Source: Achromobacter pulmonis (lineage in GTDB: Bacteria > Pseudomonadota > Gammaproteobacteria > Burkholderiales > Burkholderiaceae_B). From it: a stretch of 64,000 nucleotides of DNA. Shown one piece after another: positions 1 to 64,000 of the stretch (position 1 is the stretch's first letter; the number at the start of each line of letters is the position of its first letter). The stretch covers positions 134,763 to 198,762 of the forward strand of contig NZ_POQS01000003.1 in NCBI RefSeq assembly GCF_002885955.2, given 5' to 3'. Made by a program: the position numbers and the translations under genes. The notes beneath the pieces are model-generated. The model did no database searches. It saw only the letters and a program-made list of their open reading frames with translations, and had not been told where the DNA came from.

Positions 1-198
1 GGCCAGCACCGCGCCCAGGCCCACGGCCACGACCACGAACTGGAACAGGATGCCCATGATCAGGCCGGCCGTGTTCCAGTAGCCGCGCGCGAACCCGTAC
101 TTCAGCCCGGAAGACATGGCCGAGATCGCGCCCGCGCCGGGCGAGAACGAAATGGCCCAGGAGGCCAGGAAAAACGTCAACCAGGTGGATAAGGGCAT
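1..198 (-). CDS. LysE/RhtB-family exporter, N-terminal part (runs off the window)
   Basis: Reading the minus strand from the ATG at 198 gives 66 codons open to the window edge, starting MPLSTWLTFF and continuing with SFSPGAGAISAMSSGLKYGF. A short hydrophilic start, a first membrane helix and the SPGAG(A/N) loop followed by a Gly-rich helix are typical of LysE/RhtB amino-acid and metabolite exporters of the inner membrane. Only about the first third of a usual 205-residue protein is present, so the substrate cannot be guessed. It lies 42 bp downstream of the rhlE stop on the same strand, so it may be read through from rhlE or have its own start in the short gap. Confidence 0.75.
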   Translation of the reverse strand, partial: MPLSTWLTFFLASWAISFSPGAGAISAMSSGLKYGFARGYWNTAGLIMGILFQFVVVAVGLGAVLA

Positions 199-239
199 GG
201 CGCGGGTCCGTGATCGCGGTTCTGGGGTTGCCGGTGATA

Positions 240-1736
<1,497 letters not shown>

Positions 1737-1882
1737 GACAACTCCAACGGCAGCCCGTCGCTCAAGTTGAGAGACTCCAATCCAGGCGGACGAACAAGGA
1801 GAAAAGGGAAGCGCCCTGATGGGCGAGGCTTGGCAGCGAAGGGCCTAGCGGACGTGTGCAGATTGGCAAAACACACGCAACG

Positions 1883-1888
1883 ATTGTA
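1883..1888 (-). promoter_or_regulatory. rhlE: Candidate -10 element for rhlE
   Basis: The minus strand reads TACAAT here, one mismatch from the sigma70 -10 consensus, but no good -35 hexamer lies 16-18 bp upstream. If used, it gives rhlE a leader of about 140 nt. The 1737-2041 region otherwise contains only the divergent promoter of the DUF945 gene; I see no small gene or clear RNA in it. Confidence 0.3.
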
Positions 1889-1972
1889 GCCGATGTGGCG
1901 CTGCAGCACCGGTTCACGGGGGCGGATGCGTATCACCAGGTAACAAATAGCAGCGCCTGTGCACCAAATAAG

Positions 1973-2001
1973 TGTTTTCCCTAGGCTCCACTCCCTATAA
2001 T
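1973..2001 (+). promoter_or_regulatory. Sigma70-type promoter for the DUF945 gene
   Basis: A perfect TATAAT at 1996-2001 is preceded, 17 bp away, by TGTTTT at 1973-1978 as a weak -35. The expected start point is about 35 nt before the ATG at 2042, and AAGGG lies 6 nt before that ATG. Confidence 0.6.
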
Positions 2002-2041
2002 CCGTGCGCTTTCCTCCATATTTGAAGAACAAAGGGTTGTT

Positions 2042-3517
2042 ATGAAGAAATCGGCAGTAGTGGGCGTGGTCGTCGCGCTGGGCGCGGTCTGGACCGGCAC
2101 GGCGTGGTACACGGGCCAGAAGGCCGAGGCCTTCGTCAAGCAATCGGTCGAGCAGGCCAACGTCGAACTGCAGAAATTCGGCGAGAAGTGGGGCGTGGCC
2201 GCCGTGGTCGAGCTGGTGTCGTTCGAGCGCGGCGTGTTCTCGTCGACCGAGCGCTACCGCGTGAAGATCACCGAGCCCGCGGCCGACGGCAAGCCGGCCC
2301 AGGAACATGAGATCCAGTTCGTCGAGCACCTGGACCACGGCCCGTTCCCGCTGTCGAACCTGAAGTCCGGCTCCTTCGCCCCGGCCATGGTGGCCAGCCG
2401 CTTCCAGCTCGAAGAAACGCCCGCCGTCAAGGATTGGTTCGCCGCCACCAAGGGCGTCGTGCCGCTGTCGGGCGCCTACAGCGTCAGCTACGCCAGGAAC
2501 GTCGCCGGCACGTTCGACATGGCGCCGGTCGAGTTCGCCAAGGACGACACCAGCCTGTCGTTCTCGGGCATGAAGGGCGACGTCACCTACGCCACCGACA
2601 GCAAGCACGGCACCATCGCGCTGGCCGCCGAAAGCCTGGTGGCCGCCGGCCCGGCCTCCGAGGACAGCGACATCGAGCGCATGGCCCTGCAGGGCCTGAC
2701 GCTGACCAGCGACATGACGCCCGGCAAGAACGACATGTATGTGGGCAGCCAGAAGCTGGGCATCAAGAACTGGACCATCACGTCCAAGGAAAAGCCGCCG
2801 GTCCAGCTCAAGGACACCAGCATGGCCGTCGACATGACCGAAGCCGACGCCACCGTGGGCGCCAAGATGGTGCTCGACCTGGGCATGATCAACATCCAGG
2901 AAAAGGACATGGCCGGCGCCAAGCTGGTCATCGACGCCCAGCGCCTGGACGCCAAGGCGTTCAAGGCCATCAACGACGTCTACGAAGCCGCTTCGCGCCG
3001 CATGCTGCAAAGCGATGACGAAGAGCAGGCGCCCGAGTTCACCGATGAAGAGAAGCAGGTGCTCAAGACCAACGTCGAACTGCTGCTGGCCGGCAACCCG
3101 ACGCTGAACGTGGCGCCGCTGGAAGTGCGCACCGCCAACGGCACCTCGACCTTCACGCTGGACCTGGACCTGACCAAGCCCGCCACGATGGACGGCGAGT
3201 TCGCCGACACCGCCAAGGATGTGGTGCGCAAGCTCGCGGCCAGGCTGGTGCTGTCCAAGGCCAACCTGAGCGACCTGATGGCCATCGAGCCGCAGGTGCG
3301 CGGCGTGCCGGCCGAGCAGGCCCTGCAGACCGCCAAGGGCCAGGCCGAGATGGTGGGCACCATGGCCACGGCGATGGGCCTGGCCAAGATCGAAAACGAC
3401 AACATCGTGACCTACCTGAACTACGCCGACGGCCAGGTGGACTTCAACGGCAAGAAGATGCCGGTCGAGCAGTTCCTGATGATGGTGCTGAGCGGCGCGA
3501 TGGGCGGGGGGCGCTGA
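2042..3517 (+). CDS. DUF945 (YdgA-like) family protein
   Basis: A 491-residue protein of the DUF945/YdgA family, whose biochemical role is not established. It opens with a Lys-Lys pair and one hydrophobic segment (about residues 3-22, ending in GTAWYTGQKAEAF), so it is probably anchored in the inner membrane or exported with a large periplasmic domain. The YdgA hallmarks are the conserved WYTG/KAE stretch after the helix, a repeated beta-rich body and a C-terminal YxNGxxMP-like segment (YADGQVDFNGKKMPVEQF). It is monocistronic, with its own promoter and a strong terminator at 3542-3572. Confidence 0.85.
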   Translation: MKKSAVVGVVVALGAVWTGTAWYTGQKAEAFVKQSVEQANVELQKFGEKWGVAAVVELVSFERGVFSSTERYRVKITEPAADGKPAQEHEIQFVEHLDHGPFPLSNLKSGSFAPAMVASRFQLEETPAVKDWFAATKGVVPLSGAYSVSYARNVAGTFDMAPVEFAKDDTSLSFSGMKGDVTYATDSKHGTIALAAESLVAAGPASEDSDIERMALQGLTLTSDMTPGKNDMYVGSQKLGIKNWTITSKEKPPVQLKDTSMAVDMTEADATVGAKMVLDLGMINIQEKDMAGAKLVIDAQRLDAKAFKAINDVYEAASRRMLQSDDEEQAPEFTDEEKQVLKTNVELLLAGNPTLNVAPLEVRTANGTSTFTLDLDLTKPATMDGEFADTAKDVVRKLAARLVLSKANLSDLMAIEPQVRGVPAEQALQTAKGQAEMVGTMATAMGLAKIENDNIVTYLNYADGQVDFNGKKMPVEQFLMMVLSGAMGGGR

Positions 3518-3541
3518 GCGTCTGCCGCAGTCGTGGCCAAG

Positions 3542-3572
3542 GCCGCCGCGCATCGGGCGCGGCGGCTTTTTT
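3542..3572 (+). terminator. Rho-independent terminator of the DUF945 gene
   Basis: A 9-bp perfect GC stem (3542-3550 with 3558-3566) with a 7-nt loop is followed by six T residues at 3567-3572. It starts 24 bp after the DUF945 stop codon. Confidence 0.9.
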
Positions 3573-3594
3573 CATGGCGCGTCCGCGCGCCGGA

Positions 3595-4800
3595 TCACGA
3601 CGGCAAGGCGCCCGCGGCCAGCTCCCCGTGGCGCAGCACGGCCACGTGGAAGCGCTTGTCGGCGGCCTTGAGAATGTCCTGCGTGGGGTCGCCCTGCACC
3701 AGCAGCAGGTCGGCCACGTTGCCTTCGGCGATCACGCCGTGGCGGTCCAGTCCCATCAGGTCGTGGCCGCGCGAAGTGCCCGCGATCAGCGCGTCGACCG
3801 GCGTCATGCCGAATTCCACCATGTAGGCCAGCTCCATGGCGTTCTCGCCGTGCAGGTTGAAAGGCGTGCCGGCGTCGGTGCCCATGGCGATGCGGCCGCC
3901 CGCCTTGTAGTACATCTGGAAGGACTCGCGGTGGCGCTGCTCGACCGCGCGGGCCTTCTCCACCGCATAGGCCGGAATCCCGTTGTCGGCGTTGGCGATG
4001 ATGTTGCGCACCGCGGCGATGGTGGGCACCAGGTAGGTTTCGGCCTCCAGCATTTCGCGCAGGCAGTCGTCGTCCATGAAGATGCCGTGCTCGATCGAGT
4101 CGATGCCGGCGCGCACCGCGTTCAGGATGCCTTGCGTGCCCTGTGCATGGCTGGCGGTGCTCTTGCGAAAGCGCTTGGCCTCGTGCACGCCCGCCTTCAT
4201 TTCCTCCGCGCTGTAGTGCGCGTCCATGGGGCTTACGCCCGGCGTCATCACGCCGCCGGTGGCCATGATCTTCACCAGGTCGCAGCCGGCGTGAACCTGC
4301 TCGCGCACCGCCTTGATCACTTCCTCGCAGCCGTCGGCGACGCGGCCGATGCGGTTGCCGTGGCCGCCCGTCATGCAGATGATGCGGCCCGAGGCGCGGA
4401 TGGTCGGCCCGGAAAACACGCCGCGCGCGATCGCGTCGCGGACCCCGAATTCCAGGTAGTCCTTGCCGCCGCAATCGCGCACCGCGGTGACGCCGCCGCG
4501 CAGGCTGGCCTGGGCGTTCTCCAGCGCCGTCAGCGTGATCTGGGCAGGCCCCTGTTTGCTCAGTTGCGCGTTGGGATCGGCGCCGCCGGTATAGACCAGG
4601 TGGACGTGGCAATCGGCCAGGCTGGGCATCAGCGTCATGCCCTCGGTGCGTACCCTGGCGCCGGCGTAGCCGGAGAATTCGCCGGCCGGCGCCACCCGCG
4701 CCACGCGCTGGCCTTCGACCAGCACGCCGTGCCCGGGCAGCAGCGCGCCCTTGCCGTCGAATACCTGGCCGCCGATGAAAAGCGTCTGTGGTGTCGTCAT
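3595..4800 (-). CDS. Metal-dependent amidohydrolase (COG1228-type), last gene of the peptide ABC operon
   Basis: A cytoplasmic hydrolase of the amidohydrolase superfamily, 401 residues, close to imidazolonepropionase/prolidase-type members. Visible metal-site motifs are HVH at 65-67, a probable carboxylated Lys in DLVKIMATGG, His in TASHAQG, His in SIEHGI, and Asp in MGTDAGTPF. There is no signal peptide. The ATG at 4800 has GGAG 6 nt upstream and begins 17 bp after the ABC ATPase stop, so it is the distal gene of the importer operon. The likely role is hydrolysis of the imported peptide-like or cyclic amide compound; this is an inference from position. Confidence 0.85.
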   Translation of the reverse strand: MTTPQTLFIGGQVFDGKGALLPGHGVLVEGQRVARVAPAGEFSGYAGARVRTEGMTLMPSLADCHVHLVYTGGADPNAQLSKQGPAQITLTALENAQASLRGGVTAVRDCGGKDYLEFGVRDAIARGVFSGPTIRASGRIICMTGGHGNRIGRVADGCEEVIKAVREQVHAGCDLVKIMATGGVMTPGVSPMDAHYSAEEMKAGVHEAKRFRKSTASHAQGTQGILNAVRAGIDSIEHGIFMDDDCLREMLEAETYLVPTIAAVRNIIANADNGIPAYAVEKARAVEQRHRESFQMYYKAGGRIAMGTDAGTPFNLHGENAMELAYMVEFGMTPVDALIAGTSRGHDLMGLDRHGVIAEGNVADLLLVQGDPTQDILKAADKRFHVAVLRHGELAAGALPS

Positions 4801-4817
4801 GTCCGCTCCGGATTGGG

Positions 4818-6548
4818 TTAGCCCGCCACCACGTCCAGCCCCTCCCGGGACATGGACTGCAGGCGCGGCATGAGCCCCAGCAGATGTTTGCTGTACGGAT
4901 GCTGGGGCCGCTCGAACAGGTCTTCGGTGGCGGCGACTTCCAGCAGTTCGCCGTAGCGCATCACGCCCACGCGGTCGCACATCTGGCGGATCACCGGCAG
5001 ATCGTGGCTGATGAACAGCATGGTCAGCCCCAGCTCTTCCTGCAGGTCCTTGAGCAGGTTGAGGATCTGCGCCTGGATCGAGACGTCCAGGGCCGAGGTC
5101 GGCTCGTCGCAGATCAGGAAGCGGGGGCGCGTGGCCAGGGCGCGCGCGATGCAGATGCGCTGGCGCTGCCCGCCCGAGAACTCGTGCGGAAAGCGTTCGG
5201 CCGCGCGCCCGCCCAGGCCGACCACGTCGAGCAGGTCGGCCACGATGCGGCGCGCCTCGGCCTCGCTGGCGGCCAGCTTGTGGAAGCGGATCGGCTCGGC
5301 CACGATGTCCAGCACGCGCATGCGCGGATTGAGCGAGGAGAACGGGTCCTGGAAGATCATCTGGATCTGCCGCCGGAACGGGTTGAGCTGCCTTTCCCCC
5401 TTGAGTGCGGTCAGTTCGACGCCGCCAAAATTCACCGACCCCGCGCTGGGCGTGTACAGCCCGGAAATCAGGCGCGCCACGGTGGATTTGCCCGAGCCCG
5501 ATTCGCCCACCAGGCCGAACACCTCGCCTTCGGCGATGGAAAAATTGACGCGCTTGACCGCGTCCAGCGTGCGCTGGTTGCGCTTGAAGAACGCGCTCTT
5601 GAGCACGAAGCGCATGCTCAGGTCGCGCACCTGCACCAGCGGGCCGTCCGTGCGCGCGCCGAAGTCGCGCCGCTGCCCCAGCCAGTGCGTGGCCAGGTCC
5701 AGCGGCTGCGACGGCGTCTTGACGTCCTCGATGTAGGTGACCAGCGGAAACCGCTTGAGCTTGATGTCCGGGCGCGGCACGGCCGAGATCAGGCTGCGCG
5801 TGTAGGGATGGTCGGGGTCGCCCAGGATCTTGGCGGTGGGGCCCTGCTCGACCAGCTTGCCGTGGTACAGCACCGCGACGCGGTCGGTCACGTCCGCGAT
5901 CACGCCCATGTCGTGGGTGATGATGATCATGCCCACCTGCTCTTCGCGGCACAGGCGCTTGAGCAGCTCCAGGATCTGCGCCTGGATCGACACGTCCAGC
6001 GCGGTGGTGGGTTCGTCGGCGATGATGACTTCGGGTTCGCAGCACAGGGCCAGCGCGATCACCACGCGCTGGCGCATGCCGCCGGAGAACTGGTGCGGGT
6101 ATTGCTTGACGCGCAGCTCGGGCTGGTCGATGCCGACCTGTTCCAGCAGCTGCACGGCGCGTTTCTGCGCCTGGGCGTGCGACAGGTTCAGGTGCACCTG
6201 CATGGTTTCGACCAGCTGGCTTTCCACCGTCTGCAACGGGTCCAGCGAAGTCAGCGGGTCCTGGAAGATCATGCCGATGCGGCGGCCGCGCACGCGGCGC
6301 TGCTGCGCCGGGCTCAGGGTGTCGATGCGTTCGCCGTTGAGCAGCACCTCGCCGCCGGCCAGCCGTCCCGGCGCTTCCAGCAGCCCGATCACGGCGTTGC
6401 CGATGGTCGATTTGCCGGCGCCGGATTCGCCCACCACGCCCAGGATTTCGCCTTTTTCCAGCGCCAGCGATACGCCGTCCACCGCCACCAGCGTGCCGCG
6501 GCGGCTGGGGAATTCGATGCGGATGTCTTCGATGTTCAACAGGGCCAT
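4818..6548 (-). CDS. Dipeptide/oligopeptide-type ABC transporter, fused double ATPase (DppD-DppF type)
   Basis: A 576-residue protein with two complete ABC nucleotide-binding domains in tandem. The first has Walker A GESGAGKST, signature FSGGMRQRV and Walker B IIADEPTTALD. The second has GESGSGKST, FSGGQRQRI and LICDEPTSALD. It corresponds to a DppD-DppF or GsiA-like fusion that powers the two permeases upstream. The oligopeptide-type C-terminal extension (HPYTRSLISAVP after the first domain, HPYSKHLLGLMP after the second) is present in both halves. The start is 7 bp after the stop of the upstream permease gene. Confidence 0.93.
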   Translation of the reverse strand: MALLNIEDIRIEFPSRRGTLVAVDGVSLALEKGEILGVVGESGAGKSTIGNAVIGLLEAPGRLAGGEVLLNGERIDTLSPAQQRRVRGRRIGMIFQDPLTSLDPLQTVESQLVETMQVHLNLSHAQAQKRAVQLLEQVGIDQPELRVKQYPHQFSGGMRQRVVIALALCCEPEVIIADEPTTALDVSIQAQILELLKRLCREEQVGMIIITHDMGVIADVTDRVAVLYHGKLVEQGPTAKILGDPDHPYTRSLISAVPRPDIKLKRFPLVTYIEDVKTPSQPLDLATHWLGQRRDFGARTDGPLVQVRDLSMRFVLKSAFFKRNQRTLDAVKRVNFSIAEGEVFGLVGESGSGKSTVARLISGLYTPSAGSVNFGGVELTALKGERQLNPFRRQIQMIFQDPFSSLNPRMRVLDIVAEPIRFHKLAASEAEARRIVADLLDVVGLGGRAAERFPHEFSGGQRQRICIARALATRPRFLICDEPTSALDVSIQAQILNLLKDLQEELGLTMLFISHDLPVIRQMCDRVGVMRYGELLEVAATEDLFERPQHPYSKHLLGLMPRLQSMSREGLDVVAG

Positions 6549-6555
6549 GGCGTCC

Positions 6556-7482
6556 TCAGCGCAGCTTGGGGTTGAGCGCGTCGCGCAGCCAGTCGCCCAG
6601 CAGGTTGACCGACAGCACCAGCGCCACCAGCGCGATGCCGGGGAAGATGGAGATCCACCACATGCCCGAGAACAGATAGCTGTTGCCGATGCGGATCAGC
6701 GTGCCCAGCGACGGCGCGGTCGGCGGCACGCCCACGCCCAGGAACGACAGCGTGGCTTCGGTGATGATGGCGATCGCCAGGTGGATGGTGGCGATGACCA
6801 GCACCGGTCCCATGACGTTGGGCAGGATGTGGCGGCGCAGGATGGTGATCGGGCCGATGCCGATCAGGCGCGCCGCCTGCACGTATTCCTTGTTGCGCTC
6901 GACCAGCGTGGAGCCGCGCACCGTGCGCGCATACTGCACCCAGCCGGAGATGCCGATGGCGAAGATCAGCACGTACAGCGCGAGCTGGTCATGCAGGTCG
7001 CGCGGCAGCAGGCCGCGCGCCACGCCGTCGATCAGCAGCGCCACCAGGATGGCGGGAAACGACAGCTGCACGTCGGCGATGCGCATGATGAAGCTGTCGA
7101 CCCGGCCGCCGGCATAGCCGCTGATCAGGCCCAGCGTCACGCCCAGCACCATCGAGAACAGCACCGAAGCGAAGCCCACCAGCAGCGACACGCGCGAGCC
7201 GTACAGCACGGCCGACAGGATGTCGCGGCCCTGGTCGTCGGTGCCGAGCAGGAAATCCGGGCTGCCGCCCTCTTCCCAGGACGGCGGGGTGTTGGCGTCC
7301 ATGATGCTCAGGGAAGCCAGGTCGAAGGGGTTGTGCGGCGCGACGATGGGCGCGAACAGCGCGCCCAGCAGGATGGCCAGCGTGACGATGGCGGCGATGA
7401 TGGCGCCGGGCGTGCGCTTGAAGCTGTGCCACAGGTCGCTGTCGGCGGCGCGCGAAAAGAAAGGGGCGATGCGGGCGATCAT
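6556..7482 (-). CDS. Peptide-type ABC transporter permease (DppC-like)
   Basis: A 308-residue inner-membrane permease of the OppC/DppC branch. It has the N-terminal cytoplasmic stretch and first helix, the LGTDDQGRDILS motif typical of this family, about six membrane segments, and an EAA loop (EYVQAARLIGIGPITILRRHILPN) that contacts the ATPase. It follows the DppB-like gene by 10 bp and precedes the fused ATPase by 7 bp. Confidence 0.92.
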   Translation of the reverse strand: MIARIAPFFSRAADSDLWHSFKRTPGAIIAAIVTLAILLGALFAPIVAPHNPFDLASLSIMDANTPPSWEEGGSPDFLLGTDDQGRDILSAVLYGSRVSLLVGFASVLFSMVLGVTLGLISGYAGGRVDSFIMRIADVQLSFPAILVALLIDGVARGLLPRDLHDQLALYVLIFAIGISGWVQYARTVRGSTLVERNKEYVQAARLIGIGPITILRRHILPNVMGPVLVIATIHLAIAIITEATLSFLGVGVPPTAPSLGTLIRIGNSYLFSGMWWISIFPGIALVALVLSVNLLGDWLRDALNPKLR

Positions 7483-7492
7483 GCTGATTCCT

Positions 7493-8464
7493 TTATTTTC
7501 TCTGCACGCGCAGGCGCGGGTCGACGGCGAAGTACAGCAGGTCGACGATCAGGTTGATGACCACGAACATGAAGGCGATCAGCACCAGGTAGGCCGCCAT
7601 CACGGGGATGTCCACCATGCTGATGGCCTGGATGAACAGCAGCCCCATGCCGGGCCACTGGAACACGGTTTCCGTGATGATGGCGAAGGCGATGATGGAG
7701 CCCAGCTGCAGCCCCGTGATCGTGATGACCGGCACCATGGTGTTCTTGAGCGCGTGGCGGAAATTGATCAGCCGTTCGGGCAGGCCGCGGGCGCGCGCGA
7801 ACTTGATGAAGTCGGCGCGCAGCACCTCCAGCATCTCGGCGCGCACCAGGCGCATGATCAGCGTCATCTGGAACAGCGCCAGCGTGATGGCCGGCATGAT
7901 CAGCGCCTGCCAGCCCGACTTGGTCAGAAAGCCCGTGGTCCACCATCCCAGGCTCACCACGTCGCCGCGGCCGAAGCTGGGCAGCCAGCGCAGCTGCACG
8001 CCGAAGAACAGGATGAGCAATATGCCGATCAAAAAGGTGGGCAGCGAGATGCCGGCCAGCGATATCGCCATGAAGGCCTTGGACAGCACGCCGTGGCGCT
8101 TGAGCGCGGTGTAGATTCCCATCGGGATGCCCAGCACCAGCGCCATCACCGCGGAAACGAAAGACAGTTCCAGCGTGGCCGGCATGCGTTCTTCGAGCAG
8201 TTCGCTGACGGGGCGGCGATGGCGGTACGAGATGCCGAAATCGCCGCGCACGGCGTCGGCCACGAAATGCGCGTACTGCACCACGAAGGGATCGTCCAGG
8301 CCCAGCTGCTCGCGCAGCTGCGCCCGTTGTTCGGGCGTCGTGTCCTGGCCGACCATGCTGGCGATGGGATCGCCCACGTAGCGGAACATGGCGAACGCGA
8401 TCAGCGCCACCGTCAACATCACCAGCACCGACTGGATAAGCCGTTGCGCAATAAAGGAAAGCAT
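7493..8464 (-). CDS. Peptide-type ABC transporter permease (DppB-like)
   Basis: A 323-residue permease with the DppB signature: N-terminal helix, a ~100-residue periplasmic segment ending in DFGISYRHRRPVSELL, then five further helices with the EAA-type loop FIKFARARGLPERLINFRHALKN. It pairs with the DppC-like protein to form the membrane channel. A 116-bp gap rich in GC inverted repeats separates it from the binding-protein gene, which may lower permease expression relative to the binding protein. Confidence 0.92.
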   Translation of the reverse strand: MLSFIAQRLIQSVLVMLTVALIAFAMFRYVGDPIASMVGQDTTPEQRAQLREQLGLDDPFVVQYAHFVADAVRGDFGISYRHRRPVSELLEERMPATLELSFVSAVMALVLGIPMGIYTALKRHGVLSKAFMAISLAGISLPTFLIGILLILFFGVQLRWLPSFGRGDVVSLGWWTTGFLTKSGWQALIMPAITLALFQMTLIMRLVRAEMLEVLRADFIKFARARGLPERLINFRHALKNTMVPVITITGLQLGSIIAFAIITETVFQWPGMGLLFIQAISMVDIPVMAAYLVLIAFMFVVINLIVDLLYFAVDPRLRVQRK

Positions 8465-8580
8465 TAGGAGTGCCCCTCTGGTTCGGATAACGCCGGGCCG
8501 CGTTTCGCTGCTTGCGCAAAGCGGGGCTGGGCCGGGCGCGCCCGGGCGGCGCGCGCCGACCGGGCCTTTGCGTCAAGCCG

Positions 8581-10191
8581 TCAGGGCATCACGACGTCGC
8601 GCAGGTCGAGCACGTCGTCGGCGCGCTGCACGACCTGGATGTTGTCCTTCACGCCCCAGGACATGGGCTGCTGGTGCAGCGGCAGATAGCCGAAGTCGCT
8701 GCGCACGATGCCGAAGGCTTCCTTGATCATCGCGTTGCGCTTGGCCTGGTCGGTCTCGACGCCGATCTTGGCGGTGAGTTCGTCGACCTTCTTGTTGCAG
8801 TAGCCGCCCAGGTTGAACTGCCCCGCGGCCGTCTTGGCGTCGCGGCACGACGTCAGGTTCAGCAGCGTGTTGTGCGCGTCGGTCGAGCTTGGCGTCCAGC
8901 CCAGCATGTACATGCTGGTCTGGTTGCCGGCCTGCAGCAGGATCTTGCCGAAGTACTTGGACTTGGTCTGCGCCAGCAGATTGATCTTGATGCCCACGCG
9001 CGCCAGCATGCCGGCCACCGCCTGGCAGACCTTTTCGTCGTTGACGTAGCGGTCGTTCGGGCAGTCCATGGTGACGGTGAAGCCCTTGGGATACCCGGCC
9101 TCGGCCAGCAGCTTCTTGGCGCGTTCGGGGTCCGGCTTGTAGGGCGCGCCGAAGGATTCGTCATAGCCGTTGATCGCCGTGGCGATGAGCGAGCCCAGCG
9201 GCTTGGCCGCGCCGCGCATGATCTTTTCGTTGATGGCCTTGGTGTCCACGGCCAGCACCACCGCTTCGCGGACCTTGGGGTCCTTGAACGGGTTCTTGCC
9301 CTTGACGTCCGAGAACAGCAGCTCGTCGCGGTCCTGGTCCATGCCGATGAAGATGGCGCGGGCTTCGGGCGCGGTCAGCGGCTTGACGCCCTTGGCGTCT
9401 TCCAGGCGCTTCCAGTCCTGCACCGGCACCGGCTGCACCAGGTCCATCTCGCCCGAGATCAGCGCGGCCACGCGCGTCGCTTCCTGCGTGATCGGCTGGA
9501 AGATGACCTCGTCCACGTTGGTCTTGATGTTCTTGTTCCAGTAGCCGTCGAAGCGCTTGAGCACCGTCTTCACGTCGGGCTGGCGTTCGGCCAGCATGAA
9601 GGGGCCGGTGCCGTTGGCGTGCAGGTTGGCGTAGTTGCCCTGGTTGTCGCCCTTGACGTTGGTGGCCTCGGTGGTCTTGTTCTTCTCCGACCACGACTTG
9701 CTCATGATGTACAGGAACACCCACTCGCGCGGCAGGATCGGGTTGGGCGTCGGGGTGATGACCTCGATGGTGTAGTCGTCGATCTTCTTGATGTCGGACG
9801 CCTTGGCGCCGTAGCCCTTCATGTCCGAACCGGGGGTCAGGCTGCGCTTCCACGAGAAGATCACGTCGTCTGCCGTGAACGGCGAGCCGTCATGGAACTT
9901 CACGCCCTTGCGCAGCTTGAACACCCACTTCGTGGGCTCCGGGTTTTCCCAGCTTTCGGCCAGCAGCGGGGTCAGTTTCAGGTTGCCGTCGTAGCCGGCC
10001 AGCGTTTCGTAGATATTGCCCTGGAAGCCCAGCGTGAACGTTTCGTTCAGGGCCATCGGGTCCATGGAAGTGGCGTCGCCCTGGTACGACCAATGGAAGG
10101 TCTTGGCGGCGACGGCGCTGGCGCTGAACGCCAGCGATGCCGCGACGGCCGCAGCCAGCGCCGCTTGCTTCAGGTGGGGAAAAGTACGCAT
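8581..10191 (-). CDS. Periplasmic peptide-type substrate-binding protein (SBP family 5)
   Basis: A 536-residue extracytoplasmic solute receptor. The start MRTFPHLKQ has a typical Sec signal with probable cleavage after AVAA, then the family-5 opening KTFHWSYQGDATSMDP and the LLAESWENPEPTKWVFKLRKGVKFHDGSPFTADDV block. I chose ATG 10191 over ATG 10200 because GAGG/GGAG spacing suits 10191, while GGAG is only 1 nt from 10200. The ligand is not obvious; the linked amidohydrolase and fused ATPase suggest peptides or a peptide-like amide. It is the promoter-proximal gene of the operon. Confidence 0.92.
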   Translation of the reverse strand: MRTFPHLKQAALAAAVAASLAFSASAVAAKTFHWSYQGDATSMDPMALNETFTLGFQGNIYETLAGYDGNLKLTPLLAESWENPEPTKWVFKLRKGVKFHDGSPFTADDVIFSWKRSLTPGSDMKGYGAKASDIKKIDDYTIEVITPTPNPILPREWVFLYIMSKSWSEKNKTTEATNVKGDNQGNYANLHANGTGPFMLAERQPDVKTVLKRFDGYWNKNIKTNVDEVIFQPITQEATRVAALISGEMDLVQPVPVQDWKRLEDAKGVKPLTAPEARAIFIGMDQDRDELLFSDVKGKNPFKDPKVREAVVLAVDTKAINEKIMRGAAKPLGSLIATAINGYDESFGAPYKPDPERAKKLLAEAGYPKGFTVTMDCPNDRYVNDEKVCQAVAGMLARVGIKINLLAQTKSKYFGKILLQAGNQTSMYMLGWTPSSTDAHNTLLNLTSCRDAKTAAGQFNLGGYCNKKVDELTAKIGVETDQAKRNAMIKEAFGIVRSDFGYLPLHQQPMSWGVKDNIQVVQRADDVLDLRDVVMP

Positions 10192-10439
10192 AGCCCTCAT
10201 GCTCCGTGTGATGCGCGGATAGCGCGACAGAAGTGATAGGCCCCTGGCCCCATCGGGGCGGGGCATGGCGTTGCTGCTTACGACGAAAGGCGGAGCGGGG
10301 TCGAACGGGATGCAGCGCGAAGCGCGCGCGGGCCGGTGATGGCGCGGCCGGGAATCACTGCGTGGGACTTCGAATTCACGATCGATCCAACCCCTTGTGA
10401 TTATCATGACGGGGACGGACCCGCCGATGCAAAACGAAT

Positions 10440-10467
10440 CTTATAGACGCATTCGTTTAAGCGTCAA
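10440..10467 (-). promoter_or_regulatory. Sigma70-type promoter of the peptide ABC operon
   Basis: On the minus strand TTGACG (10467-10462) and TATAAG (10445-10440) are 16 bp apart, a near-consensus pair in the only AT-rich part of the 10192-10535 gap. It implies a leader of about 240 nt before the binding-protein start. I see no gene or known riboswitch fold in that leader. Confidence 0.6.
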
Positions 10468-10535
10468 TCGGTTTGGATTGGGGTTAGTACGCGCTTGCCG
10501 CCGGCCTTGAATGGTGCGTGCCGCGGCCCTGCGGG

Positions 10536-11924
10536 TCAGGCGGGGAGCGGCGGCTGCGAAGCCAGGGTTTTCGCCAATTCGCCGACGATGCGCTTGCGCC
10601 GTTCGCTGTCTTCGTAGTGTTCGCCCAGCGCCGACCACTCGGGCCGGCTGCGCGCTTCTTTCAGCGCTTCGGGCAGCGGGCCCTTGCGCCAGGCCTCGTC
10701 ATCCGGGCGGTCCAGCTGCAGCGGTTCGCGCGCGGCATGCCCGCGGCGCTCCAGCGCTTCGATCAACTGCCGCTGGCGCAGCGCCAGCAGGCGCAGCACG
10801 GCGTCGTCCACGCTCAGTTCGCGCCAGCCGCGCAGCTTGCCGGCCATGCGCTTGCCCAGTTTCTCCACGCCCTGCCACAGGCCGCCGGCGGCGGCCCCGA
10901 TCAGCATGCCGGTGCCCAGGCTCAGGCCGGCGCTGAGCAGGTCCACCGCGGCGCCCGCCATCGCGCCGGCGGCCGCGCCCATGCCCACCTGCACGCCCAT
11001 GTCTTTCAAGGCCTGCGGATGGAACAGATCCATGCCCCAGCGTTCGCCGGCCAGCGGCAGCGCATCGCCCGCAAAATCGGAACGACGGAAGTTGTAGAGC
11101 GCCAGCAGGGCTTCGACGCAGGCCTGCTCGCGCTGGCGCACCAGCGTGCGCAGGCGCTCGGAAGCGGCGGCCAGCGCCGCTTCGTCGCTGGCGCTGGCCA
11201 GGTGCAGCGCGGCCGCGTCGACCAGCAGGTCGGCCAGCATTTCGTAGGCGGCCGCGCGCCGCGCGCGGCGCTGCGCGGCCAGGCTGTCGGCCAGTTGCGC
11301 CAGCGCGCCGGCGTGGCGGTCCAGCAGCACCCCGAGCTTGGCGTACAGCTGTTGCTCGCCGTCCAGCGGCGGGGCGACGGTATCGAACTCCACCACCGCG
11401 TGCAGCCCCAGGCGGGCCATGGCGTCGCGCCATTCATCGGCGCGGTGCGCCGGCGCGTTGACGAAATTCAGCACCGGCAGCAGCGGCCGGCCGCAGGCGG
11501 CCAGGATGGCGAGTTCGTCGCGGTGCTTGCCGAGAACCGGATCGCGCGCGTCGATCACGTACAGCGCGGCGTCGCACTCCAGCATCTTGGCCAGCACCCG
11601 CGCTTCCTGTTCGTAGCGGCCATGCGCCTCGGGCGTGTCGAGAAAGCGGCGGATGCGCGCCGGGCCGTCCAGGCGTTCGCCGGGGCGGTCCAGCCGTTCC
11701 AGGTACTCCAGCAGCGAGATGCTGTCTTCCATGCCCGGGGTGTCGAACCATTCCAGCACCGCGCGCCCTTCCAGGCGCAGGCGGGCGCCTTCGACGTGGC
11801 GCGTGGTGCCGGGGCTGTCGGCGACCTCGCCGAAGCCGGTGTCGCGCGTCAGCGTGCGCAGCAGCGAGGTCTTGCCGGTGTTGGTGTGGCCGACCAGCGC
11901 GATCTTGATGAGGGCGTCAGCCAT
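10536..11924 (-). CDS. GTPase with C-terminal DUF3482 domain
   Basis: A 462-residue protein with an N-terminal Era/TrmE-like G domain: G1 GHTNTGKTS near residue 11, switch SPGTTRHVEG, G3 DTPGMED, and a G4-like NFVN. The C-terminal DUF3482 part has a Gly/Ala-rich hydrophobic stretch (GMGAAAGAMAGAAVDLL...GTGMLIGAAAGG) resembling a membrane-inserting glycine zipper. The function of this family is not known. ATG 11924 is used because GGAGG lies 6 nt upstream. It overlaps the end of the DUF2868 gene by 8 nt, so translation is probably coupled and the two proteins probably act together at the inner membrane. Confidence 0.85.
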   Translation of the reverse strand: MADALIKIALVGHTNTGKTSLLRTLTRDTGFGEVADSPGTTRHVEGARLRLEGRAVLEWFDTPGMEDSISLLEYLERLDRPGERLDGPARIRRFLDTPEAHGRYEQEARVLAKMLECDAALYVIDARDPVLGKHRDELAILAACGRPLLPVLNFVNAPAHRADEWRDAMARLGLHAVVEFDTVAPPLDGEQQLYAKLGVLLDRHAGALAQLADSLAAQRRARRAAAYEMLADLLVDAAALHLASASDEAALAAASERLRTLVRQREQACVEALLALYNFRRSDFAGDALPLAGERWGMDLFHPQALKDMGVQVGMGAAAGAMAGAAVDLLSAGLSLGTGMLIGAAAGGLWQGVEKLGKRMAGKLRGWRELSVDDAVLRLLALRQRQLIEALERRGHAAREPLQLDRPDDEAWRKGPLPEALKEARSRPEWSALGEHYEDSERRKRIVGELAKTLASQPPLPA

Positions 11925-13344
11925 CGCCGGCCTCCAGCCAGGCATAGGGCGCGGCCGACGACTGCACGACGGCCTGGGCCGGCAGACCCAGCGCCAGCAG
12001 GCGTTCGCGCCACAGCGGCGCGCGGCTGGCGACAGGGGCCTGCGCCGCTGGCGGGATCAGCCAGACGCGGGTCTGGGCCGCGTGCGCGGCCAGTTCCGCG
12101 ATCAGCGACAGCGTGCCGCGGTCGGGCGTCTGGCGCGCGTCGCAGGCGATCAGCAGGCGCGTGGCGGCGGTGTTGGCCAGCGCATCCAGCACGCGGTTGC
12201 GCTCCTCGCGGGTGTCCAGGTTGCCGGCCTGCTGCACCGCCGCCGGCACGTCCGCGGGCGGCCATTGCAGGTCCTGCGGCAGCTCCAGCCCCAGGATCAC
12301 GGGGCGGCCGTCCAGGGCGGGCGGCGGGGCCGCGCGCACCCGCGGCTCATGCAGCGGATCGACCGGGCGGTCGATGCCGCTGGACAGGGCGGGCGGCTCC
12401 AGCCGGTCGCGCAGCGCCGCGAATCCGGGCAGCGCGGGATCGATGCGCAGGCGGCGCAGCGCGCGCAACGCGGCGGCCGCGCACAGCGTCCCGGCCAGCA
12501 GGCGCGGCACGATGCCGTAGACCACCAGCACCCCGATCAGCCAGACCGACCACTGCACCTGCGCGTCGGCGGGCAGGACCTGGGCGCCGTCGCTGGCGCG
12601 CACCACCGCGGCGTCCGGCAGCGGAAAGCCGAGCTGCGCCGGCAGCCATCCCACGGCCTGCGTGAGCGTCACGAAGGTGTCGGGCGCCAGCAGCGTGGTG
12701 GCCCAGATGAAGCGGTAGCTGGCGGTGGACAGCACCGCCAGCAGCGCGGCCAGGGCCGCGCACAGGGCGGTCAGCCACAGCAGGTGGCTGACGGCGCCGA
12801 ACAGGCCGCGCAGCGCGCCGGCGCGGGCCAGCAGGTTCAGGAAGGCTTGCGGCACCAGCGCGCCGTCCGGGCCGCGGGCGAGCTTGCGCGTGGCCCACAG
12901 CCACAGTCGGCCCAGCCCGGTCGCGCTGGAGGCCTTGAACAGAAAACTCGCCAGCCACAGCAGGAAGGTCAGCGCGTGCAGGCCGAGCAAGGCGCCCAGC
13001 GCCCACAGCACGTTGACCGGGCGCGTGCCGTCTCCCAGCGCGCCGAGCGCGGCGGCGGCGCCGGAAACCGCGGCCAGCGCGAACAGCGCGGCCAGGATGG
13101 CCAGCGCGCTGCGCCGCCAGGCGTCGACCAGCGGGACGAGCTGCTCGCGTTGCGCCAGCAGCGCGGCGCGGGCCAGGATGCGGGCCGGCAGGCCGGCGTC
13201 CAGCTGGCGCACGCGGCGCACTGCGTCGGCGTCTTCCAGCGGGCCCCAGTGCGCTTCGCGCAGGCGGACGAGTTCGGCCAGCCAGTGCGCGCGCAGGCGG
13301 CTCGGATCGGCGGATTCAGGGTCGCGAGAGGTCGAAGACGGCAT
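11917..13344 (-). CDS. DUF2868 multi-pass membrane protein, partner of the DUF3482 GTPase
   Basis: A 475-residue integral membrane protein. A hydrophilic N-terminal ~85 residues is followed by hydrophobic segments near 83-105, 112-135, 185-215 and around 290, then a ~190-residue soluble C-terminal region with a Rossmann-like look (RPVILGLELP..., TRLLIACDARQTPD, VWLIPP). The family has no assigned function. It is the first gene of a two-gene unit with the GTPase, overlapping it by 8 nt. Confidence 0.82.
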   Translation of the reverse strand: MPSSTSRDPESADPSRLRAHWLAELVRLREAHWGPLEDADAVRRVRQLDAGLPARILARAALLAQREQLVPLVDAWRRSALAILAALFALAAVSGAAAALGALGDGTRPVNVLWALGALLGLHALTFLLWLASFLFKASSATGLGRLWLWATRKLARGPDGALVPQAFLNLLARAGALRGLFGAVSHLLWLTALCAALAALLAVLSTASYRFIWATTLLAPDTFVTLTQAVGWLPAQLGFPLPDAAVVRASDGAQVLPADAQVQWSVWLIGVLVVYGIVPRLLAGTLCAAAALRALRRLRIDPALPGFAALRDRLEPPALSSGIDRPVDPLHEPRVRAAPPPALDGRPVILGLELPQDLQWPPADVPAAVQQAGNLDTREERNRVLDALANTAATRLLIACDARQTPDRGTLSLIAELAAHAAQTRVWLIPPAAQAPVASRAPLWRERLLALGLPAQAVVQSSAAPYAWLEAGDG

Positions 13345-13422
13345 CGCGTCGGGGCAGGCGCGGTCAGGCCCTACGGGCGGTCCCCCATTGTAGACCGCGC
13401 GGCCGCGGAAACAGGGCCGGAA

Positions 13423-14316
13423 CTAGTGCGCCGTCCTGTGGGCGCTGCGGTACTGGCCGGGCGTGGCCCCGACCGCGTCGCGGAACACGCGCGCCAGGTG
13501 GCTGGCATTGCCGAAACCGCAGGCCTGGGCGATGCCGGCCAGGTCGCCCTTGCCGGCCGCCAGCAGCCCGCGTGCGCGCGCGATGCGCCTGGCCCGCACC
13601 CAGGCGTGCGGCGGTTCGCCGAAAGAGGCATGGAACATGCGGGCAAAGTGATAGGTCGACAGCGCGGCCACGCCGGCCAGCTGGTCCAGCGTGAGCGGTT
13701 CGGCCAGATGGGCCTCGACGTAGTCCATGACCCGGCGGCGCACGGCGGGCGCCAGGCCGCCCCGGGCCGGCGCGCCGGCCTTGCGCGCCACGCCCTGGTC
13801 GAGCAGGTGGTGCAGCACGGTCTCGGCGGCGCTGCTGGCCGCCAGGCGGTCGGCCGGCTGGTTCCAGTCGGTGCCCAGCAACTGCCGGCAGACGTCGATC
13901 AGCGACGCGTCCTGGATATAGGTGCGGTCGCGCAGCTCCAGCGTGCGCGGTTCGCGGTCCAGCCGCAGCACCGCCTCGCGCGCCAGGCGTTCGGGCGCGA
14001 TGTACAGGTGCAGGAAATGCACCGGATCGTTCATGCTCCAGCGCGAGTAATGCTCGGCCGGCAGCACGCAGAACTTGCCGGCGCCGCCGTGCAGCGCATC
14101 GTGGCCCAGGCGGAAGGACTTGTCGCCGCCGCGCAGGTAGAGCGACAGCGTGTGGTGGCCCGGCGCGTCGTAGCCCATGGTCTCGCAGGCGCTGCGCGAC
14201 CATTGCGAGATCGCCATGCCCTCGCCCAGCGTCACGGCGCGCGCCAGCCTCGCGGTGGAGCGCGACAGCGTGCGGAAAACGGAGAAGTCGGTCGGAGCCG
14301 ATGCGACGGGAGCCAT
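13423..14316 (-). CDS. AraC-family transcriptional regulator
   Basis: A 297-residue regulator with an N-terminal cupin-like sensor region (GYDAPGHHTLSLYLRGG) and a C-terminal double HTH of the AraC type (VMDYVEAHLAEPLTLDQLAGVAALSTYHFARMF and DLAGIAQACGFGNASHLARVFRDAVGATPGQYR). It is divergent from the DMT exporter gene, with about 130 bp between starts, so that exporter is its most likely target. The effector is unknown. Confidence 0.9.
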   Translation of the reverse strand: MAPVASAPTDFSVFRTLSRSTARLARAVTLGEGMAISQWSRSACETMGYDAPGHHTLSLYLRGGDKSFRLGHDALHGGAGKFCVLPAEHYSRWSMNDPVHFLHLYIAPERLAREAVLRLDREPRTLELRDRTYIQDASLIDVCRQLLGTDWNQPADRLAASSAAETVLHHLLDQGVARKAGAPARGGLAPAVRRRVMDYVEAHLAEPLTLDQLAGVAALSTYHFARMFHASFGEPPHAWVRARRIARARGLLAAGKGDLAGIAQACGFGNASHLARVFRDAVGATPGQYRSAHRTAH

Positions 14317-14445
14317 AGGATTGAAATGCTACTGCGATCTCGCGTGCGGCGCGCGCGCGAACCACCAAAAAACCGCAAGAAACGGCAATCCAAAACGCGC
14401 CCGGACGCGCATACTGGCCGTCCGTTTCTGCCGCAAGCCCTCAAC

Positions 14446-15345
14446 GTGAACCTGTTCCTGTATTTCCTCACCGTCGTCATCTGGGGCACCACCTGGATCG
14501 CCATCAAGTTGCAGCTGGGCGTGGTCGCCATACCGGTATCGATCTTCTACCGCTTCGCGCTGGCCGGATTGATCCTCTTCGGCGCCCTGCTGCTGACCCG
14601 CAAGCTGCAGCGGCTGGACCGTCGCGGCCACTGGCTGTGCGTCGGCCAGGGGCTGTGCCTGTTCTGCCTGAACTTCCTGTGCTTCTACACCGCCACGCAA
14701 TGGATACCCAGCGGCCTGGTGTCGGTGGTGTTTTCCGCGGCCACGCTGTGGAACGCGCTGAACGCCCGCCTGTGGTTCGGCACGCGCATCGCGCCGCGCG
14801 TGATGGTGGCCGGCGCGCTCGGCTGCTGCGGCCTGGTGCTGCTGTTCTGGCCGGAACTGGCCGGCCAGGAGGCCAGCCATGAAACCCTGCTGGGCCTGGG
14901 CTTCGCGCTGCTGGGCACGTTCTGCTTCTCCACCGGCAACATGCTGTCGTCCCTGCAGCAGCGCGCCGGCATCCGGCCGCTGACCGGCAATGCCTACAGC
15001 ATGCTGTACGGCGCGGCCATTCTGCTGGCCGGCTGCCTGGCCGCCGGCCTGCCCTTCGAGTTCGACGGCTCGGCCTCGTATGTGGGCGCCCTGCTGTACC
15101 TGGCCATTCCCGGCTCGGTGATCGGGTTCACCGCCTACCTGACGCTGGTCGGGCGCATGGGGCCGGCGCGCGCCGCGTACTGCACGGTGCTGTTTCCGGT
15201 CGTGGCGCTGAGCGTGTCGGCCTACGCCGAAGGCTATCACTGGACGCCCACGGCGCTGCTCGGCCTGGGCCTGGTGATGCTGGGCAACCTGCTCGTGTTC
15301 ACGAAATGGTCGCCCTTCGCGCGCCGCGCCGGGATTGCGTCCTAG
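14446..15345 (+). CDS. DMT-superfamily (EamA) transporter
   Basis: A 299-residue inner-membrane carrier with ten predicted helices in two EamA repeats. The first begins FLYFLTVVIWGTTWIAIKLQLG, the WG(S/T)T-type signature, and the second starts around LLGLGFALLGTFCFSTGNMLSS. It is probably an exporter of a metabolite or amino acid. No ATG fits the N-terminus, so I use GTG 14446, directly before the first helix; its ribosome site is weak. It is divergent from the AraC gene, which probably controls it. Confidence 0.85.
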   Translation: MNLFLYFLTVVIWGTTWIAIKLQLGVVAIPVSIFYRFALAGLILFGALLLTRKLQRLDRRGHWLCVGQGLCLFCLNFLCFYTATQWIPSGLVSVVFSAATLWNALNARLWFGTRIAPRVMVAGALGCCGLVLLFWPELAGQEASHETLLGLGFALLGTFCFSTGNMLSSLQQRAGIRPLTGNAYSMLYGAAILLAGCLAAGLPFEFDGSASYVGALLYLAIPGSVIGFTAYLTLVGRMGPARAAYCTVLFPVVALSVSAYAEGYHWTPTALLGLGLVMLGNLLVFTKWSPFARRAGIAS

Positions 15346-15369
15346 AAACTGGGTCGGGATTGAGTCCTA
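15330..15369. repeat. Short direct repeat spanning two convergent stop codons
   Basis: CGGGATTGCGTCCTA (15330-15344) recurs as CGGGATTGAGTCCTA (15355-15369), one mismatch in 15, with 10 bp between copies. The first copy holds most of the DMT-gene stop and the second holds the aminotransferase stop on the other strand. Confidence 0.6.
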
Positions 15370-16587
15370 AATGCTGCGCAACGCCTCCAGCAGCCGGTCG
15401 ATCTCCTCCGCGCTGGTCAGGTAGCTGACCGACGCCCGCGCGATCTGCGTCAGGCCGCGGGCCTGCATGTCCAGCGGCGTGTAGGGCACGCCGTTGCTGC
15501 CGATGGTCACGCCGCGTTCGGCCAGGGCGCGCTGCACCGATACGGCGTCGCGCCCCGCCATATTGAACGACACCAGCCCCGAGCGCTCGCGGCCTTGGTC
15601 CAGCACCGTGATGCCGGCGATGTCCTCCAGTTGGGCGCGCAGCGTCTCGGCCGCCGCGTCGATGCGCATGCGGATCGCGTCCACGCCGATATCCAGCGCT
15701 TCCTGCAAGGCGTTGGCCAGGCCGCAGCGCAGCGCCAGCGAGTTCTCGGCGGATTCCAGGCGCGCCGCGTCCTGGCGCAGCACCGGCTGGCCGTCGGCGC
15801 CCAGCGGCGCCGAATGCGTGTCGACGCAGGCCGGGATCAGCTTGTCCAGAAAGTCCCGCCGCACGTACAACAGGCCGGTGCCGCGCGGGCCGCGCAAGGC
15901 TTTGCGCCCCGCGCCGGACAGCACGTCGCAGCCGATCTCCGCCACGTCCACCGGCAACTGGCCGACGGCCTGGGCCGCGTCCACGAAGTAGGCGATGCCG
16001 TGGCGCCGCGCCACCTGTCCGATGGCGGCGGCCGGGTTGATGAGGCCGCCGTTGGCGGGCAGCCAGGTCAGCGCGATCAGGCGCACTCGCTCGTCCAGCA
16101 TGGCCTCCAGCGCCTGCGGGTCCGCGCAGCCGCTTTCGTCGGAAGGAATGGTCTCCACGATGGCGCCCGTGCGCTGCGCGGCCAGGCGCATGGCCGCCAG
16201 ATTGCCGCCCCATTCGTGGCGGCCGACCAGAATGCGGTCGCCGGGCCGCCAGGGTGGCAGCGCGGCGAAGGCCGCGCTCCAACCGGGCGAATTGCCGCCG
16301 GTCAGCGCGATCTCTTCCGGCTGCGCATTGAGCAGACGCGCCGCCAGCAGGCGGGCGCGCTCGGTCTGTTCGCGCGCGGCCACGCCGGCCTCCATCGGCC
16401 CCATCGTGGCTTCGCGCTGCAGATGCGCGTGGATGGCCTCCAGCGTGCCGGTCGAAGGCAGCGATGCGCCCGCATGGTTGAAGTGCACGGTGCTTCGCAG
16501 GCCCGGCGTCCGGGCGCGCAGCGATTCCAGGGTGGAGTCGGTAAGAAGGGAAGCAGTCTGAAGGGAAGCAGTCTGGGAGGCGGGCAT
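15367..16587 (-). CDS. PLP-dependent class V aminotransferase / cysteine desulfurase-like enzyme
   Basis: A 406-residue cytoplasmic PLP enzyme of the class V fold. It has the substrate-end motif HFNHAGASLPS, the cofactor Asp in FVDAAQAVGQLPVD, and the Schiff-base Lys in SGAGRKALRGPRGTG. This resembles isopenicillin-N epimerase-like and cysteine-desulfurase-like members rather than IscS, because no catalytic Cys loop is visible near the C-terminus. The substrate cannot be named. It converges on the DMT gene with 21 bp between stops. The N-terminus contains an in-frame 15-bp tandem duplication (see repeat). Confidence 0.85.
   Translation of the reverse strand: MPASQTASLQTASLLTDSTLESLRARTPGLRSTVHFNHAGASLPSTGTLEAIHAHLQREATMGPMEAGVAAREQTERARLLAARLLNAQPEEIALTGGNSPGWSAAFAALPPWRPGDRILVGRHEWGGNLAAMRLAAQRTGAIVETIPSDESGCADPQALEAMLDERVRLIALTWLPANGGLINPAAAIGQVARRHGIAYFVDAAQAVGQLPVDVAEIGCDVLSGAGRKALRGPRGTGLLYVRRDFLDKLIPACVDTHSAPLGADGQPVLRQDAARLESAENSLALRCGLANALQEALDIGVDAIRMRIDAAAETLRAQLEDIAGITVLDQGRERSGLVSFNMAGRDAVSVQRALAERGVTIGSNGVPYTPLDMQARGLTQIARASVSYLTSAEEIDRLLEALRSI
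16546..16575. repeat. Exact 15-bp tandem duplication in the aminotransferase N-terminus
   Basis: AAGGGAAGCAGTCTG occurs twice in direct succession. On the coding strand this gives the residues QTASLQTASL at about positions 5-14. The unit is a multiple of three, so copy-number change would not shift the frame. Confidence 0.85.
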
Positions 16588-16650
16588 GAAGGCTTCGGCG
16601 AGGCGGTGGAACCCTCATGCTATCGGTTGCGCGGCGTTCGTCCAAATGCA

Positions 16651-16678
16651 AAAGGCCCGCAACGAATTGCGGGCCTTT
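16651..16678 (-). terminator. Terminator downstream of tRNA-Asn
   Basis: A perfect 12-bp stem (16651-16662 with 16667-16678) closes a TTCG loop when read on the minus strand, followed by TTTT and an AT-rich stretch. It lies 15 bp after the CCA end of tRNA-Asn. Confidence 0.85.
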
Positions 16679-16693
16679 CAGTACTGCATTCTT

Positions 16694-16769
16694 TGGCTCC
16701 CCGAGCTGGGCTCGAACCAGCGACCTGCGGATTAACAGTCCGTCGCTCTACCGACTGAGCTATCGGGGA
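16694..16769 (-). tRNA. tRNA-Asn (anticodon GTT)
   Basis: A 76-nt cloverleaf on the minus strand: acceptor TCCCCGA pairs with TCGGGGA, the D loop contains AGCTCAGTCGGTAGA, the anticodon loop is CTGTTAA (anticodon GTT) and the T arm contains GGTTCGAGCC. The CCA end is encoded. A strong terminator follows. Confidence 0.97.
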
Positions 16770-16849
16770 ACAGGTAGAGGGGCCGAATTATGCACAAAAA
16801 ATGGAAAGAATGCAAAACGGGCCGGACGATGCAAGGTGCTTTTACATCA

Positions 16850-16878
16850 TTGCGATTGATAACTGTTCTTATTAATAT
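16850..16878 (+). promoter_or_regulatory. Promoter of the Crp/Fnr-type regulator gene
   Basis: TTGCGA (16850-16855) and TAATAT (16873-16878) are separated by 17 bp in an AT-rich stretch. Between them TTGATAACTGTTC starts like one half of an Fnr-type site but lacks a second half, so I do not call an operator. Confidence 0.55.
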
Positions 16879-16923
16879 AAGGCGCGTGCCGACGAGGTGC
16901 TACTACTCGCTACAGGAACCCCC

Positions 16924-17685
16924 ATGCATTCCTCATTCCTGAACAAGGCACTGCTAAGCTTCCCGGCGTTCAAGCAGGCCAACCGGAGCACCCTGGAGGC
17001 GCTCGCCTCGAGCGCGCGGCGCATGGTGCTATCACCCAAACAGCACTTGTTCCATATGGGCGAGGCCGCGGAACACTTCTTCTGGATCGAGCGCGGTGGC
17101 CTCATCATGTACCTGCCCAGCTACAACGGCGACGAGAAAGTCGTGCAGACGCTGGAAGGCGGCTGCCTGGTCGCCGCCACCGTCATGTTCTCAGACAACC
17201 GCGACTATCCGCTGTCCGCGCAGGCCAGCGCGCGCACCGTGCTTTACCGCCTGGACCGCGAGCCGCTGCTCGACATGGCGCGCCATTCGCCGGCCTTCGC
17301 CTATACGCTGCTGCAGATCGTCTCCAGCCACGTGGTGCACGCCATCAACCGCATCGATCTGCTGACCATCACCAACGCCACGCAGCGCCTGGTCACCTAT
17401 CTGCTGGACCTGTACCGCGAACACGGCAGCGCATGGATCACGCTGCCGGCCAGCCACGCCGTGCTGGCGCGCCAGCTCAACATGACGCCCGAAAACCTGT
17501 CGCGCACGCTGGGCGCGTTCCGGCGCGCCGGGCTGATCGGCGGACGCAATCGCGAACTGGTGCTGCTCGACGTCGACGCGATGTGCCGCCATGCGCGCCT
17601 GCCGCCGCCGGGGCCGAAGTTCGCCAGCCGCCACAGCGTGGCCGCGCAGGACAGCGCGCTGTTTCGCTGCTGCTCGCTGCACTGA
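16924..17685 (+). CDS. Crp/Fnr-family regulator, DNR/NnrR-like (probable nitric-oxide response)
   Basis: A 253-residue regulator with a cyclic-nucleotide-binding-like beta-roll (LFHMGEAAEHFFWIERGGLIMYLPSYNGDEKVVQTLEGG), a dimer helix (AFAYTLLQIVSSHVVHAINRIDLLTI) and a C-terminal winged HTH whose recognition helix reads NMTPENLSRTLGAFRRAGLI. The N-terminal cysteine cluster of Fnr is absent, as in DNR/NnrR regulators. ATG 16924 has AGGA 7-8 nt upstream; a GTG at 16897 in the same frame lacks a ribosome site. The gene converges on nnrS, a typical target of NO-sensing members of this family; the NO role is inferred from that. Confidence 0.87.
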   Translation: MHSSFLNKALLSFPAFKQANRSTLEALASSARRMVLSPKQHLFHMGEAAEHFFWIERGGLIMYLPSYNGDEKVVQTLEGGCLVAATVMFSDNRDYPLSAQASARTVLYRLDREPLLDMARHSPAFAYTLLQIVSSHVVHAINRIDLLTITNATQRLVTYLLDLYREHGSAWITLPASHAVLARQLNMTPENLSRTLGAFRRAGLIGGRNRELVLLDVDAMCRHARLPPPGPKFASRHSVAAQDSALFRCCSLH

Positions 17686-17695
17686 GGCCCGCGCT

Positions 17696-18970
17696 TCAGC
17701 AGCGCGTGCCGTGGCGCGACATCGGGCTGCGCTGCTTGCCCAGCGGTTCGGCGCAGCCCTGCTGTCCGTCGGTCCGCGGCCCGCACAGCACTGGCCACGC
17801 GTGCCACAGATAGGCCGCGAACACGCCGGTCCAGCCCAGGCCGGCGCCCAGCAGCAGCCATGACGCCCACGCGCCCAGCGCCGGCAGGCCGGCCGCGGCG
17901 CGCAGCAGGCCGGCCAGCGCCAGCACGGCGGCGGCCACGGGCACCCAGGGACGGCGATCCAGCCAGCGTCCCGCGTGTATGCGTCCGGCCAGGCTCATGA
18001 TGGTGAAGATGGACAAGCCCATCGCGCCGGCCATCAACACATGGCGTCCCGACGACGCCGGCGCCAGTCCGGTCAGCCACGCCAGCCCCATCGCGCCGTA
18101 GCCCAGCGCGACCAGCCAGTAGCTGGCATACAGCATCAGCGCCCAGCGCGTGAAAAGCGCCTTGCCGATATGCCAGTCGTTGAGCAGGTTGAGCATGGCT
18201 GCCGCCGCCGCCAGCGCGGTCCAGCCGGTCACCGGCCCGCCGCCCAGCAGCCATTGCGCCACACTGCAGGCCGCGATGCAGAACACCGCCAGATGCCTGC
18301 GCGGCGGACGCGCCACGTAGCCGGCCAGCCCGGGCGGCGGCGCGCCGGGGCGGCCCGCTTCGATATAGCCGTTGACCACGTTCATGGATACGCGGCTGCC
18401 GGCCAGCACGATCAGAATCATCATCAGGTCTACGCCCACGTGCAGCCAGGCCAGCGCGTCCGCCTGCCGCAGCAGGGCCGTGAAATAGCCCGCCTGCGCC
18501 GCGCCCAGCGCGCCCAGCGCCCAGGCGAAGCCCAGGTGGCTGCGCGCCGGATCGCGCCACAGCGCCGGCGCCAGCCGCAGCAGCAGCGCCAGCACGAACG
18601 CCAGATTGCAGACGCCCGCCAGCACCACGCCGCTGCCGCCGGGCAGCCATTGCGCGGCCGCGTAGGCCACCCGCGCCGCCAGCCACAGCCCGGCCAGCGC
18701 CGCCAGCACGCCGGGCCGCGGCGGCGCGGCGCCCGTGAACTCCGGCACCGCCGTCAACAGAAACCCCGCTACCGCCGCCATGCCGAATCCGTACAGCAGT
18801 TCATGGCCATGCCAGAGCAAGACGCCGCCGGGCGGCCGCCAGCCGTCCAGCCCGGGCAGCGCGGACTGCAGCGCCAGCAGCCAGATCGCCAGGAACAGCA
18901 CCGCGCTCGCGGTGGTCAGTACGAAGAACGGCCGAAAGCCGCAGCTGAACAGAGGATGCCGCAGGTTCAT
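17696..18970 (-). CDS. nnrS: NnrS-family haem-copper membrane protein
   Basis: A 424-residue inner-membrane protein with about twelve hydrophobic helices. It has the NnrS hallmarks: FSCGFRPFFVL near the N-terminus, the His pair LLWHGHELLYGF near residue 52-63, SRVSMNVVNGYIEAG, and FTIMSLAGRIHAGR. NnrS binds haem and copper and is linked to relief of nitric-oxide stress in other bacteria. The start overlaps the stop of the ABC ATPase gene (ATGA), so it is translated with the transporter. This operon linkage under a Fur-like box is notable. Confidence 0.9.
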   Translation of the reverse strand: MNLRHPLFSCGFRPFFVLTTASAVLFLAIWLLALQSALPGLDGWRPPGGVLLWHGHELLYGFGMAAVAGFLLTAVPEFTGAAPPRPGVLAALAGLWLAARVAYAAAQWLPGGSGVVLAGVCNLAFVLALLLRLAPALWRDPARSHLGFAWALGALGAAQAGYFTALLRQADALAWLHVGVDLMMILIVLAGSRVSMNVVNGYIEAGRPGAPPPGLAGYVARPPRRHLAVFCIAACSVAQWLLGGGPVTGWTALAAAAAMLNLLNDWHIGKALFTRWALMLYASYWLVALGYGAMGLAWLTGLAPASSGRHVLMAGAMGLSIFTIMSLAGRIHAGRWLDRRPWVPVAAAVLALAGLLRAAAGLPALGAWASWLLLGAGLGWTGVFAAYLWHAWPVLCGPRTDGQQGCAEPLGKQRSPMSRHGTRC

Positions 18971-19746
18971 GCGCGCGCGCTCCCGGTTGCAAGGTCGGGC
19001 GCCTGCGGCGATGCGTCGGGCAGGCCGAAGCCGGCGCGCATGGCCGGGGTCTGGATGAGCTGCGCCGCCGTCTGGTAGATCCAGGCTTCATCGCGCCGCG
19101 ACTGCGGCAGGCCGAGGGTGAACTCGTCCTGGATACGTCCGGGCCCCGGCGCCATCATGATGATGCGGTCGGCCAGCCGAACGGCCTCCATCAGGTCGTG
19201 CGTAATCATCAGCACGGCGGTGCCGCTGTGCTCGACCTGCCGGCGCAGCATGGCGTAGAACTCGAGTTTCAGACCGATATCCAGGGCCGAGAAAGGCTCG
19301 TCGAGCAACAGCAGGTCGGGCGCCAGCGCCAGCGCGCGGCCCAGCGCCACGCGGCTTTGCATGCCGCCGGACAACTCGTGCGGATACTTGCGCAGGTCCT
19401 CTTCGGCCAGCCCGAGGCGGCCGGCCCATTCGATGGCGCGCTGCCGCCGCGCCGCGGCGGGCAGGCCCAGCGCCTTCAACCCCATGCCGATATTGCCGAC
19501 CACGTTCTTCCACGGCATGAGCCGCGGCTGCTGGAACATGCAGCCTATGCCCCGGAACCCGATATGCACCATGCCTTCGGAAGGCGCCAGCAGTCCGGCG
19601 ACGATATGCAGCAAGGTGCTCTTGCCGCAGCCCGACGGCCCCATCAGCGCCAGCGTCTCGCCCGCGCGCAGATCCAGCGCGATCCCTTCCAGGACCTCGG
19701 ACAGCCCGTAGCGCTGCGACAGTTCGCGGATGTGCAGCGCGCTCAT
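18967..19746 (-). CDS. Nitrate/sulfonate/taurine-type ABC transporter ATP-binding protein
   Basis: A 259-residue ABC ATPase of the SsuB/TauB/NrtD branch: Walker A GPSGCGKST near 35-43, Q loop FQQPRLMPW, signature LSGGMQSRV, Walker B LLLLDEPFSALD, and switch His in ITHDLMEAV. It starts within the permease stop (ATGA overlap at 19743) and its own stop overlaps the nnrS start. Together with the permease it should drive uptake of the ligand of the binding protein at 26443-27468. Confidence 0.92.
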   Translation of the reverse strand: MSALHIRELSQRYGLSEVLEGIALDLRAGETLALMGPSGCGKSTLLHIVAGLLAPSEGMVHIGFRGIGCMFQQPRLMPWKNVVGNIGMGLKALGLPAAARRQRAIEWAGRLGLAEEDLRKYPHELSGGMQSRVALGRALALAPDLLLLDEPFSALDIGLKLEFYAMLRRQVEHSGTAVLMITHDLMEAVRLADRIIMMAPGPGRIQDEFTLGLPQSRRDEAWIYQTAAQLIQTPAMRAGFGLPDASPQAPDLATGSARA

Positions 19747-20534
19747 GGATCGAGGCTGCGCCAGCGTTCGGCCATGCGCTTGAAGGGTTCCAGCAACAGG
19801 TATTCGGTCGTCAGCAGCAGCCCCAGCACGGCCACGACCCAGGCCATGGCGGCCGTGCTGTCGAGCTGCCCACGGGCCGCGCCCAGCGCCGCGCCGGTGC
19901 CGTCGGCCGCCGCCAGCAGTTCGGCCATCATCACCACTTTCCAGGAAGTGCCCAGCGCCGTGATCCAGGCCGGCAGCAGATACGAGGCCACGTGCGGCAA
20001 CTGCACGTCGGCCAGCACCGCCCACCACGGCAGGCGGTAAACCCGCGCCACGTCCATGAGCTGGTTGTCCAGCGTGCGCGCGCCCTGCATGGCGCCGGCG
20101 AACACGATGGGCAGGCAGGCGATGAACACGGTGAACACCGGCGTCGCATCGCCCACGCCGAACCACAGCATGGCCAGCACCAGCCAGGCGATGGGCGGCA
20201 TGCCCAGCAGCAGCGTGGCCAGCGGGCGCGACACCATCGCCGCCGTCAGCGAACGGCCCGCCAGCATGCCGAGCACGCTGCCCGCCAGCACCGCGCCGCC
20301 CAGCCCCGCCAGGCCCCGGCGCGCCGATATGGCCAGCTCCGGCACGGCCTCGCCCGCGGCCGTCATGGTCGCCAGCTTCATCATGGTCTCGGCCGGCCCC
20401 GGCAGGATCAGCGCGCCGTAATGCTGCGCCGCCAGTTCCCACAGGGCGCAGAACAGCAGCAGGCTGGCGATGGCGCCCCAGCCGCTCCAGAGATACGCCA
20501 GCACCGCGCCGCACGCGTCAAGCAAGCGGCGCAT
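19743..20534 (-). CDS. Nitrate/sulfonate/taurine-type ABC transporter permease
   Basis: A 263-residue BPD-type permease of the SsuC/TauC branch with about six helices and the EAA-type loop QLMDVARVYRLPWWAVLADVQLPHVASYLLPAW. I use ATG 20534 because it is followed directly by the typical short N-terminus and first helix; the extended frame upstream runs through the regulatory region. It faces away from the TonB receptor gene across a ~300-bp region carrying a Fur-like box. Its binding protein is not adjacent but lies on the other side of the receptor cassette. Confidence 0.88.
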   Translation of the reverse strand: MRRLLDACGAVLAYLWSGWGAIASLLLFCALWELAAQHYGALILPGPAETMMKLATMTAAGEAVPELAISARRGLAGLGGAVLAGSVLGMLAGRSLTAAMVSRPLATLLLGMPPIAWLVLAMLWFGVGDATPVFTVFIACLPIVFAGAMQGARTLDNQLMDVARVYRLPWWAVLADVQLPHVASYLLPAWITALGTSWKVVMMAELLAAADGTGAALGAARGQLDSTAAMAWVVAVLGLLLTTEYLLLEPFKRMAERWRSLDP

Positions 20535-20640
20535 GGCTGACCCGCGCGTGGCGCATCGGTAGATCCGGCATGGAAAGTCACTCCCTTGAAGGCCGCGAAT
20601 TCGATCCGCGAGTATCTGCGGCCCGGGAGCCCGGCCGTAA

Positions 20641-20652
20641 TGACAATTGTCA
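20641..20652. promoter_or_regulatory. Perfect 12-bp palindrome resembling the nearby Fur-like core
   Basis: TGACAATTGTCA is a perfect palindrome and differs at two symmetric positions from TGATAATTATCA, the core of both Fur-like boxes in this locus. It lies between the Fur-like box and the permease start, so it could be a second, weaker operator for the minus-strand unit or bind another regulator. Confidence 0.45.
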
Positions 20653-20706
20653 TCAACGGGCGGCCCGGCTCGCGAACCCGATGCGCCGCTTCGTCGAATT
20701 TTCAAT

Positions 20707-20725
20707 CTTGATAATTATCATTATC
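20707..20725. promoter_or_regulatory. Fur-like box between the ABC permease and the TonB receptor
   Basis: The minus strand reads GATAATGATAATTATCAAG, matching 15 of 19 positions of the Fur consensus, including the first 12 in a row. It holds the perfect palindrome TGATAATTATCA. It sits about 110 bp before the receptor ATG and 175 bp before the permease ATG, so it can control both directions. Confidence 0.8.
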
Positions 20726-20833
20726 GTTACCGATGCTGCGTTCGCACAATGGCCTCGCCACGCAGCCCTACGCACAACGGGTCACGCGGCTCTTCCCTAC
20801 CCATCACCGTAAACAGGAAAGCCCGGGGGGCCC

Positions 20834-23800
20834 ATGCACGTACCACATCGATTCACCGCCAGGACCTTGAGCTTGCTGCTTGCCGCGCTGGGCGCAACCA
20901 GCGTCCACGCGCTGCCGGCGCCCGCCCATCCGGAGGAAAAGCCGAAGGCGCAGCCAGACTCGGGCAAGAACAAGAACGTGCACGAGCTGCAGGAAGTGGT
21001 GGTCAAGGGCGATCGCACCGAGGACGAAACCGGGCACGACGACGTCTACGACAAGGACGTCTCGAATCTGTACGTGGACCGCCAGTACATGGAGCGCTAT
21101 CAGGGCGTCTCGGTAGGCGACGTGTTCGCCGGCATGAACGGCGTCTACAACACCGACAACCGCAACGGCTCGGCGTTGTTCCCGAACATACGCGGCCTAG
21201 CCGGCAACGGCCGCATCCCTGTCACGGTGGACGGCACCGAGCAGTCGCTGGACGTCTGGATGGCGCTGCGCGGCATCAACAATCGCAACTACGTGGACCC
21301 CAACCTGTTCCGCAGCATCACGGTGGAAAAAGGCCCGTCCCTGACCCGCGACATCAAGAGCGGCATCGGCGGCTCGGTGGCGATCCGCACCATCGAAGCC
21401 AAGGACATCATTCCCGAAGGGCGCAACTGGGGCCTGGAATTCAAGGCCAGCACCGCCAGCGGATCGGTCAAGGATACGTCCGATCCCTTCGATATCGTAG
21501 GCATGGACTACCGCGACATTCCCGGCGCCTTCTCAGCGGCGCCGCTAGGGGCTCAGGCGGGCGTGGGTTTCACGGTGGCGAGATCGGAATTGCGAGACCG
21601 CGGCGAAGTGTCGCGTTTCAATCTGCACGACCGCAAAGTATTCATCAGCGGCGCCTATCGGCACCCGGTATTCGACCTGATGCTGGCCTATAGCGACGCC
21701 GTTCGTGGCAACTACTTTGCAGGCACGCGAGGCGCTGAAAATTTCCGCTCAAAGCCGGTCCCCCCCGGTACTTCCCTGCCGCAGAACCTGTATCCCAATT
21801 TGGCCAGGCTGTATGCGCCTGGCCGCGAGGTTCCCTATACCAGCACCTCGGCTGAAAGTTTGCTGTTCAAGAACAACTGGCATCTGCCTCACAACCAGAA
21901 AATCAGTCTTGCATACACCCGCAACAGGCTGGCGTTCGGCGAGTTGCCGGCTTTGGCGTCGGATTTTTTGATGGGCTTGGTTGATGCATATGATTTCGAT
22001 ATCGCTAGTGTCAAATTTCGATACCCCTATCCTGCCACTCGCGTCGATCAAACCATCTATCGGTTGGGTTATACGTTCAGACCCGAAGGTTCGCGCTGGA
22101 TGGATCTGAAAGTGGCGCTCTGGCGCACCGTCAACGAGACCACGCGCTACCAGAACGGCGATACCACCTATCGGGTTTCTGAGAGCGATAATCCCTGGGA
22201 TATTTGGGTGCAGGCATGTGTGTTCGACCCCACCCGTTCAATGTGCAATGTCGCGCCGCCTGCCAAGAAGCCAAACACCGATGGCCGCTACAACATTTTC
22301 ATCGGCAATCAGCAGGACACCCGTTCAACCCGTACCGGGCTGGATCTGAGCAATCGCTTCCAGTTGACCGACAGCCTGGCGCTGACTGCGGCAGCAGACT
22401 GGCAATACGAACGCAAGACGGAATACCTGCCTGTGGATCAAGGCGGAGTAATGCTGGCCCTCAAGGCCTCTGTGGCGCTCGGCCCGGCCTCGGGCCGGCG
22501 CGAGGAGTACGGGGCGGGCCTGAATCTGGATTGGCAGGCCACCGAGAAGCTGCGCATCAGCACCGGGATACGCTATGGCAGCTATTGGAGCTTCGACGAC
22601 GAAACCGACCAGGCCCGGGCCAGGAAGAACCCAGACTGGGCCCGCAAACAGATCGTTACGAGCCAGCTCGTTTATCACCAGCAGCTGGCCAGCGACGAGG
22701 AACTGGCGAGGTACTCCCGAGCAGTGGAGGCGGGCGCGGACTCGATAGAGTACGAGGAATGGGAAAAATACCGAACCGCCAATCGATTCGCCGGTGCAAA
22801 TCCCAATCCTGATCTGGATACCGGGCTGCAATACTGGCTCGTCGAAACACCGGTCCCCCTTAGGAACGGCAAGGTCGACCGCTACGAAAACCCCTATTAC
22901 AACGGCCAGCTCGATCTGGACGCAACCACGGTAGCGCAAGGCGGCACGCATCGGAAGTACAAGGCCATGAAAAACGCCGCCGTCATGTACGGTCACCGCA
23001 TGCCCGCCGATCCCTGGAAGCGCCCCGATAAACGGCGCGGCCGCGCCTGGTCGTCGCAACTGGTGGCCTCGTACCAATTGGCCGAGCGCGCCCGCCTCTA
23101 TGGCCGGCTGGCCAGCACCGCTCGCTTTCCCAGCATCCTGGAAGTCGCCAATCGCGGTGTGTGGGGTGAATTTCCGGTCAAGACCAAGCCCGAGCGCAGC
23201 CAGGCCTGGGAAACAGGACTGGCCTACAACCTGGGCGGGCTGCTGCAAGCCGTGCCCCAGGCCGACGTCAAGCTTAGCTACTACCACAACAGCATACGCA
23301 ACTTCTACGACCGTACCGAAAGCATGAACGTCATCCAGTTCGATCGCAAGATCATGAGCGGGCTGGAGTTCCAAAGCCGGTTCGACAGTGGCCGCTTCTT
23401 CGGCAATCTGGGCGCCACCCTGCGGCTGCGCCAGGATATGTGCGATGCCGATTTCGCGGTGCAACTCGACCCCAGCTTCCACAGTTTCTCCACATGCATG
23501 CCTGGCGGCTTTCCAGGCAGCATGTCCTATTACGCACTGCAGCCTCGATATTCGATCAACCTGGACCTGGGGACGCGTCTGCTGGAGCGCAAGCTGAACC
23601 TGGGCGTGCGCATGCGCTATCACAGCCGCGCCGAGAACAAGAAGCTGGAACGTATTTCCCAGAGCGGGAGCGGCATATTGAACATGCGTCCCTACTACTG
23701 GGACCCGGTAATGCTGTTCGACCTGTATGCCGAATACAACTTCAGCCGCCGCGCCAGCGCGCGCCTGAGCGTGGAAAACCTGACCGATCTGTACTACCTC

Positions 23801-23872
23801 GACCCGCTTTCCAAGGTCGCGTCCCCGGGGCCGGGCCGCACCGTGCGGCTGGACGTGGCGCTGCGCTATTGA
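20834..23872 (+). CDS. TonB-dependent outer-membrane receptor, haem/hemophore type
   Basis: A 1012-residue receptor that would import a ligand across the outer membrane with TonB energy. It has a Sec signal ending near VHALPA, a TonB-box-like EVVVKG near residue 55-60, and a plug with GDVFAGMNGVYN, FPNIRGLAGNGRIPVTVDG and VEKGPSLTRDIKSGIGGSVAIRT, a pattern shared with HasR-like and HphR-like haem receptors. A 22-strand barrel ends in RLDVALRY. The large size points to long outer loops. The start ATG 20834 follows GGGGGG closely. It is the first gene of a three-gene unit with a secreted protein and a Slam exporter. Codons 270-460 look less GC-rich than their surroundings. Confidence 0.92.
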   Translation: MHVPHRFTARTLSLLLAALGATSVHALPAPAHPEEKPKAQPDSGKNKNVHELQEVVVKGDRTEDETGHDDVYDKDVSNLYVDRQYMERYQGVSVGDVFAGMNGVYNTDNRNGSALFPNIRGLAGNGRIPVTVDGTEQSLDVWMALRGINNRNYVDPNLFRSITVEKGPSLTRDIKSGIGGSVAIRTIEAKDIIPEGRNWGLEFKASTASGSVKDTSDPFDIVGMDYRDIPGAFSAAPLGAQAGVGFTVARSELRDRGEVSRFNLHDRKVFISGAYRHPVFDLMLAYSDAVRGNYFAGTRGAENFRSKPVPPGTSLPQNLYPNLARLYAPGREVPYTSTSAESLLFKNNWHLPHNQKISLAYTRNRLAFGELPALASDFLMGLVDAYDFDIASVKFRYPYPATRVDQTIYRLGYTFRPEGSRWMDLKVALWRTVNETTRYQNGDTTYRVSESDNPWDIWVQACVFDPTRSMCNVAPPAKKPNTDGRYNIFIGNQQDTRSTRTGLDLSNRFQLTDSLALTAAADWQYERKTEYLPVDQGGVMLALKASVALGPASGRREEYGAGLNLDWQATEKLRISTGIRYGSYWSFDDETDQARARKNPDWARKQIVTSQLVYHQQLASDEELARYSRAVEAGADSIEYEEWEKYRTANRFAGANPNPDLDTGLQYWLVETPVPLRNGKVDRYENPYYNGQLDLDATTVAQGGTHRKYKAMKNAAVMYGHRMPADPWKRPDKRRGRAWSSQLVASYQLAERARLYGRLASTARFPSILEVANRGVWGEFPVKTKPERSQAWETGLAYNLGGLLQAVPQADVKLSYYHNSIRNFYDRTESMNVIQFDRKIMSGLEFQSRFDSGRFFGNLGATLRLRQDMCDADFAVQLDPSFHSFSTCMPGGFPGSMSYYALQPRYSINLDLGTRLLERKLNLGVRMRYHSRAENKKLERISQSGSGILNMRPYYWDPVMLFDLYAEYNFSRRASARLSVENLTDLYYLDPLSKVASPGPGRTVRLDVALRY

Positions 23873-23882
23873 ACGTGTTTTT

Positions 23883-23904
23883 GCCGGTTTTCGTGAAAAC
23901 CGGC
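23883..23904 (+). other. Stem-loop between receptor and hemophilin-like genes
   Basis: A perfect 9-bp stem (GCCGGTTTT with AAAACCGGC) closes a 4-nt loop, 10 bp after the receptor stop. No T-tract follows on the plus strand, so it is more likely an mRNA-stability or partial-attenuation element than a full terminator. Confidence 0.7.
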
Positions 23905-23935
23905 GCCTTCCCACTCCTCTCTACGGAGAATCATC

Positions 23936-24823
23936 ATGAAGAAAACCCTTATCGCCACCGCCATCCTCGCCGTGGCCGCCTCGTCGGCGATGCACGCGCA
24001 AGCGGCCAACGTGCAGGGCGGCTCGTCGAATGGAACGATGGTCACCGTCGGCTACTCCAACTTCCCGCTCTTCATCACCACCCTCGGCTACACCGGGTTG
24101 AGCATGATGCGCACGGATGGCTGGCGCTCCTCCTACATCGACGTACATGGCGGACCGGTAAGCATCGTCGGAAGCCGGTCGGTGGCCAATAGCTCCGGTG
24201 CGTACTACGCGACCGTCCCCGTGTTTTCGTTCATCAAGGTCGCCCAGGTTTGGCACAGCACCCGCGATAGCGCGGCCAATGTCTACAGCATCCGCCAGGT
24301 GATGACCCCTTACTTGCCATTCTGGCCGCAATTCGGCGGCCTGGTCGTAGGCCAGGTCAAGGGCACCTCCAAGGGCAACGGCGTGTACTTCGGCGAATGG
24401 TCCAGGTCCGTTCCCTATCTCAACGCGGGCAACAGCACCGACCTGAACATGACCAGCGGCAGCCGCACCGTATGGTACGCGGGCGACAACGCCGTTACCC
24501 GCATGCCGACGCTGGTCGCCGCCAAGTATGACGTGACCGGCATCCGTCAGACCGGCGTGGGCGACAACATGCCGTACGCGCCCAAGCTGTACAAGGGTGT
24601 GCTCACCGCCAACTACAGCGGCGGCCGTGGCACGATCGATGGCGCCATCGCACGGGGCCGCGACCGTGTCGACTTCGCCGGCACCACCATTGCCTCCAAC
24701 GGCAAGTTCACCAAGGGTGGCGCGATCGAAGGCCGCTTCTACAACAACGCGGAGGCGCTGGCCGGCATCTACAAGGGCCAGACCGCCGCCGACCACGTCG
24801 CGTTCGGGGGCTCACGCCGTTAA
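23936..24823 (+). CDS. Secreted hemophilin-like (HphA/T11SS cargo) protein with TbpB-like C-terminal barrel
   Basis: A 295-residue exported protein. The signal peptide ends at HAQA (residue 23) with no lipobox Cys, so the mature protein should be soluble. Residues ~24-190 form a Gly/Tyr/Trp-rich N-domain; its only His residues are H71 (YIDVHGGP) and H107 (QVWHSTRD), which are candidate haem ligands. WYAGDNAVTRMPT leads into a C-terminal domain ~193-283 that looks like the 8-stranded transferrin-binding-protein-like barrel: GVLTANYSGGRGTIDG, FAGTTIASNGKF and the closing IEGRFYNNAEALAGIYKG. That domain is the recognition part for Slam exporters. GGAGA lies 6 nt before the ATG. Identity as a haem carrier is inferred from the family and neighbours; another ligand is possible. 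Confidence 0.82.
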   Translation: MKKTLIATAILAVAASSAMHAQAANVQGGSSNGTMVTVGYSNFPLFITTLGYTGLSMMRTDGWRSSYIDVHGGPVSIVGSRSVANSSGAYYATVPVFSFIKVAQVWHSTRDSAANVYSIRQVMTPYLPFWPQFGGLVVGQVKGTSKGNGVYFGEWSRSVPYLNAGNSTDLNMTSGSRTVWYAGDNAVTRMPTLVAAKYDVTGIRQTGVGDNMPYAPKLYKGVLTANYSGGRGTIDGAIARGRDRVDFAGTTIASNGKFTKGGAIEGRFYNNAEALAGIYKGQTAADHVAFGGSRR

Positions 24824-24869
24824 ACCCCAGGCCCACAACTGAAGCAACAGGAGGACGAGCACGGGCCTC

Positions 24870-24906
24870 GCGCCGCCGCACCGGAAACCGTCGGTTGCGG
24901 CGGCGC
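24870..24906 (+). other. Strong stem-loop between hemophilin-like and Slam genes
   Basis: An 11-bp perfect GC stem (24870-24880 with 24896-24906) with a further CCG/CGG pairing inside the loop. No T-tract follows. It would separate the secreted-protein cistron from the exporter cistron and could raise the cargo-to-exporter ratio. Confidence 0.7.
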
Positions 24907-24957
24907 ATAAAGGGCCTGCTGAACTTCGTACTCATTCCTTCCCCGGCCCGATACCCC

Positions 24958-26436
24958 ATGCACATGATTTTTCGCCGCGGCGCCGCGCTGTGCCTGCTGT
25001 TGACCTGCCTGCCCGCTGCGTATGCCAGCGACGACGATACCCGCTACCTGCTCGAACGGACACGCCGCGCGACCGAGCAGCGCGTGCGGCAATTCGGCGA
25101 GCCCGTTGCGCCGCCCGGCGCGGTGGTGCACGAAGGCAAGATCTACGAAGTGCAGACGAACCTGCAGGATCTGGAACCCGCCATCTATATCGCCTTGAAT
25201 ACCGGCCAGTGGGAACGGCTGGTCGAATTCGTCGGCCGTTATCGGCTGTTGCGCGACCATCGTCCGGCGCTGGTCGATATGGCCGAAGGGCTGCTGGCCC
25301 GCCAGGCTGGCGCCATCGCATTGGCGGTACGCCGGCTGCAGGCCGCGCACGCCGCCGATCCCGAGGACGCCCGCATCCGCCTGGAACTGGCGCGGCTGCT
25401 GTTCGAAGACAATCGCGATGCCGAGGCGCGCGCCATGTTCGAGCAGGTACAGCGCGGCATGCTGCCCGACTACGGCCGCATGCAGACGCAGCAGTACCTG
25501 TCCGCGCTGGGCGCCCGCGCCGGCTGGCATGGCGGCGTAGCGGTCGGCACGGGCTACGACAGCAACATCAATCAGGCCAACGGCGCCCGAACCTGCTTGA
25601 GCCGGTTCCTGAGCCTGTGCCTCAATGACCGCAAGATGCCGGACCCCATCGGTTCCAGCCTGGTGAACTATGAGCTTGTGCTGGAGCGCCGCGACAATCT
25701 GGCCGGCAACCACAACCTGCTGTTGCGGCCGATCAGCTACGGAACCTATTACCGCCGCGGCGACGCGGACGCCAGTTCGCTGGTCCGCAACTACAGCAGC
25801 GCCACCTCGGTGCTGTATCTGGGCTACCAGTACCTGGACGCGCGCAACAACATCAGCCTGCTGCCCTATGTGGAGCACTATTTCCGCGACGGCTGCACCT
25901 ATTATCTGGCCGGCGGGCTGCAATGGGAGTGGCGTCGCAGCCTCGCAAGAAAATGGCAGATGAACGTTCTGCTGGACGCGCGCCGCTTTCGTTATCGCGC
26001 GCGGGCGCGGTTCATCAACAGCGACTACAGCCAATACCAGGCCGGGTTGTCGGTCAGTTACCTGCCGCGGGCTTCGACCTCGATCACCGCCGGCGTGGAC
26101 GTGGTGCGCAAGGCGTTTGCGCTCAAGCCGGCCAGCGGCAAGGAAGTGGTGCTGCGCGCCGGCGTCTTTCATGCTTTCAGGGGCAAGCCCGGTTTCTACC
26201 TGAACGCGCAAGGCATTTTCCGCATCGGCCGTAATGACGCCTACGACGGATTCCTGGGGGGACGCCGAGGCGACCGGTTGCAGGTCTATCTGGTGACGCT
26301 GGGCGCCGAGGGCTGGAAGATAGGCGGCATGACGCCGGAGTTGCGGCTGCGGCGCAGCATCAATCGCAGCAATCCGGACTGGGCCTACAACTACGCCCAG
26401 AACGAAGTGGGGCTGACGCTGCGCCGCGTGTTCTGA
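24958..26436 (+). CDS. Slam-type outer-membrane exporter (DUF560, type XI secretion)
   Basis: A 492-residue outer-membrane protein. A Sec signal (MHMIFRRGAALCLLLTCLPAAYA) is followed by an N-terminal helical, TPR-like periplasmic domain to about residue 175 (DPEDARIRLELARLLFEDNRDAEARAMFEQV). A C-terminal DUF560 barrel with alternating aromatic strands follows (GVAVGTGYDSNINQANGA, LFLGYQYLDARNN-like repeats) and ends in NEVGLTLRRVF with a terminal Phe. Slam proteins move cargo with a TbpB-like barrel to the cell surface or outside, here the product of the gene just upstream. The ATG at 24958 is chosen because the signal peptide begins there; a TTG 63 nt upstream would add non-signal residues. 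Confidence 0.87.
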   Translation: MHMIFRRGAALCLLLTCLPAAYASDDDTRYLLERTRRATEQRVRQFGEPVAPPGAVVHEGKIYEVQTNLQDLEPAIYIALNTGQWERLVEFVGRYRLLRDHRPALVDMAEGLLARQAGAIALAVRRLQAAHAADPEDARIRLELARLLFEDNRDAEARAMFEQVQRGMLPDYGRMQTQQYLSALGARAGWHGGVAVGTGYDSNINQANGARTCLSRFLSLCLNDRKMPDPIGSSLVNYELVLERRDNLAGNHNLLLRPISYGTYYRRGDADASSLVRNYSSATSVLYLGYQYLDARNNISLLPYVEHYFRDGCTYYLAGGLQWEWRRSLARKWQMNVLLDARRFRYRARARFINSDYSQYQAGLSVSYLPRASTSITAGVDVVRKAFALKPASGKEVVLRAGVFHAFRGKPGFYLNAQGIFRIGRNDAYDGFLGGRRGDRLQVYLVTLGAEGWKIGGMTPELRLRRSINRSNPDWAYNYAQNEVGLTLRRVF

Positions 26437-26442
26437 GCCGCC

Positions 26443-27468
26443 TCAGCCGTAGAAATCCGCGGCGGGCAGCTTGCCGCCGATCAAGCCGGGCTGGACTTCA
26501 TGCACGCGCTGGAAGAAATACTCCAGTTCGGCGCGCACGCTGGCCGCGGCCATGGGCTTGTCGCGCGAGGCCTTCAAGGCGTCGGCCACGGCCTGCGGGG
26601 TCAGCATGCGGATATGTTTGGCGACCAGTTCGCCGCAGGCCTCGGGGTTTTCGAGGCACCAGGCCTGCGATGCGGCGTATTGCCGGTGCACCCGTTCGCA
26701 CAGTGCGGCATTGCCCAGCGCCTTGCCCAACGCCGCGAGTCCGGCCTGGGGAATGCGCGGTTCGCGTTTCAAGACCCTGCCCCATTCCGCGGACAGATCC
26801 AGGCCGCGATGCAGTTTGGGCGCCACGGCGGACATGGGCAGGGACTGCGTCTTGCGCAGCGCCATGGACACGGCGGGCTCGGGCAGCACCGCGTGGCTCA
26901 CGCGGCGCAGGACCAGCAGCTGGACCGCATCGAACGGGGTGGTGACGTAACGCAGCGAGAAGTCCTTCTGCGGGTCCAGCCCTTGCGCGCGCGCCAGCAC
27001 GCCGAAGAGGATATCGGGCATGTCGCCGCGAAACGGCACGGCGATTTCCTGGCCGCGAAAGTCGGCCAGCGAGCCCGCTTCGCCATTGCGCGTGACCAGC
27101 CACAATATTCCCCACACGGACACGTTCAACAGCCGCAGCGGCACGCCGCGGTTGTACAGGTTGGCGGCCACGTTGGTGGGCGAGGCGATGAAGTCGGCGC
27201 CGCCTTCCACCGCCCAGGCGCGCATCTGGTCGGGATTGGTCCAGAGCGCGAACTTGGGCGTCACGCCCTCTTCGGCCAGCGCGCCGGACTCGACCATGTG
27301 GATCAGGGGGAACGACACCGTGATCGGCGGCCCGGCCAGCACCAGCCGGTCCGTAGCGGCCGCGGCGCGCGCGCGCACGGCCGGCAGCGCCGCCAAGGCC
27401 GCCGCCGCCAGCAAGGCGCGCCGGCTGCGTGAAACGGGCAGTTCCTGATGTGAGTGTTGAGTATGCAT
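26443..27468 (-). CDS. NMT1/SsuA-type ABC substrate-binding protein with Tat-type signal
   Basis: A 341-residue solute receptor of the nitrate/sulfonate/taurine-thiamine-precursor group. The N-terminus [23 protein letters not shown] has a twin-arginine motif before a hydrophobic stretch, so export may use Tat. The mature part has PITVSFPLIHMVESGALAEEGV, GGADFIASPTNVAANLYNRG and TPQAVADALKASRDKP, typical of this fold. The gene converges on the Slam gene (6 bp between stops) and is preceded by its own Fur-like box. Its natural partners are the permease and ATPase at 18967-20534. The ligand is unknown; iron control argues against plain sulfonate uptake. Confidence 0.87.
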   Translation of the reverse strand: MHTQHSHQELPVSRSRRALLAAAALAALPAVRARAAAATDRLVLAGPPITVSFPLIHMVESGALAEEGVTPKFALWTNPDQMRAWAVEGGADFIASPTNVAANLYNRGVPLRLLNVSVWGILWLVTRNGEAGSLADFRGQEIAVPFRGDMPDILFGVLARAQGLDPQKDFSLRYVTTPFDAVQLLVLRRVSHAVLPEPAVSMALRKTQSLPMSAVAPKLHRGLDLSAEWGRVLKREPRIPQAGLAALGKALGNAALCERVHRQYAASQAWCLENPEACGELVAKHIRMLTPQAVADALKASRDKPMAAASVRAELEYFFQRVHEVQPGLIGGKLPAADFYG

Positions 27469-27525
27469 GCCGCAAAGCCCTCCGGTTGGTATCCAACCCG
27501 CAGTCTTTGTGCTTTGCGTTCAAAT

Positions 27526-27544
27526 GCGAATGATAATTATCAAC
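27526..27544. promoter_or_regulatory. Fur-like box upstream of the ABC substrate-binding protein
   Basis: GCGAATGATAATTATCAAC matches 14 of 19 positions of the Fur consensus and contains the same perfect palindrome TGATAATTATCA as the box at 20707-20725. It lies about 60 bp before the start codon of the binding-protein gene. Confidence 0.78.
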
Positions 27545-27607
27545 TTGACGTGGTGGCCGATACGTAGGCGGACAGATGCGACTGCGCCGGGAGATCTATC
27601 GCGCGTA

Positions 27608-27635
27608 AAAAAGGAAGTCCACGGACGTCCTTTTT
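27608..27635 (-). terminator. Terminator after the 68-residue protein gene
   Basis: A 13-bp stem with one mismatch (27608-27620 with 27623-27635) whose outer part is A5/T5. Read on the minus strand it ends in TTTTTT directly after the GC core, 4 bp past the stop of the small gene. Confidence 0.8.
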
Positions 27636-27639
27636 GAAT

Positions 27640-27846
27640 TCAGGTGGGAATCCGCTGCTTTAGCGGCGATGGCGGACCGGCGTCCTCGAGCGCCCCTTGC
27701 CTGATGCCGGCGCTTCCGCTCGTAATTGCCCGCATTCCGAATTCGGTAAGCGTCAGTTCGCGAACTTTGATGACTGCACCCGGTTTCGAAATGAGCTTGG
27801 ACTCTTTGACGAAAGTCTCGGACGACTTCTTGGTGGCAAGGTTCAT
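27640..27846 (-). CDS. 68-residue hypothetical protein, coupled to the GAF-protein gene
   Basis: A small soluble protein beginning MNLATKKSSETFVKESKLIS and ending in a Pro-rich tail (DAGPPSPLKQRIPT). I do not recognise the family. ATG 27846 lies 1 nt after the stop of the GAF-domain gene and has AGG 7 nt upstream, so translation is probably coupled. Its base composition is lower in GC than the flanking core genes. A terminator follows. Confidence 0.6.
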   Translation of the reverse strand: MNLATKKSSETFVKESKLISKPGAVIKVRELTLTEFGMRAITSGSAGIRQGALEDAGPPSPLKQRIPT

Positions 27847-27847
27847 A

Positions 27848-28606
27848 TCAATACCTTTTCGTGACAAAGTCGCTAATGGCCTTGGCGCCAGCACCGACAA
27901 TCTCCACAACATCGTCGCGTTCGAAGAGCGCACGGTCACTTGAATCAAAGTAGATCACGCCAATGGGATGCTGTCCAGATCGGTCCAGAACGGGCACGGC
28001 CATTGCCGAGTAGCGGCCGGGACCCAGTTTGCGGGCTTCCGCTTCCGTGTATCCCCATTCGCGCACCAGTTCGGTACGAAGTTGCTCCTCCGTCCCATCC
28101 TGACTGGACATTACCAGCGGCTTCTTGCTTCGGATGGCTCTGCCGGTTATGCCGGTATGGATGGAGAACGTCCGGCCAACGCCTTCGCCATTGGCGCCGG
28201 CATAGTTGATGATCTGCTCGATCTCCTGTGGCTCATGAATGGGCGGAACGACTCGATGGAAGGTTGCTCGAATGTCAGCGCCGCATCGGCGTTTGGTGCA
28301 CCATTCGGAAAGCAGGGTATGCACTGCTGACACCGCTGCATAGAGCCCTTCATGGACGACATCCGGGCCATCTTTCTGGTCTTCGGCGCGAGCGATCACA
28401 ATCCGGACTATGGCCGACAAGACCAGCCAGACGCAGGCGGCCGTGGCAAGCCCGAACATCCATTGATCGAATTGGGGATCACGCCAGCTTTTTACTGCGG
28501 CCGAACCGGCGACAATAATGGGCGGGCCGTTGAACAAGGCTTCTCGGGGCCATTTTTTTTGCCAGAAGCGTTTTTGCCCTGCCCCTGGAAGATGGTTTGT
28601 ACGCAT
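27848..28606 (-). CDS. Membrane-anchored GAF-domain protein of unknown role
   Basis: A 252-residue protein with a basic N-terminus, one membrane segment near residues 50-72 (MFGLATAACVWLVLSAIVRIVIA) and a C-terminal GAF-type sensor domain from about 90 to 248 (GVGRTFSIHTGITGRAIRSKKPLVMSS, AVPVLDRSGQHPIGVIYFDSSDRALFERDDVVEIVGAGAKAI). No output domain is attached, so signalling would need a partner, possibly the 68-residue protein encoded 1 nt downstream. ATG 28606 has AGGAGG 9 nt upstream; a longer frame to 28783 would overlap the tRNA terminator. The gene sits on the 3' side of tRNA-Thr and is less GC-rich than the core genes, suggesting an accessory insert. Confidence 0.75.
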   Translation of the reverse strand: MRTNHLPGAGQKRFWQKKWPREALFNGPPIIVAGSAAVKSWRDPQFDQWMFGLATAACVWLVLSAIVRIVIARAEDQKDGPDVVHEGLYAAVSAVHTLLSEWCTKRRCGADIRATFHRVVPPIHEPQEIEQIINYAGANGEGVGRTFSIHTGITGRAIRSKKPLVMSSQDGTEEQLRTELVREWGYTEAEARKLGPGRYSAMAVPVLDRSGQHPIGVIYFDSSDRALFERDDVVEIVGAGAKAISDFVTKRY

Positions 28607-28767
28607 GCGGCCGAGCCTCCTGGAGCCATAGAGCCGACATGATTGTATCGTCGCGTAGCAGCAGGGATGGCAGGGATTCCCGTCTGGTGCGGGTAAGAAC
28701 CGGACGAGTCCAGGACTGCGACTTGTCGTTGCCGCCGGGCGCATATGGCTGGCTCGGCATCGCCCGG

Positions 28768-28797
28768 AAAAGCAAAAGCCCAACCTCGCGGCTGGGC
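28768..28797 (-). terminator. Terminator downstream of tRNA-Thr
   Basis: Read on the minus strand an 8-bp stem with one G-T pair (28790-28797 with 28778-28785) closes a GCGA loop and is followed by TTTTGCTTTT. It lies 17 bp after the tRNA 3' end. Confidence 0.8.
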
Positions 28798-28814
28798 CAA
28801 GCGCTTGGAAACAT

Positions 28815-28890
28815 TGGTGCCGGTGAAAGGAATCGAACCCTCGACCTTCTCATTACAAGTGAGCTGCTCTACCAACTGAGCTACACCGGC
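28815..28890 (-). tRNA. tRNA-Thr (anticodon TGT)
   Basis: A 76-nt cloverleaf on the minus strand: acceptor GCCGGTG pairs with CACCGGC, D arm AGCTCAGTTGGTAGA, anticodon loop CTTGTAA (anticodon TGT) and T arm GGTTCGATTCC. CCA is encoded. Confidence 0.97.
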
Positions 28891-28967
28891 GATGCGTGCG
28901 GGGGCACGCGCAGGGACCGCATTGTAATGAAAAAACGCAGTCCCCGCGTGGGGCGCCCGCCAGGGCG

Positions 28968-29417
28968 TTACTTGACGATGGTCAGGCGCGGGCGCTTGGG
29001 TTCGTCGTCGTCGCCGCCATCGTCGCCGGAGGCGGCGACGGCGTCGGAGCCTTCGGGTGCAGCGGGGGCCGCGGCGCCCTGGGCGCCGGCTTCCGGCGGT
29101 TCGTAGGGCTGCACTTCGAAGCCCATGCCTGCGCCGGTTTCGCGCGCGTAGATGGCGCTGACGGCGCCTACGGGTACGTAGACGTTTTCGGTCACGCCGC
29201 TGAAGCGGGCCTGGAATTCGATGAATTCATTGCCCAGCACCAGGCGGTTGGTGGCCAGCGTGCCGACGTTCAGTGTGATCTGCCCGTCGCGCACGTGGGC
29301 GACGGGCACCATGGTGTGCTCGTCGACCTGCACGGTGATGTACGGCGTGTAGCCGTTGTCGGTGCACCATTCATGCAGCGCGCGGATCAGATATGGTTTG
29401 GTCGAAGTTTCACCCAT
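28968..29417 (-). CDS. sspB: ClpXP protease specificity-enhancing factor SspB
   Basis: A 149-residue adaptor that delivers ssrA-tagged proteins to ClpXP. The folded SspB domain occupies residues ~1-110 (TKPYLIRALHEWCTDNGYTPYITVQV, IEFQARFSGVTENVYVPVGAVSAIYARETGAGMGF). A flexible acidic/Ala linker follows, then the C-terminal ClpX-docking peptide RPRLTIVK, which matches the conserved (L/R)xVVK-type tail. It is co-transcribed with sspA, 12 bp downstream. Confidence 0.95.
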   Translation of the reverse strand: MGETSTKPYLIRALHEWCTDNGYTPYITVQVDEHTMVPVAHVRDGQITLNVGTLATNRLVLGNEFIEFQARFSGVTENVYVPVGAVSAIYARETGAGMGFEVQPYEPPEAGAQGAAAPAAPEGSDAVAASGDDGGDDDEPKRPRLTIVK

Positions 29418-29429
29418 TACAAAACAACC

Positions 29430-30041
29430 TTAGCGACGCATCACTTTTTCCGAAGGCGTCAGCGCTTCGATATAGGCCGGACGCGAGAAGATGCGTTCGG
29501 CGTATTTCTGCAGCGGGGCGGCGTTCTTCGGCAGTTCGATGCCGTAGTGGTCCAGGCGCCAGAGCAGCGGGGCCACGGCCACGTCCAGCATGGAGAACTC
29601 TTCGCCCAGCATGTACTTGTTCTTCAGCAGCATGGGGGCGAGCTGGGCCAGGCGGTCGCGGATGTTCTGGCGAGCGTTGGCCAGCTTCTTTTCGTCGGGC
29701 TTGGCGCTGCGGTCTTCGAGCGTCGAGACGTGGACGAACAGTTCCTTTTCGAAATTGTAGAGGAACAGGCGGGTGCGGGCGCGCATGACCGGATCGGCGG
29801 GCATGAGCTGCGGATGCGGGAAGCGTTCGTCGATGTACTCGTTGATGATGTTCGACTCGTACAGGACCAGGTCGCGCTCGACCAGAATGGGCACTTGACC
29901 GTACGGGTTCATCACCGCGATGTCTTCGGGCTTGTTGTACAGGTCGATGTCGCGGATCTCGAAATCCATGCCTTTTTCGAACAACACGAAGCGGCAGCGT
30001 TGCGAAAACGGACACGTGGTTCCGGAATAGAGCACCATCAT
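29430..30041 (-). CDS. sspA: Stringent starvation protein A (glutathione S-transferase fold)
   Basis: A 203-residue protein with a GST fold: thioredoxin-like N-domain with TTCPFSQRCRFVLFEKGMDF and the cis-Pro region GQVPILVERDLVLYESNIINEYIDE, then a helical C-domain. SspA binds RNA polymerase and modulates stationary-phase and stress transcription in other bacteria, usually without GST activity. It is the first gene of the sspAB pair, with AGGA 9 nt before ATG 30041, and follows the petABC operon terminator. Confidence 0.94.
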   Translation of the reverse strand: MMVLYSGTTCPFSQRCRFVLFEKGMDFEIRDIDLYNKPEDIAVMNPYGQVPILVERDLVLYESNIINEYIDERFPHPQLMPADPVMRARTRLFLYNFEKELFVHVSTLEDRSAKPDEKKLANARQNIRDRLAQLAPMLLKNKYMLGEEFSMLDVAVAPLLWRLDHYGIELPKNAAPLQKYAERIFSRPAYIEALTPSEKVMRR

Positions 30042-30060
30042 GGCGGTAAGTCCTTTATTG

Positions 30061-30101
30061 AAAAACGAAAGGCCAGCGCCTTAATCTAGCAGGCGCTGGC
30101 C
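30061..30101 (-). terminator. Terminator of the petABC operon
   Basis: A perfect 10-bp stem (30071-30080 with 30092-30101) followed on the minus strand by TTTCGTTTTT. A second imperfect hairpin (30111-30122 with 30131-30142) lies just before it, closer to petC. Confidence 0.85.
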
Positions 30102-30195
30102 CCAATTGCCAGGCGGGATAGGCGTACTGCCCTATCCGCCTTGTCCGTCCCTAATTACAGCGGGGGACGGCGTAAAACCTGGCGGGGCGTTGCGG

Positions 30196-31047
30196 TTAGC
30201 GTACGTGTTTCCAGTACGAGGCATTGAGGCGCCAGGTAACCAGGAAGAACAGCAGCAGGAACAACATGACGCCGACGCCGAGACGGACGCGGAATGTCTG
30301 GACGGGTTCGGCCATCCAGGACATGAACGCGGTCAGGTCGGCGACGTCGTTGTCGTATGTTGCGACTTGGGCCGGGTTGGCGGCCTTGAACTTGGCATCG
30401 AAGGTGGCATGGCCCTGGTAGTTGGCTACCGGTTCGGCCTTGACCGTGGAAAAACCCTGTGCATCGTACACCGTGGTGACGCGTTCCCAGGTCTTGGGGG
30501 CGCCTTCCTTGCCTTCGACCTCGTGCATGGCGACGGTGGTGAGTTCGCGCGGACCCTGCACTTCCCAGAGGGCGTGCGGCATGCCGACGGACGGGAACAC
30601 CAGGTTGTTCCAGCCAGTGGCGCGCGAGGTGTCGCGGTAGAACGTGCGCAGGTACGTGTAGATGTAGTCGGACCCGGAAGGGCCGGCGTTCACGGACTTG
30701 GCGCGGGCGATCACGGACAGGTCCGGGGGCGTCGTGCCAAACCACTGCTTGGCGTCCTTGGCGGTCATGGCGACGGTCATCATGTCGCCGACCTTTTCGC
30801 CGGTGAACAGCAGGCTTTCCTTGATTTGCTGGTCGGTCAGCCCGATGTCCTTGAGCTTGTTGTAGCGCATCGAGGACGCGCTATGGCAGTTCAGGCAGTA
30901 GTTGACGAACAGCTTGGCTCCGTTCTGCAGCGACGCCATGTCGTTGACGCGGTACGGGGCCTTGTCCAGCGGGTAGCCGCCCTCGGCGGCGAAAGTGGCG
31001 GTACACGTGAGCATCAAGGCCACGGCACCAATCAGCTTCTTGATCAT
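30196..31047 (-). CDS. petC: Cytochrome c1 of the bc1 complex
   Basis: A 283-residue haem c subunit of ubiquinol:cytochrome c oxidoreductase. A Sec signal ends at TATFA, the haem-attachment motif CLNCH follows at about residue 51-55, and the Met-ligand region is near GMPHALWEVQG. A C-terminal membrane anchor (LGVGVMLFLLLFFLVTWRLNASYWKHVR) places the haem domain in the periplasm. ATG 31047 is 23 bp after the petB stop. Confidence 0.96.
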   Translation of the reverse strand: MIKKLIGAVALMLTCTATFAAEGGYPLDKAPYRVNDMASLQNGAKLFVNYCLNCHSASSMRYNKLKDIGLTDQQIKESLLFTGEKVGDMMTVAMTAKDAKQWFGTTPPDLSVIARAKSVNAGPSGSDYIYTYLRTFYRDTSRATGWNNLVFPSVGMPHALWEVQGPRELTTVAMHEVEGKEGAPKTWERVTTVYDAQGFSTVKAEPVANYQGHATFDAKFKAANPAQVATYDNDVADLTAFMSWMAEPVQTFRVRLGVGVMLFLLLFFLVTWRLNASYWKHVR

Positions 31048-31070
31048 GGTTAATCCGTTATCTGGTGGGC

Positions 31071-32459
31071 TCAGTGGGCGTGGAACGTAACGCGCTCGGG
31101 CACTTTCTTGAAGGTGCCCAGGCGGCTCCAGACCGGCATCAGGAAGAAGAACGCCAGGTACAGCAGCGTGCCGATCTGCGACGTGAGGTTCAACGGCGGA
31201 CTGGGCGGCTGCGTACCGATGTAGCCGAGCACCAGGAAGTTGACCATGAAGATGCCGTAGATCCACTTGTGCCAGGTGGGGCGGTAGCGGATGGACTTGA
31301 CCGGGGAATGGTCCAGCCACGGCAGGAAGAACAGGATGACGACCGTGCCGCCCATGGCGACCACGCCCCAGAACTTGGCGTCGATCACGCGCAGCAGCAC
31401 GGCCACGACGATCAGGATGCCGGGGACGGCGATGCGCATGAAGCCCTTCAGGTTGCTCTTGAGGAGCAGCGCGATGGCGCCCAGCACGGAAGCGCCCGCC
31501 AGCACCCAGGTGAATTCGTCGGTGGTGGCGCGCAGCATCGAGTAGAACGGCGTGAAGTACCAGACCGGCGCGATGTGCGGAGGCGTCTTCAGCGAGTCGG
31601 CGGGGATGAAGTTGTTGAACTCGAGGAAGTAGCCGCCCATTTCCGGGGCGAAGAACACGATGAACGCGAACACCAGCAGGAAGCCGGCCACGCCCATCAG
31701 GTCATGCACGGAATAGAAGGGATGGAACGGGATGCCGTCCTTGGGACGTCCGTACTTGTCCTTCGGGCCCTGTTTGATCTCGATGCCGTCCGGGTTGTTC
31801 GAGCCGACTTCGTGCAGCGCCACCAGGTGGGCGGCGACCAGCCCTACCAGCACCAGCGGAATGGCGATGACGTGGAAGGCGAAGAAGCGGTTCAGGGTGG
31901 CGTCGGAGACGACGTAGTCGCCGCGGATCCAGATCGACAGTTCGGGGCCGATGAAGGGAATGGCCGAGAACAGGTTCACGATCACCTGGGCGCCCCAGTA
32001 GGACATCTGGCCCCAGGGCAGCAGGTAGCCGAAGAAGGCTTCGGCCATCAGACAGAGGAAGATCGCGACGCCGAAGATCCACACCAGTTCGCGCGGCTTG
32101 CGGTACGAGCCGTAGAGCAGCCCGCGCAGCATGTGCAGGTAAACGACGACGAAGAACATCGACGCGCCGGTGGAGTGCATGTAGCGCACCAGCCAGCCCC
32201 ACGGGACTTCGCGCATGATGTATTCGACGGATTGGAACGCACGTTCGGCATCCGGCTTGTAGTGCATGACCAGGAAAATGCCGGTCACGATCTGCAGCAC
32301 CAGCACCAGCAGGGCCAGTGAGCCGAAGAAATACCAGAAATTGAAGTTCTTAGGTGCGTAGTACTCGGACAGGTGGGCTTTCCAGGTGGAGGTCACCGGA
32401 AAGCGCCGGTCCAGCCAGCCCAACAGGCCTGTCGTCTCGACGGTTTTCTCGCCAGCCAT
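31071..32459 (-). CDS. petB: Cytochrome b of the bc1 complex
   Basis: A 462-residue membrane subunit with two b haems. The four axial His lie in RYMHSTGASMFFVVVYLHMLRG and FFAFHVIAIPLVLVGLVAAHLVALHE. The Qo-site motif, usually PEWY, reads PVWY here (HIAPVWYFTPFYSMLR). It is full-length with eight helices plus a C-terminal extension. It transfers electrons between the Qo and Qi quinone sites. Confidence 0.96.
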   Translation of the reverse strand: MAGEKTVETTGLLGWLDRRFPVTSTWKAHLSEYYAPKNFNFWYFFGSLALLVLVLQIVTGIFLVMHYKPDAERAFQSVEYIMREVPWGWLVRYMHSTGASMFFVVVYLHMLRGLLYGSYRKPRELVWIFGVAIFLCLMAEAFFGYLLPWGQMSYWGAQVIVNLFSAIPFIGPELSIWIRGDYVVSDATLNRFFAFHVIAIPLVLVGLVAAHLVALHEVGSNNPDGIEIKQGPKDKYGRPKDGIPFHPFYSVHDLMGVAGFLLVFAFIVFFAPEMGGYFLEFNNFIPADSLKTPPHIAPVWYFTPFYSMLRATTDEFTWVLAGASVLGAIALLLKSNLKGFMRIAVPGILIVVAVLLRVIDAKFWGVVAMGGTVVILFFLPWLDHSPVKSIRYRPTWHKWIYGIFMVNFLVLGYIGTQPPSPPLNLTSQIGTLLYLAFFFLMPVWSRLGTFKKVPERVTFHAH

Positions 32460-32529
32460 CTAACGGCTCCTTCTCTCACGTGGCGTAATGCGGATTTACT
32501 TACGTAATGAAAAAAGCGCGACGCGAGCG

Positions 32530-33171
32530 TCAGGCCTTGTTGTCCTCGTCGACGCCCACGATGATGCGGGTGTCGCTGAGATATTGGTACGGCGGAACTT
32601 CGAGGTTGTCGGGGGCGGGCTTGTTCTTGTAGACCCGGCCGGCCAGGTCGAACGTGGAGCCGTGGCAGGGGCACAGGAAGCCGCCTTGCCAGTTGGCGCC
32701 CATGCCTCCACCGCCGCCCGTTTCGAAGTGCGCGGTGGGCGAGCAGCCCAGATGAGTGCAGATGCCGACGCAGACGAAGATCTCGGGCTTGCGCGAGCGG
32801 CCCTCGTTTTCGGCGTAGGCGGGGGTGAAGCCGGGCCGCTTGGAATCAGGATCGGCCAGCAGGGCGTCCTGGCTCTTGAGGCCGGCGATCTGTTCGGGCG
32901 AACGGTGAATGATCCAGACGGGCTTGCCGCGCCATTCGACCGTTTTCATGGCGCCGACGGGAATGTCGCCGATGTCGACTTCCACGGGCGCGCCGGCCGC
33001 GCGGGCCTTTTCAGAAGGGGAAAACGTGCTTACCAACGGTATTGCCGTAGCGACACCTGCTACGCCACCCACAGCACAGGCGGTGGTTACCCAGAAACGT
33101 CGCGAAGGATCGGGCGGCAGATTTGGATCAACCGCACCGTCATCATCATGCACCAGCGTATCCTGACTCAT
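32530..33171 (-). CDS. petA: Rieske iron-sulfur protein of the bc1 complex
   Basis: A 213-residue protein with a twin-arginine-type anchor (SRRFWVTTACAVGGVAGVATAIP) and the 2Fe-2S ligand loops CTHLGC and CPCHGS near the C-terminus. It passes electrons from ubiquinol to cytochrome c1. It is the first gene of petABC and depends on the Tat system, whose genes are also in this window. The operon promoter must lie in the 140-bp gap shared with mscL. Confidence 0.96.
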   Translation of the reverse strand: MSQDTLVHDDDGAVDPNLPPDPSRRFWVTTACAVGGVAGVATAIPLVSTFSPSEKARAAGAPVEVDIGDIPVGAMKTVEWRGKPVWIIHRSPEQIAGLKSQDALLADPDSKRPGFTPAYAENEGRSRKPEIFVCVGICTHLGCSPTAHFETGGGGGMGANWQGGFLCPCHGSTFDLAGRVYKNKPAPDNLEVPPYQYLSDTRIIVGVDEDNKA

Positions 33172-33311
33172 CTTCCTATCCTTGTTGATGCGCCCGCTCT
33201 ACGAGTAGCATCACTTCTGCGGCATCGGCTTCGCGGGAATATGTAACAACATAGCAACCGCGTATTATAGCGCCAGCCCACTGGGGGGCGTATCACGAAG
33301 GGAGTGCTTTT

Positions 33312-33758
33312 ATGAGCAAAGCGACTGGTTTCGTCAAAGAATTTCGAGATTTCGCGGTAAAAGGGAATGCAGTAGACCTGGCGGTCGGTGTCATCATCGG
33401 TGCGGCGTTCGGCAAGATCGTCGACTCGCTGGTCAAGGACATCGTCATGCCGCTGGTTAATTTCGTGCTTGGCGGTTCGGTCGATTTTTCAAACAAGTTC
33501 CTGGTCCTGTCGATGCCGGATGGCTACAACGGCCCGATGACGTACGCCGACCTGACCAAGGCAGGCGCCAACGTTTTCGCGTGGGGCAACTTCGTCACGA
33601 TCATCATCAACTTCGTGTTGCTGGCCTTCGTGATCTTCTGGATGGTCAAGGCCATCTACAAGGCCCGCACCAAGGCCGAGGAAGCGCCGGCCGCACCGGC
33701 TGCGACGCCGGAGGACGTGGCGCTGTTGCGCGAAATCCGCGATCTGCTCAAGAAGTAA
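33312..33758 (+). CDS. mscL: Large-conductance mechanosensitive channel MscL
   Basis: A 148-residue inner-membrane channel that opens on hypo-osmotic shock. The N-terminal helix and TM1 ([33 protein letters not shown]), the periplasmic loop, TM2 ([24 protein letters not shown]) and the C-terminal bundle helix ([17 protein letters not shown]) are all present. GGAG lies 7 nt before the ATG. It is monocistronic and divergent from petA. Confidence 0.97.
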
Positions 33759-33760
33759 TG

Positions 33761-33788
33761 AAAAAGCGCCCTGCGGGGCGCTTTTTTT
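33761..33788 (+). terminator. Terminator of mscL
   Basis: An 11-bp stem (AAAAAGCGCCC with GGGCGCTTTTT) with a TGCG loop and a seven-T run, directly after the mscL stop. Confidence 0.93.
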
Positions 33789-33843
33789 GGCCCCGCCGCC
33801 GGGCCGTCCCAAGGCGGGGCAGCCCGGCGGCGTGGGGGCCGTC

Positions 33844-34620
33844 TTACGCCGGGTTGTCGATATCGACGAATTCGACTTTGATGCCGAAACGCTCCGCCAC
33901 CGCCTGGCCCAGCGCCTGCACGCCGTAGCGTTCGGTGGCGTGGTGGCCGGCGGCGATGAAGCCCACGCCGGTCTCGCGCGCCAGGTGCACGGTCGATTCC
34001 GACACTTCGCCGGTGATGTAGGCGCTGGCGCCCGCGTCCACGGCGTCGGCCAGCATGCCCTGGGCGCCGCCGGTGCACCAGGCGATCCGCGCCAGCGGCT
34101 GCTTGGGGTCGCCCACCACCAAGGGCTGGCGGCCCAGGCGTTGGGCGACGCGCTCGCCCAGCTCGCCGAGCGTCTTCAGGCCGCCGGCCTCGCCCAGCCA
34201 CACCAGATTGTCCGGCCCGCAGGTCTGCGGCGAGCCGTCGTCGCGCAGCGACGGGGCCAGGCCCAGCACGCGGGCCAGTTGCGCGTTGTTGCCCAGCGTC
34301 GGGTGCGCGTCCAGCGGCAGGTGATAGGCGTACAGGTTGAGGTCGTTCTTCAGGGCCAGCGCCATGCGGGTGCGGCGCGTGCCGATGACGCGGCGGTCCT
34401 CGTTGCGCCACATCCAGCCGTGATGCACCAGCACCGCGTCGGCGCCGCGTTCGACGGCGACGCGCAGCAGGGCTTCGCTGGCCGTCACTCCGGCGATAAT
34501 GTGTCCGATTCCGGATCGGCCTTCCACCTGCAGCCCGTTGGGACAGTAGTCTTTGAAGCGCGCCGCCTGCAGGGTGTCGTCCAGCCAGCTGGCCAGGACC
34601 TGGGAGTCCACTTTACTCAT
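33844..34620 (-). CDS. NIF3-like dinuclear metal-binding protein (YbgI family)
   Basis: A 258-residue protein of the NIF3/YbgI (DUF34) family, a widely conserved fold with a two-metal centre and no settled function. Metal-ligand motifs are visible: VLVHHGWMWR, the HLPLDAH segment, and near the C-terminus GHHATERYG with a downstream Asp/Glu. ATG 34620 has AGGA 6 nt upstream. It is divergent from the serine protease gene, with starts only 19 bp apart. Confidence 0.92.
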   Translation of the reverse strand: MSKVDSQVLASWLDDTLQAARFKDYCPNGLQVEGRSGIGHIIAGVTASEALLRVAVERGADAVLVHHGWMWRNEDRRVIGTRRTRMALALKNDLNLYAYHLPLDAHPTLGNNAQLARVLGLAPSLRDDGSPQTCGPDNLVWLGEAGGLKTLGELGERVAQRLGRQPLVVGDPKQPLARIAWCTGGAQGMLADAVDAGASAYITGEVSESTVHLARETGVGFIAAGHHATERYGVQALGQAVAERFGIKVEFVDIDNPA

Positions 34621-34639
34621 TGCTAGTCCTATCAGAAAC

Positions 34640-35800
34640 ATGCGCCGATATTGGCTGATATTCGCTCAGGCCGTCACGGTCTGCCTGGGTATTCTATTCG
34701 TCGTCACGACCTTGCGGCCCGACCTGCTGCAGCTTGCCGGGCCGGCCGCGGGAGGGCGGCAGGCCAGCGCCGCGGGCGGCATGCCCGCCGCGCGCGCGCC
34801 GGCGGTGGCGTCCTACGCCGACGGGGTGGCGCGCGCCGCGCCGTCCGTGGTCAACGTATACACCACCAAGCACGTGAACGTGCCGCTGATTCCGCTGCCC
34901 GACGATCCGGTGCTGCGCCAGCTGTTCGGCCAGATGCCGGGCGTGACCCGGCGGCAGGCCTCGACCAGCCTGGGTTCGGGCGTGATCGTCAACCAGGACG
35001 GCTATGTGCTGACCAATTACCACGTGGTGCAGGCGGCCGACGCGATCGAGGTGGCCCTGAGCGACGGCCGCCGCGACGTCGCCAAGGTGGTGGGCGCGGA
35101 CCCGGACACCGACCTGGCGGTGTTGCGTCTGGCCACGCTGCGATCGCTGCCGGCGGCCACGCTGGCGCCGGACCGCGGCCTGCGCGTGGGCGACGTGGTG
35201 CTGGCCATCGGCAATCCGTTCGGCGTGGGGCAGACCACCACGCTGGGCATCGTGTCGGCGCTGGGCCGCAACGGCCTGGGAATCAATACGTACGAGCATT
35301 TCATCCAGACCGACGCGGCCATCAATCCGGGCAATTCGGGCGGCGCGCTGATCGACGCGGCGGGCAATCTGGTCGGCATCAATACCGCCATCTATTCCGA
35401 GTCCGGGGGCTCGATGGGCATCGGCTTCGCCACGCCCATCGAGATCGCGCGCAAGGTCATGGACGAGATCGTCAAGACCGGCGGGGTCAAGCGCGGCTGG
35501 CTTGGCGTGGAACCGCAGGACGTGACGCCGGAGCTGGCGCGCGCGTTCGAACTGGACCGCGACACGACGGGCGTGATCATCGCCGGCGTGATGCGCGACG
35601 GGCCGGCCGCGCGCGGCGGGCTGCGGGTGGGCGACATCGTGCAGTCGGTCAACGGCAAGCGCGTGGCCGACACCGCCGGCCTGCTCTCCGAGATCGCCCA
35701 GCTGCCGCCGGGCCAGCGCGCCACGCTGGGCATCCTGCGCGGCGGCAAGGCGGCGGAACTGGCGCTGGTGGTGGGCACGCGGCCGGGCAAGCCGCGCTAG
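34640..35800 (+). CDS. DegS-like periplasmic serine protease with one PDZ domain
   Basis: A 386-residue HtrA-family protease. An N-terminal hydrophobic anchor (residues ~4-24) holds it at the inner membrane. The catalytic triad is His128 (LTNYHVV), Asp158 (DTDLAVLRL) and Ser233 (NPGNSGGALID), and a single PDZ domain follows from about 285 to 380. One PDZ plus a membrane anchor is the DegS/AlgW layout, so a role in regulated proteolysis of an anti-sigma factor is likely but inferred. The N-terminus fits ATG 34640, although its ribosome site is weak. Confidence 0.9.
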   Translation: MRRYWLIFAQAVTVCLGILFVVTTLRPDLLQLAGPAAGGRQASAAGGMPAARAPAVASYADGVARAAPSVVNVYTTKHVNVPLIPLPDDPVLRQLFGQMPGVTRRQASTSLGSGVIVNQDGYVLTNYHVVQAADAIEVALSDGRRDVAKVVGADPDTDLAVLRLATLRSLPAATLAPDRGLRVGDVVLAIGNPFGVGQTTTLGIVSALGRNGLGINTYEHFIQTDAAINPGNSGGALIDAAGNLVGINTAIYSESGGSMGIGFATPIEIARKVMDEIVKTGGVKRGWLGVEPQDVTPELARAFELDRDTTGVIIAGVMRDGPAARGGLRVGDIVQSVNGKRVADTAGLLSEIAQLPPGQRATLGILRGGKAAELALVVGTRPGKPR

Positions 35801-36162
35801 TACGCGCGGGTCTTGAGCATCAGGCGCAGCGCCATGAGCACGGCTTTCTTGGTGGCGGGCGGCTGCTGGCGCAGCAGCGCGCGGATTTCGGCGTCGTAGC
35901 CGTCGGCTTGGTCTTCCGGCCCCGCGCCGGGGCAGCCGGATGCGTCCGCGCCGGGCATTACGCCGTCGGTCAGCCAGGGCACGCAGGTATCGAGCGCGCG
36001 GGCCAGCCGCAGCAAGGTGGCGCGCGACGGCGAATAACCGTCGCGGCGGGTGAGGATGCGGTGGATGCAGGACTGCGGCACGCCGGAGATGCGCGCCAGT
36101 TGGCTCTGGCTTTTGATGCCGCGCCACCGCATCAGGGTGTACAGGCGTTGGGAAAGTGACAT
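35797..36162 (-). CDS. Small HTH (XRE-like) regulator
   Basis: A 121-residue protein with an N-terminal helix-turn-helix of the Cro/C1 type (IKSQSQLARISGVPQSCIHRILTRRDGYSPSRATLLRLARAL). The C-terminal half is a helical tail (YDAEIRALLRQQPPATKKAVLMALRLMLK), a layout common in phage-derived or stand-alone repressors. Its start codon lies inside a perfect 13-bp inverted repeat, which suggests autoregulation. Its stop overlaps the protease stop tail to tail within CTAG. Confidence 0.8.
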   Translation of the reverse strand: MSLSQRLYTLMRWRGIKSQSQLARISGVPQSCIHRILTRRDGYSPSRATLLRLARALDTCVPWLTDGVMPGADASGCPGAGPEDQADGYDAEIRALLRQQPPATKKAVLMALRLMLKTRAY

Positions 36163-36188
36163 GGCTGCAATCTAGGATTGCAGCCATG
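36160..36188. promoter_or_regulatory. Perfect 13-bp inverted repeat over the HTH gene start codon
   Basis: CATGGCTGCAATC (36160-36172) and GATTGCAGCCATG (36176-36188) are exact inverted copies separated by TAG. The first three bases are the start codon of the HTH gene on the minus strand. It can be an operator dimer site or an mRNA hairpin that hides the start codon. Confidence 0.75.
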
Positions 36189-36238
36189 GGCCTACAACGT
36201 GAAACGGTCCTGCATGGCTGCGGGACCGTGCGGGCGGC

Positions 36239-37030
36239 TTATTGGCGTTCGGTCAGGGAGCCGGAGGCTGCTTCGTCGGCCTCGTCCGGTTTGGGTGTGA
36301 CCATGCGGGCGCAGATCAGGCCGACCTCGTAAAGCAGGCACAGCGGCACGGCCAGCATGAACTGGCTGACCACGTCGGGCGGGGTGACCACCGCGGCGAT
36401 GACGAAGGCGCCCACCACCACGTAGCCGCGGGCGGACTTCAGCTTGGATAGTTCGACCACGCCCATCTTCACCAGCAGCACGACGGCCACGGGCACTTCG
36501 AAGGTGATGCCGAACGCCATGAACATGGTCATGACGAAGCTGAGATAGGCCTCGATGTCCGGCGCCGGCGTGATCGATTGCGGCGCGAAGGTGGCGATGA
36601 AGTGGAACACTGTGCGGAACACCACGAAATAGCAGAACGCCATGCCCGCGATGAACAGGAAGGTGCTGGAGACGATGAGCGGCAGCGCCAGGCGCTTTTC
36701 GTGCTTGTACAGCCCCGGGGCCACGAAGGCCCAGGCCTGGTACAGCACCACCGGCAGCGCCAGGATGAACGAGGCCATCAGGGTGACCTTGACGGGCACC
36801 ATGAACGGCGTGATCACGCCGGTGGCGATCATGCGCGTGCCTTCCGGCAGCGAGGCCAGCATGGGCTGGGCCAGCACGTCGTAGATGGCCGATGCGCCGG
36901 GGTAGATGAAAAGCACGATGAACACGCAGATCACGGCGGCCACGGCGCGCAGCAGCCGGGTGCGCAGCTCGACCAGGTGGGAGATGAAGGTCTCCTGCTG
37001 GCCTTCTTCTTGGGAGGCGTCCTGGGTCAC
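36239..37030 (-). CDS. tatC: Sec-independent protein translocase TatC
   Basis: A 263-residue, six-helix inner-membrane core of the Tat translocase, which recognises twin-arginine signals. The N-terminal signature ETFISHLVELRTRLLRA, the conserved Glu in FGITFEVPV and the Pro/Asp segment VVTPPDVVSQ are present. It is the last gene of tatABC and overlaps the tatB stop by 4 nt. Confidence 0.97.
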   Translation of the reverse strand: MTQDASQEEGQQETFISHLVELRTRLLRAVAAVICVFIVLFIYPGASAIYDVLAQPMLASLPEGTRMIATGVITPFMVPVKVTLMASFILALPVVLYQAWAFVAPGLYKHEKRLALPLIVSSTFLFIAGMAFCYFVVFRTVFHFIATFAPQSITPAPDIEAYLSFVMTMFMAFGITFEVPVAVVLLVKMGVVELSKLKSARGYVVVGAFVIAAVVTPPDVVSQFMLAVPLCLLYEVGLICARMVTPKPDEADEAASGSLTERQ

Positions 37031-37524
37031 GTCGGAGTTCCGGAGGGCAAGACGGGCTTGGCCTCGTCAGCCTTGGGCGCGCTGGGCGCCGGGGCGGGTT
37101 GCGGGGCTGCGGCCGGAGCGGGCTCGGCCGCCGGAGGAAGATCCAGGTCCAGGCTGTGGTTCTGGCCGGGCGGGGCGATGCTGCGTTCGGGCTCGGCCGG
37201 CGCGTCGGCCTTGCCGCTGGCGGCGCGGGCGACTTCGTCGAGCTCGGCGCGGAACTGCTGCACCGGCTCCTGCAGCGAGGCCTGGGTCTCGTTCAGGGAT
37301 TTCTGCACGCCCTGGGCGGCGTCTTCCATTTCGCTTTTGAACTTGCGCAGCTCGTCGAGCTCGATCTCGCGCTGGATATCGGACTTCACGTCGTTGACGT
37401 AACGCTGCGCGCGCCCGAGCAGGTGGCCGACGGTGCGGGCCACCTTGGGCAGGCGTTCGGGTCCGATGACGATCAGGGCGACGACGCCGATCACCATCAG
37501 TTCAGTGAGGCTGACATCAAACAT
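37027..37524 (-). CDS. tatB: Sec-independent protein translocase TatB
   Basis: A 165-residue subunit with one N-terminal membrane helix ending in the Gly-Pro hinge (LTELMVIGVVALIVIGPERLPKVARTVG), an amphipathic helix and a long Pro/Ala-rich tail. It forms the substrate receptor with TatC. Confidence 0.96.
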   Translation of the reverse strand: MFDVSLTELMVIGVVALIVIGPERLPKVARTVGHLLGRAQRYVNDVKSDIQREIELDELRKFKSEMEDAAQGVQKSLNETQASLQEPVQQFRAELDEVARAASGKADAPAEPERSIAPPGQNHSLDLDLPPAAEPAPAAAPQPAPAPSAPKADEAKPVLPSGTPT

Positions 37525-37596
37525 TCGACGGCCGCTAGGAAGTTGATGCGATGAGGGCCGGCCCGGTCAGGACGGGCCCGGGAGACAGGCGGAGGT

Positions 37597-37824
37597 TCAG
37601 GAGTTGGATTTTTCCTTGGCCTGCACGTCGATGGTGTCGCCGGAGACGCGCTGCTGAGCGATGGGCTCGGCCGGCTTGTCGCCGTTGGCTTCCTTCATGC
37701 CTTCCTTGAATCCCTTGACGGCGCCGCCCAGGTCCGAGCCGATGTTGCGCAGCTTCTTGGTGCCGAAGATCAGCGCCACGATGACCAGAACGACCAACCA
37801 GTGCCAAATGCTGAAACTACCCAT
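37597..37824 (-). CDS. tatA: Sec-independent protein translocase TatA
   Basis: A 75-residue pore-forming subunit: membrane helix [28 protein letters not shown] followed by an amphipathic helix ([13 protein letters not shown]). ATG 37824 gives the standard N-terminus; the frame upstream of it belongs to no gene. It lies 14 bp after hinT and 72 bp before tatB. Confidence 0.96.
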
Positions 37825-37838
37825 GATGTTTCTCCGAA

Positions 37839-38207
37839 TTACGCGGTGGGGGCCACGCGACCTTTCCAGGGGCGCGGGCCGCCGATGATGTGGAAATGCA
37901 GATGCGGGACTTCCTGGCCGCCTTCGACGCCGGAGTTGATCATGATGCGAAATCCGCCATCGGGGCCTGGACTGCAACCGTTTTCCGCGGCTAGCCGCGG
38001 CGCCAATGACATCATTCTACCCAACCAACCTGCGTCCTCGGCCGTAATATCCTGCATGGATATGACATGACGTCGAGGGATAAGCAATAAATGTACCGGC
38101 GCGGCCGGATTGATGTCGTGGAAGGCGACGAAATCCTCGTCTTCATAGACTTTCTTGGACGGGATATCGCCGGTGGCGATCTTGCAGAAGATACAGTTAT
38201 CGCTCAT
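37839..38207 (-). CDS. hinT: HIT-family nucleotide-binding protein (HinT type)
   Basis: A 122-residue purine-nucleotide phosphoramidase of the HIT family. It has the N-terminal [35 protein letters not shown] block and the catalytic triad HLHFHIIGG (His-x-His-x-His). Its place between hisE and tatA is usual in betaproteobacteria. Confidence 0.95.
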
Positions 38208-38225
38208 TTTTGCGGGTTTCCGTGA

Positions 38226-38576
38226 TCAGTCTTGCGGGCGGCTTGCCTTCTCCGCCAGGCCCGACAGCCCTTCGCGGCGGGCCAGTTCGGCCAGCACGTC
38301 TTCGGGGCGCAGGTTGAAGTGGGTCAGCGCGACCAGGCAGTGGAACCACAGGTCGGCGGTTTCGCTGACGATGCGGTCGGGCACGCCATCCTTGGCGGCC
38401 ATGACCAGCTCCGTGGCTTCTTCGCCGATTTTCTTGAGGAAGGCGTCGGGGCCCTTGGCCAGCAGCTTGGCGGCGTAGGACGCCTTGGGATCGCCGCCGT
38501 TTTCGGGACGGCGGGTGGCCAGGGTATCGGCGATGCGCGCCAGGATCTCGGCGGCGCTTGCGGCTTGGTCGGTCAT
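38226..38576 (-). CDS. hisE: Phosphoribosyl-ATP pyrophosphatase
   Basis: A 116-residue MazG-like enzyme that hydrolyses phosphoribosyl-ATP to phosphoribosyl-AMP, step 2 of histidine synthesis. The acidic metal-binding helices read [15 protein letters not shown] and [19 protein letters not shown] 38576 overlaps the hisI stop by 4 nt. Confidence 0.96.
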
Positions 38577-38977
38577 TTGTAGATCAGTTCGGGGTCTTTG
38601 AGCACGGGGTCCACGGTGATCCAGGACGCCTGGACGCCCTGGCCTTCCAGGCGGCGGTAGAAGCAGCTGGCGCGCCCGGTGTGGCAGGCGATGCCGCCTT
38701 TCTGGTGCACCTTGAGCAGGATCACGTCGCCGTCGCAGTCCAGGCGCAGCTCGCGCACTTCCTGCACGTGGCCGGATTCCTCGCCCTTGCGCCACAGGCG
38801 CTGGCGCGAGCGCGACCAGTAAACGGCGCGCCCGGTGGCCGCGGTCTCGGCCAGCGATTCGCGGTTCATCCAGGCCACCATCATGATCTGGCCGTTGTCG
38901 GCGTCCTGCGCAATGGCGGGAATGAGGCCGTCGCCGTCGAAGACGACGTCGGCGATCCAGGCGGGTTCGTTGCTCAT
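38573..38977 (-). CDS. hisI: Phosphoribosyl-AMP cyclohydrolase
   Basis: A 134-residue zinc enzyme for step 3 of histidine synthesis. It has the conserved [11 protein letters not shown] and [20 protein letters not shown] segments, Asp-rich LRLDCDGD and the zinc Cys in [16 protein letters not shown] prefer ATG 38977 (MSNEPAW) to ATG 38989 because of a GGA about 8 nt upstream and the usual N-terminus. Confidence 0.95.
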
Positions 38978-39097
38978 CTGTCTATCCATAATCGCGCGTG
39001 GCGCAACTGAACTGTAATCTTACGGCAATACCTTGTTGCAGGTGCGCGAGTGTCCGCCCTCTGCCAGCAAACGCCGCAGGCGCTCCGGGGGGAGTAC

Positions 39098-39901
39098 TTA
39101 CAGCCGGACTGGGATACCCAGTCCAGCCATGAACTGTTTGCACTCGCCGACCGTATGCTGGCCGAAATGGAAGATGCTGGCCGCCAGCACCGCGCTGGCG
39201 CGGCCGGCGGTGACGCCGTCGGCCAGGTGCTGCAGCGAGCCCACGCCGCCGGAGGCGATCACCGGCACCGGCACGGCGTCGGAGACGGCGCGGGTGAGTT
39301 CCAGGTCGAAGCCGGACTTGGTGCCGTCGCGGTCCATGCTGGTCAGCAGGATCTCGCCGGCGCCGTAGGCCGCCATGCGGCGGGCCCAGGCCACGGCGTC
39401 CAGGCCGGTGGCCTTGCGTCCGCCATGGGTGAAGACTTCCCAGCGCGCGGGTTCGCCGGCCGCCGACACGCGGCGCGCGTCGATCGCCACCACCACGCAT
39501 TGCGAGCCGTGGTAGTCGGACGCGGCGCGCACCAGTTCGGGGTTGGCCACCGCGGCGCTGTTGATGCTGATCTTGTCGGCGCCGGCGTTGAGCAGGCGCT
39601 GGATGTCGGAGACCTGGCGCACGCCGCCGCCCACGGTCAGCGGGATGAAGACCTGCGAGGCCACCTGCTCGATGATGGGCAGGATCAGATCGCGGCCGTC
39701 GCTGGTGGCGGTGATGTCCAGGAAGGTGAGCTCGTCGGCGCCCTGCTCGTTGTAGCGGCGCGCGATTTCGACGGGGTCGCCGGCGTCGGCCAGGTTGACG
39801 AAGTTCACGCCCTTGACGACGCGGCCGGCCGTGACGTCGAGGCAGGGGATGATGCGGCGGGTCAGCGCGCTGCCCGCGGGGGTGCTGCTGGAGTCGGTCA
39901 T
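39098..39901 (-). CDS. hisF: Imidazole glycerol phosphate synthase, cyclase subunit
   Basis: A 267-residue TIM barrel that joins with HisH to make imidazole-glycerol phosphate and AICAR. Catalytic Asp residues lie in [15 protein letters not shown] and [13 protein letters not shown], and phosphate-binding loops in TVGGGVR and ASGGVGS. ATG 39901 overlaps the hisA stop by 4 nt. Confidence 0.97.
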
Positions 39902-40638
39902 TTTGCCAGTTCGTCGGCGCGGGCCTGCGCCGACTGGAAGTCGAGCGTGCCTTCGTAGATGCTGCGGCCCAGGATGGCGCCTTCGACGCCTTCTTCCTCG
40001 ACGGCGCACAGGGCTTCGATGTCCTGGATGCCGGCGATGCCGCCGGAGGCGTAGACGGGGATGCGCACGTGCTGGGCCAGGCGGACCGTGGCTTCGACGT
40101 TGACGCCCGAGAGCATGCCGTCACGGCCGATGTCGGTGTAGATGATGGCCTCGCAGCCGTAGTCCTCGAACTTCTTGGCGAGGTCGAGCACGTCGTGGCG
40201 GGTCAGCTTGCTCCAGCCGTCGGTGGCGATCTTGCCGTCGCGCGCGTCCAGGCCGACGATGATCTGGCCGGGGAAGGCGCCGCAGGCGTCCTGCAGGAAG
40301 CCGGGGTTCTTGACGGCGGCCGTTCCGATGATGACGTAGGAAATGCCGGCGTCGAGGTAGCGCTCGATGGTGTCGAGATCGCGGATGCCGCCGCCGATCT
40401 GCACCGGGATGTCGTCGCCGACGGCGTTCAGGATGGCCTTGATGGGCGCTTCGTTCCTGGGCTTGCCGGCGACGGCGCCGTTCAGGTCTACCAGGTGCAG
40501 GCGGCGGGCGCCTTGGTCCAGCCAGCGGGTGGCCATGGCGGCGGGGTCTTCGGAGAACACCGTTGCATCGTCCAGGTCACCCTGGCGCAGGCGCACGCAG
40601 CGCCCGTCTTTGAGATCGATGGCGGGGATCAGCAGCAT
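39898..40638 (-). CDS. hisA: ProFAR isomerase
   Basis: A 246-residue TIM barrel related to HisF. It isomerises the aminoaldose ProFAR to PRFAR. Active-site Asp residues are in [15 protein letters not shown] and [11 protein letters not shown], with phosphate loops QIGGGIR and ASGGIAG. Confidence 0.97.
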
Positions 40639-40693
40639 GGTGGGCAGCGAGAAAATATAGGGGTTGAATGGGCGGGCGGACGCAGGCCAGTGC

Positions 40694-41392
40694 CTACGGC
40701 TGCCAGTCTACAAAATTGCGATACAGGCGCAAACCGTGCTCGGCGCTCTTTTCGGGATGGAACTGCACCGCGAAAATGTTAGCTGCCGCCACTGCGCAGG
40801 TAAAGGCAAGGCCATAATCGGTTTCACCGACGGTCAGGCCGGCGTCCGCCGGGTCGGCGTAATAGCTATGGACGAAATAGAAGTGCGTTTCGTCCGGAAT
40901 GCCGGCCCAGATAGGATGAGAGCGCGTCTGGCGCACTTTGTTCCATCCCATGTGCGGGACCTTGAGGCGTTCGGCCCCGGTGCCGGCCGCGCCGGCGGCG
41001 CCGGCGTCGGCCAGGCAGGCCTCGTCGCCGCCGGGCAGCGGGTCGGCGAAGCGCGGGCCGGCGAAGCGGCGCACCACGCCGGGAAACAGCCCCAGGCAGG
41101 CCGTGCCGCCTTCTTCGCTGGATTCGAACAGCATCTGCTCGCCCACGCACACGCCCAGCAGGGGCTTTTCGCGCGCGGCGCGCACGACGGCCTCGCGCAG
41201 GCCGGATTCATTGAGGGTGCGCATGCAGTCCGCCATGGCGCCTTGCCCGGGGAACACGACGCGGTCGGCCGCGGCGATTTCCTGGGGCTGGCTGCAGATG
41301 CGGATGTCCGCGTCGGGGGCGGCGTATTTCAGGGCGCGCGCGACGGAATGGAAATTGCCCATCCCGTAGTCGACGATGGCGATAGTGGTCAC
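40694..41392 (-). CDS. hisH: Imidazole glycerol phosphate synthase, glutaminase subunit
   Basis: A 232-residue class I glutamine amidotransferase that supplies ammonia to HisF. The nucleophile is Cys82 in [12 protein letters not shown], a variant of the common GICLGMQ, and the His-Glu pair is in QFHPEKS. There is an Ala/Gly-rich insert ([18 protein letters not shown]) before the PHMGWN motif. It lies 32 bp after hisB and 55 bp before hisA. Confidence 0.96.
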
Positions 41393-41424
41393 TTCTTTCT
41401 GCCTGGAGCGGTGGATCGCGAACG

Positions 41425-42012
41425 TTACAGCACGCCCTTGGTGGAGGGCACGGCGTCGCCCATGCGGGGATCGACTTCCAGGGCCATGCGCAGCGCGCGG
41501 CCACAGGCCTTGAACACGGTTTCGGCCTGGTGGTGGGCGTTGAAGCCGCGCAGGTTGTCGATGTGCAGCGTGATCAGGGCGTGGTTGACCAGGCCCTGGA
41601 AGAATTCGCGGGTGAGGTCCACGTCGAAGTCGCCGATGCGCGCGCGCGTGAACGGGATGTGGTATTCGAGGCCGGGGCGGCCGGAGAAGTCCACCACCAC
41701 GCGCGACAGTGCTTCGTCCAGCGGCACGTAGGCGTGGCCGTAGCGGCGCAGGCCGGCCTTGGTGCCGGCGGCCTTGGCGATGGCCATGCCCAGCGTGATG
41801 CCCACGTCTTCCACCGTGTGGTGCGCATCGATGTGCAGGTCGCCCTCGGCCTTGATGTCGAGGTCGATCAGGCCGTGGCGCGCGATCTGGTCCAGCATGT
41901 GGTCGAGGAAGGGCACACCGGTGTCGATCGTCTGCTTGCCGGTGCCGTCGAGGTTGACGGCCACGCGGATGCGGGTTTCGTTGGTGTTGCGGGTGATTTC
42001 TGCGGTACGCAT
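41425..42012 (-). CDS. hisB: Imidazoleglycerol-phosphate dehydratase
   Basis: A 195-residue monofunctional dehydratase (no phosphatase domain). The manganese-binding motifs are [38 protein letters not shown] and the central DEALSR. ATG 42012 is 1 nt after the hisC stop; a GTG three codons upstream in the same frame is less likely. Confidence 0.97.
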
Positions 42013-42013
42013 G

Positions 42014-43114
42014 TTAAGCACTCAGAATCTCTTGCAGGGCACAGAGCAAGGCGGCGTTTTCGGCCGGGGCGCCCACCGAGATGCGCAGGCAGTCGGCCAG
42101 TAGCGGATGGGCGTTGGAAAAGTTGCGAATCAATATTTTGCGCGTTTTCAGGGCTTGATGCACGGCGTTGCCGTCCAGCTTGCCGGAAAAGCGTACAAGC
42201 AGGAAGTTGCCCGCGGACGGGAACACGCGCACGCCGGGCAGCGCCGCCAGGGCCGCGGCCAGCGGTTCGCGGTCGGCGCGCAGGCGCGCGGCCTGCTCGT
42301 CGAGCACCGGCTTGTGGCGCAGTACCGCGGTCAGCGCGGCCTGGGTCAGCACGTCCAGGTTGTAGGGCGGGCGGACCTTGTCCAGTTCGGCGATCCAGTC
42401 CGGGTGGCCGGCCAGGTAGCCGAAGCGCAGGCCGGCCAGGCCGATCTTGGACACCGTGCGCATGACGAGCACGTTGGGGGCGTCCAGCACCCGCGGCATC
42501 CAGGTGGCGTCGGTGAACGGCTGGTAGGCCTCGTCCAGCACCACCAGCCCGGGGGCGGCGGCGATGATGGCGGCGATCGCGTCGTCGGGCCACAGGCCGC
42601 CGGTGGGATTGTTGGGCACGGCCAGGAACACCACCTTGGGCTGGTGCGCTTCGATGGCGACCAGCATCGCGGGCAGGTCCAGCTCCAGGTCGGCGGTCAG
42701 CGGCACGCCGACGAAACGGGCGTGGTCGAAGCGCGCGGCCATGTCGAAATACACGAACGAGGGCCACGGCGACAGCACGGCCTCGCCGGGATTGCAGCAG
42801 GCCTGCACGATGAGGTGGATGAGCTCGTCCGAGCCGTTGCCGAACAGCAGGCCGGCGGCCTCGGGCACGCCGAAAGCCGTTTTCACGGCCTGCCGCAGGG
42901 CCGACAGGTCCGCCGCCGGATAGCGGTTCAGCGGCGTGTCGCGCACGGCGCGGGCGATGTCGTCGCGGACTTGCGGCGGCAGCTCGTACGGGCACTCCAT
43001 GGCGTCGAGCTTGATGCAGCCTTCGGCGTGGGCCACGGGGTAGGCGGCCAGTTCGCGGATGTCCGCGCGGACCGTGCCGGCGATGCGGCCGGCGACGCCT
43101 GCCGCCGGGCTCAT
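42014..43114 (-). CDS. hisC: Histidinol-phosphate aminotransferase
   Basis: A 366-residue PLP enzyme. It has the substrate region [12 protein letters not shown], the cofactor region [27 protein letters not shown] and the Schiff-base Lys in [19 protein letters not shown] 43114 overlaps the hisD stop by 4 nt. Confidence 0.96.
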
Positions 43115-44415
43115 GGCTGGTCGATCCGGTACTGGGCGCTGGCGGCGTGCGCCTGCAGGCCCTCGCCCAGCGCCAGTTCGGCGGCGATGCGGCCCAGCGT
43201 CTGGGCGCCCTGGTGCGAGACCTGGATCAGGCTGGAGCGCTTCTGGAAGTCGTACACGCCCAGCGGCGACGAGAAGCGGGCGGTGCGCGAGGTCGGCAGC
43301 ACGTGGTTGGGGCCGGCGCAGTAGTCGCCCAGCGCCTCGGAGCTGAAGCGGCCCATGAAGATCGCGCCGGCGTGGCGGATCTGCGCGGTCCATTGCTCGG
43401 GCTGCTCGGTGGAGATTTCGAGGTGCTCGGGGGCGATGTCGTTGGCGATGCGGCAGGCCTCTTCGAAGCTGCGGACCTGGATCAGCGCGCCGCGGTTGGC
43501 CAGGCTGACGCGCAGGATGTCGGCGCGCGGCATGGTGGGCAGCAGGCGCGCGATGGCGGCCTCGACCTCGTCGATGAAGGCGGCGTCCGGGCACAGCAGG
43601 ATGGACTGCGCGAGTTCGTCGTGCTCGGCCTGCGAGAACAGGTCCATGGCGATCCAGTCGGCCGGCGTCTTGCCGTCGCAGATGACCAGGATTTCGCTGG
43701 GGCCGGCGATCATGTCGATGCCGACCACGCCGAACACGCGGCGCTTGGCGGCGGCGACATAGGCGTTGCCGGGGCCGACGATCTTGTCTACGGCCGGCAC
43801 GGTGGCGGTGCCGTAGGCCAGCGCGCCCACGGCCTGCGCGCCGCCGATGGCGAACACGCGGTCCACGCCGGCGATGGCGGCGGCGGCCAGCACGATGGGG
43901 TTGCGCGCGCCGTCGGGCGTGGGCGTGACCATGACCAGTTCCTGCACGCCGGCGACCTTGGCCGGGATGGCGTTCATCAGCACGGACGAGGGATAGGCGG
44001 CCTTGCCGCCGGGCACGTACAGGCCCACGCGGTCCAGCGGGGTGACCTGCTGGCCCAGCATGGTGCCGTCGGCTTCGGTGTAGGTCCAGGTCTCGGCGCG
44101 CTGGCGCTCGTGGTAGCTGCGCACGCGGGCCGCGGCGGCCTGCAGCGCGTCGCGCTGGGCGGCCGGCAGCGCGGCCAGCGCGGCCTGCCAGTCGGCTTTG
44201 GGAATCTCCAGCGTGGCGGCGGACGCACCGGGCATGCGGTCGAAGCGCTGCGTGTATTCCACCAGCGCGGCGTCGCCGCGGGCGCGCACGTCCGCCAGGA
44301 TGCCGGCGGCGGCGCGGTCGATGGATTCGTCCTCGGTGGCCTCGAAGGCCAGCAGCTTGGACAGGGCGGATTGGAATCCGGGATCGCGGGAATCGAGACG
44401 ATTGATCAGGGCCAT
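43111..44415 (-). CDS. hisD: Histidinol dehydrogenase
   Basis: A 434-residue zinc- and NAD-dependent enzyme that performs the last two oxidations to histidine. It has [64 protein letters not shown] with the zinc His, and the C-terminal [14 protein letters not shown]. Confidence 0.97.
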
Positions 44416-44469
44416 GGCGTCATGGGGCAGGCGGGGTTGCGGCCGCCGCGGCGTCGCGGCGGGCGGAAA

Positions 44470-48275
<3,806 letters not shown>

Positions 48276-48311
48276 GACGGGAGGGAGTGGCCCGAAAAGA
48301 GCGAATTGATC

Positions 48312-48340
48312 ATTATATAAGCGCCCTGCCGCGGCATATG
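48312..48340 (-). promoter_or_regulatory. Candidate promoter for the yadG-yadH-ibaG-murA-his run
   Basis: The minus strand has a perfect TATAAT (48317-48312), with CATATG 17 bp upstream as a poor -35. It lies 37 bp before the ATPase start, between that gene and the mla terminator. Confidence 0.5.
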
Positions 48341-48393
48341 GGGATGGCCCCGGCGCGCGTGGGGACGGATGGTTTATCTGTCCCTGAAATAAT

Positions 48394-48425
48394 CGGCCCG
48401 GCGGGCCTGAGGGCGCGCCGGGCCG
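48394..48425 (-). terminator. Probable terminator of the mla operon
   Basis: A 14-bp GC stem with one mismatch (48394-48407 with 48412-48425) and a 4-nt loop, 18 bp after the mlaC stop. On the minus strand it is followed by ATTATTT, a weak T-rich tail. Confidence 0.65.
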
Positions 48426-48443
48426 GACCAGCCTGCATCGGGA

Positions 48444-49070
48444 TCACTGGTTGCGCTGGTTCAGCGCCTGGATCAGGCCGTCGATGCCGTTCTGGTTGAT
48501 CTGCTGGGCGAACTGGTTGCGGTAGTTTTCGATCAGCCAGATGCCTTCGACGTTCATGTCGTAGATCTTCCAGCCCTGGGCGGTCTTTTCCAGGCGGTAG
48601 TCGACGCCGGTCGGCTGGCCGTTGGCCTGGCTGATGAGCGTGCGCACGACCACATCGTCGGCCTTGGGGTCGCCGCGAAACGGCAGCGTGCGCACGGTGG
48701 TGCTGGGCGTGACGCGGGTCAGCGCGCCGCTGTAGGTGCGCACCAGCGTGCCGCGGAAGGCTTCGGCCAGGGCGGTCTTCTGCTGCGCGGTGGCCTGGCG
48801 CCAGTAGCGGCCGGCGGCCAGGCGGGTGGTCTTCTGGAAGTCGACGTAGGGCAGGATGTGCTGGTTGACGACCTCGTTGATGCGGGCCGTGTTGCCGGCC
48901 TTGACCGCCCCGTCGGCCTTGAGCACGTCCAGGGTTTCGTTGGCGGCGGCCAGCACGAACTGCTCGGGCGGGCCGTTGGGGTCGGGCTTGGCCTGCGCGC
49001 CGGCGGCGGCCAGGCCCAGCAGGCTCGCGAAGGCCAGGCGCTGCAGCAGGGAAACAAAAGAAATTCGCAT
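48444..49070 (-). CDS. mlaC: Phospholipid transport periplasmic protein MlaC
   Basis: A 208-residue exported lipid shuttle (Ttg2/MlaC family) between the outer-membrane MlaA complex and the inner-membrane MlaFED complex. The signal peptide ends at GAQA. It has the family's VNQHILPYVDFQKTTRLAAGRYWRQAT and DYRLEKTAQGWKIYDMNVEGIWLIENYRNQF segments. It is the last gene of the operon. Confidence 0.95.
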   Translation of the reverse strand: MRISFVSLLQRLAFASLLGLAAAGAQAKPDPNGPPEQFVLAAANETLDVLKADGAVKAGNTARINEVVNQHILPYVDFQKTTRLAAGRYWRQATAQQKTALAEAFRGTLVRTYSGALTRVTPSTTVRTLPFRGDPKADDVVVRTLISQANGQPTGVDYRLEKTAQGWKIYDMNVEGIWLIENYRNQFAQQINQNGIDGLIQALNQRNQ

Positions 49071-49110
49071 CGGGACTCCTTACAGGTACTGATGGCGCGG
49101 TTGCGCGGCC

Positions 49111-49923
49111 TTACTGGGCCGCGGGTTGCGGCGCGGGGGCCGCGGCAGGGGCGGCAGGCGCCGCCGCGGCGTCCTCGCCCTCGTCGTCTTCGTAGTTGGG
49201 CAGCGAGGACTCGTCGTCCACCTTGTGGCCCAGCACCATGGCGGCGCGGCGCTGCAGGTAGGCGTCGCGCACGAAGCTGTACGGGTCGAGCGCCACGCGG
49301 TCGACCGTGTCGGTCGCGTCCAGCAGGCTGGCGCGCGTGTCGACGATGCGCAGGCCCCACAGCGAGTTGCGCAGGCGCACGTTGTCGATGGCGTCCACGC
49401 CCATGTAGCCGTAGGTGGTGCCGGCGTAGTCGCCGATCAGGCCGGCGCCGTCGCGCACGGTGGACGAGCCGAAGAACGGCAGCACCAGGTACGGGCCCTG
49501 GCCGAAGCCCCAGACGCCGAGCGTGGTGCCGAAGTCGTTCGGGATGCGGCGCGCGCCGTTGGCCGAGGCCACGTCGAAGCAGCCGCCCACGCCCATGGTG
49601 GTGTTGAACAGGAAGCGGCCCAGCGTGTTGACGAAATCGTGGCCGCGGCCCTGCAGGAAACTGTTGGCGCCGGACCAGAGGTCGCCGACGTTGCTGAAGA
49701 TGTTGTGCACACAGCTGCGCACCGGTTCCGGCGTGACGTAGGTGTAGGCCTGCGCCACCGGCTTGAAGACCGCGCGGTCGACCGTGTCGTTGAACTTGTA
49801 GATGCCGCGGTTCATGCCTTCCCAGGGATCGCGGGGGTCCGGGTTCTGCGGCGCGGCGCAGCCCGCCAGCAGCGCGCCAGCCGCCGCGACGGTGGCAATC
49901 CGGGAAATCGCTTTCTTATTCAT
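49111..49923 (-). CDS. mlaA: Outer-membrane lipoprotein MlaA (VacJ)
   Basis: A 270-residue lipoprotein with lipobox LLAGC (Cys22) followed by PQNPDP, so it should be sorted to the outer membrane. It removes misplaced phospholipids from the outer leaflet. The core DPWEGMNRGIYKFNDTVDRAVFKPVAQAY and FGTTLGVWGFGQGPYLVLPFFGSSTVRDGAG is strongly conserved. An Ala/Pro/Gln-rich tail is added at the C-terminus. Confidence 0.96.
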   Translation of the reverse strand: MNKKAISRIATVAAAGALLAGCAAPQNPDPRDPWEGMNRGIYKFNDTVDRAVFKPVAQAYTYVTPEPVRSCVHNIFSNVGDLWSGANSFLQGRGHDFVNTLGRFLFNTTMGVGGCFDVASANGARRIPNDFGTTLGVWGFGQGPYLVLPFFGSSTVRDGAGLIGDYAGTTYGYMGVDAIDNVRLRNSLWGLRIVDTRASLLDATDTVDRVALDPYSFVRDAYLQRRAAMVLGHKVDDESSLPNYEDDEGEDAAAAPAAPAAAPAPQPAAQ

Positions 49924-50002
49924 GATCAGGGCATCCGTTTCGGTATTTCTTATGATATTGCGTGCTAGGGCGCGGCTTGTTACCGCGTCTTTCTCATTGT
50001 CT

Positions 50003-50500
50003 TCAATTTGGCGCGGGCGCGGCCGATTCCGGCGAACTCGTGCCCTGCTTCTCGGCCGATCCGTACAGGAACTGGCTGATCAGCTGTTCGAGCACGACGG
50101 CGCTCTGGGTGTAGCGGATCTTGCCGCCGTCGGCGAAGTTCTCCTCGTCGCTGCCCGCCGTCAGGCCCAGGTACTGCTCGCCCAGCAGGCCGGAGGTCAG
50201 GATGGAGGCCGACGAGTCCTTGGGGAACTGGTAGGCCGTTTCCAGCTTGACCGATACGACCGCCTGGAAGGTCTTGTCGTCGAACGAAATGCCGTCGACG
50301 CGGCCCACCACCACGCCCGCGCTCTTGACGGGCGCGCGGACCTTGAGGCCGCCTACGTTATCGAAGTTGGCCGTGACCGTATAGGTCGGGGCGAAGGAAA
50401 AGGTGCTCAAGTTGCCGGCGCGCAACGCCAGGAAAGCCAGCGCGACCGCGCCCAGCAATACGAACAGCCCTACCCAGAAGTCGGTTTTTTCGCGTGACAT
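50003..50500 (-). CDS. mlaD: Phospholipid transport MCE-domain protein MlaD
   Basis: A 165-residue inner-membrane-anchored MCE protein. It has an N-terminal helix (FWVGLFVLLGAVALAFLALRAGN) and the MCE fold TVTANFDNVGGLKVRAPVKSAGVVVGRV. It forms the hexameric periplasmic ring on MlaE. Confidence 0.95.
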   Translation of the reverse strand: MSREKTDFWVGLFVLLGAVALAFLALRAGNLSTFSFAPTYTVTANFDNVGGLKVRAPVKSAGVVVGRVDGISFDDKTFQAVVSVKLETAYQFPKDSSASILTSGLLGEQYLGLTAGSDEENFADGGKIRYTQSAVVLEQLISQFLYGSAEKQGTSSPESAAPAPN

Positions 50501-50512
50501 GATCGATCCGTT

Positions 50513-51301
50513 TCAATTTCCAAACATCAAGGCGGTGAGCAGGAAGTCCAGCCCCAGCACCGCCAGCGAGCCCACCACCACGGTGCGCGTGGTGGCGCGG
50601 GCGACGCCCTCGGGAGTCGGCTTGGCCTGCCAGCCTTCGTAAAGCGCGACCAGCGTGACCGCGACGCCGAACACCAGGCTCTTGATGACGCCGTTGGCCA
50701 CGTCCTTCAGGACGTCCACGCCGTTTTGCATCTGCGACCAGAAGGCGCCGGCGTCCACGCCGATCAGGACCACGCCCACCACCCAGCCGCCCAGGATGCC
50801 CACCATGGAGAACACCGCGGCCAGGATGGGCATGGCGATGACGCCGCCCCACAGGCGCGGCACCAGCACCCGGCGTATCGGGTCCACCGCCATGACTTCC
50901 ATGGCCGCGAGCTGCTCGCCGGCCTTCATGAGGCCGATTTCCGCGGTCAGCGAGGTGCCGGCGCGGCCGGCGAACAGCAGCGCGGTGACGACCGGGCCCA
51001 GTTCGCGCACCAGCGACAGCGCCACCAGCAGGCCGAGCGCTTCTTCGGAACCGTAGCGGTTCAGCGTGTAATAGCCCTGCAGCCCCAGCACGAAGCCCAC
51101 GAACATGCCGGACACGGCGATGATGAGCAGCGAATAATTGCCGATGAAATGAACCTGCTGCGACACCAGGCGGGGGCGCGACAGGGCGATGCCGCTGCGC
51201 GCCAGCAAGGCGTTGACGAAGCGGGTGAAGTAGCCGATGCCGGTCACCTGGGCGTGCACCCAGCCGCCCAGCGCGCCGATGGGATTGCGCGATCCGCTCA
51301 T
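50513..51301 (-). CDS. mlaE: Phospholipid transport permease MlaE
   Basis: A 262-residue permease of the MlaE/DUF140 family with the hallmark [57 protein letters not shown] and the [17 protein letters not shown] coupling segment. ATG 51301 overlaps the mlaF stop. Confidence 0.95.
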
Positions 51302-52134
51302 GCCTTGCGCCTCTGTTGTTGCGAAAGCCACTTCTGGAAAGCCGGCGTTTCGGGGTACTGGAAAGCGACCGGGCCGTCGGGCTCTCCCTTGAGGAATTGC
51401 TGCACGTAGGGGTCCTGCGAGGCCGCCAGCGTCTGCGGGGTGCCGGCGGCGGCCAGCCGGCCCTGGCCCACCAGGTAGACCTGGTCGGCGATGGCGAAGG
51501 ATTCCTGCACGTCGTGCGTGATCAGCACGGAAGCGCAGCCGAGGCGGTCGGCCAGGTTGCGGATCAGGCGGGCGGTGATGCCCATCGAGATCGGGTCCAG
51601 GCCGGCGAACGGTTCGTCGTACAGAATCAGTTCGGGTTCCAGCACCACGGCGCGCGCCAGCGCCACGCGCCGCGCCATGCCGCCGGAGATTTCGGAAACC
51701 TTGAGGTGCGCGGCGGCGCGCAGGCCCACCGCGTCGAGCTTGTCCAGCACGCGTTCGGTGACTTCCGCCTCGGCCAGCCGGGTGTGTTCGCGCAGCGGGA
51801 AGGCGACGTTCTCGAAGACGTTCAGGTCGGTGAAAAGTGCGCCCTGCTGGAACAGCACGCCCATGCGGGTGCGCAGCGACTGCAGTTCGGCGCGGCTGAC
51901 GCCGGCCATGTCCTGGCCGAAGGCCAGCACGCGGCCGCGCTGCGCGGTGAGCTGGCCGGTGGCCGCGCGCAGCAGCGTGGTCTTGCCCGAGCCCGAGCCG
52001 CCCATGATGGCGACCACCTGGCCGGCGCGCACGTCCATGGAAATGTCGCGCAGCACGGTGAAGTCGCCATAGCCGAGCGCCACGCCTTCCAGGCGCAGGG
52101 CGAATTCCGGGGTGCTGCTGGTTTGAGCGGGCAT
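51298..52134 (-). CDS. mlaF: Phospholipid transport ATP-binding protein MlaF
   Basis: A 278-residue ABC ATPase with Walker [10 protein letters not shown] near residue 45-53, signature ISGGMARRV and Walker [14 protein letters not shown]. The C-terminal tail is long ([20 protein letters not shown]...). I use ATG 52134 (MPAQTSS) rather than the ATG 18 codons upstream, which adds a basic unconserved stretch. It is the first gene of mlaFEDAC. Confidence 0.93.
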
Positions 52135-52299
52135 GGGCAACGAAAGCGTATTTCGGCGGCGGAGCTTGCCTTGCTGTCTGTTCGACACGTCTGGCGAAGC
52201 ATGGGGCCGGCGCGGACAAGACAGGCGGCGTCGGGAAGCGCCCTGTTACTCAGATACCGGGAGACAAAGCGAGGCCCTGGCTCCCGACGGCGAGGCGCC

Positions 52300-52327
52300 A
52301 TTGTAGCCCGACGCATAGCAATCACAA
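52300..52327 (-). promoter_or_regulatory. Candidate promoter of the mla operon
   Basis: On the minus strand TTGTGA (52327-52322) and TACAAT (52305-52300) are 16 bp apart. The expected leader to mlaF is about 160 nt. The 52135-52379 gap holds no other feature I can support. Confidence 0.5.
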
Positions 52328-52379
52328 CGCGACAGGCTGTTCGTGGAACAGTGTTTTCGACTCGGGGAACAATCCCTGC

Positions 52380-53441
52380 CTAGCGCCGCGCCTGGGCGGC
52401 CGCCGTCTCCCGGGACAGGCGGGCGATCAGGTCCGCCGTGCTTTCGCGGCGGGCCAGCGGCGCGCCCTGGCCGGCCCACAGGGACAGCACGTCGAGGTTG
52501 CCCGCCTTGCCGCCGGCCGTGCGCATGGGTCGGGTCAGCGCGTTCTGCAGCGGATACGGCAGGATGTCGGCGGCGATGGCCTCGGCGTCGCGCATGAAGG
52601 CGTTCTCGATGCCGCGCGCCGGCCGCCCGGAAAACGCCCGGGTCACGCGCGACTGTTCCGAGCGCGACGCCGGCAGGGCCGCCTTGTAGGCCTCGCCGAT
52701 GCCGGATTCCTCGGTGGTCAGGAAGGCCGTCCCCATTTGCGCCAGGTCGGCGCCCAGCGCTAGCGCGGCGGCGATGCCGCGTCCGTCCATGATGCCGCCG
52801 GAGGCGATCACCGGCACCGAGACGGCGTCGGCCACCTGCGGCACCAGCGCCATGGTGCCGATCAGCGATTCCTCGAAGCCGCCCAGGAAGGTGCCGCGAT
52901 GGCCGCCGGCCTCGGCGCCCTGGGCCACCACGGCGTCCACGCCGTCCTGCTCCAGCGCCACCGCTTCGGCCACCGTGGTCGCGGTGCCGACGGTCAGGAT
53001 GCCGAGCTCGCGGCAGCGCGCCAGCGCCGCCGCCGGCATGCGGCCGAAGGTGAAGCTGAAGACCGCCGGGCGGGCCCGCAGCACCGCCTGGATCTGTTCG
53101 GCCAGCGGATCGGGCTGGGGTTCGGGCGCGGCCGGCGCGTCCAGGCCCAGCTGCTGGTGGTAGCGCGCCATCAGCGCCAGCATGCGGGCGGCGTCGCCGC
53201 GCATGGGCTGCTCGGGCACCGAGGCGAACAGGTTGATGGCGAACGGCCGCGGCGTGCGGGCGCGGATCGCCTGCGCCGCGGCCTCGATCTGGGCCGGCGT
53301 CATGTAGGCCGCCCCGAGCGAACCCAGGGCTCCCGCCGCCGATGCCGCGGACACCAGCTCCACCGTGGTGGCGCCGCCGGCCATGGGGGCCTGGACGATG
53401 GGGTGGAGCAGCTTGAGCAGATCAATCAGTCGGGATGCCAT
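52380..53441 (-). CDS. Nitronate monooxygenase (2-nitropropane dioxygenase family)
   Basis: A 353-residue FMN enzyme with a TIM-barrel fold that oxidises alkyl nitronates. It has N-terminal HPIVQAPMAGGATTVELVSAAS, the active-site His in GAEAGGHRGTF, and FMN-phosphate loops VIASGGIMDGRG and QMGTAFLTTEES. It starts 18 bp after the Bug-protein stop and is probably transcribed with it. Confidence 0.9.
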   Translation of the reverse strand: MASRLIDLLKLLHPIVQAPMAGGATTVELVSAASAAGALGSLGAAYMTPAQIEAAAQAIRARTPRPFAINLFASVPEQPMRGDAARMLALMARYHQQLGLDAPAAPEPQPDPLAEQIQAVLRARPAVFSFTFGRMPAAALARCRELGILTVGTATTVAEAVALEQDGVDAVVAQGAEAGGHRGTFLGGFEESLIGTMALVPQVADAVSVPVIASGGIMDGRGIAAALALGADLAQMGTAFLTTEESGIGEAYKAALPASRSEQSRVTRAFSGRPARGIENAFMRDAEAIAADILPYPLQNALTRPMRTAGGKAGNLDVLSLWAGQGAPLARRESTADLIARLSRETAAAQARR

Positions 53442-53459
53442 GGGGGGACTCCTGGAAGG

Positions 53460-54437
53460 TTATTGAAGCTGGATGTTTCCGGCCTTGATGACTTTCGCCC
53501 ACTTCTCGGTTTCGCTCTTGATGAAGGCGCCGAATTCCTCGGGCGTGCCGCCGCCGGCCTGGCTGCCGGTGTCGGCGATGGCCTTCTGCACGTCGGCGTC
53601 CTTCAGGATGCGGTTGAACTCGGCGTTGAGCTTGGCGATGATGGGCGCCGGGGTGCCGGCCGGGGCGACGATGCCCTGCCAGTTGTACGACTCGAAGCCG
53701 GGCAGGCCCGATTCGGCCATGGTGGGCACGTCGGGCAGCACGGCCAGGCGCTTGGCCGAGGTCACGGCGATCGGGTGGATCTTCTTGCCCTGGATGGCCG
53801 GCAGCGCCGAGTAGCCCATTTCGAACATCATCGAGATATGGCCGCCCATGAGGTCGGTGGCGGCCAGGCTGCCGCCCTTGTAGGGCACGTGGATGATGTC
53901 GATGCCGGCCTGCTCGCGGAACATCTCGCCGGACAGGTGGTGGGCGCCGCCCACGCCGGACGAGCCGAAGGTCAGCTTGCCGGGCTCTTTCTTGGCCAGC
54001 GCGATCAGGTCGGCCAGCGTCTTGACCGGCAGGTCGTTGTTCACGCTCAGCACCAGCGGGCTGTTTTCGATCAGGACGATGGGCGCCAGGTCCTTTTGCG
54101 GATCGTAGGGCATGTCCTTCATCAGGGTCGGGTTGACGGCCATGGGCGCCAGGTTGCCGGTGCCGATGGTGTAGCCGTCCGCGGCGGCGCGCGCGATCAG
54201 GTTGGTGCCGACCACGCCGCCCGCGCCCGCCTTGTTCTCGACCACGACGGGCTGGCCCAGCGAGTCGCCGAGCTTGCGCGCCAGCAGGCGCACGCGGGTG
54301 TCGGCGAAGCCGCCCGGCGCGTAGGGCACGATCATGGTGATGGGTTTGCTCGGCCAGTCGGCCGGCTGGGCCTGGGCGGCGCTGCCCAGGGCGGCGACGG
54401 CGGCGATGGCGGCGATCAGGGGACGCAACGGTTTCAT
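53460..54437 (-). CDS. Bug/TctC-family periplasmic solute receptor
   Basis: A 325-residue tripartite-tricarboxylate-transporter receptor of the Bug family, which is greatly expanded in Bordetella. The Sec signal ends at AAQAQ. It has WPSKPITMIVPYAPGGFADTRVRLLARKL, VVVENKAGAGGVVGTNLIA and the HHLSGEMFREQAGIDIIHVPYKGG block. The ligand is unknown and no TctAB genes are adjacent. Its start overlaps the MFS-gene stop by 4 nt. Confidence 0.93.
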   Translation of the reverse strand: MKPLRPLIAAIAAVAALGSAAQAQPADWPSKPITMIVPYAPGGFADTRVRLLARKLGDSLGQPVVVENKAGAGGVVGTNLIARAAADGYTIGTGNLAPMAVNPTLMKDMPYDPQKDLAPIVLIENSPLVLSVNNDLPVKTLADLIALAKKEPGKLTFGSSGVGGAHHLSGEMFREQAGIDIIHVPYKGGSLAATDLMGGHISMMFEMGYSALPAIQGKKIHPIAVTSAKRLAVLPDVPTMAESGLPGFESYNWQGIVAPAGTPAPIIAKLNAEFNRILKDADVQKAIADTGSQAGGGTPEEFGAFIKSETEKWAKVIKAGNIQLQ

Positions 54438-55678
54438 GCTGGGAACTCCTCTTTATGCTTTCTTGTGGAACAGCCCTGCGGGCCGACCGCATTATGCCCA
54501 GCACTTCCGTCGTCTGTCGTGATTTTTCCCAGGCGCCAGGCCGACAGGCCCAGCAGCGCCGCGCTGCCGCCCAGCACTTGCGGCAGGCCCGCGCCCCAGT
54601 GCGCGGCCGCCGCGGCCAGCAGCGGACCCAGTATCTGGCCGGCGGCGAAGGCGGCGGTCATGAGGGCCGCCGCGCGCGGAGCGGCCGCGCCGGCGCCGCG
54701 CCGCGCGGCCAGCATGCCGGCCTGCGTGATGACCATGAAGGTGCCGCCCACCAGCAGCGCGGCCAGGATCACGGCGGCGATGTGCTGCCACAGCGCCGCG
54801 GCCAGCATGCCCAGGGCCATCAGCGCCTGCGCGGCGCGCCAGACCTGCCTGTGGTCGCGTCCACGCCCCAGCCGCGGGACCAGCAGGCAGGAGGCCGCCG
54901 CGGCCAGCCCGAACAGCGGCCAGGCCCAGCCGAAGACGGCCGGGTCCGCAATGGCCTGCTTGGCCATCACGGGCAGGAAGGTGGCGGGGATGATGTAGCC
55001 CACGCCGAACACGCCGTAATGCAGGGCCAGCCCCGGTATGCCGGCAGGCAGCGCGGCGTCCGCGGCGGCGGGCGTGGGCGCCACGGGCGCGGCCCGGCGG
55101 CGCATGCCGGACCAGGCCGCCGCCGACAGCGCCAGCGCCAGGGCGCCCAGGGCGATCCACAGCATGTCCGCGTCCGCGCCGAGCGCGGTCAGGGCCAGGC
55201 AGGCCAGGCCGGTGAGCGCGATGCCCGCGCCCACGCCGGCATAGGCCACGGCCGAAGCGCCCGCCTCGCGCGGGTCGCCGGCCGGCACGGGCCGCCAGGC
55301 CGCCACGCAGATGAAGGCGCTGGCGCTGGCGTAGCCCGCGGCCAGCCGCAGCGCGCACCAGGCCGCCATTCCCGGCCACAGGGGCATGGCCAGGGTCAGC
55401 GCCGCCACGGCCAGCAGGCTGGCGGCCAGCATGCCGCGCAGGCGCCGCGGCGGCCAGGCGACGGCGGCCAGGGCGCCCAGCAGGTAGCCGGCGTAATTGG
55501 CCGAGGCCAGCCAGCTGCCCTGCGCCAGCGACAGCCCGGCTTCCTGCGCCATGGCGGGCCAGACCGGGCTGAAGGCGAACCGGCCGATGCCCATGGCGGC
55601 GGCTAGGGCCAGCGCCGCGGGCCAGGCCAGCGCGGCGGCGCTGCGGGGCGGCGGGAGGGGCGAAGCAGGCGTTGACAT
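54434..55678 (-). CDS. MFS transporter, YbfB/YjiJ family
   Basis: A 414-residue, 12-helix major-facilitator carrier of the YbfB/YjiJ group, marked by GIGRFAFSPVWPAMAQEAGLSLAQGSWLASANYAGYLLGAL near the N-terminus. The substrate is unknown. It is divergent from the LysR gene and leads the unit with the Bug receptor and nitronate monooxygenase. Confidence 0.88.
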   Translation of the reverse strand: MSTPASPLPPPRSAAALAWPAALALAAAMGIGRFAFSPVWPAMAQEAGLSLAQGSWLASANYAGYLLGALAAVAWPPRRLRGMLAASLLAVAALTLAMPLWPGMAAWCALRLAAGYASASAFICVAAWRPVPAGDPREAGASAVAYAGVGAGIALTGLACLALTALGADADMLWIALGALALALSAAAWSGMRRRAAPVAPTPAAADAALPAGIPGLALHYGVFGVGYIIPATFLPVMAKQAIADPAVFGWAWPLFGLAAAASCLLVPRLGRGRDHRQVWRAAQALMALGMLAAALWQHIAAVILAALLVGGTFMVITQAGMLAARRGAGAAAPRAAALMTAAFAAGQILGPLLAAAAAHWGAGLPQVLGGSAALLGLSAWRLGKITTDDGSAGHNAVGPQGCSTRKHKEEFPA

Positions 55679-55722
55679 GCCCCCTACTCTAAGGCTGTAC
55701 TAATATCTTTAATAGTGAATTA

Positions 55723-55743
55723 TTCAGAACACGAGTTCTTGAA
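55723..55743. promoter_or_regulatory. Imperfect palindrome at the LysR gene start (candidate operator)
   Basis: TTCAGAAC, a short centre and GTTCTTGAA form an inverted repeat that ends exactly at the LysR ATG (55744). It lies in the 65-bp divergent gap, where a LysR regulator would act on itself and on the MFS gene. Confidence 0.5.
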
Positions 55744-56622
55744 ATGAGAAACTTGGACCTCGACGCGCTGCAGATATTCAAGGCGGTGGCCGACCAGGGC
55801 GGCGTGGCGCGCGCCGCCGCGCACCTGAACCGCGTGCAGTCCAATGTGTCGACCCGCCTCAAGCAACTCGAAGCCGAGCTGCAGACGCCGCTCTTTCGGC
55901 GCCAGAACCGCCGCCTGGTGCTGTCGGACCAGGGCCGCGTGCTGCTGTCCTACGCCGACCGCCTGCTGCGCCTGTCGGACGAGGCCCAGGCCGCGGTGCG
56001 CGAGGGCGCGCCGCGCGGCGTGCTGCGCATCGGCACCATGGAAAGCACCGCGGCCGCGCGCCTGCCGCCCATTCTGGCGGCCTATCACGCGGCCTGGCCG
56101 CAGGTGCGCATCGAGCTGGTGACGGGCACTTCGGCGGCGCTGGCCGAGCAGGTGCGCGGCTACGCTATCGAAGCCGCTTTCGTGGCCCGGCCGTTTCCGG
56201 CGCAGGGGCTGGCGGCGATGGACGCGTTTCGCGAAGAGCTGGCGCTGATCTCGCCCGCGGCCTGGGGGCCGGTCGGGCGGGCGCAGGAATTGAGCGGGCG
56301 CAGCGTCATCGCGTTCGCGGCGGGGTGTTCGTACCGCCGCATCCTGGAGTCATGGCTGAACCAGGAAGGCGTGACGCCGGCCAACGTGATGGAGTTCGCG
56401 TCGTATCACGCCATCGTGGCCTGCGTGGCGGCCGGATCGGGCGTGGCCATCGTGCCGCGTTCGGTGCTGGAGGTGCTGGGGCCGGCGCATTCGGTGCGCG
56501 TCGGCGCCCTGCCCGGCTCCCATGCGCGCGCCCTGACCCAGCTGGTCTGGCGCGCCGACGACGACACGCCGGCGCTGCAGGCGCTGCGCCAGACCTTGCA
56601 ACAGGCCGCTCAGAAGCGGTAG
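55744..56622 (+). CDS. LysR-family transcriptional regulator
   Basis: A 292-residue regulator with an N-terminal winged HTH (LDALQIFKAVADQGGVARAAAHLNRVQSNVSTRLKQLEAELQTPLF) and a periplasmic-binding-protein-like effector domain (LRIGTMESTAAARLPPILAAYHAAWPQVRIELVTG). The likely targets are the divergent MFS-Bug-nitronate monooxygenase genes. Its last 13 bp overlap the end of ompW on the other strand. Confidence 0.92.
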   Translation: MRNLDLDALQIFKAVADQGGVARAAAHLNRVQSNVSTRLKQLEAELQTPLFRRQNRRLVLSDQGRVLLSYADRLLRLSDEAQAAVREGAPRGVLRIGTMESTAAARLPPILAAYHAAWPQVRIELVTGTSAALAEQVRGYAIEAAFVARPFPAQGLAAMDAFREELALISPAAWGPVGRAQELSGRSVIAFAAGCSYRRILESWLNQEGVTPANVMEFASYHAIVACVAAGSGVAIVPRSVLEVLGPAHSVRVGALPGSHARALTQLVWRADDDTPALQALRQTLQQAAQKR

Positions 56623-57248
56623 CCCACGCCCACCGTGGCGACCCACGGGTTGATGCGGGCGGTGCCGATGTGCTGGCCGTCCAGCTTCACCTTGGACGAG
56701 ATGTCGATATAGCGGATATCCGCGTTCATGAACCAGCGGTCATTGATCTTGATGTCCGCGCCGAGCTGCGCGGCCACGCCCCACGAATCCTTCAGCTTCA
56801 GGTCCGAGCCGCTCAGCGCGCCCTTGGTCTGGGTGTCGAAGAAGGTGGTGTAGTTGATGCCGACGCCGATGTAGGGCTGGATCATGCTGTCGGGCAGGAT
56901 GTGCCATTGCAGGCTCAGCGTGGGCGGCAGGTGCTTGGTGGTGCCGATCTTGCCCAGGCCGCTGCCGCGGATGTCGTGCTGGAAGGGCCAGGCGCCGAGC
57001 AGTTCGATGCCGATGTTGCGCGTGGCCATGTAGGTGAGCGTGAAGCTGGGGCGGACGTTGTTGTTGACGTCGAGCTTGACGCTGCCGTCGAGCACGCTGC
57101 CGTTGTTGGAGGCCGGCATGACGCTGGTGGCGCCAACCTTGACCAGCACGTCCCCGGCCTCGTGCGCATGCGCGGGGGCGGCGAGCGAGGCGGCGGCGAT
57201 CAGGCCGGCGATGGCGGTGGCGCGGACGTGGCTGTGCAGCGAAAACAT
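56610..57248 (-). CDS. ompW: OmpW-family outer-membrane protein
   Basis: A 212-residue, eight-stranded barrel. The Sec signal ends at PAHAH. It has the family's AGDVLVKVGATSVMP, LGIELLGAWPFQHDI-like strand, LPPTLSLQWHILPDSMIQPYIGVGINYT and the closing VATVGVGYRF with terminal Phe. OmpW forms a narrow hydrophobic channel and is often induced by low oxygen; an Fnr-like site lies upstream. Confidence 0.94.
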   Translation of the reverse strand: MFSLHSHVRATAIAGLIAAASLAAPAHAHEAGDVLVKVGATSVMPASNNGSVLDGSVKLDVNNNVRPSFTLTYMATRNIGIELLGAWPFQHDIRGSGLGKIGTTKHLPPTLSLQWHILPDSMIQPYIGVGINYTTFFDTQTKGALSGSDLKLKDSWGVAAQLGADIKINDRWFMNADIRYIDISSKVKLDGQHIGTARINPWVATVGVGYRF

Positions 57249-57310
57249 TTTCCTCTCCGATCTTTTCTGGGGTTGAGCAGCTAGGTTCTCAAACCTGCTC
57301 CGGACCCCGG

Positions 57311-57324
57311 TTGACGCGTGTCAA
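57311..57324. promoter_or_regulatory. Fnr/Crp-type box upstream of ompW
   Basis: TTGACGCGTGTCAA is a perfect dyad TTGAC-N4-GTCAA, one change per half from the Fnr consensus TTGAT-N4-ATCAA. Its centre is 69 bp before the ompW ATG, compatible with class II activation and a short leader. Confidence 0.65.
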
Positions 57325-57385
57325 ACCGTGAAAAGACCGCAAGGAAAAAGTGGTTATGTTGCAACAAGTCGTAGCACGACCCATG

Positions 57386-57421
57386 AAAAACGCCGCCGCG
57401 CGCTTTCGCGCCGGCGGCGTC
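57386..57421 (-). terminator. Terminator of gltBD
   Basis: Read on the minus strand, a 9-bp stem (ACGCCGCCG with CGGCGGCGT) with further pairing inside is followed by a T run at 57390-57386. It begins 18 bp after the gltD stop. Confidence 0.85.
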
Positions 57422-57438
57422 GCATGCTGCGCCCAGGC

Positions 57439-58905
57439 TCAGCGCGGCAGTTCGCTCGACCCCATCAAGTAGGCGTCCACGGCGCGCGCGCACTGGCGGC
57501 CTTCGCGGATGGCCCAGACCACCAGCGACTGGCCGCGGCGCATGTCGCCGGCGGCGAAGACCTTTTCCACGTTGGTGCGGTAGTCGTCGGTGTTGGCGCG
57601 CACGTTGCCGCGCGCGTCGCGGTCCACGCCGAAGGCGTCGAGCACGGTCTGCACCGGCGACACGAAGCCCATGGCCAGCAGCACCAGGTCGGCCTTGATC
57701 TCGAACTCCGAGCCTTCGACTTCGCGCATCTTCATCTGGCCGGTGGCTTCGTCCTTGAACCATTCGACGCGCGCGCCGACCAGTTTCTCGACGCGGCCGT
57801 TGCTGCCCTTGAGCAGCTTGGTGGTCACCGACCAGTCGCGCTCGCAGCCTTCCTCGTGCGAGGACGAGGTGCGCAGCTTGAGCGGCCAGTAGGGCCAGGT
57901 CATGGCCTTGTTTTCCGACTCGGGCGGCTGGGGCATCAGCTCGAATTGCGTGACCGAGGCCGCGCCGTGGCGGTTGCTGGTGCCGACGCAGTCCGAACCC
58001 GTGTCGCCGCCGCCGATCACCACCACGTGCTTGCCCTTGGCCAGCGTCTGGTTGGCCAGGCGGTCGCCGGCCACGGCCTTGTTCTGCTGGCGCAGGAAGT
58101 CCATGGCGAAGTACACGCCGGACAGCTCGCGGCCCGGCACCGGCAGGTCGCGCGGGGTTTCCGAGCCGCCGCTCATCACCACGGCGTCGAACTCGGCCAG
58201 CAGCGATTCAGGCGTGCGCACCGTGAGGCCGTCGGCCACCGGGTCGCTGGGGTTGCCGATATAGGTCGAGGGCGCGAACTCCACGCCTTCGGCCTCCATC
58301 TGCGAGATGCGGCGGTCGATCTGGTGCTTTTCCAGCTTGAAGTCGGGGATACCGTAGCGCAGCAGCCCGCCGATGCGGTCGCTCTTTTCGAACAGGGTCA
58401 CGGAATGGCCGGCGCGCGCCAGCTGCTGCGAGCACGCCATGCCCGCCGGGCCGGAGCCCACCACCGCGACCTTTTTGCCGGTCTTGCGCGCCGGCACCTG
58501 CGGCGTGACCCAGCCTTCGGCCCAGCCCTTGTCGATGATGGCGTGCTCGATGGACTTGATGCCCACGGCCTCGCTGTTGATGTTCAAGGTACAGGCGGCT
58601 TCGCACGGCGCCGGGCAGATGCGGCCGGTGAATTCCGGGAAGTTGTTGGTGGAGTGCAGCACGTCCAGCGCGCGCTTCCAGTCCTGGCGGTACACCAGGT
58701 CGTTCCAGTCCGGGATGATGTTGTTGACCGGGCAGCCGTTGTTGCAGAACGGGATGCCGCAGTCCATGCAGCGCGCCGCCTGCTGCTTGGCCTGCTCGTC
58801 GGTCAGGTGCAGCACGAACTCGCGCCAGTTCTTCAGGCGCTTCTGCGGGGCCTCGGAGGCCTCCTGCAGGCGCTGGTATTCCATGAATCCGGTGATCTTT
58901 CCCAT
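57439..58905 (-). CDS. gltD: Glutamate synthase (NADPH) small subunit
   Basis: A 488-residue flavoprotein that passes NADPH electrons to the large subunit. N-terminal cysteine clusters for 4Fe-4S centres ([28 protein letters not shown]), an FAD-binding [21 protein letters not shown] and an NADPH-binding [19 protein letters not shown] are present. ATG 58905 lies 8 bp after the gltB stop. Confidence 0.97.
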
Positions 58906-58913
58906 GATTTCCC

Positions 58914-63653
<4,740 letters not shown>

Positions 63654-64000
63654 GGCGCGCTCCGCAGTAGGCCTGCGTCGTGATGTTGCAGTGCAGGAGA
63701 CGGACAATACCCCTGACAGGAGCAGGGTGCAATAGGAAAAAACAGGGTATGTCCCTAATTATATTTATGGTCGCTCATAGGATGATTATTTGGTGACGTA
63801 TCTAGATCGTTGCCTGGCGCGGGTTTCCAGACAGGGGTGCAGACGGAGAAGCGATGCTTGACCGGGATTCGGCCGTTTTTTTGGTTATACGTCCCCGATA
63901 ATTTTGGATGTCGAGGCCGCTCGTATCCGCAATCCGGTGTTGCGCAATCGCAATGGCGAGCGCCGCGACGCGCCCAGGGCGCGTCATGCATGCATGCAGG
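63654..64000. other. Non-coding stretch upstream of gltB
   Basis: Apart from the candidate gltBD promoter I see no supportable gene here. Small open frames (for example 63755-63991 on the minus strand) lack a ribosome site, a plausible N-terminus and protein-like composition. The window ends before the next upstream gene. Confidence 0.6.
63758..63763 (-). promoter_or_regulatory. Candidate -10 of the gltBD promoter
   Basis: The minus strand reads a perfect TATAAT in the AT-rich stretch about 105 bp before the gltB ATG; no clear -35 lies 17 bp upstream. Just downstream, GGG-ACATA-CCC followed by GTTTTTT could form a small leader hairpin, too short to call an attenuator. Confidence 0.45.

What the first reader, a model, noticed from the sequence alone, without database searches (positions are those of the whole stretch)
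20834..26436. TonB receptor / hemophilin-like cargo / Slam exporter cassette (probable type XI secretion haem-capture system)
Seen: three tandem plus-strand genes coding for a 1012-residue receptor with haem-receptor-like plug motifs, a 295-residue exported protein ending in a TbpB-like barrel without a lipobox, and a DUF560 Slam-type barrel with a TPR-like N-domain. Known: in Acinetobacter and Haemophilus relatives, Slam exports soluble hemophilins that feed a partner receptor. Inference: this locus does the same here. The cargo N-domain has only two mature His residues (71 and 107), so its ligand geometry, or even its ligand, may be new.
Basis: partly seen in the sequence, partly recalled or inferred. 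Interest (0 to 1): 0.85.

Follow-up and report, generated by a model that had tools for sequence, protein, structure and literature searches.

The report
Slam-secreted ligand-capture and import unit
A bacterium carries a compact set of genes that appears to send a protein out of the cell to catch a metal-carrying small molecule and pull it back in; the gene set looks tied to living on nitrogen oxides, and the catch is probably not the haem that its closest known relatives bind, although that is unproven.

The parts
16824..27661 (.). accessory block, about 10.8 kb, holding all genes below; absent from two same-genus relatives
   Evidence: in L158 and L159 the homologues of 16639-16823 and of 27662/27668-28628 lie 130-135 nt apart; the other five relatives compared did not show both edges
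16924..17685 (+). Crp/Fnr-type regulator with ExxSR recognition helix, no Cys near the N-terminus
   Evidence: Pfam HTH_Crp_2 and cNMP_binding; ExxSR in 16 of 16 loci with this neighbour, window included
17696..18970 (-). NnrS (membrane protein of NO/denitrification regulons)
   Evidence: Pfam NnrS 1.1e-81; regulon role from passages of PMC1274295
18967..19755 (-). ABC importer ATPase
   Evidence: Pfam ABC_tran
19743..20663 (-). ABC importer permease (start uncertain, up to 20705)
   Evidence: Pfam BPD_transp_1
20708..20721 (.). palindromic operator TTGATAATTATCAT between divergent permease and receptor genes; also resembles a Fur box
   Evidence: one of two sites in the whole genome at up to 1 mismatch
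20834..23872 (+). TonB-dependent receptor, HphR/TdfG-like, 1012 aa
23936..24823 (+). Slam cargo with hemophilin fold; signal peptide about 1-24, pocket domain about 25-150, C-terminal barrel
24958..26436 (+). Slam (type XI) outer-membrane exporter, TPR domain plus barrel
   Evidence: only PF04575 match in the genome
26443..27468 (-). NMT1/SsuA-like periplasmic substrate-binding protein of the ABC importer (below both curated cut-offs; profile best PDB match 3hn0)
   Evidence: same operon family without the cassette
27530..27543 (.). second copy of the palindrome, upstream of the binding protein

Best explanation
The genes are one uptake system. The Slam protein exports the soluble cargo; the cargo's N-terminal pocket captures a small metal-bearing ligand; the TonB-dependent receptor takes it from the cargo; the NMT1-like binding protein and ABC importer carry it (or its chelator) into the cytoplasm. 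Receptor/cargo/Slam and importer are switched on together through a shared palindrome, probably by the Crp/Fnr-type regulator of the block, when the cell denitrifies; an iron (Fur) input is possible. The ligand is more likely a small metal chelate (iron or copper metallophore of the thiocarboxylate type or similar) than haem. Shown computationally: gene families, fold, conserved order, absence of the HphA haem ligands, shared palindrome found at two sites only, block absent from two relatives. Inferred: secretion, ligand class, direction of transfer, regulator identity.
Against: No ligand was tested. The six solved entries nearest in fold are all hemophilins/haemophores, from four genera, three titled holo. 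The window protein has two His of its own that could still ligate haem. 14 of 48 window-type cargos carry a His at the column of window Phe43, near the H43 loop, and 8 of 48 one at the column of Gln132, next to the H106 site (none both), so single-His haem binding is possible in subgroups. The importer operon also exists without the cassette (8 of 8 regions), and G010 and G122 keep it on another contig. 40 of 53 relatives have no module A in the fetched flanks (one of them, L066, has divergent importer genes). The NosZ association is not corrected for kinship (7 of 15 are one genus, and those examined carry the thioacid module, not the importer). The palindrome also resembles a Fur box. The window genome shows no thioacid genes near its JAMM hits, so any such ligand would be foreign.
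Confidence: 0.58

Rival explanations
1. An ordinary hemophilin-type haem uptake system in which haem is held by other residues (His71/His107, Tyr, Met or a single His). The importer and NnrS neighbours reflect co-regulation because denitrification needs much haem.
For: Fold nearest to six hemophilin entries from four genera, three titled holo; receptor nearest to HasR/PhuR and TIGR01785/01786 by sequence; canonical hemophilin receptors also lack the HasR H189-type plug His (8 of 8) and, but for L098, a His in the H603 loop (7 of 8), so its absence here says little; the gonococcal cargo gene is Fur-regulated (PMC12918729, passages).
Against: Both HphA ligands absent; 8 of 48 relatives have no His at all in the pocket domain; the importer's Pfam/NCBIfam matches are not to haem transporters; no haem-degradation gene stood out to me by eye among neighbour clusters of four or more genera, though I ran no profile for one; sister subclade sits with siderophore genes.
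Confidence: 0.3
2. The trio and the importer/NnrS operon are independent systems that share a regulator or a hot spot; the trio feeds a ligand into the periplasm only.
For: The SBP-permease-ATPase-NnrS operon stands alone in 8 of 8 regions fetched; module B and C loci lack it.
Against: At least four layouts keep them adjacent; a shared palindrome found nowhere else in the genome; both lie in one accessory block.
Confidence: 0.25
3. A host-protein binder (like HpuA or TbpB), taking iron or haem from a host protein rather than a small ligand.
For: HpuA and TbpB are the next folds; gonococcus carries a relative.
Against: Many carriers belong to genera that I know as environmental or denitrifying (Thauera, Comamonas, Halopseudomonas, Marinobacter); cargo is soluble, not a lipoprotein.
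Confidence: 0.08

Closest known systems
HphA-HsmA-HphR of Acinetobacter baumannii (hemophilin, Slam, receptor)
   Different: both haem-ligating His absent; extra pocket-domain segment with invariant Trp106, Arg120-Gln121; receptor outside the clade of canonical receptors; no HphA_N/HphA_C hit over cut-off
TdfG/NGO0554/NGO0555 of Neisseria gonorrhoeae (ligand unknown)
   Same: same receptor subclade, same trio (L082); the match of L082 to these names is by recall, gene order and the papers' description of ngo0554 as Slam cargo and ngo0555 as Slam
   Different: no NnrS/ABC module within the fetched flanks; cargo 36% identical in the best segment
pdt (PDTC) and thioacid siderophore clusters
   Same: sister subclade of the same trio lies beside such gene sets
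   Different: the window genome shows no such genes near its JAMM hits; uptake of PDTC through this cargo is untested
HrpABC of Xenorhabdus (T11SS subcluster 1B)
   Same: Slam-dependent secretion of a soluble single-barrel cargo (PMC8406197, passages)
   Different: HrpC is described as a hemophilin homologue and likely hemophore
CrpC, 'cobalt receptor protein' of Xenorhabdus cabanillasii
   Same: a T11SS cargo named for a non-haem metal (PMC12282271, passages)
   Different: sequence not compared here; its paper is not held

Membership tests
Type XI / Slam exporter (DUF560) | SlipAM barrel plus N-terminal TPR domain | tested here: met
   PF04575 110.8 bits (cut-off 22) and PF24575 64.5 bits (cut-off 35.2)
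Type XI / Slam exporter (DUF560) | exports its cargo | not testable with these tools
   needs a secretion assay
Slam cargo | C-terminal barrel after a variable N-domain | tested here: met
Slam-dependent surface lipoprotein (NF041636 name) | lipobox Cys | tested here: not met
   no Cys in the protein
Hemophilin (HphA/Hpl) | HphA_N and HphA_C profiles over cut-off | tested here: not met
   17.4 bits (22) and 21.6 bits (31)
Hemophilin (HphA/Hpl) | fold: pocket domain plus barrel | tested here: met
Hemophilin (HphA/Hpl) | axial His H43 and H106 | tested here: not met
   sites identified from PMC8560813 text and alignment, no coordinates compared; 3 of 11 canonical cargos also lack one or both
Hemophilin (HphA/Hpl) | binds haem | not testable with these tools
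   no biochemistry
TonB haem/haemoglobin receptor TIGR01785 | score over cut-off | tested here: not met
   196.7 of 316.85 bits
HasR-type haem receptor | plug and loop His (H189, H603) | tested here: not met
   most canonical hemophilin receptors lack them too; ligand role of these residues recalled
PDTC-type metallophore uptake | thioacid biosynthetic genes in the genome | tested here: inconclusive
   7 JAMM matches in the window genome, none with thioacid neighbours within 1.5 kb; no other search for the set was made

The most novel reading that the evidence does not exclude
The hemophilin fold has been turned into a family of Slam-secreted metallophore-binding proteins: one subclade captures thiocarboxylate (PDTC-type) metal complexes made by its own neighbours, the window's subclade captures a related or foreign iron or copper chelate to supply denitrification under a dedicated Crp/Fnr operator, and gonococcal TdfG/NGO0554 inherits this, so its unknown ligand would be a small metal chelate.
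Probability: 0.38. Interest if true: 0.85.

Novelty: new variant of a known kind. Interest (0 to 1): 0.7.

Why it matters
Slam cargos described so far are adhesins, haemophores, host-protein binders and metal-binding proteins, one named for cobalt (PMC12282271, abstract and passages). A clade without the HphA haem ligands that sits beside siderophore synthesis, or beside an ABC importer under a dedicated switch, would be a distinct mode of metal uptake: a secreted protein that gathers a small chelate. It would tie outer-membrane uptake to denitrification, where metal supply decides whether N2O is reduced, and it gives a concrete ligand hypothesis for the orphan gonococcal receptor TdfG.

Tried and rejected
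Absence of HasR-type His in the receptor as an argument against haem: rejected, since the plug His is absent from 8 of 8 and the loop His from 7 of 8 receptors of canonical hemophilin loci (L098 has one, and so has the window-type L031). A purely iron/Fur explanation of the promoter site: not excluded; the window site matches a recalled 19-base Fur consensus at 15 of 19, reached by 0 of 100 mononucleotide shuffles, while many other family upstreams do not exceed their shuffles. Copper genes (DUF1775 and CopC-CopD) downstream of the cassette: seen in three Alcaligenes loci only, not used. tRNA-Asn and tRNA-Thr as island ends: no direct repeats found; homology in relatives resumes at the tRNA-Thr edge, but four relatives keep the GAF gene before it, so the block ends near 27.66 kb. 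CoA-transferase search of the genome: 38 matches, uninformative. Structure of the SBP: never accepted by the busy machine, so its ligand class is untested. No coordinates were available, so pocket distances (H71-H107) were not measured. Rows dropped: tree without L042 (no receptor on contig), L068 (receptor in two ORFs), L096 (near-copy) and L103 (no receptor found). A2 holds the window and 47 of 70 cargo ORFs listed, chosen by me; one search shows 18 of those 48. Module labels A, B, C were set by me; L066 was not counted in A, and L083 is in B on one gene (MoeZ) at its contig edge.

Full report
Observation. The three genes are real and placed as stated. Gene 3 is a Slam protein by two Pfam models over cut-off; gene 1 has TonB barrel and plug; gene 2 passes NCBIfam NF041636 by a small margin, 81.9 against 80 bits. 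Gene 3 is the only PF04575 match in the 6.94-Mb genome.

Haem ligands. In HphA the haem iron is held by H43 and H106, and the double mutant cannot bind haem (PMC8560813, passages). I aligned 18 window-type cargos (of 48) with 11 canonical ones from 9 regions found by the HphA_N profile in 8 of 398 genomes. Canonical cargos keep the first His in 10 of 11 and the second in 8 of 11. All 18 window-type rows have gaps in both columns and carry an inserted segment; Trp106, Arg120 and Gln121 are invariant in the 48. Against a simple loss: 14 of 48 have His at the column of window Phe43, close to the H43 loop, and 8 of 48 at the column of Gln132, close to the H106 site, none both, and the window neither. 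His71 and His107 of the window are Phe and Arg in the 61% relative, and 8 of 48 have no His at all between window residues 24 and 150. Haem is thus weakened, not excluded.

Receptor. A tree of 52 window-type and 7 canonical receptors separates the two (canonical one side of a branch, SH-aLRT 100). Window-type receptors split into 17 rows (13 labelled thioacid, support 95) and 35 rows that hold the window and Neisseria gonorrhoeae L082 (support 100). By recall, gene order and the papers below L082 is TdfG/NGO0554/NGO0555. A review says no ligand is known for TdfG and that it occurs in gonococcus and N. elongata (PMC9519893, passages; N. elongata is L052); it also mentions a proposed Fur-independent control. 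ngo0554 is called Slam cargo, ngo0555 a Slam, and ngo0554 transcripts rise in a fur mutant (PMC12918729, passages). The HasR His are absent, but mostly also from canonical hemophilin receptors, so I draw nothing from that.

Neighbours. Clustering of ORFs in 54 loci (53 and the window) shows recurrent partners, scored with window or locus queries. Module A (NnrS, ABC ATPase, permease, NMT1-like SBP, mostly with a Crp/Fnr gene): 14 of 54. Layouts: importer genes downstream on the same strand (L036, L037, L048, L075; L036 cut by its contig), divergent upstream (L041, L053, L077), upstream with no SBP found (L033), convergent downstream (L039, L044, L046, L047, L055), and on both sides (window). 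In G023 a distant SBP homologue (27%) also lies just before the receptor. Module B (AraC regulator, methyltransferase, MFS and/or ThiF/MoeZ, JAMM, ThiS, CoA transferase, ligase, acyl-CoA dehydrogenase): 14 of 54, one (L083) on a single gene; three same-family genomes hold the whole set (Pfam names). PMC6006322 (passages) gives a type III CoA transferase (OrfI), an acyl-CoA synthetase (OrfJ) and a sulfur-carrier system for the PDTC cluster; PDTC is listed as a Pseudomonas siderophore (PMC10393863, passages). Module C (FecI and/or FecR): 9 of 54. The nine canonical hemophilin regions show FecR in 6 and neither A nor B.

The importer operon on its own. Among 200 family genomes 10, the window's included, have a close SBP (54% identity or more); in 8 of 8 regions fetched from eight of them SBP-permease-ATPase-NnrS stand together without the trio. 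In the window the trio lies between SBP and permease. Seven same-genus loci were compared with the window: in two (L158, L159) sequence matching 16639-16823, with tRNA-Asn, is followed after 130-135 nt by sequence matching 27662/27668-28628, so about 10.8 kb is missing as one block; five did not show both edges. Regulator, NnrS, importer, trio and SBP are therefore present or absent together in that comparison.

Operator. TTGATAATTATCAA with up to 2 mismatches occurs twice in the window, against 0.01 expected from shuffles, and with up to 1 mismatch at just these two sites in the genome: 20708-20721 and 27530-27543. In the 53 relatives 16 hits (up to 2 mismatches) lie in 1.02 Mb, 15 before receptor, SBP or regulator genes, in 12 of 13 module-A loci and in 1 of 40 others (L031, which keeps the regulator); one hit (in L055) is elsewhere. 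The outer bases fit an FNR/DNR box (recalled), and the regulators of 16 of 16 loci bear an ExxSR motif (meaning recalled). The same site resembles a Fur box, so which protein binds is open.

Denitrification. The genome has NosZ, 1136 bits. In the 200 family genomes NosZ is in 12 of 15 with the cargo and 37 of 185 without (one-sided p 3.8e-6), uncorrected for kinship; seven of the 15 are one genus, and those of them examined carry module B, not A. NnrS is a member of NO-responsive regulons (PMC1274295, passages).

Reading. Secretion of cargo by Slam and a role of the receptor follow from studied relatives (PMC8406197 and PMC8560813, passages); here they are inferred. The link to the importer rests on order, operator and block. 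The ligand class rests on absent haem ligands, the importer class and the sister subclade's siderophore genes; it is my inference at little better than even odds. T11SS surveys already describe haemophilin-like cargo groups and a cargo named for cobalt, CrpC (PMC12282271, section 15 and passages); because of CrpC I lowered interest-if-true from 0.87 to 0.85 on checking. In the listings of ten literature searches I saw no paper joining Slam cargo with NnrS, ABC import or thiocarboxylates; two central 2024 papers (J Bacteriol) are not held, so this is no proof of novelty.

Noticed in passing
L082 (N. gonorrhoeae) 6316-12730: The gonococcal receptor-cargo-Slam cassette falls in the same receptor subclade as the window; a review gives no ligand for its receptor.
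   Followed up: partly
L152, L153, L154; also L069, L072, L073, L078, L080: Slam cassettes sit beside thioacid (PDTC-type) siderophore gene sets; the receptor may be the PDTC receptor.
   Followed up: partly
L135-L142: A conserved SBP-permease-ATPase-NnrS operon of unknown substrate, in four of eight with a Crp/Fnr gene, without the Slam cassette.
   Followed up: partly
L056 13713-14180, L038 5649-6113, L050 5045-5569, L066 16266-16742, L079 12399-12854: A roughly 150-residue membrane-like protein shared near the cassette; the three sent to Pfam had no hit.
   Followed up: partly
L069, L072, L080 about 14.7-17.5 kb: DUF1775 and CopC-CopD genes lie 2-3 kb past the cassette in three Alcaligenes loci (Pfam run on L080 only).
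   Followed up: partly
window 26446-27468, residues 271 and 278: Two invariant Cys in the substrate-binding protein across the 20 sequences of alignment A3.
   Followed up: no
window 28815: Homology with several same-genus genomes resumes at the edge of tRNA-Thr, so the stretch before it is variable in this genus.
   Followed up: partly
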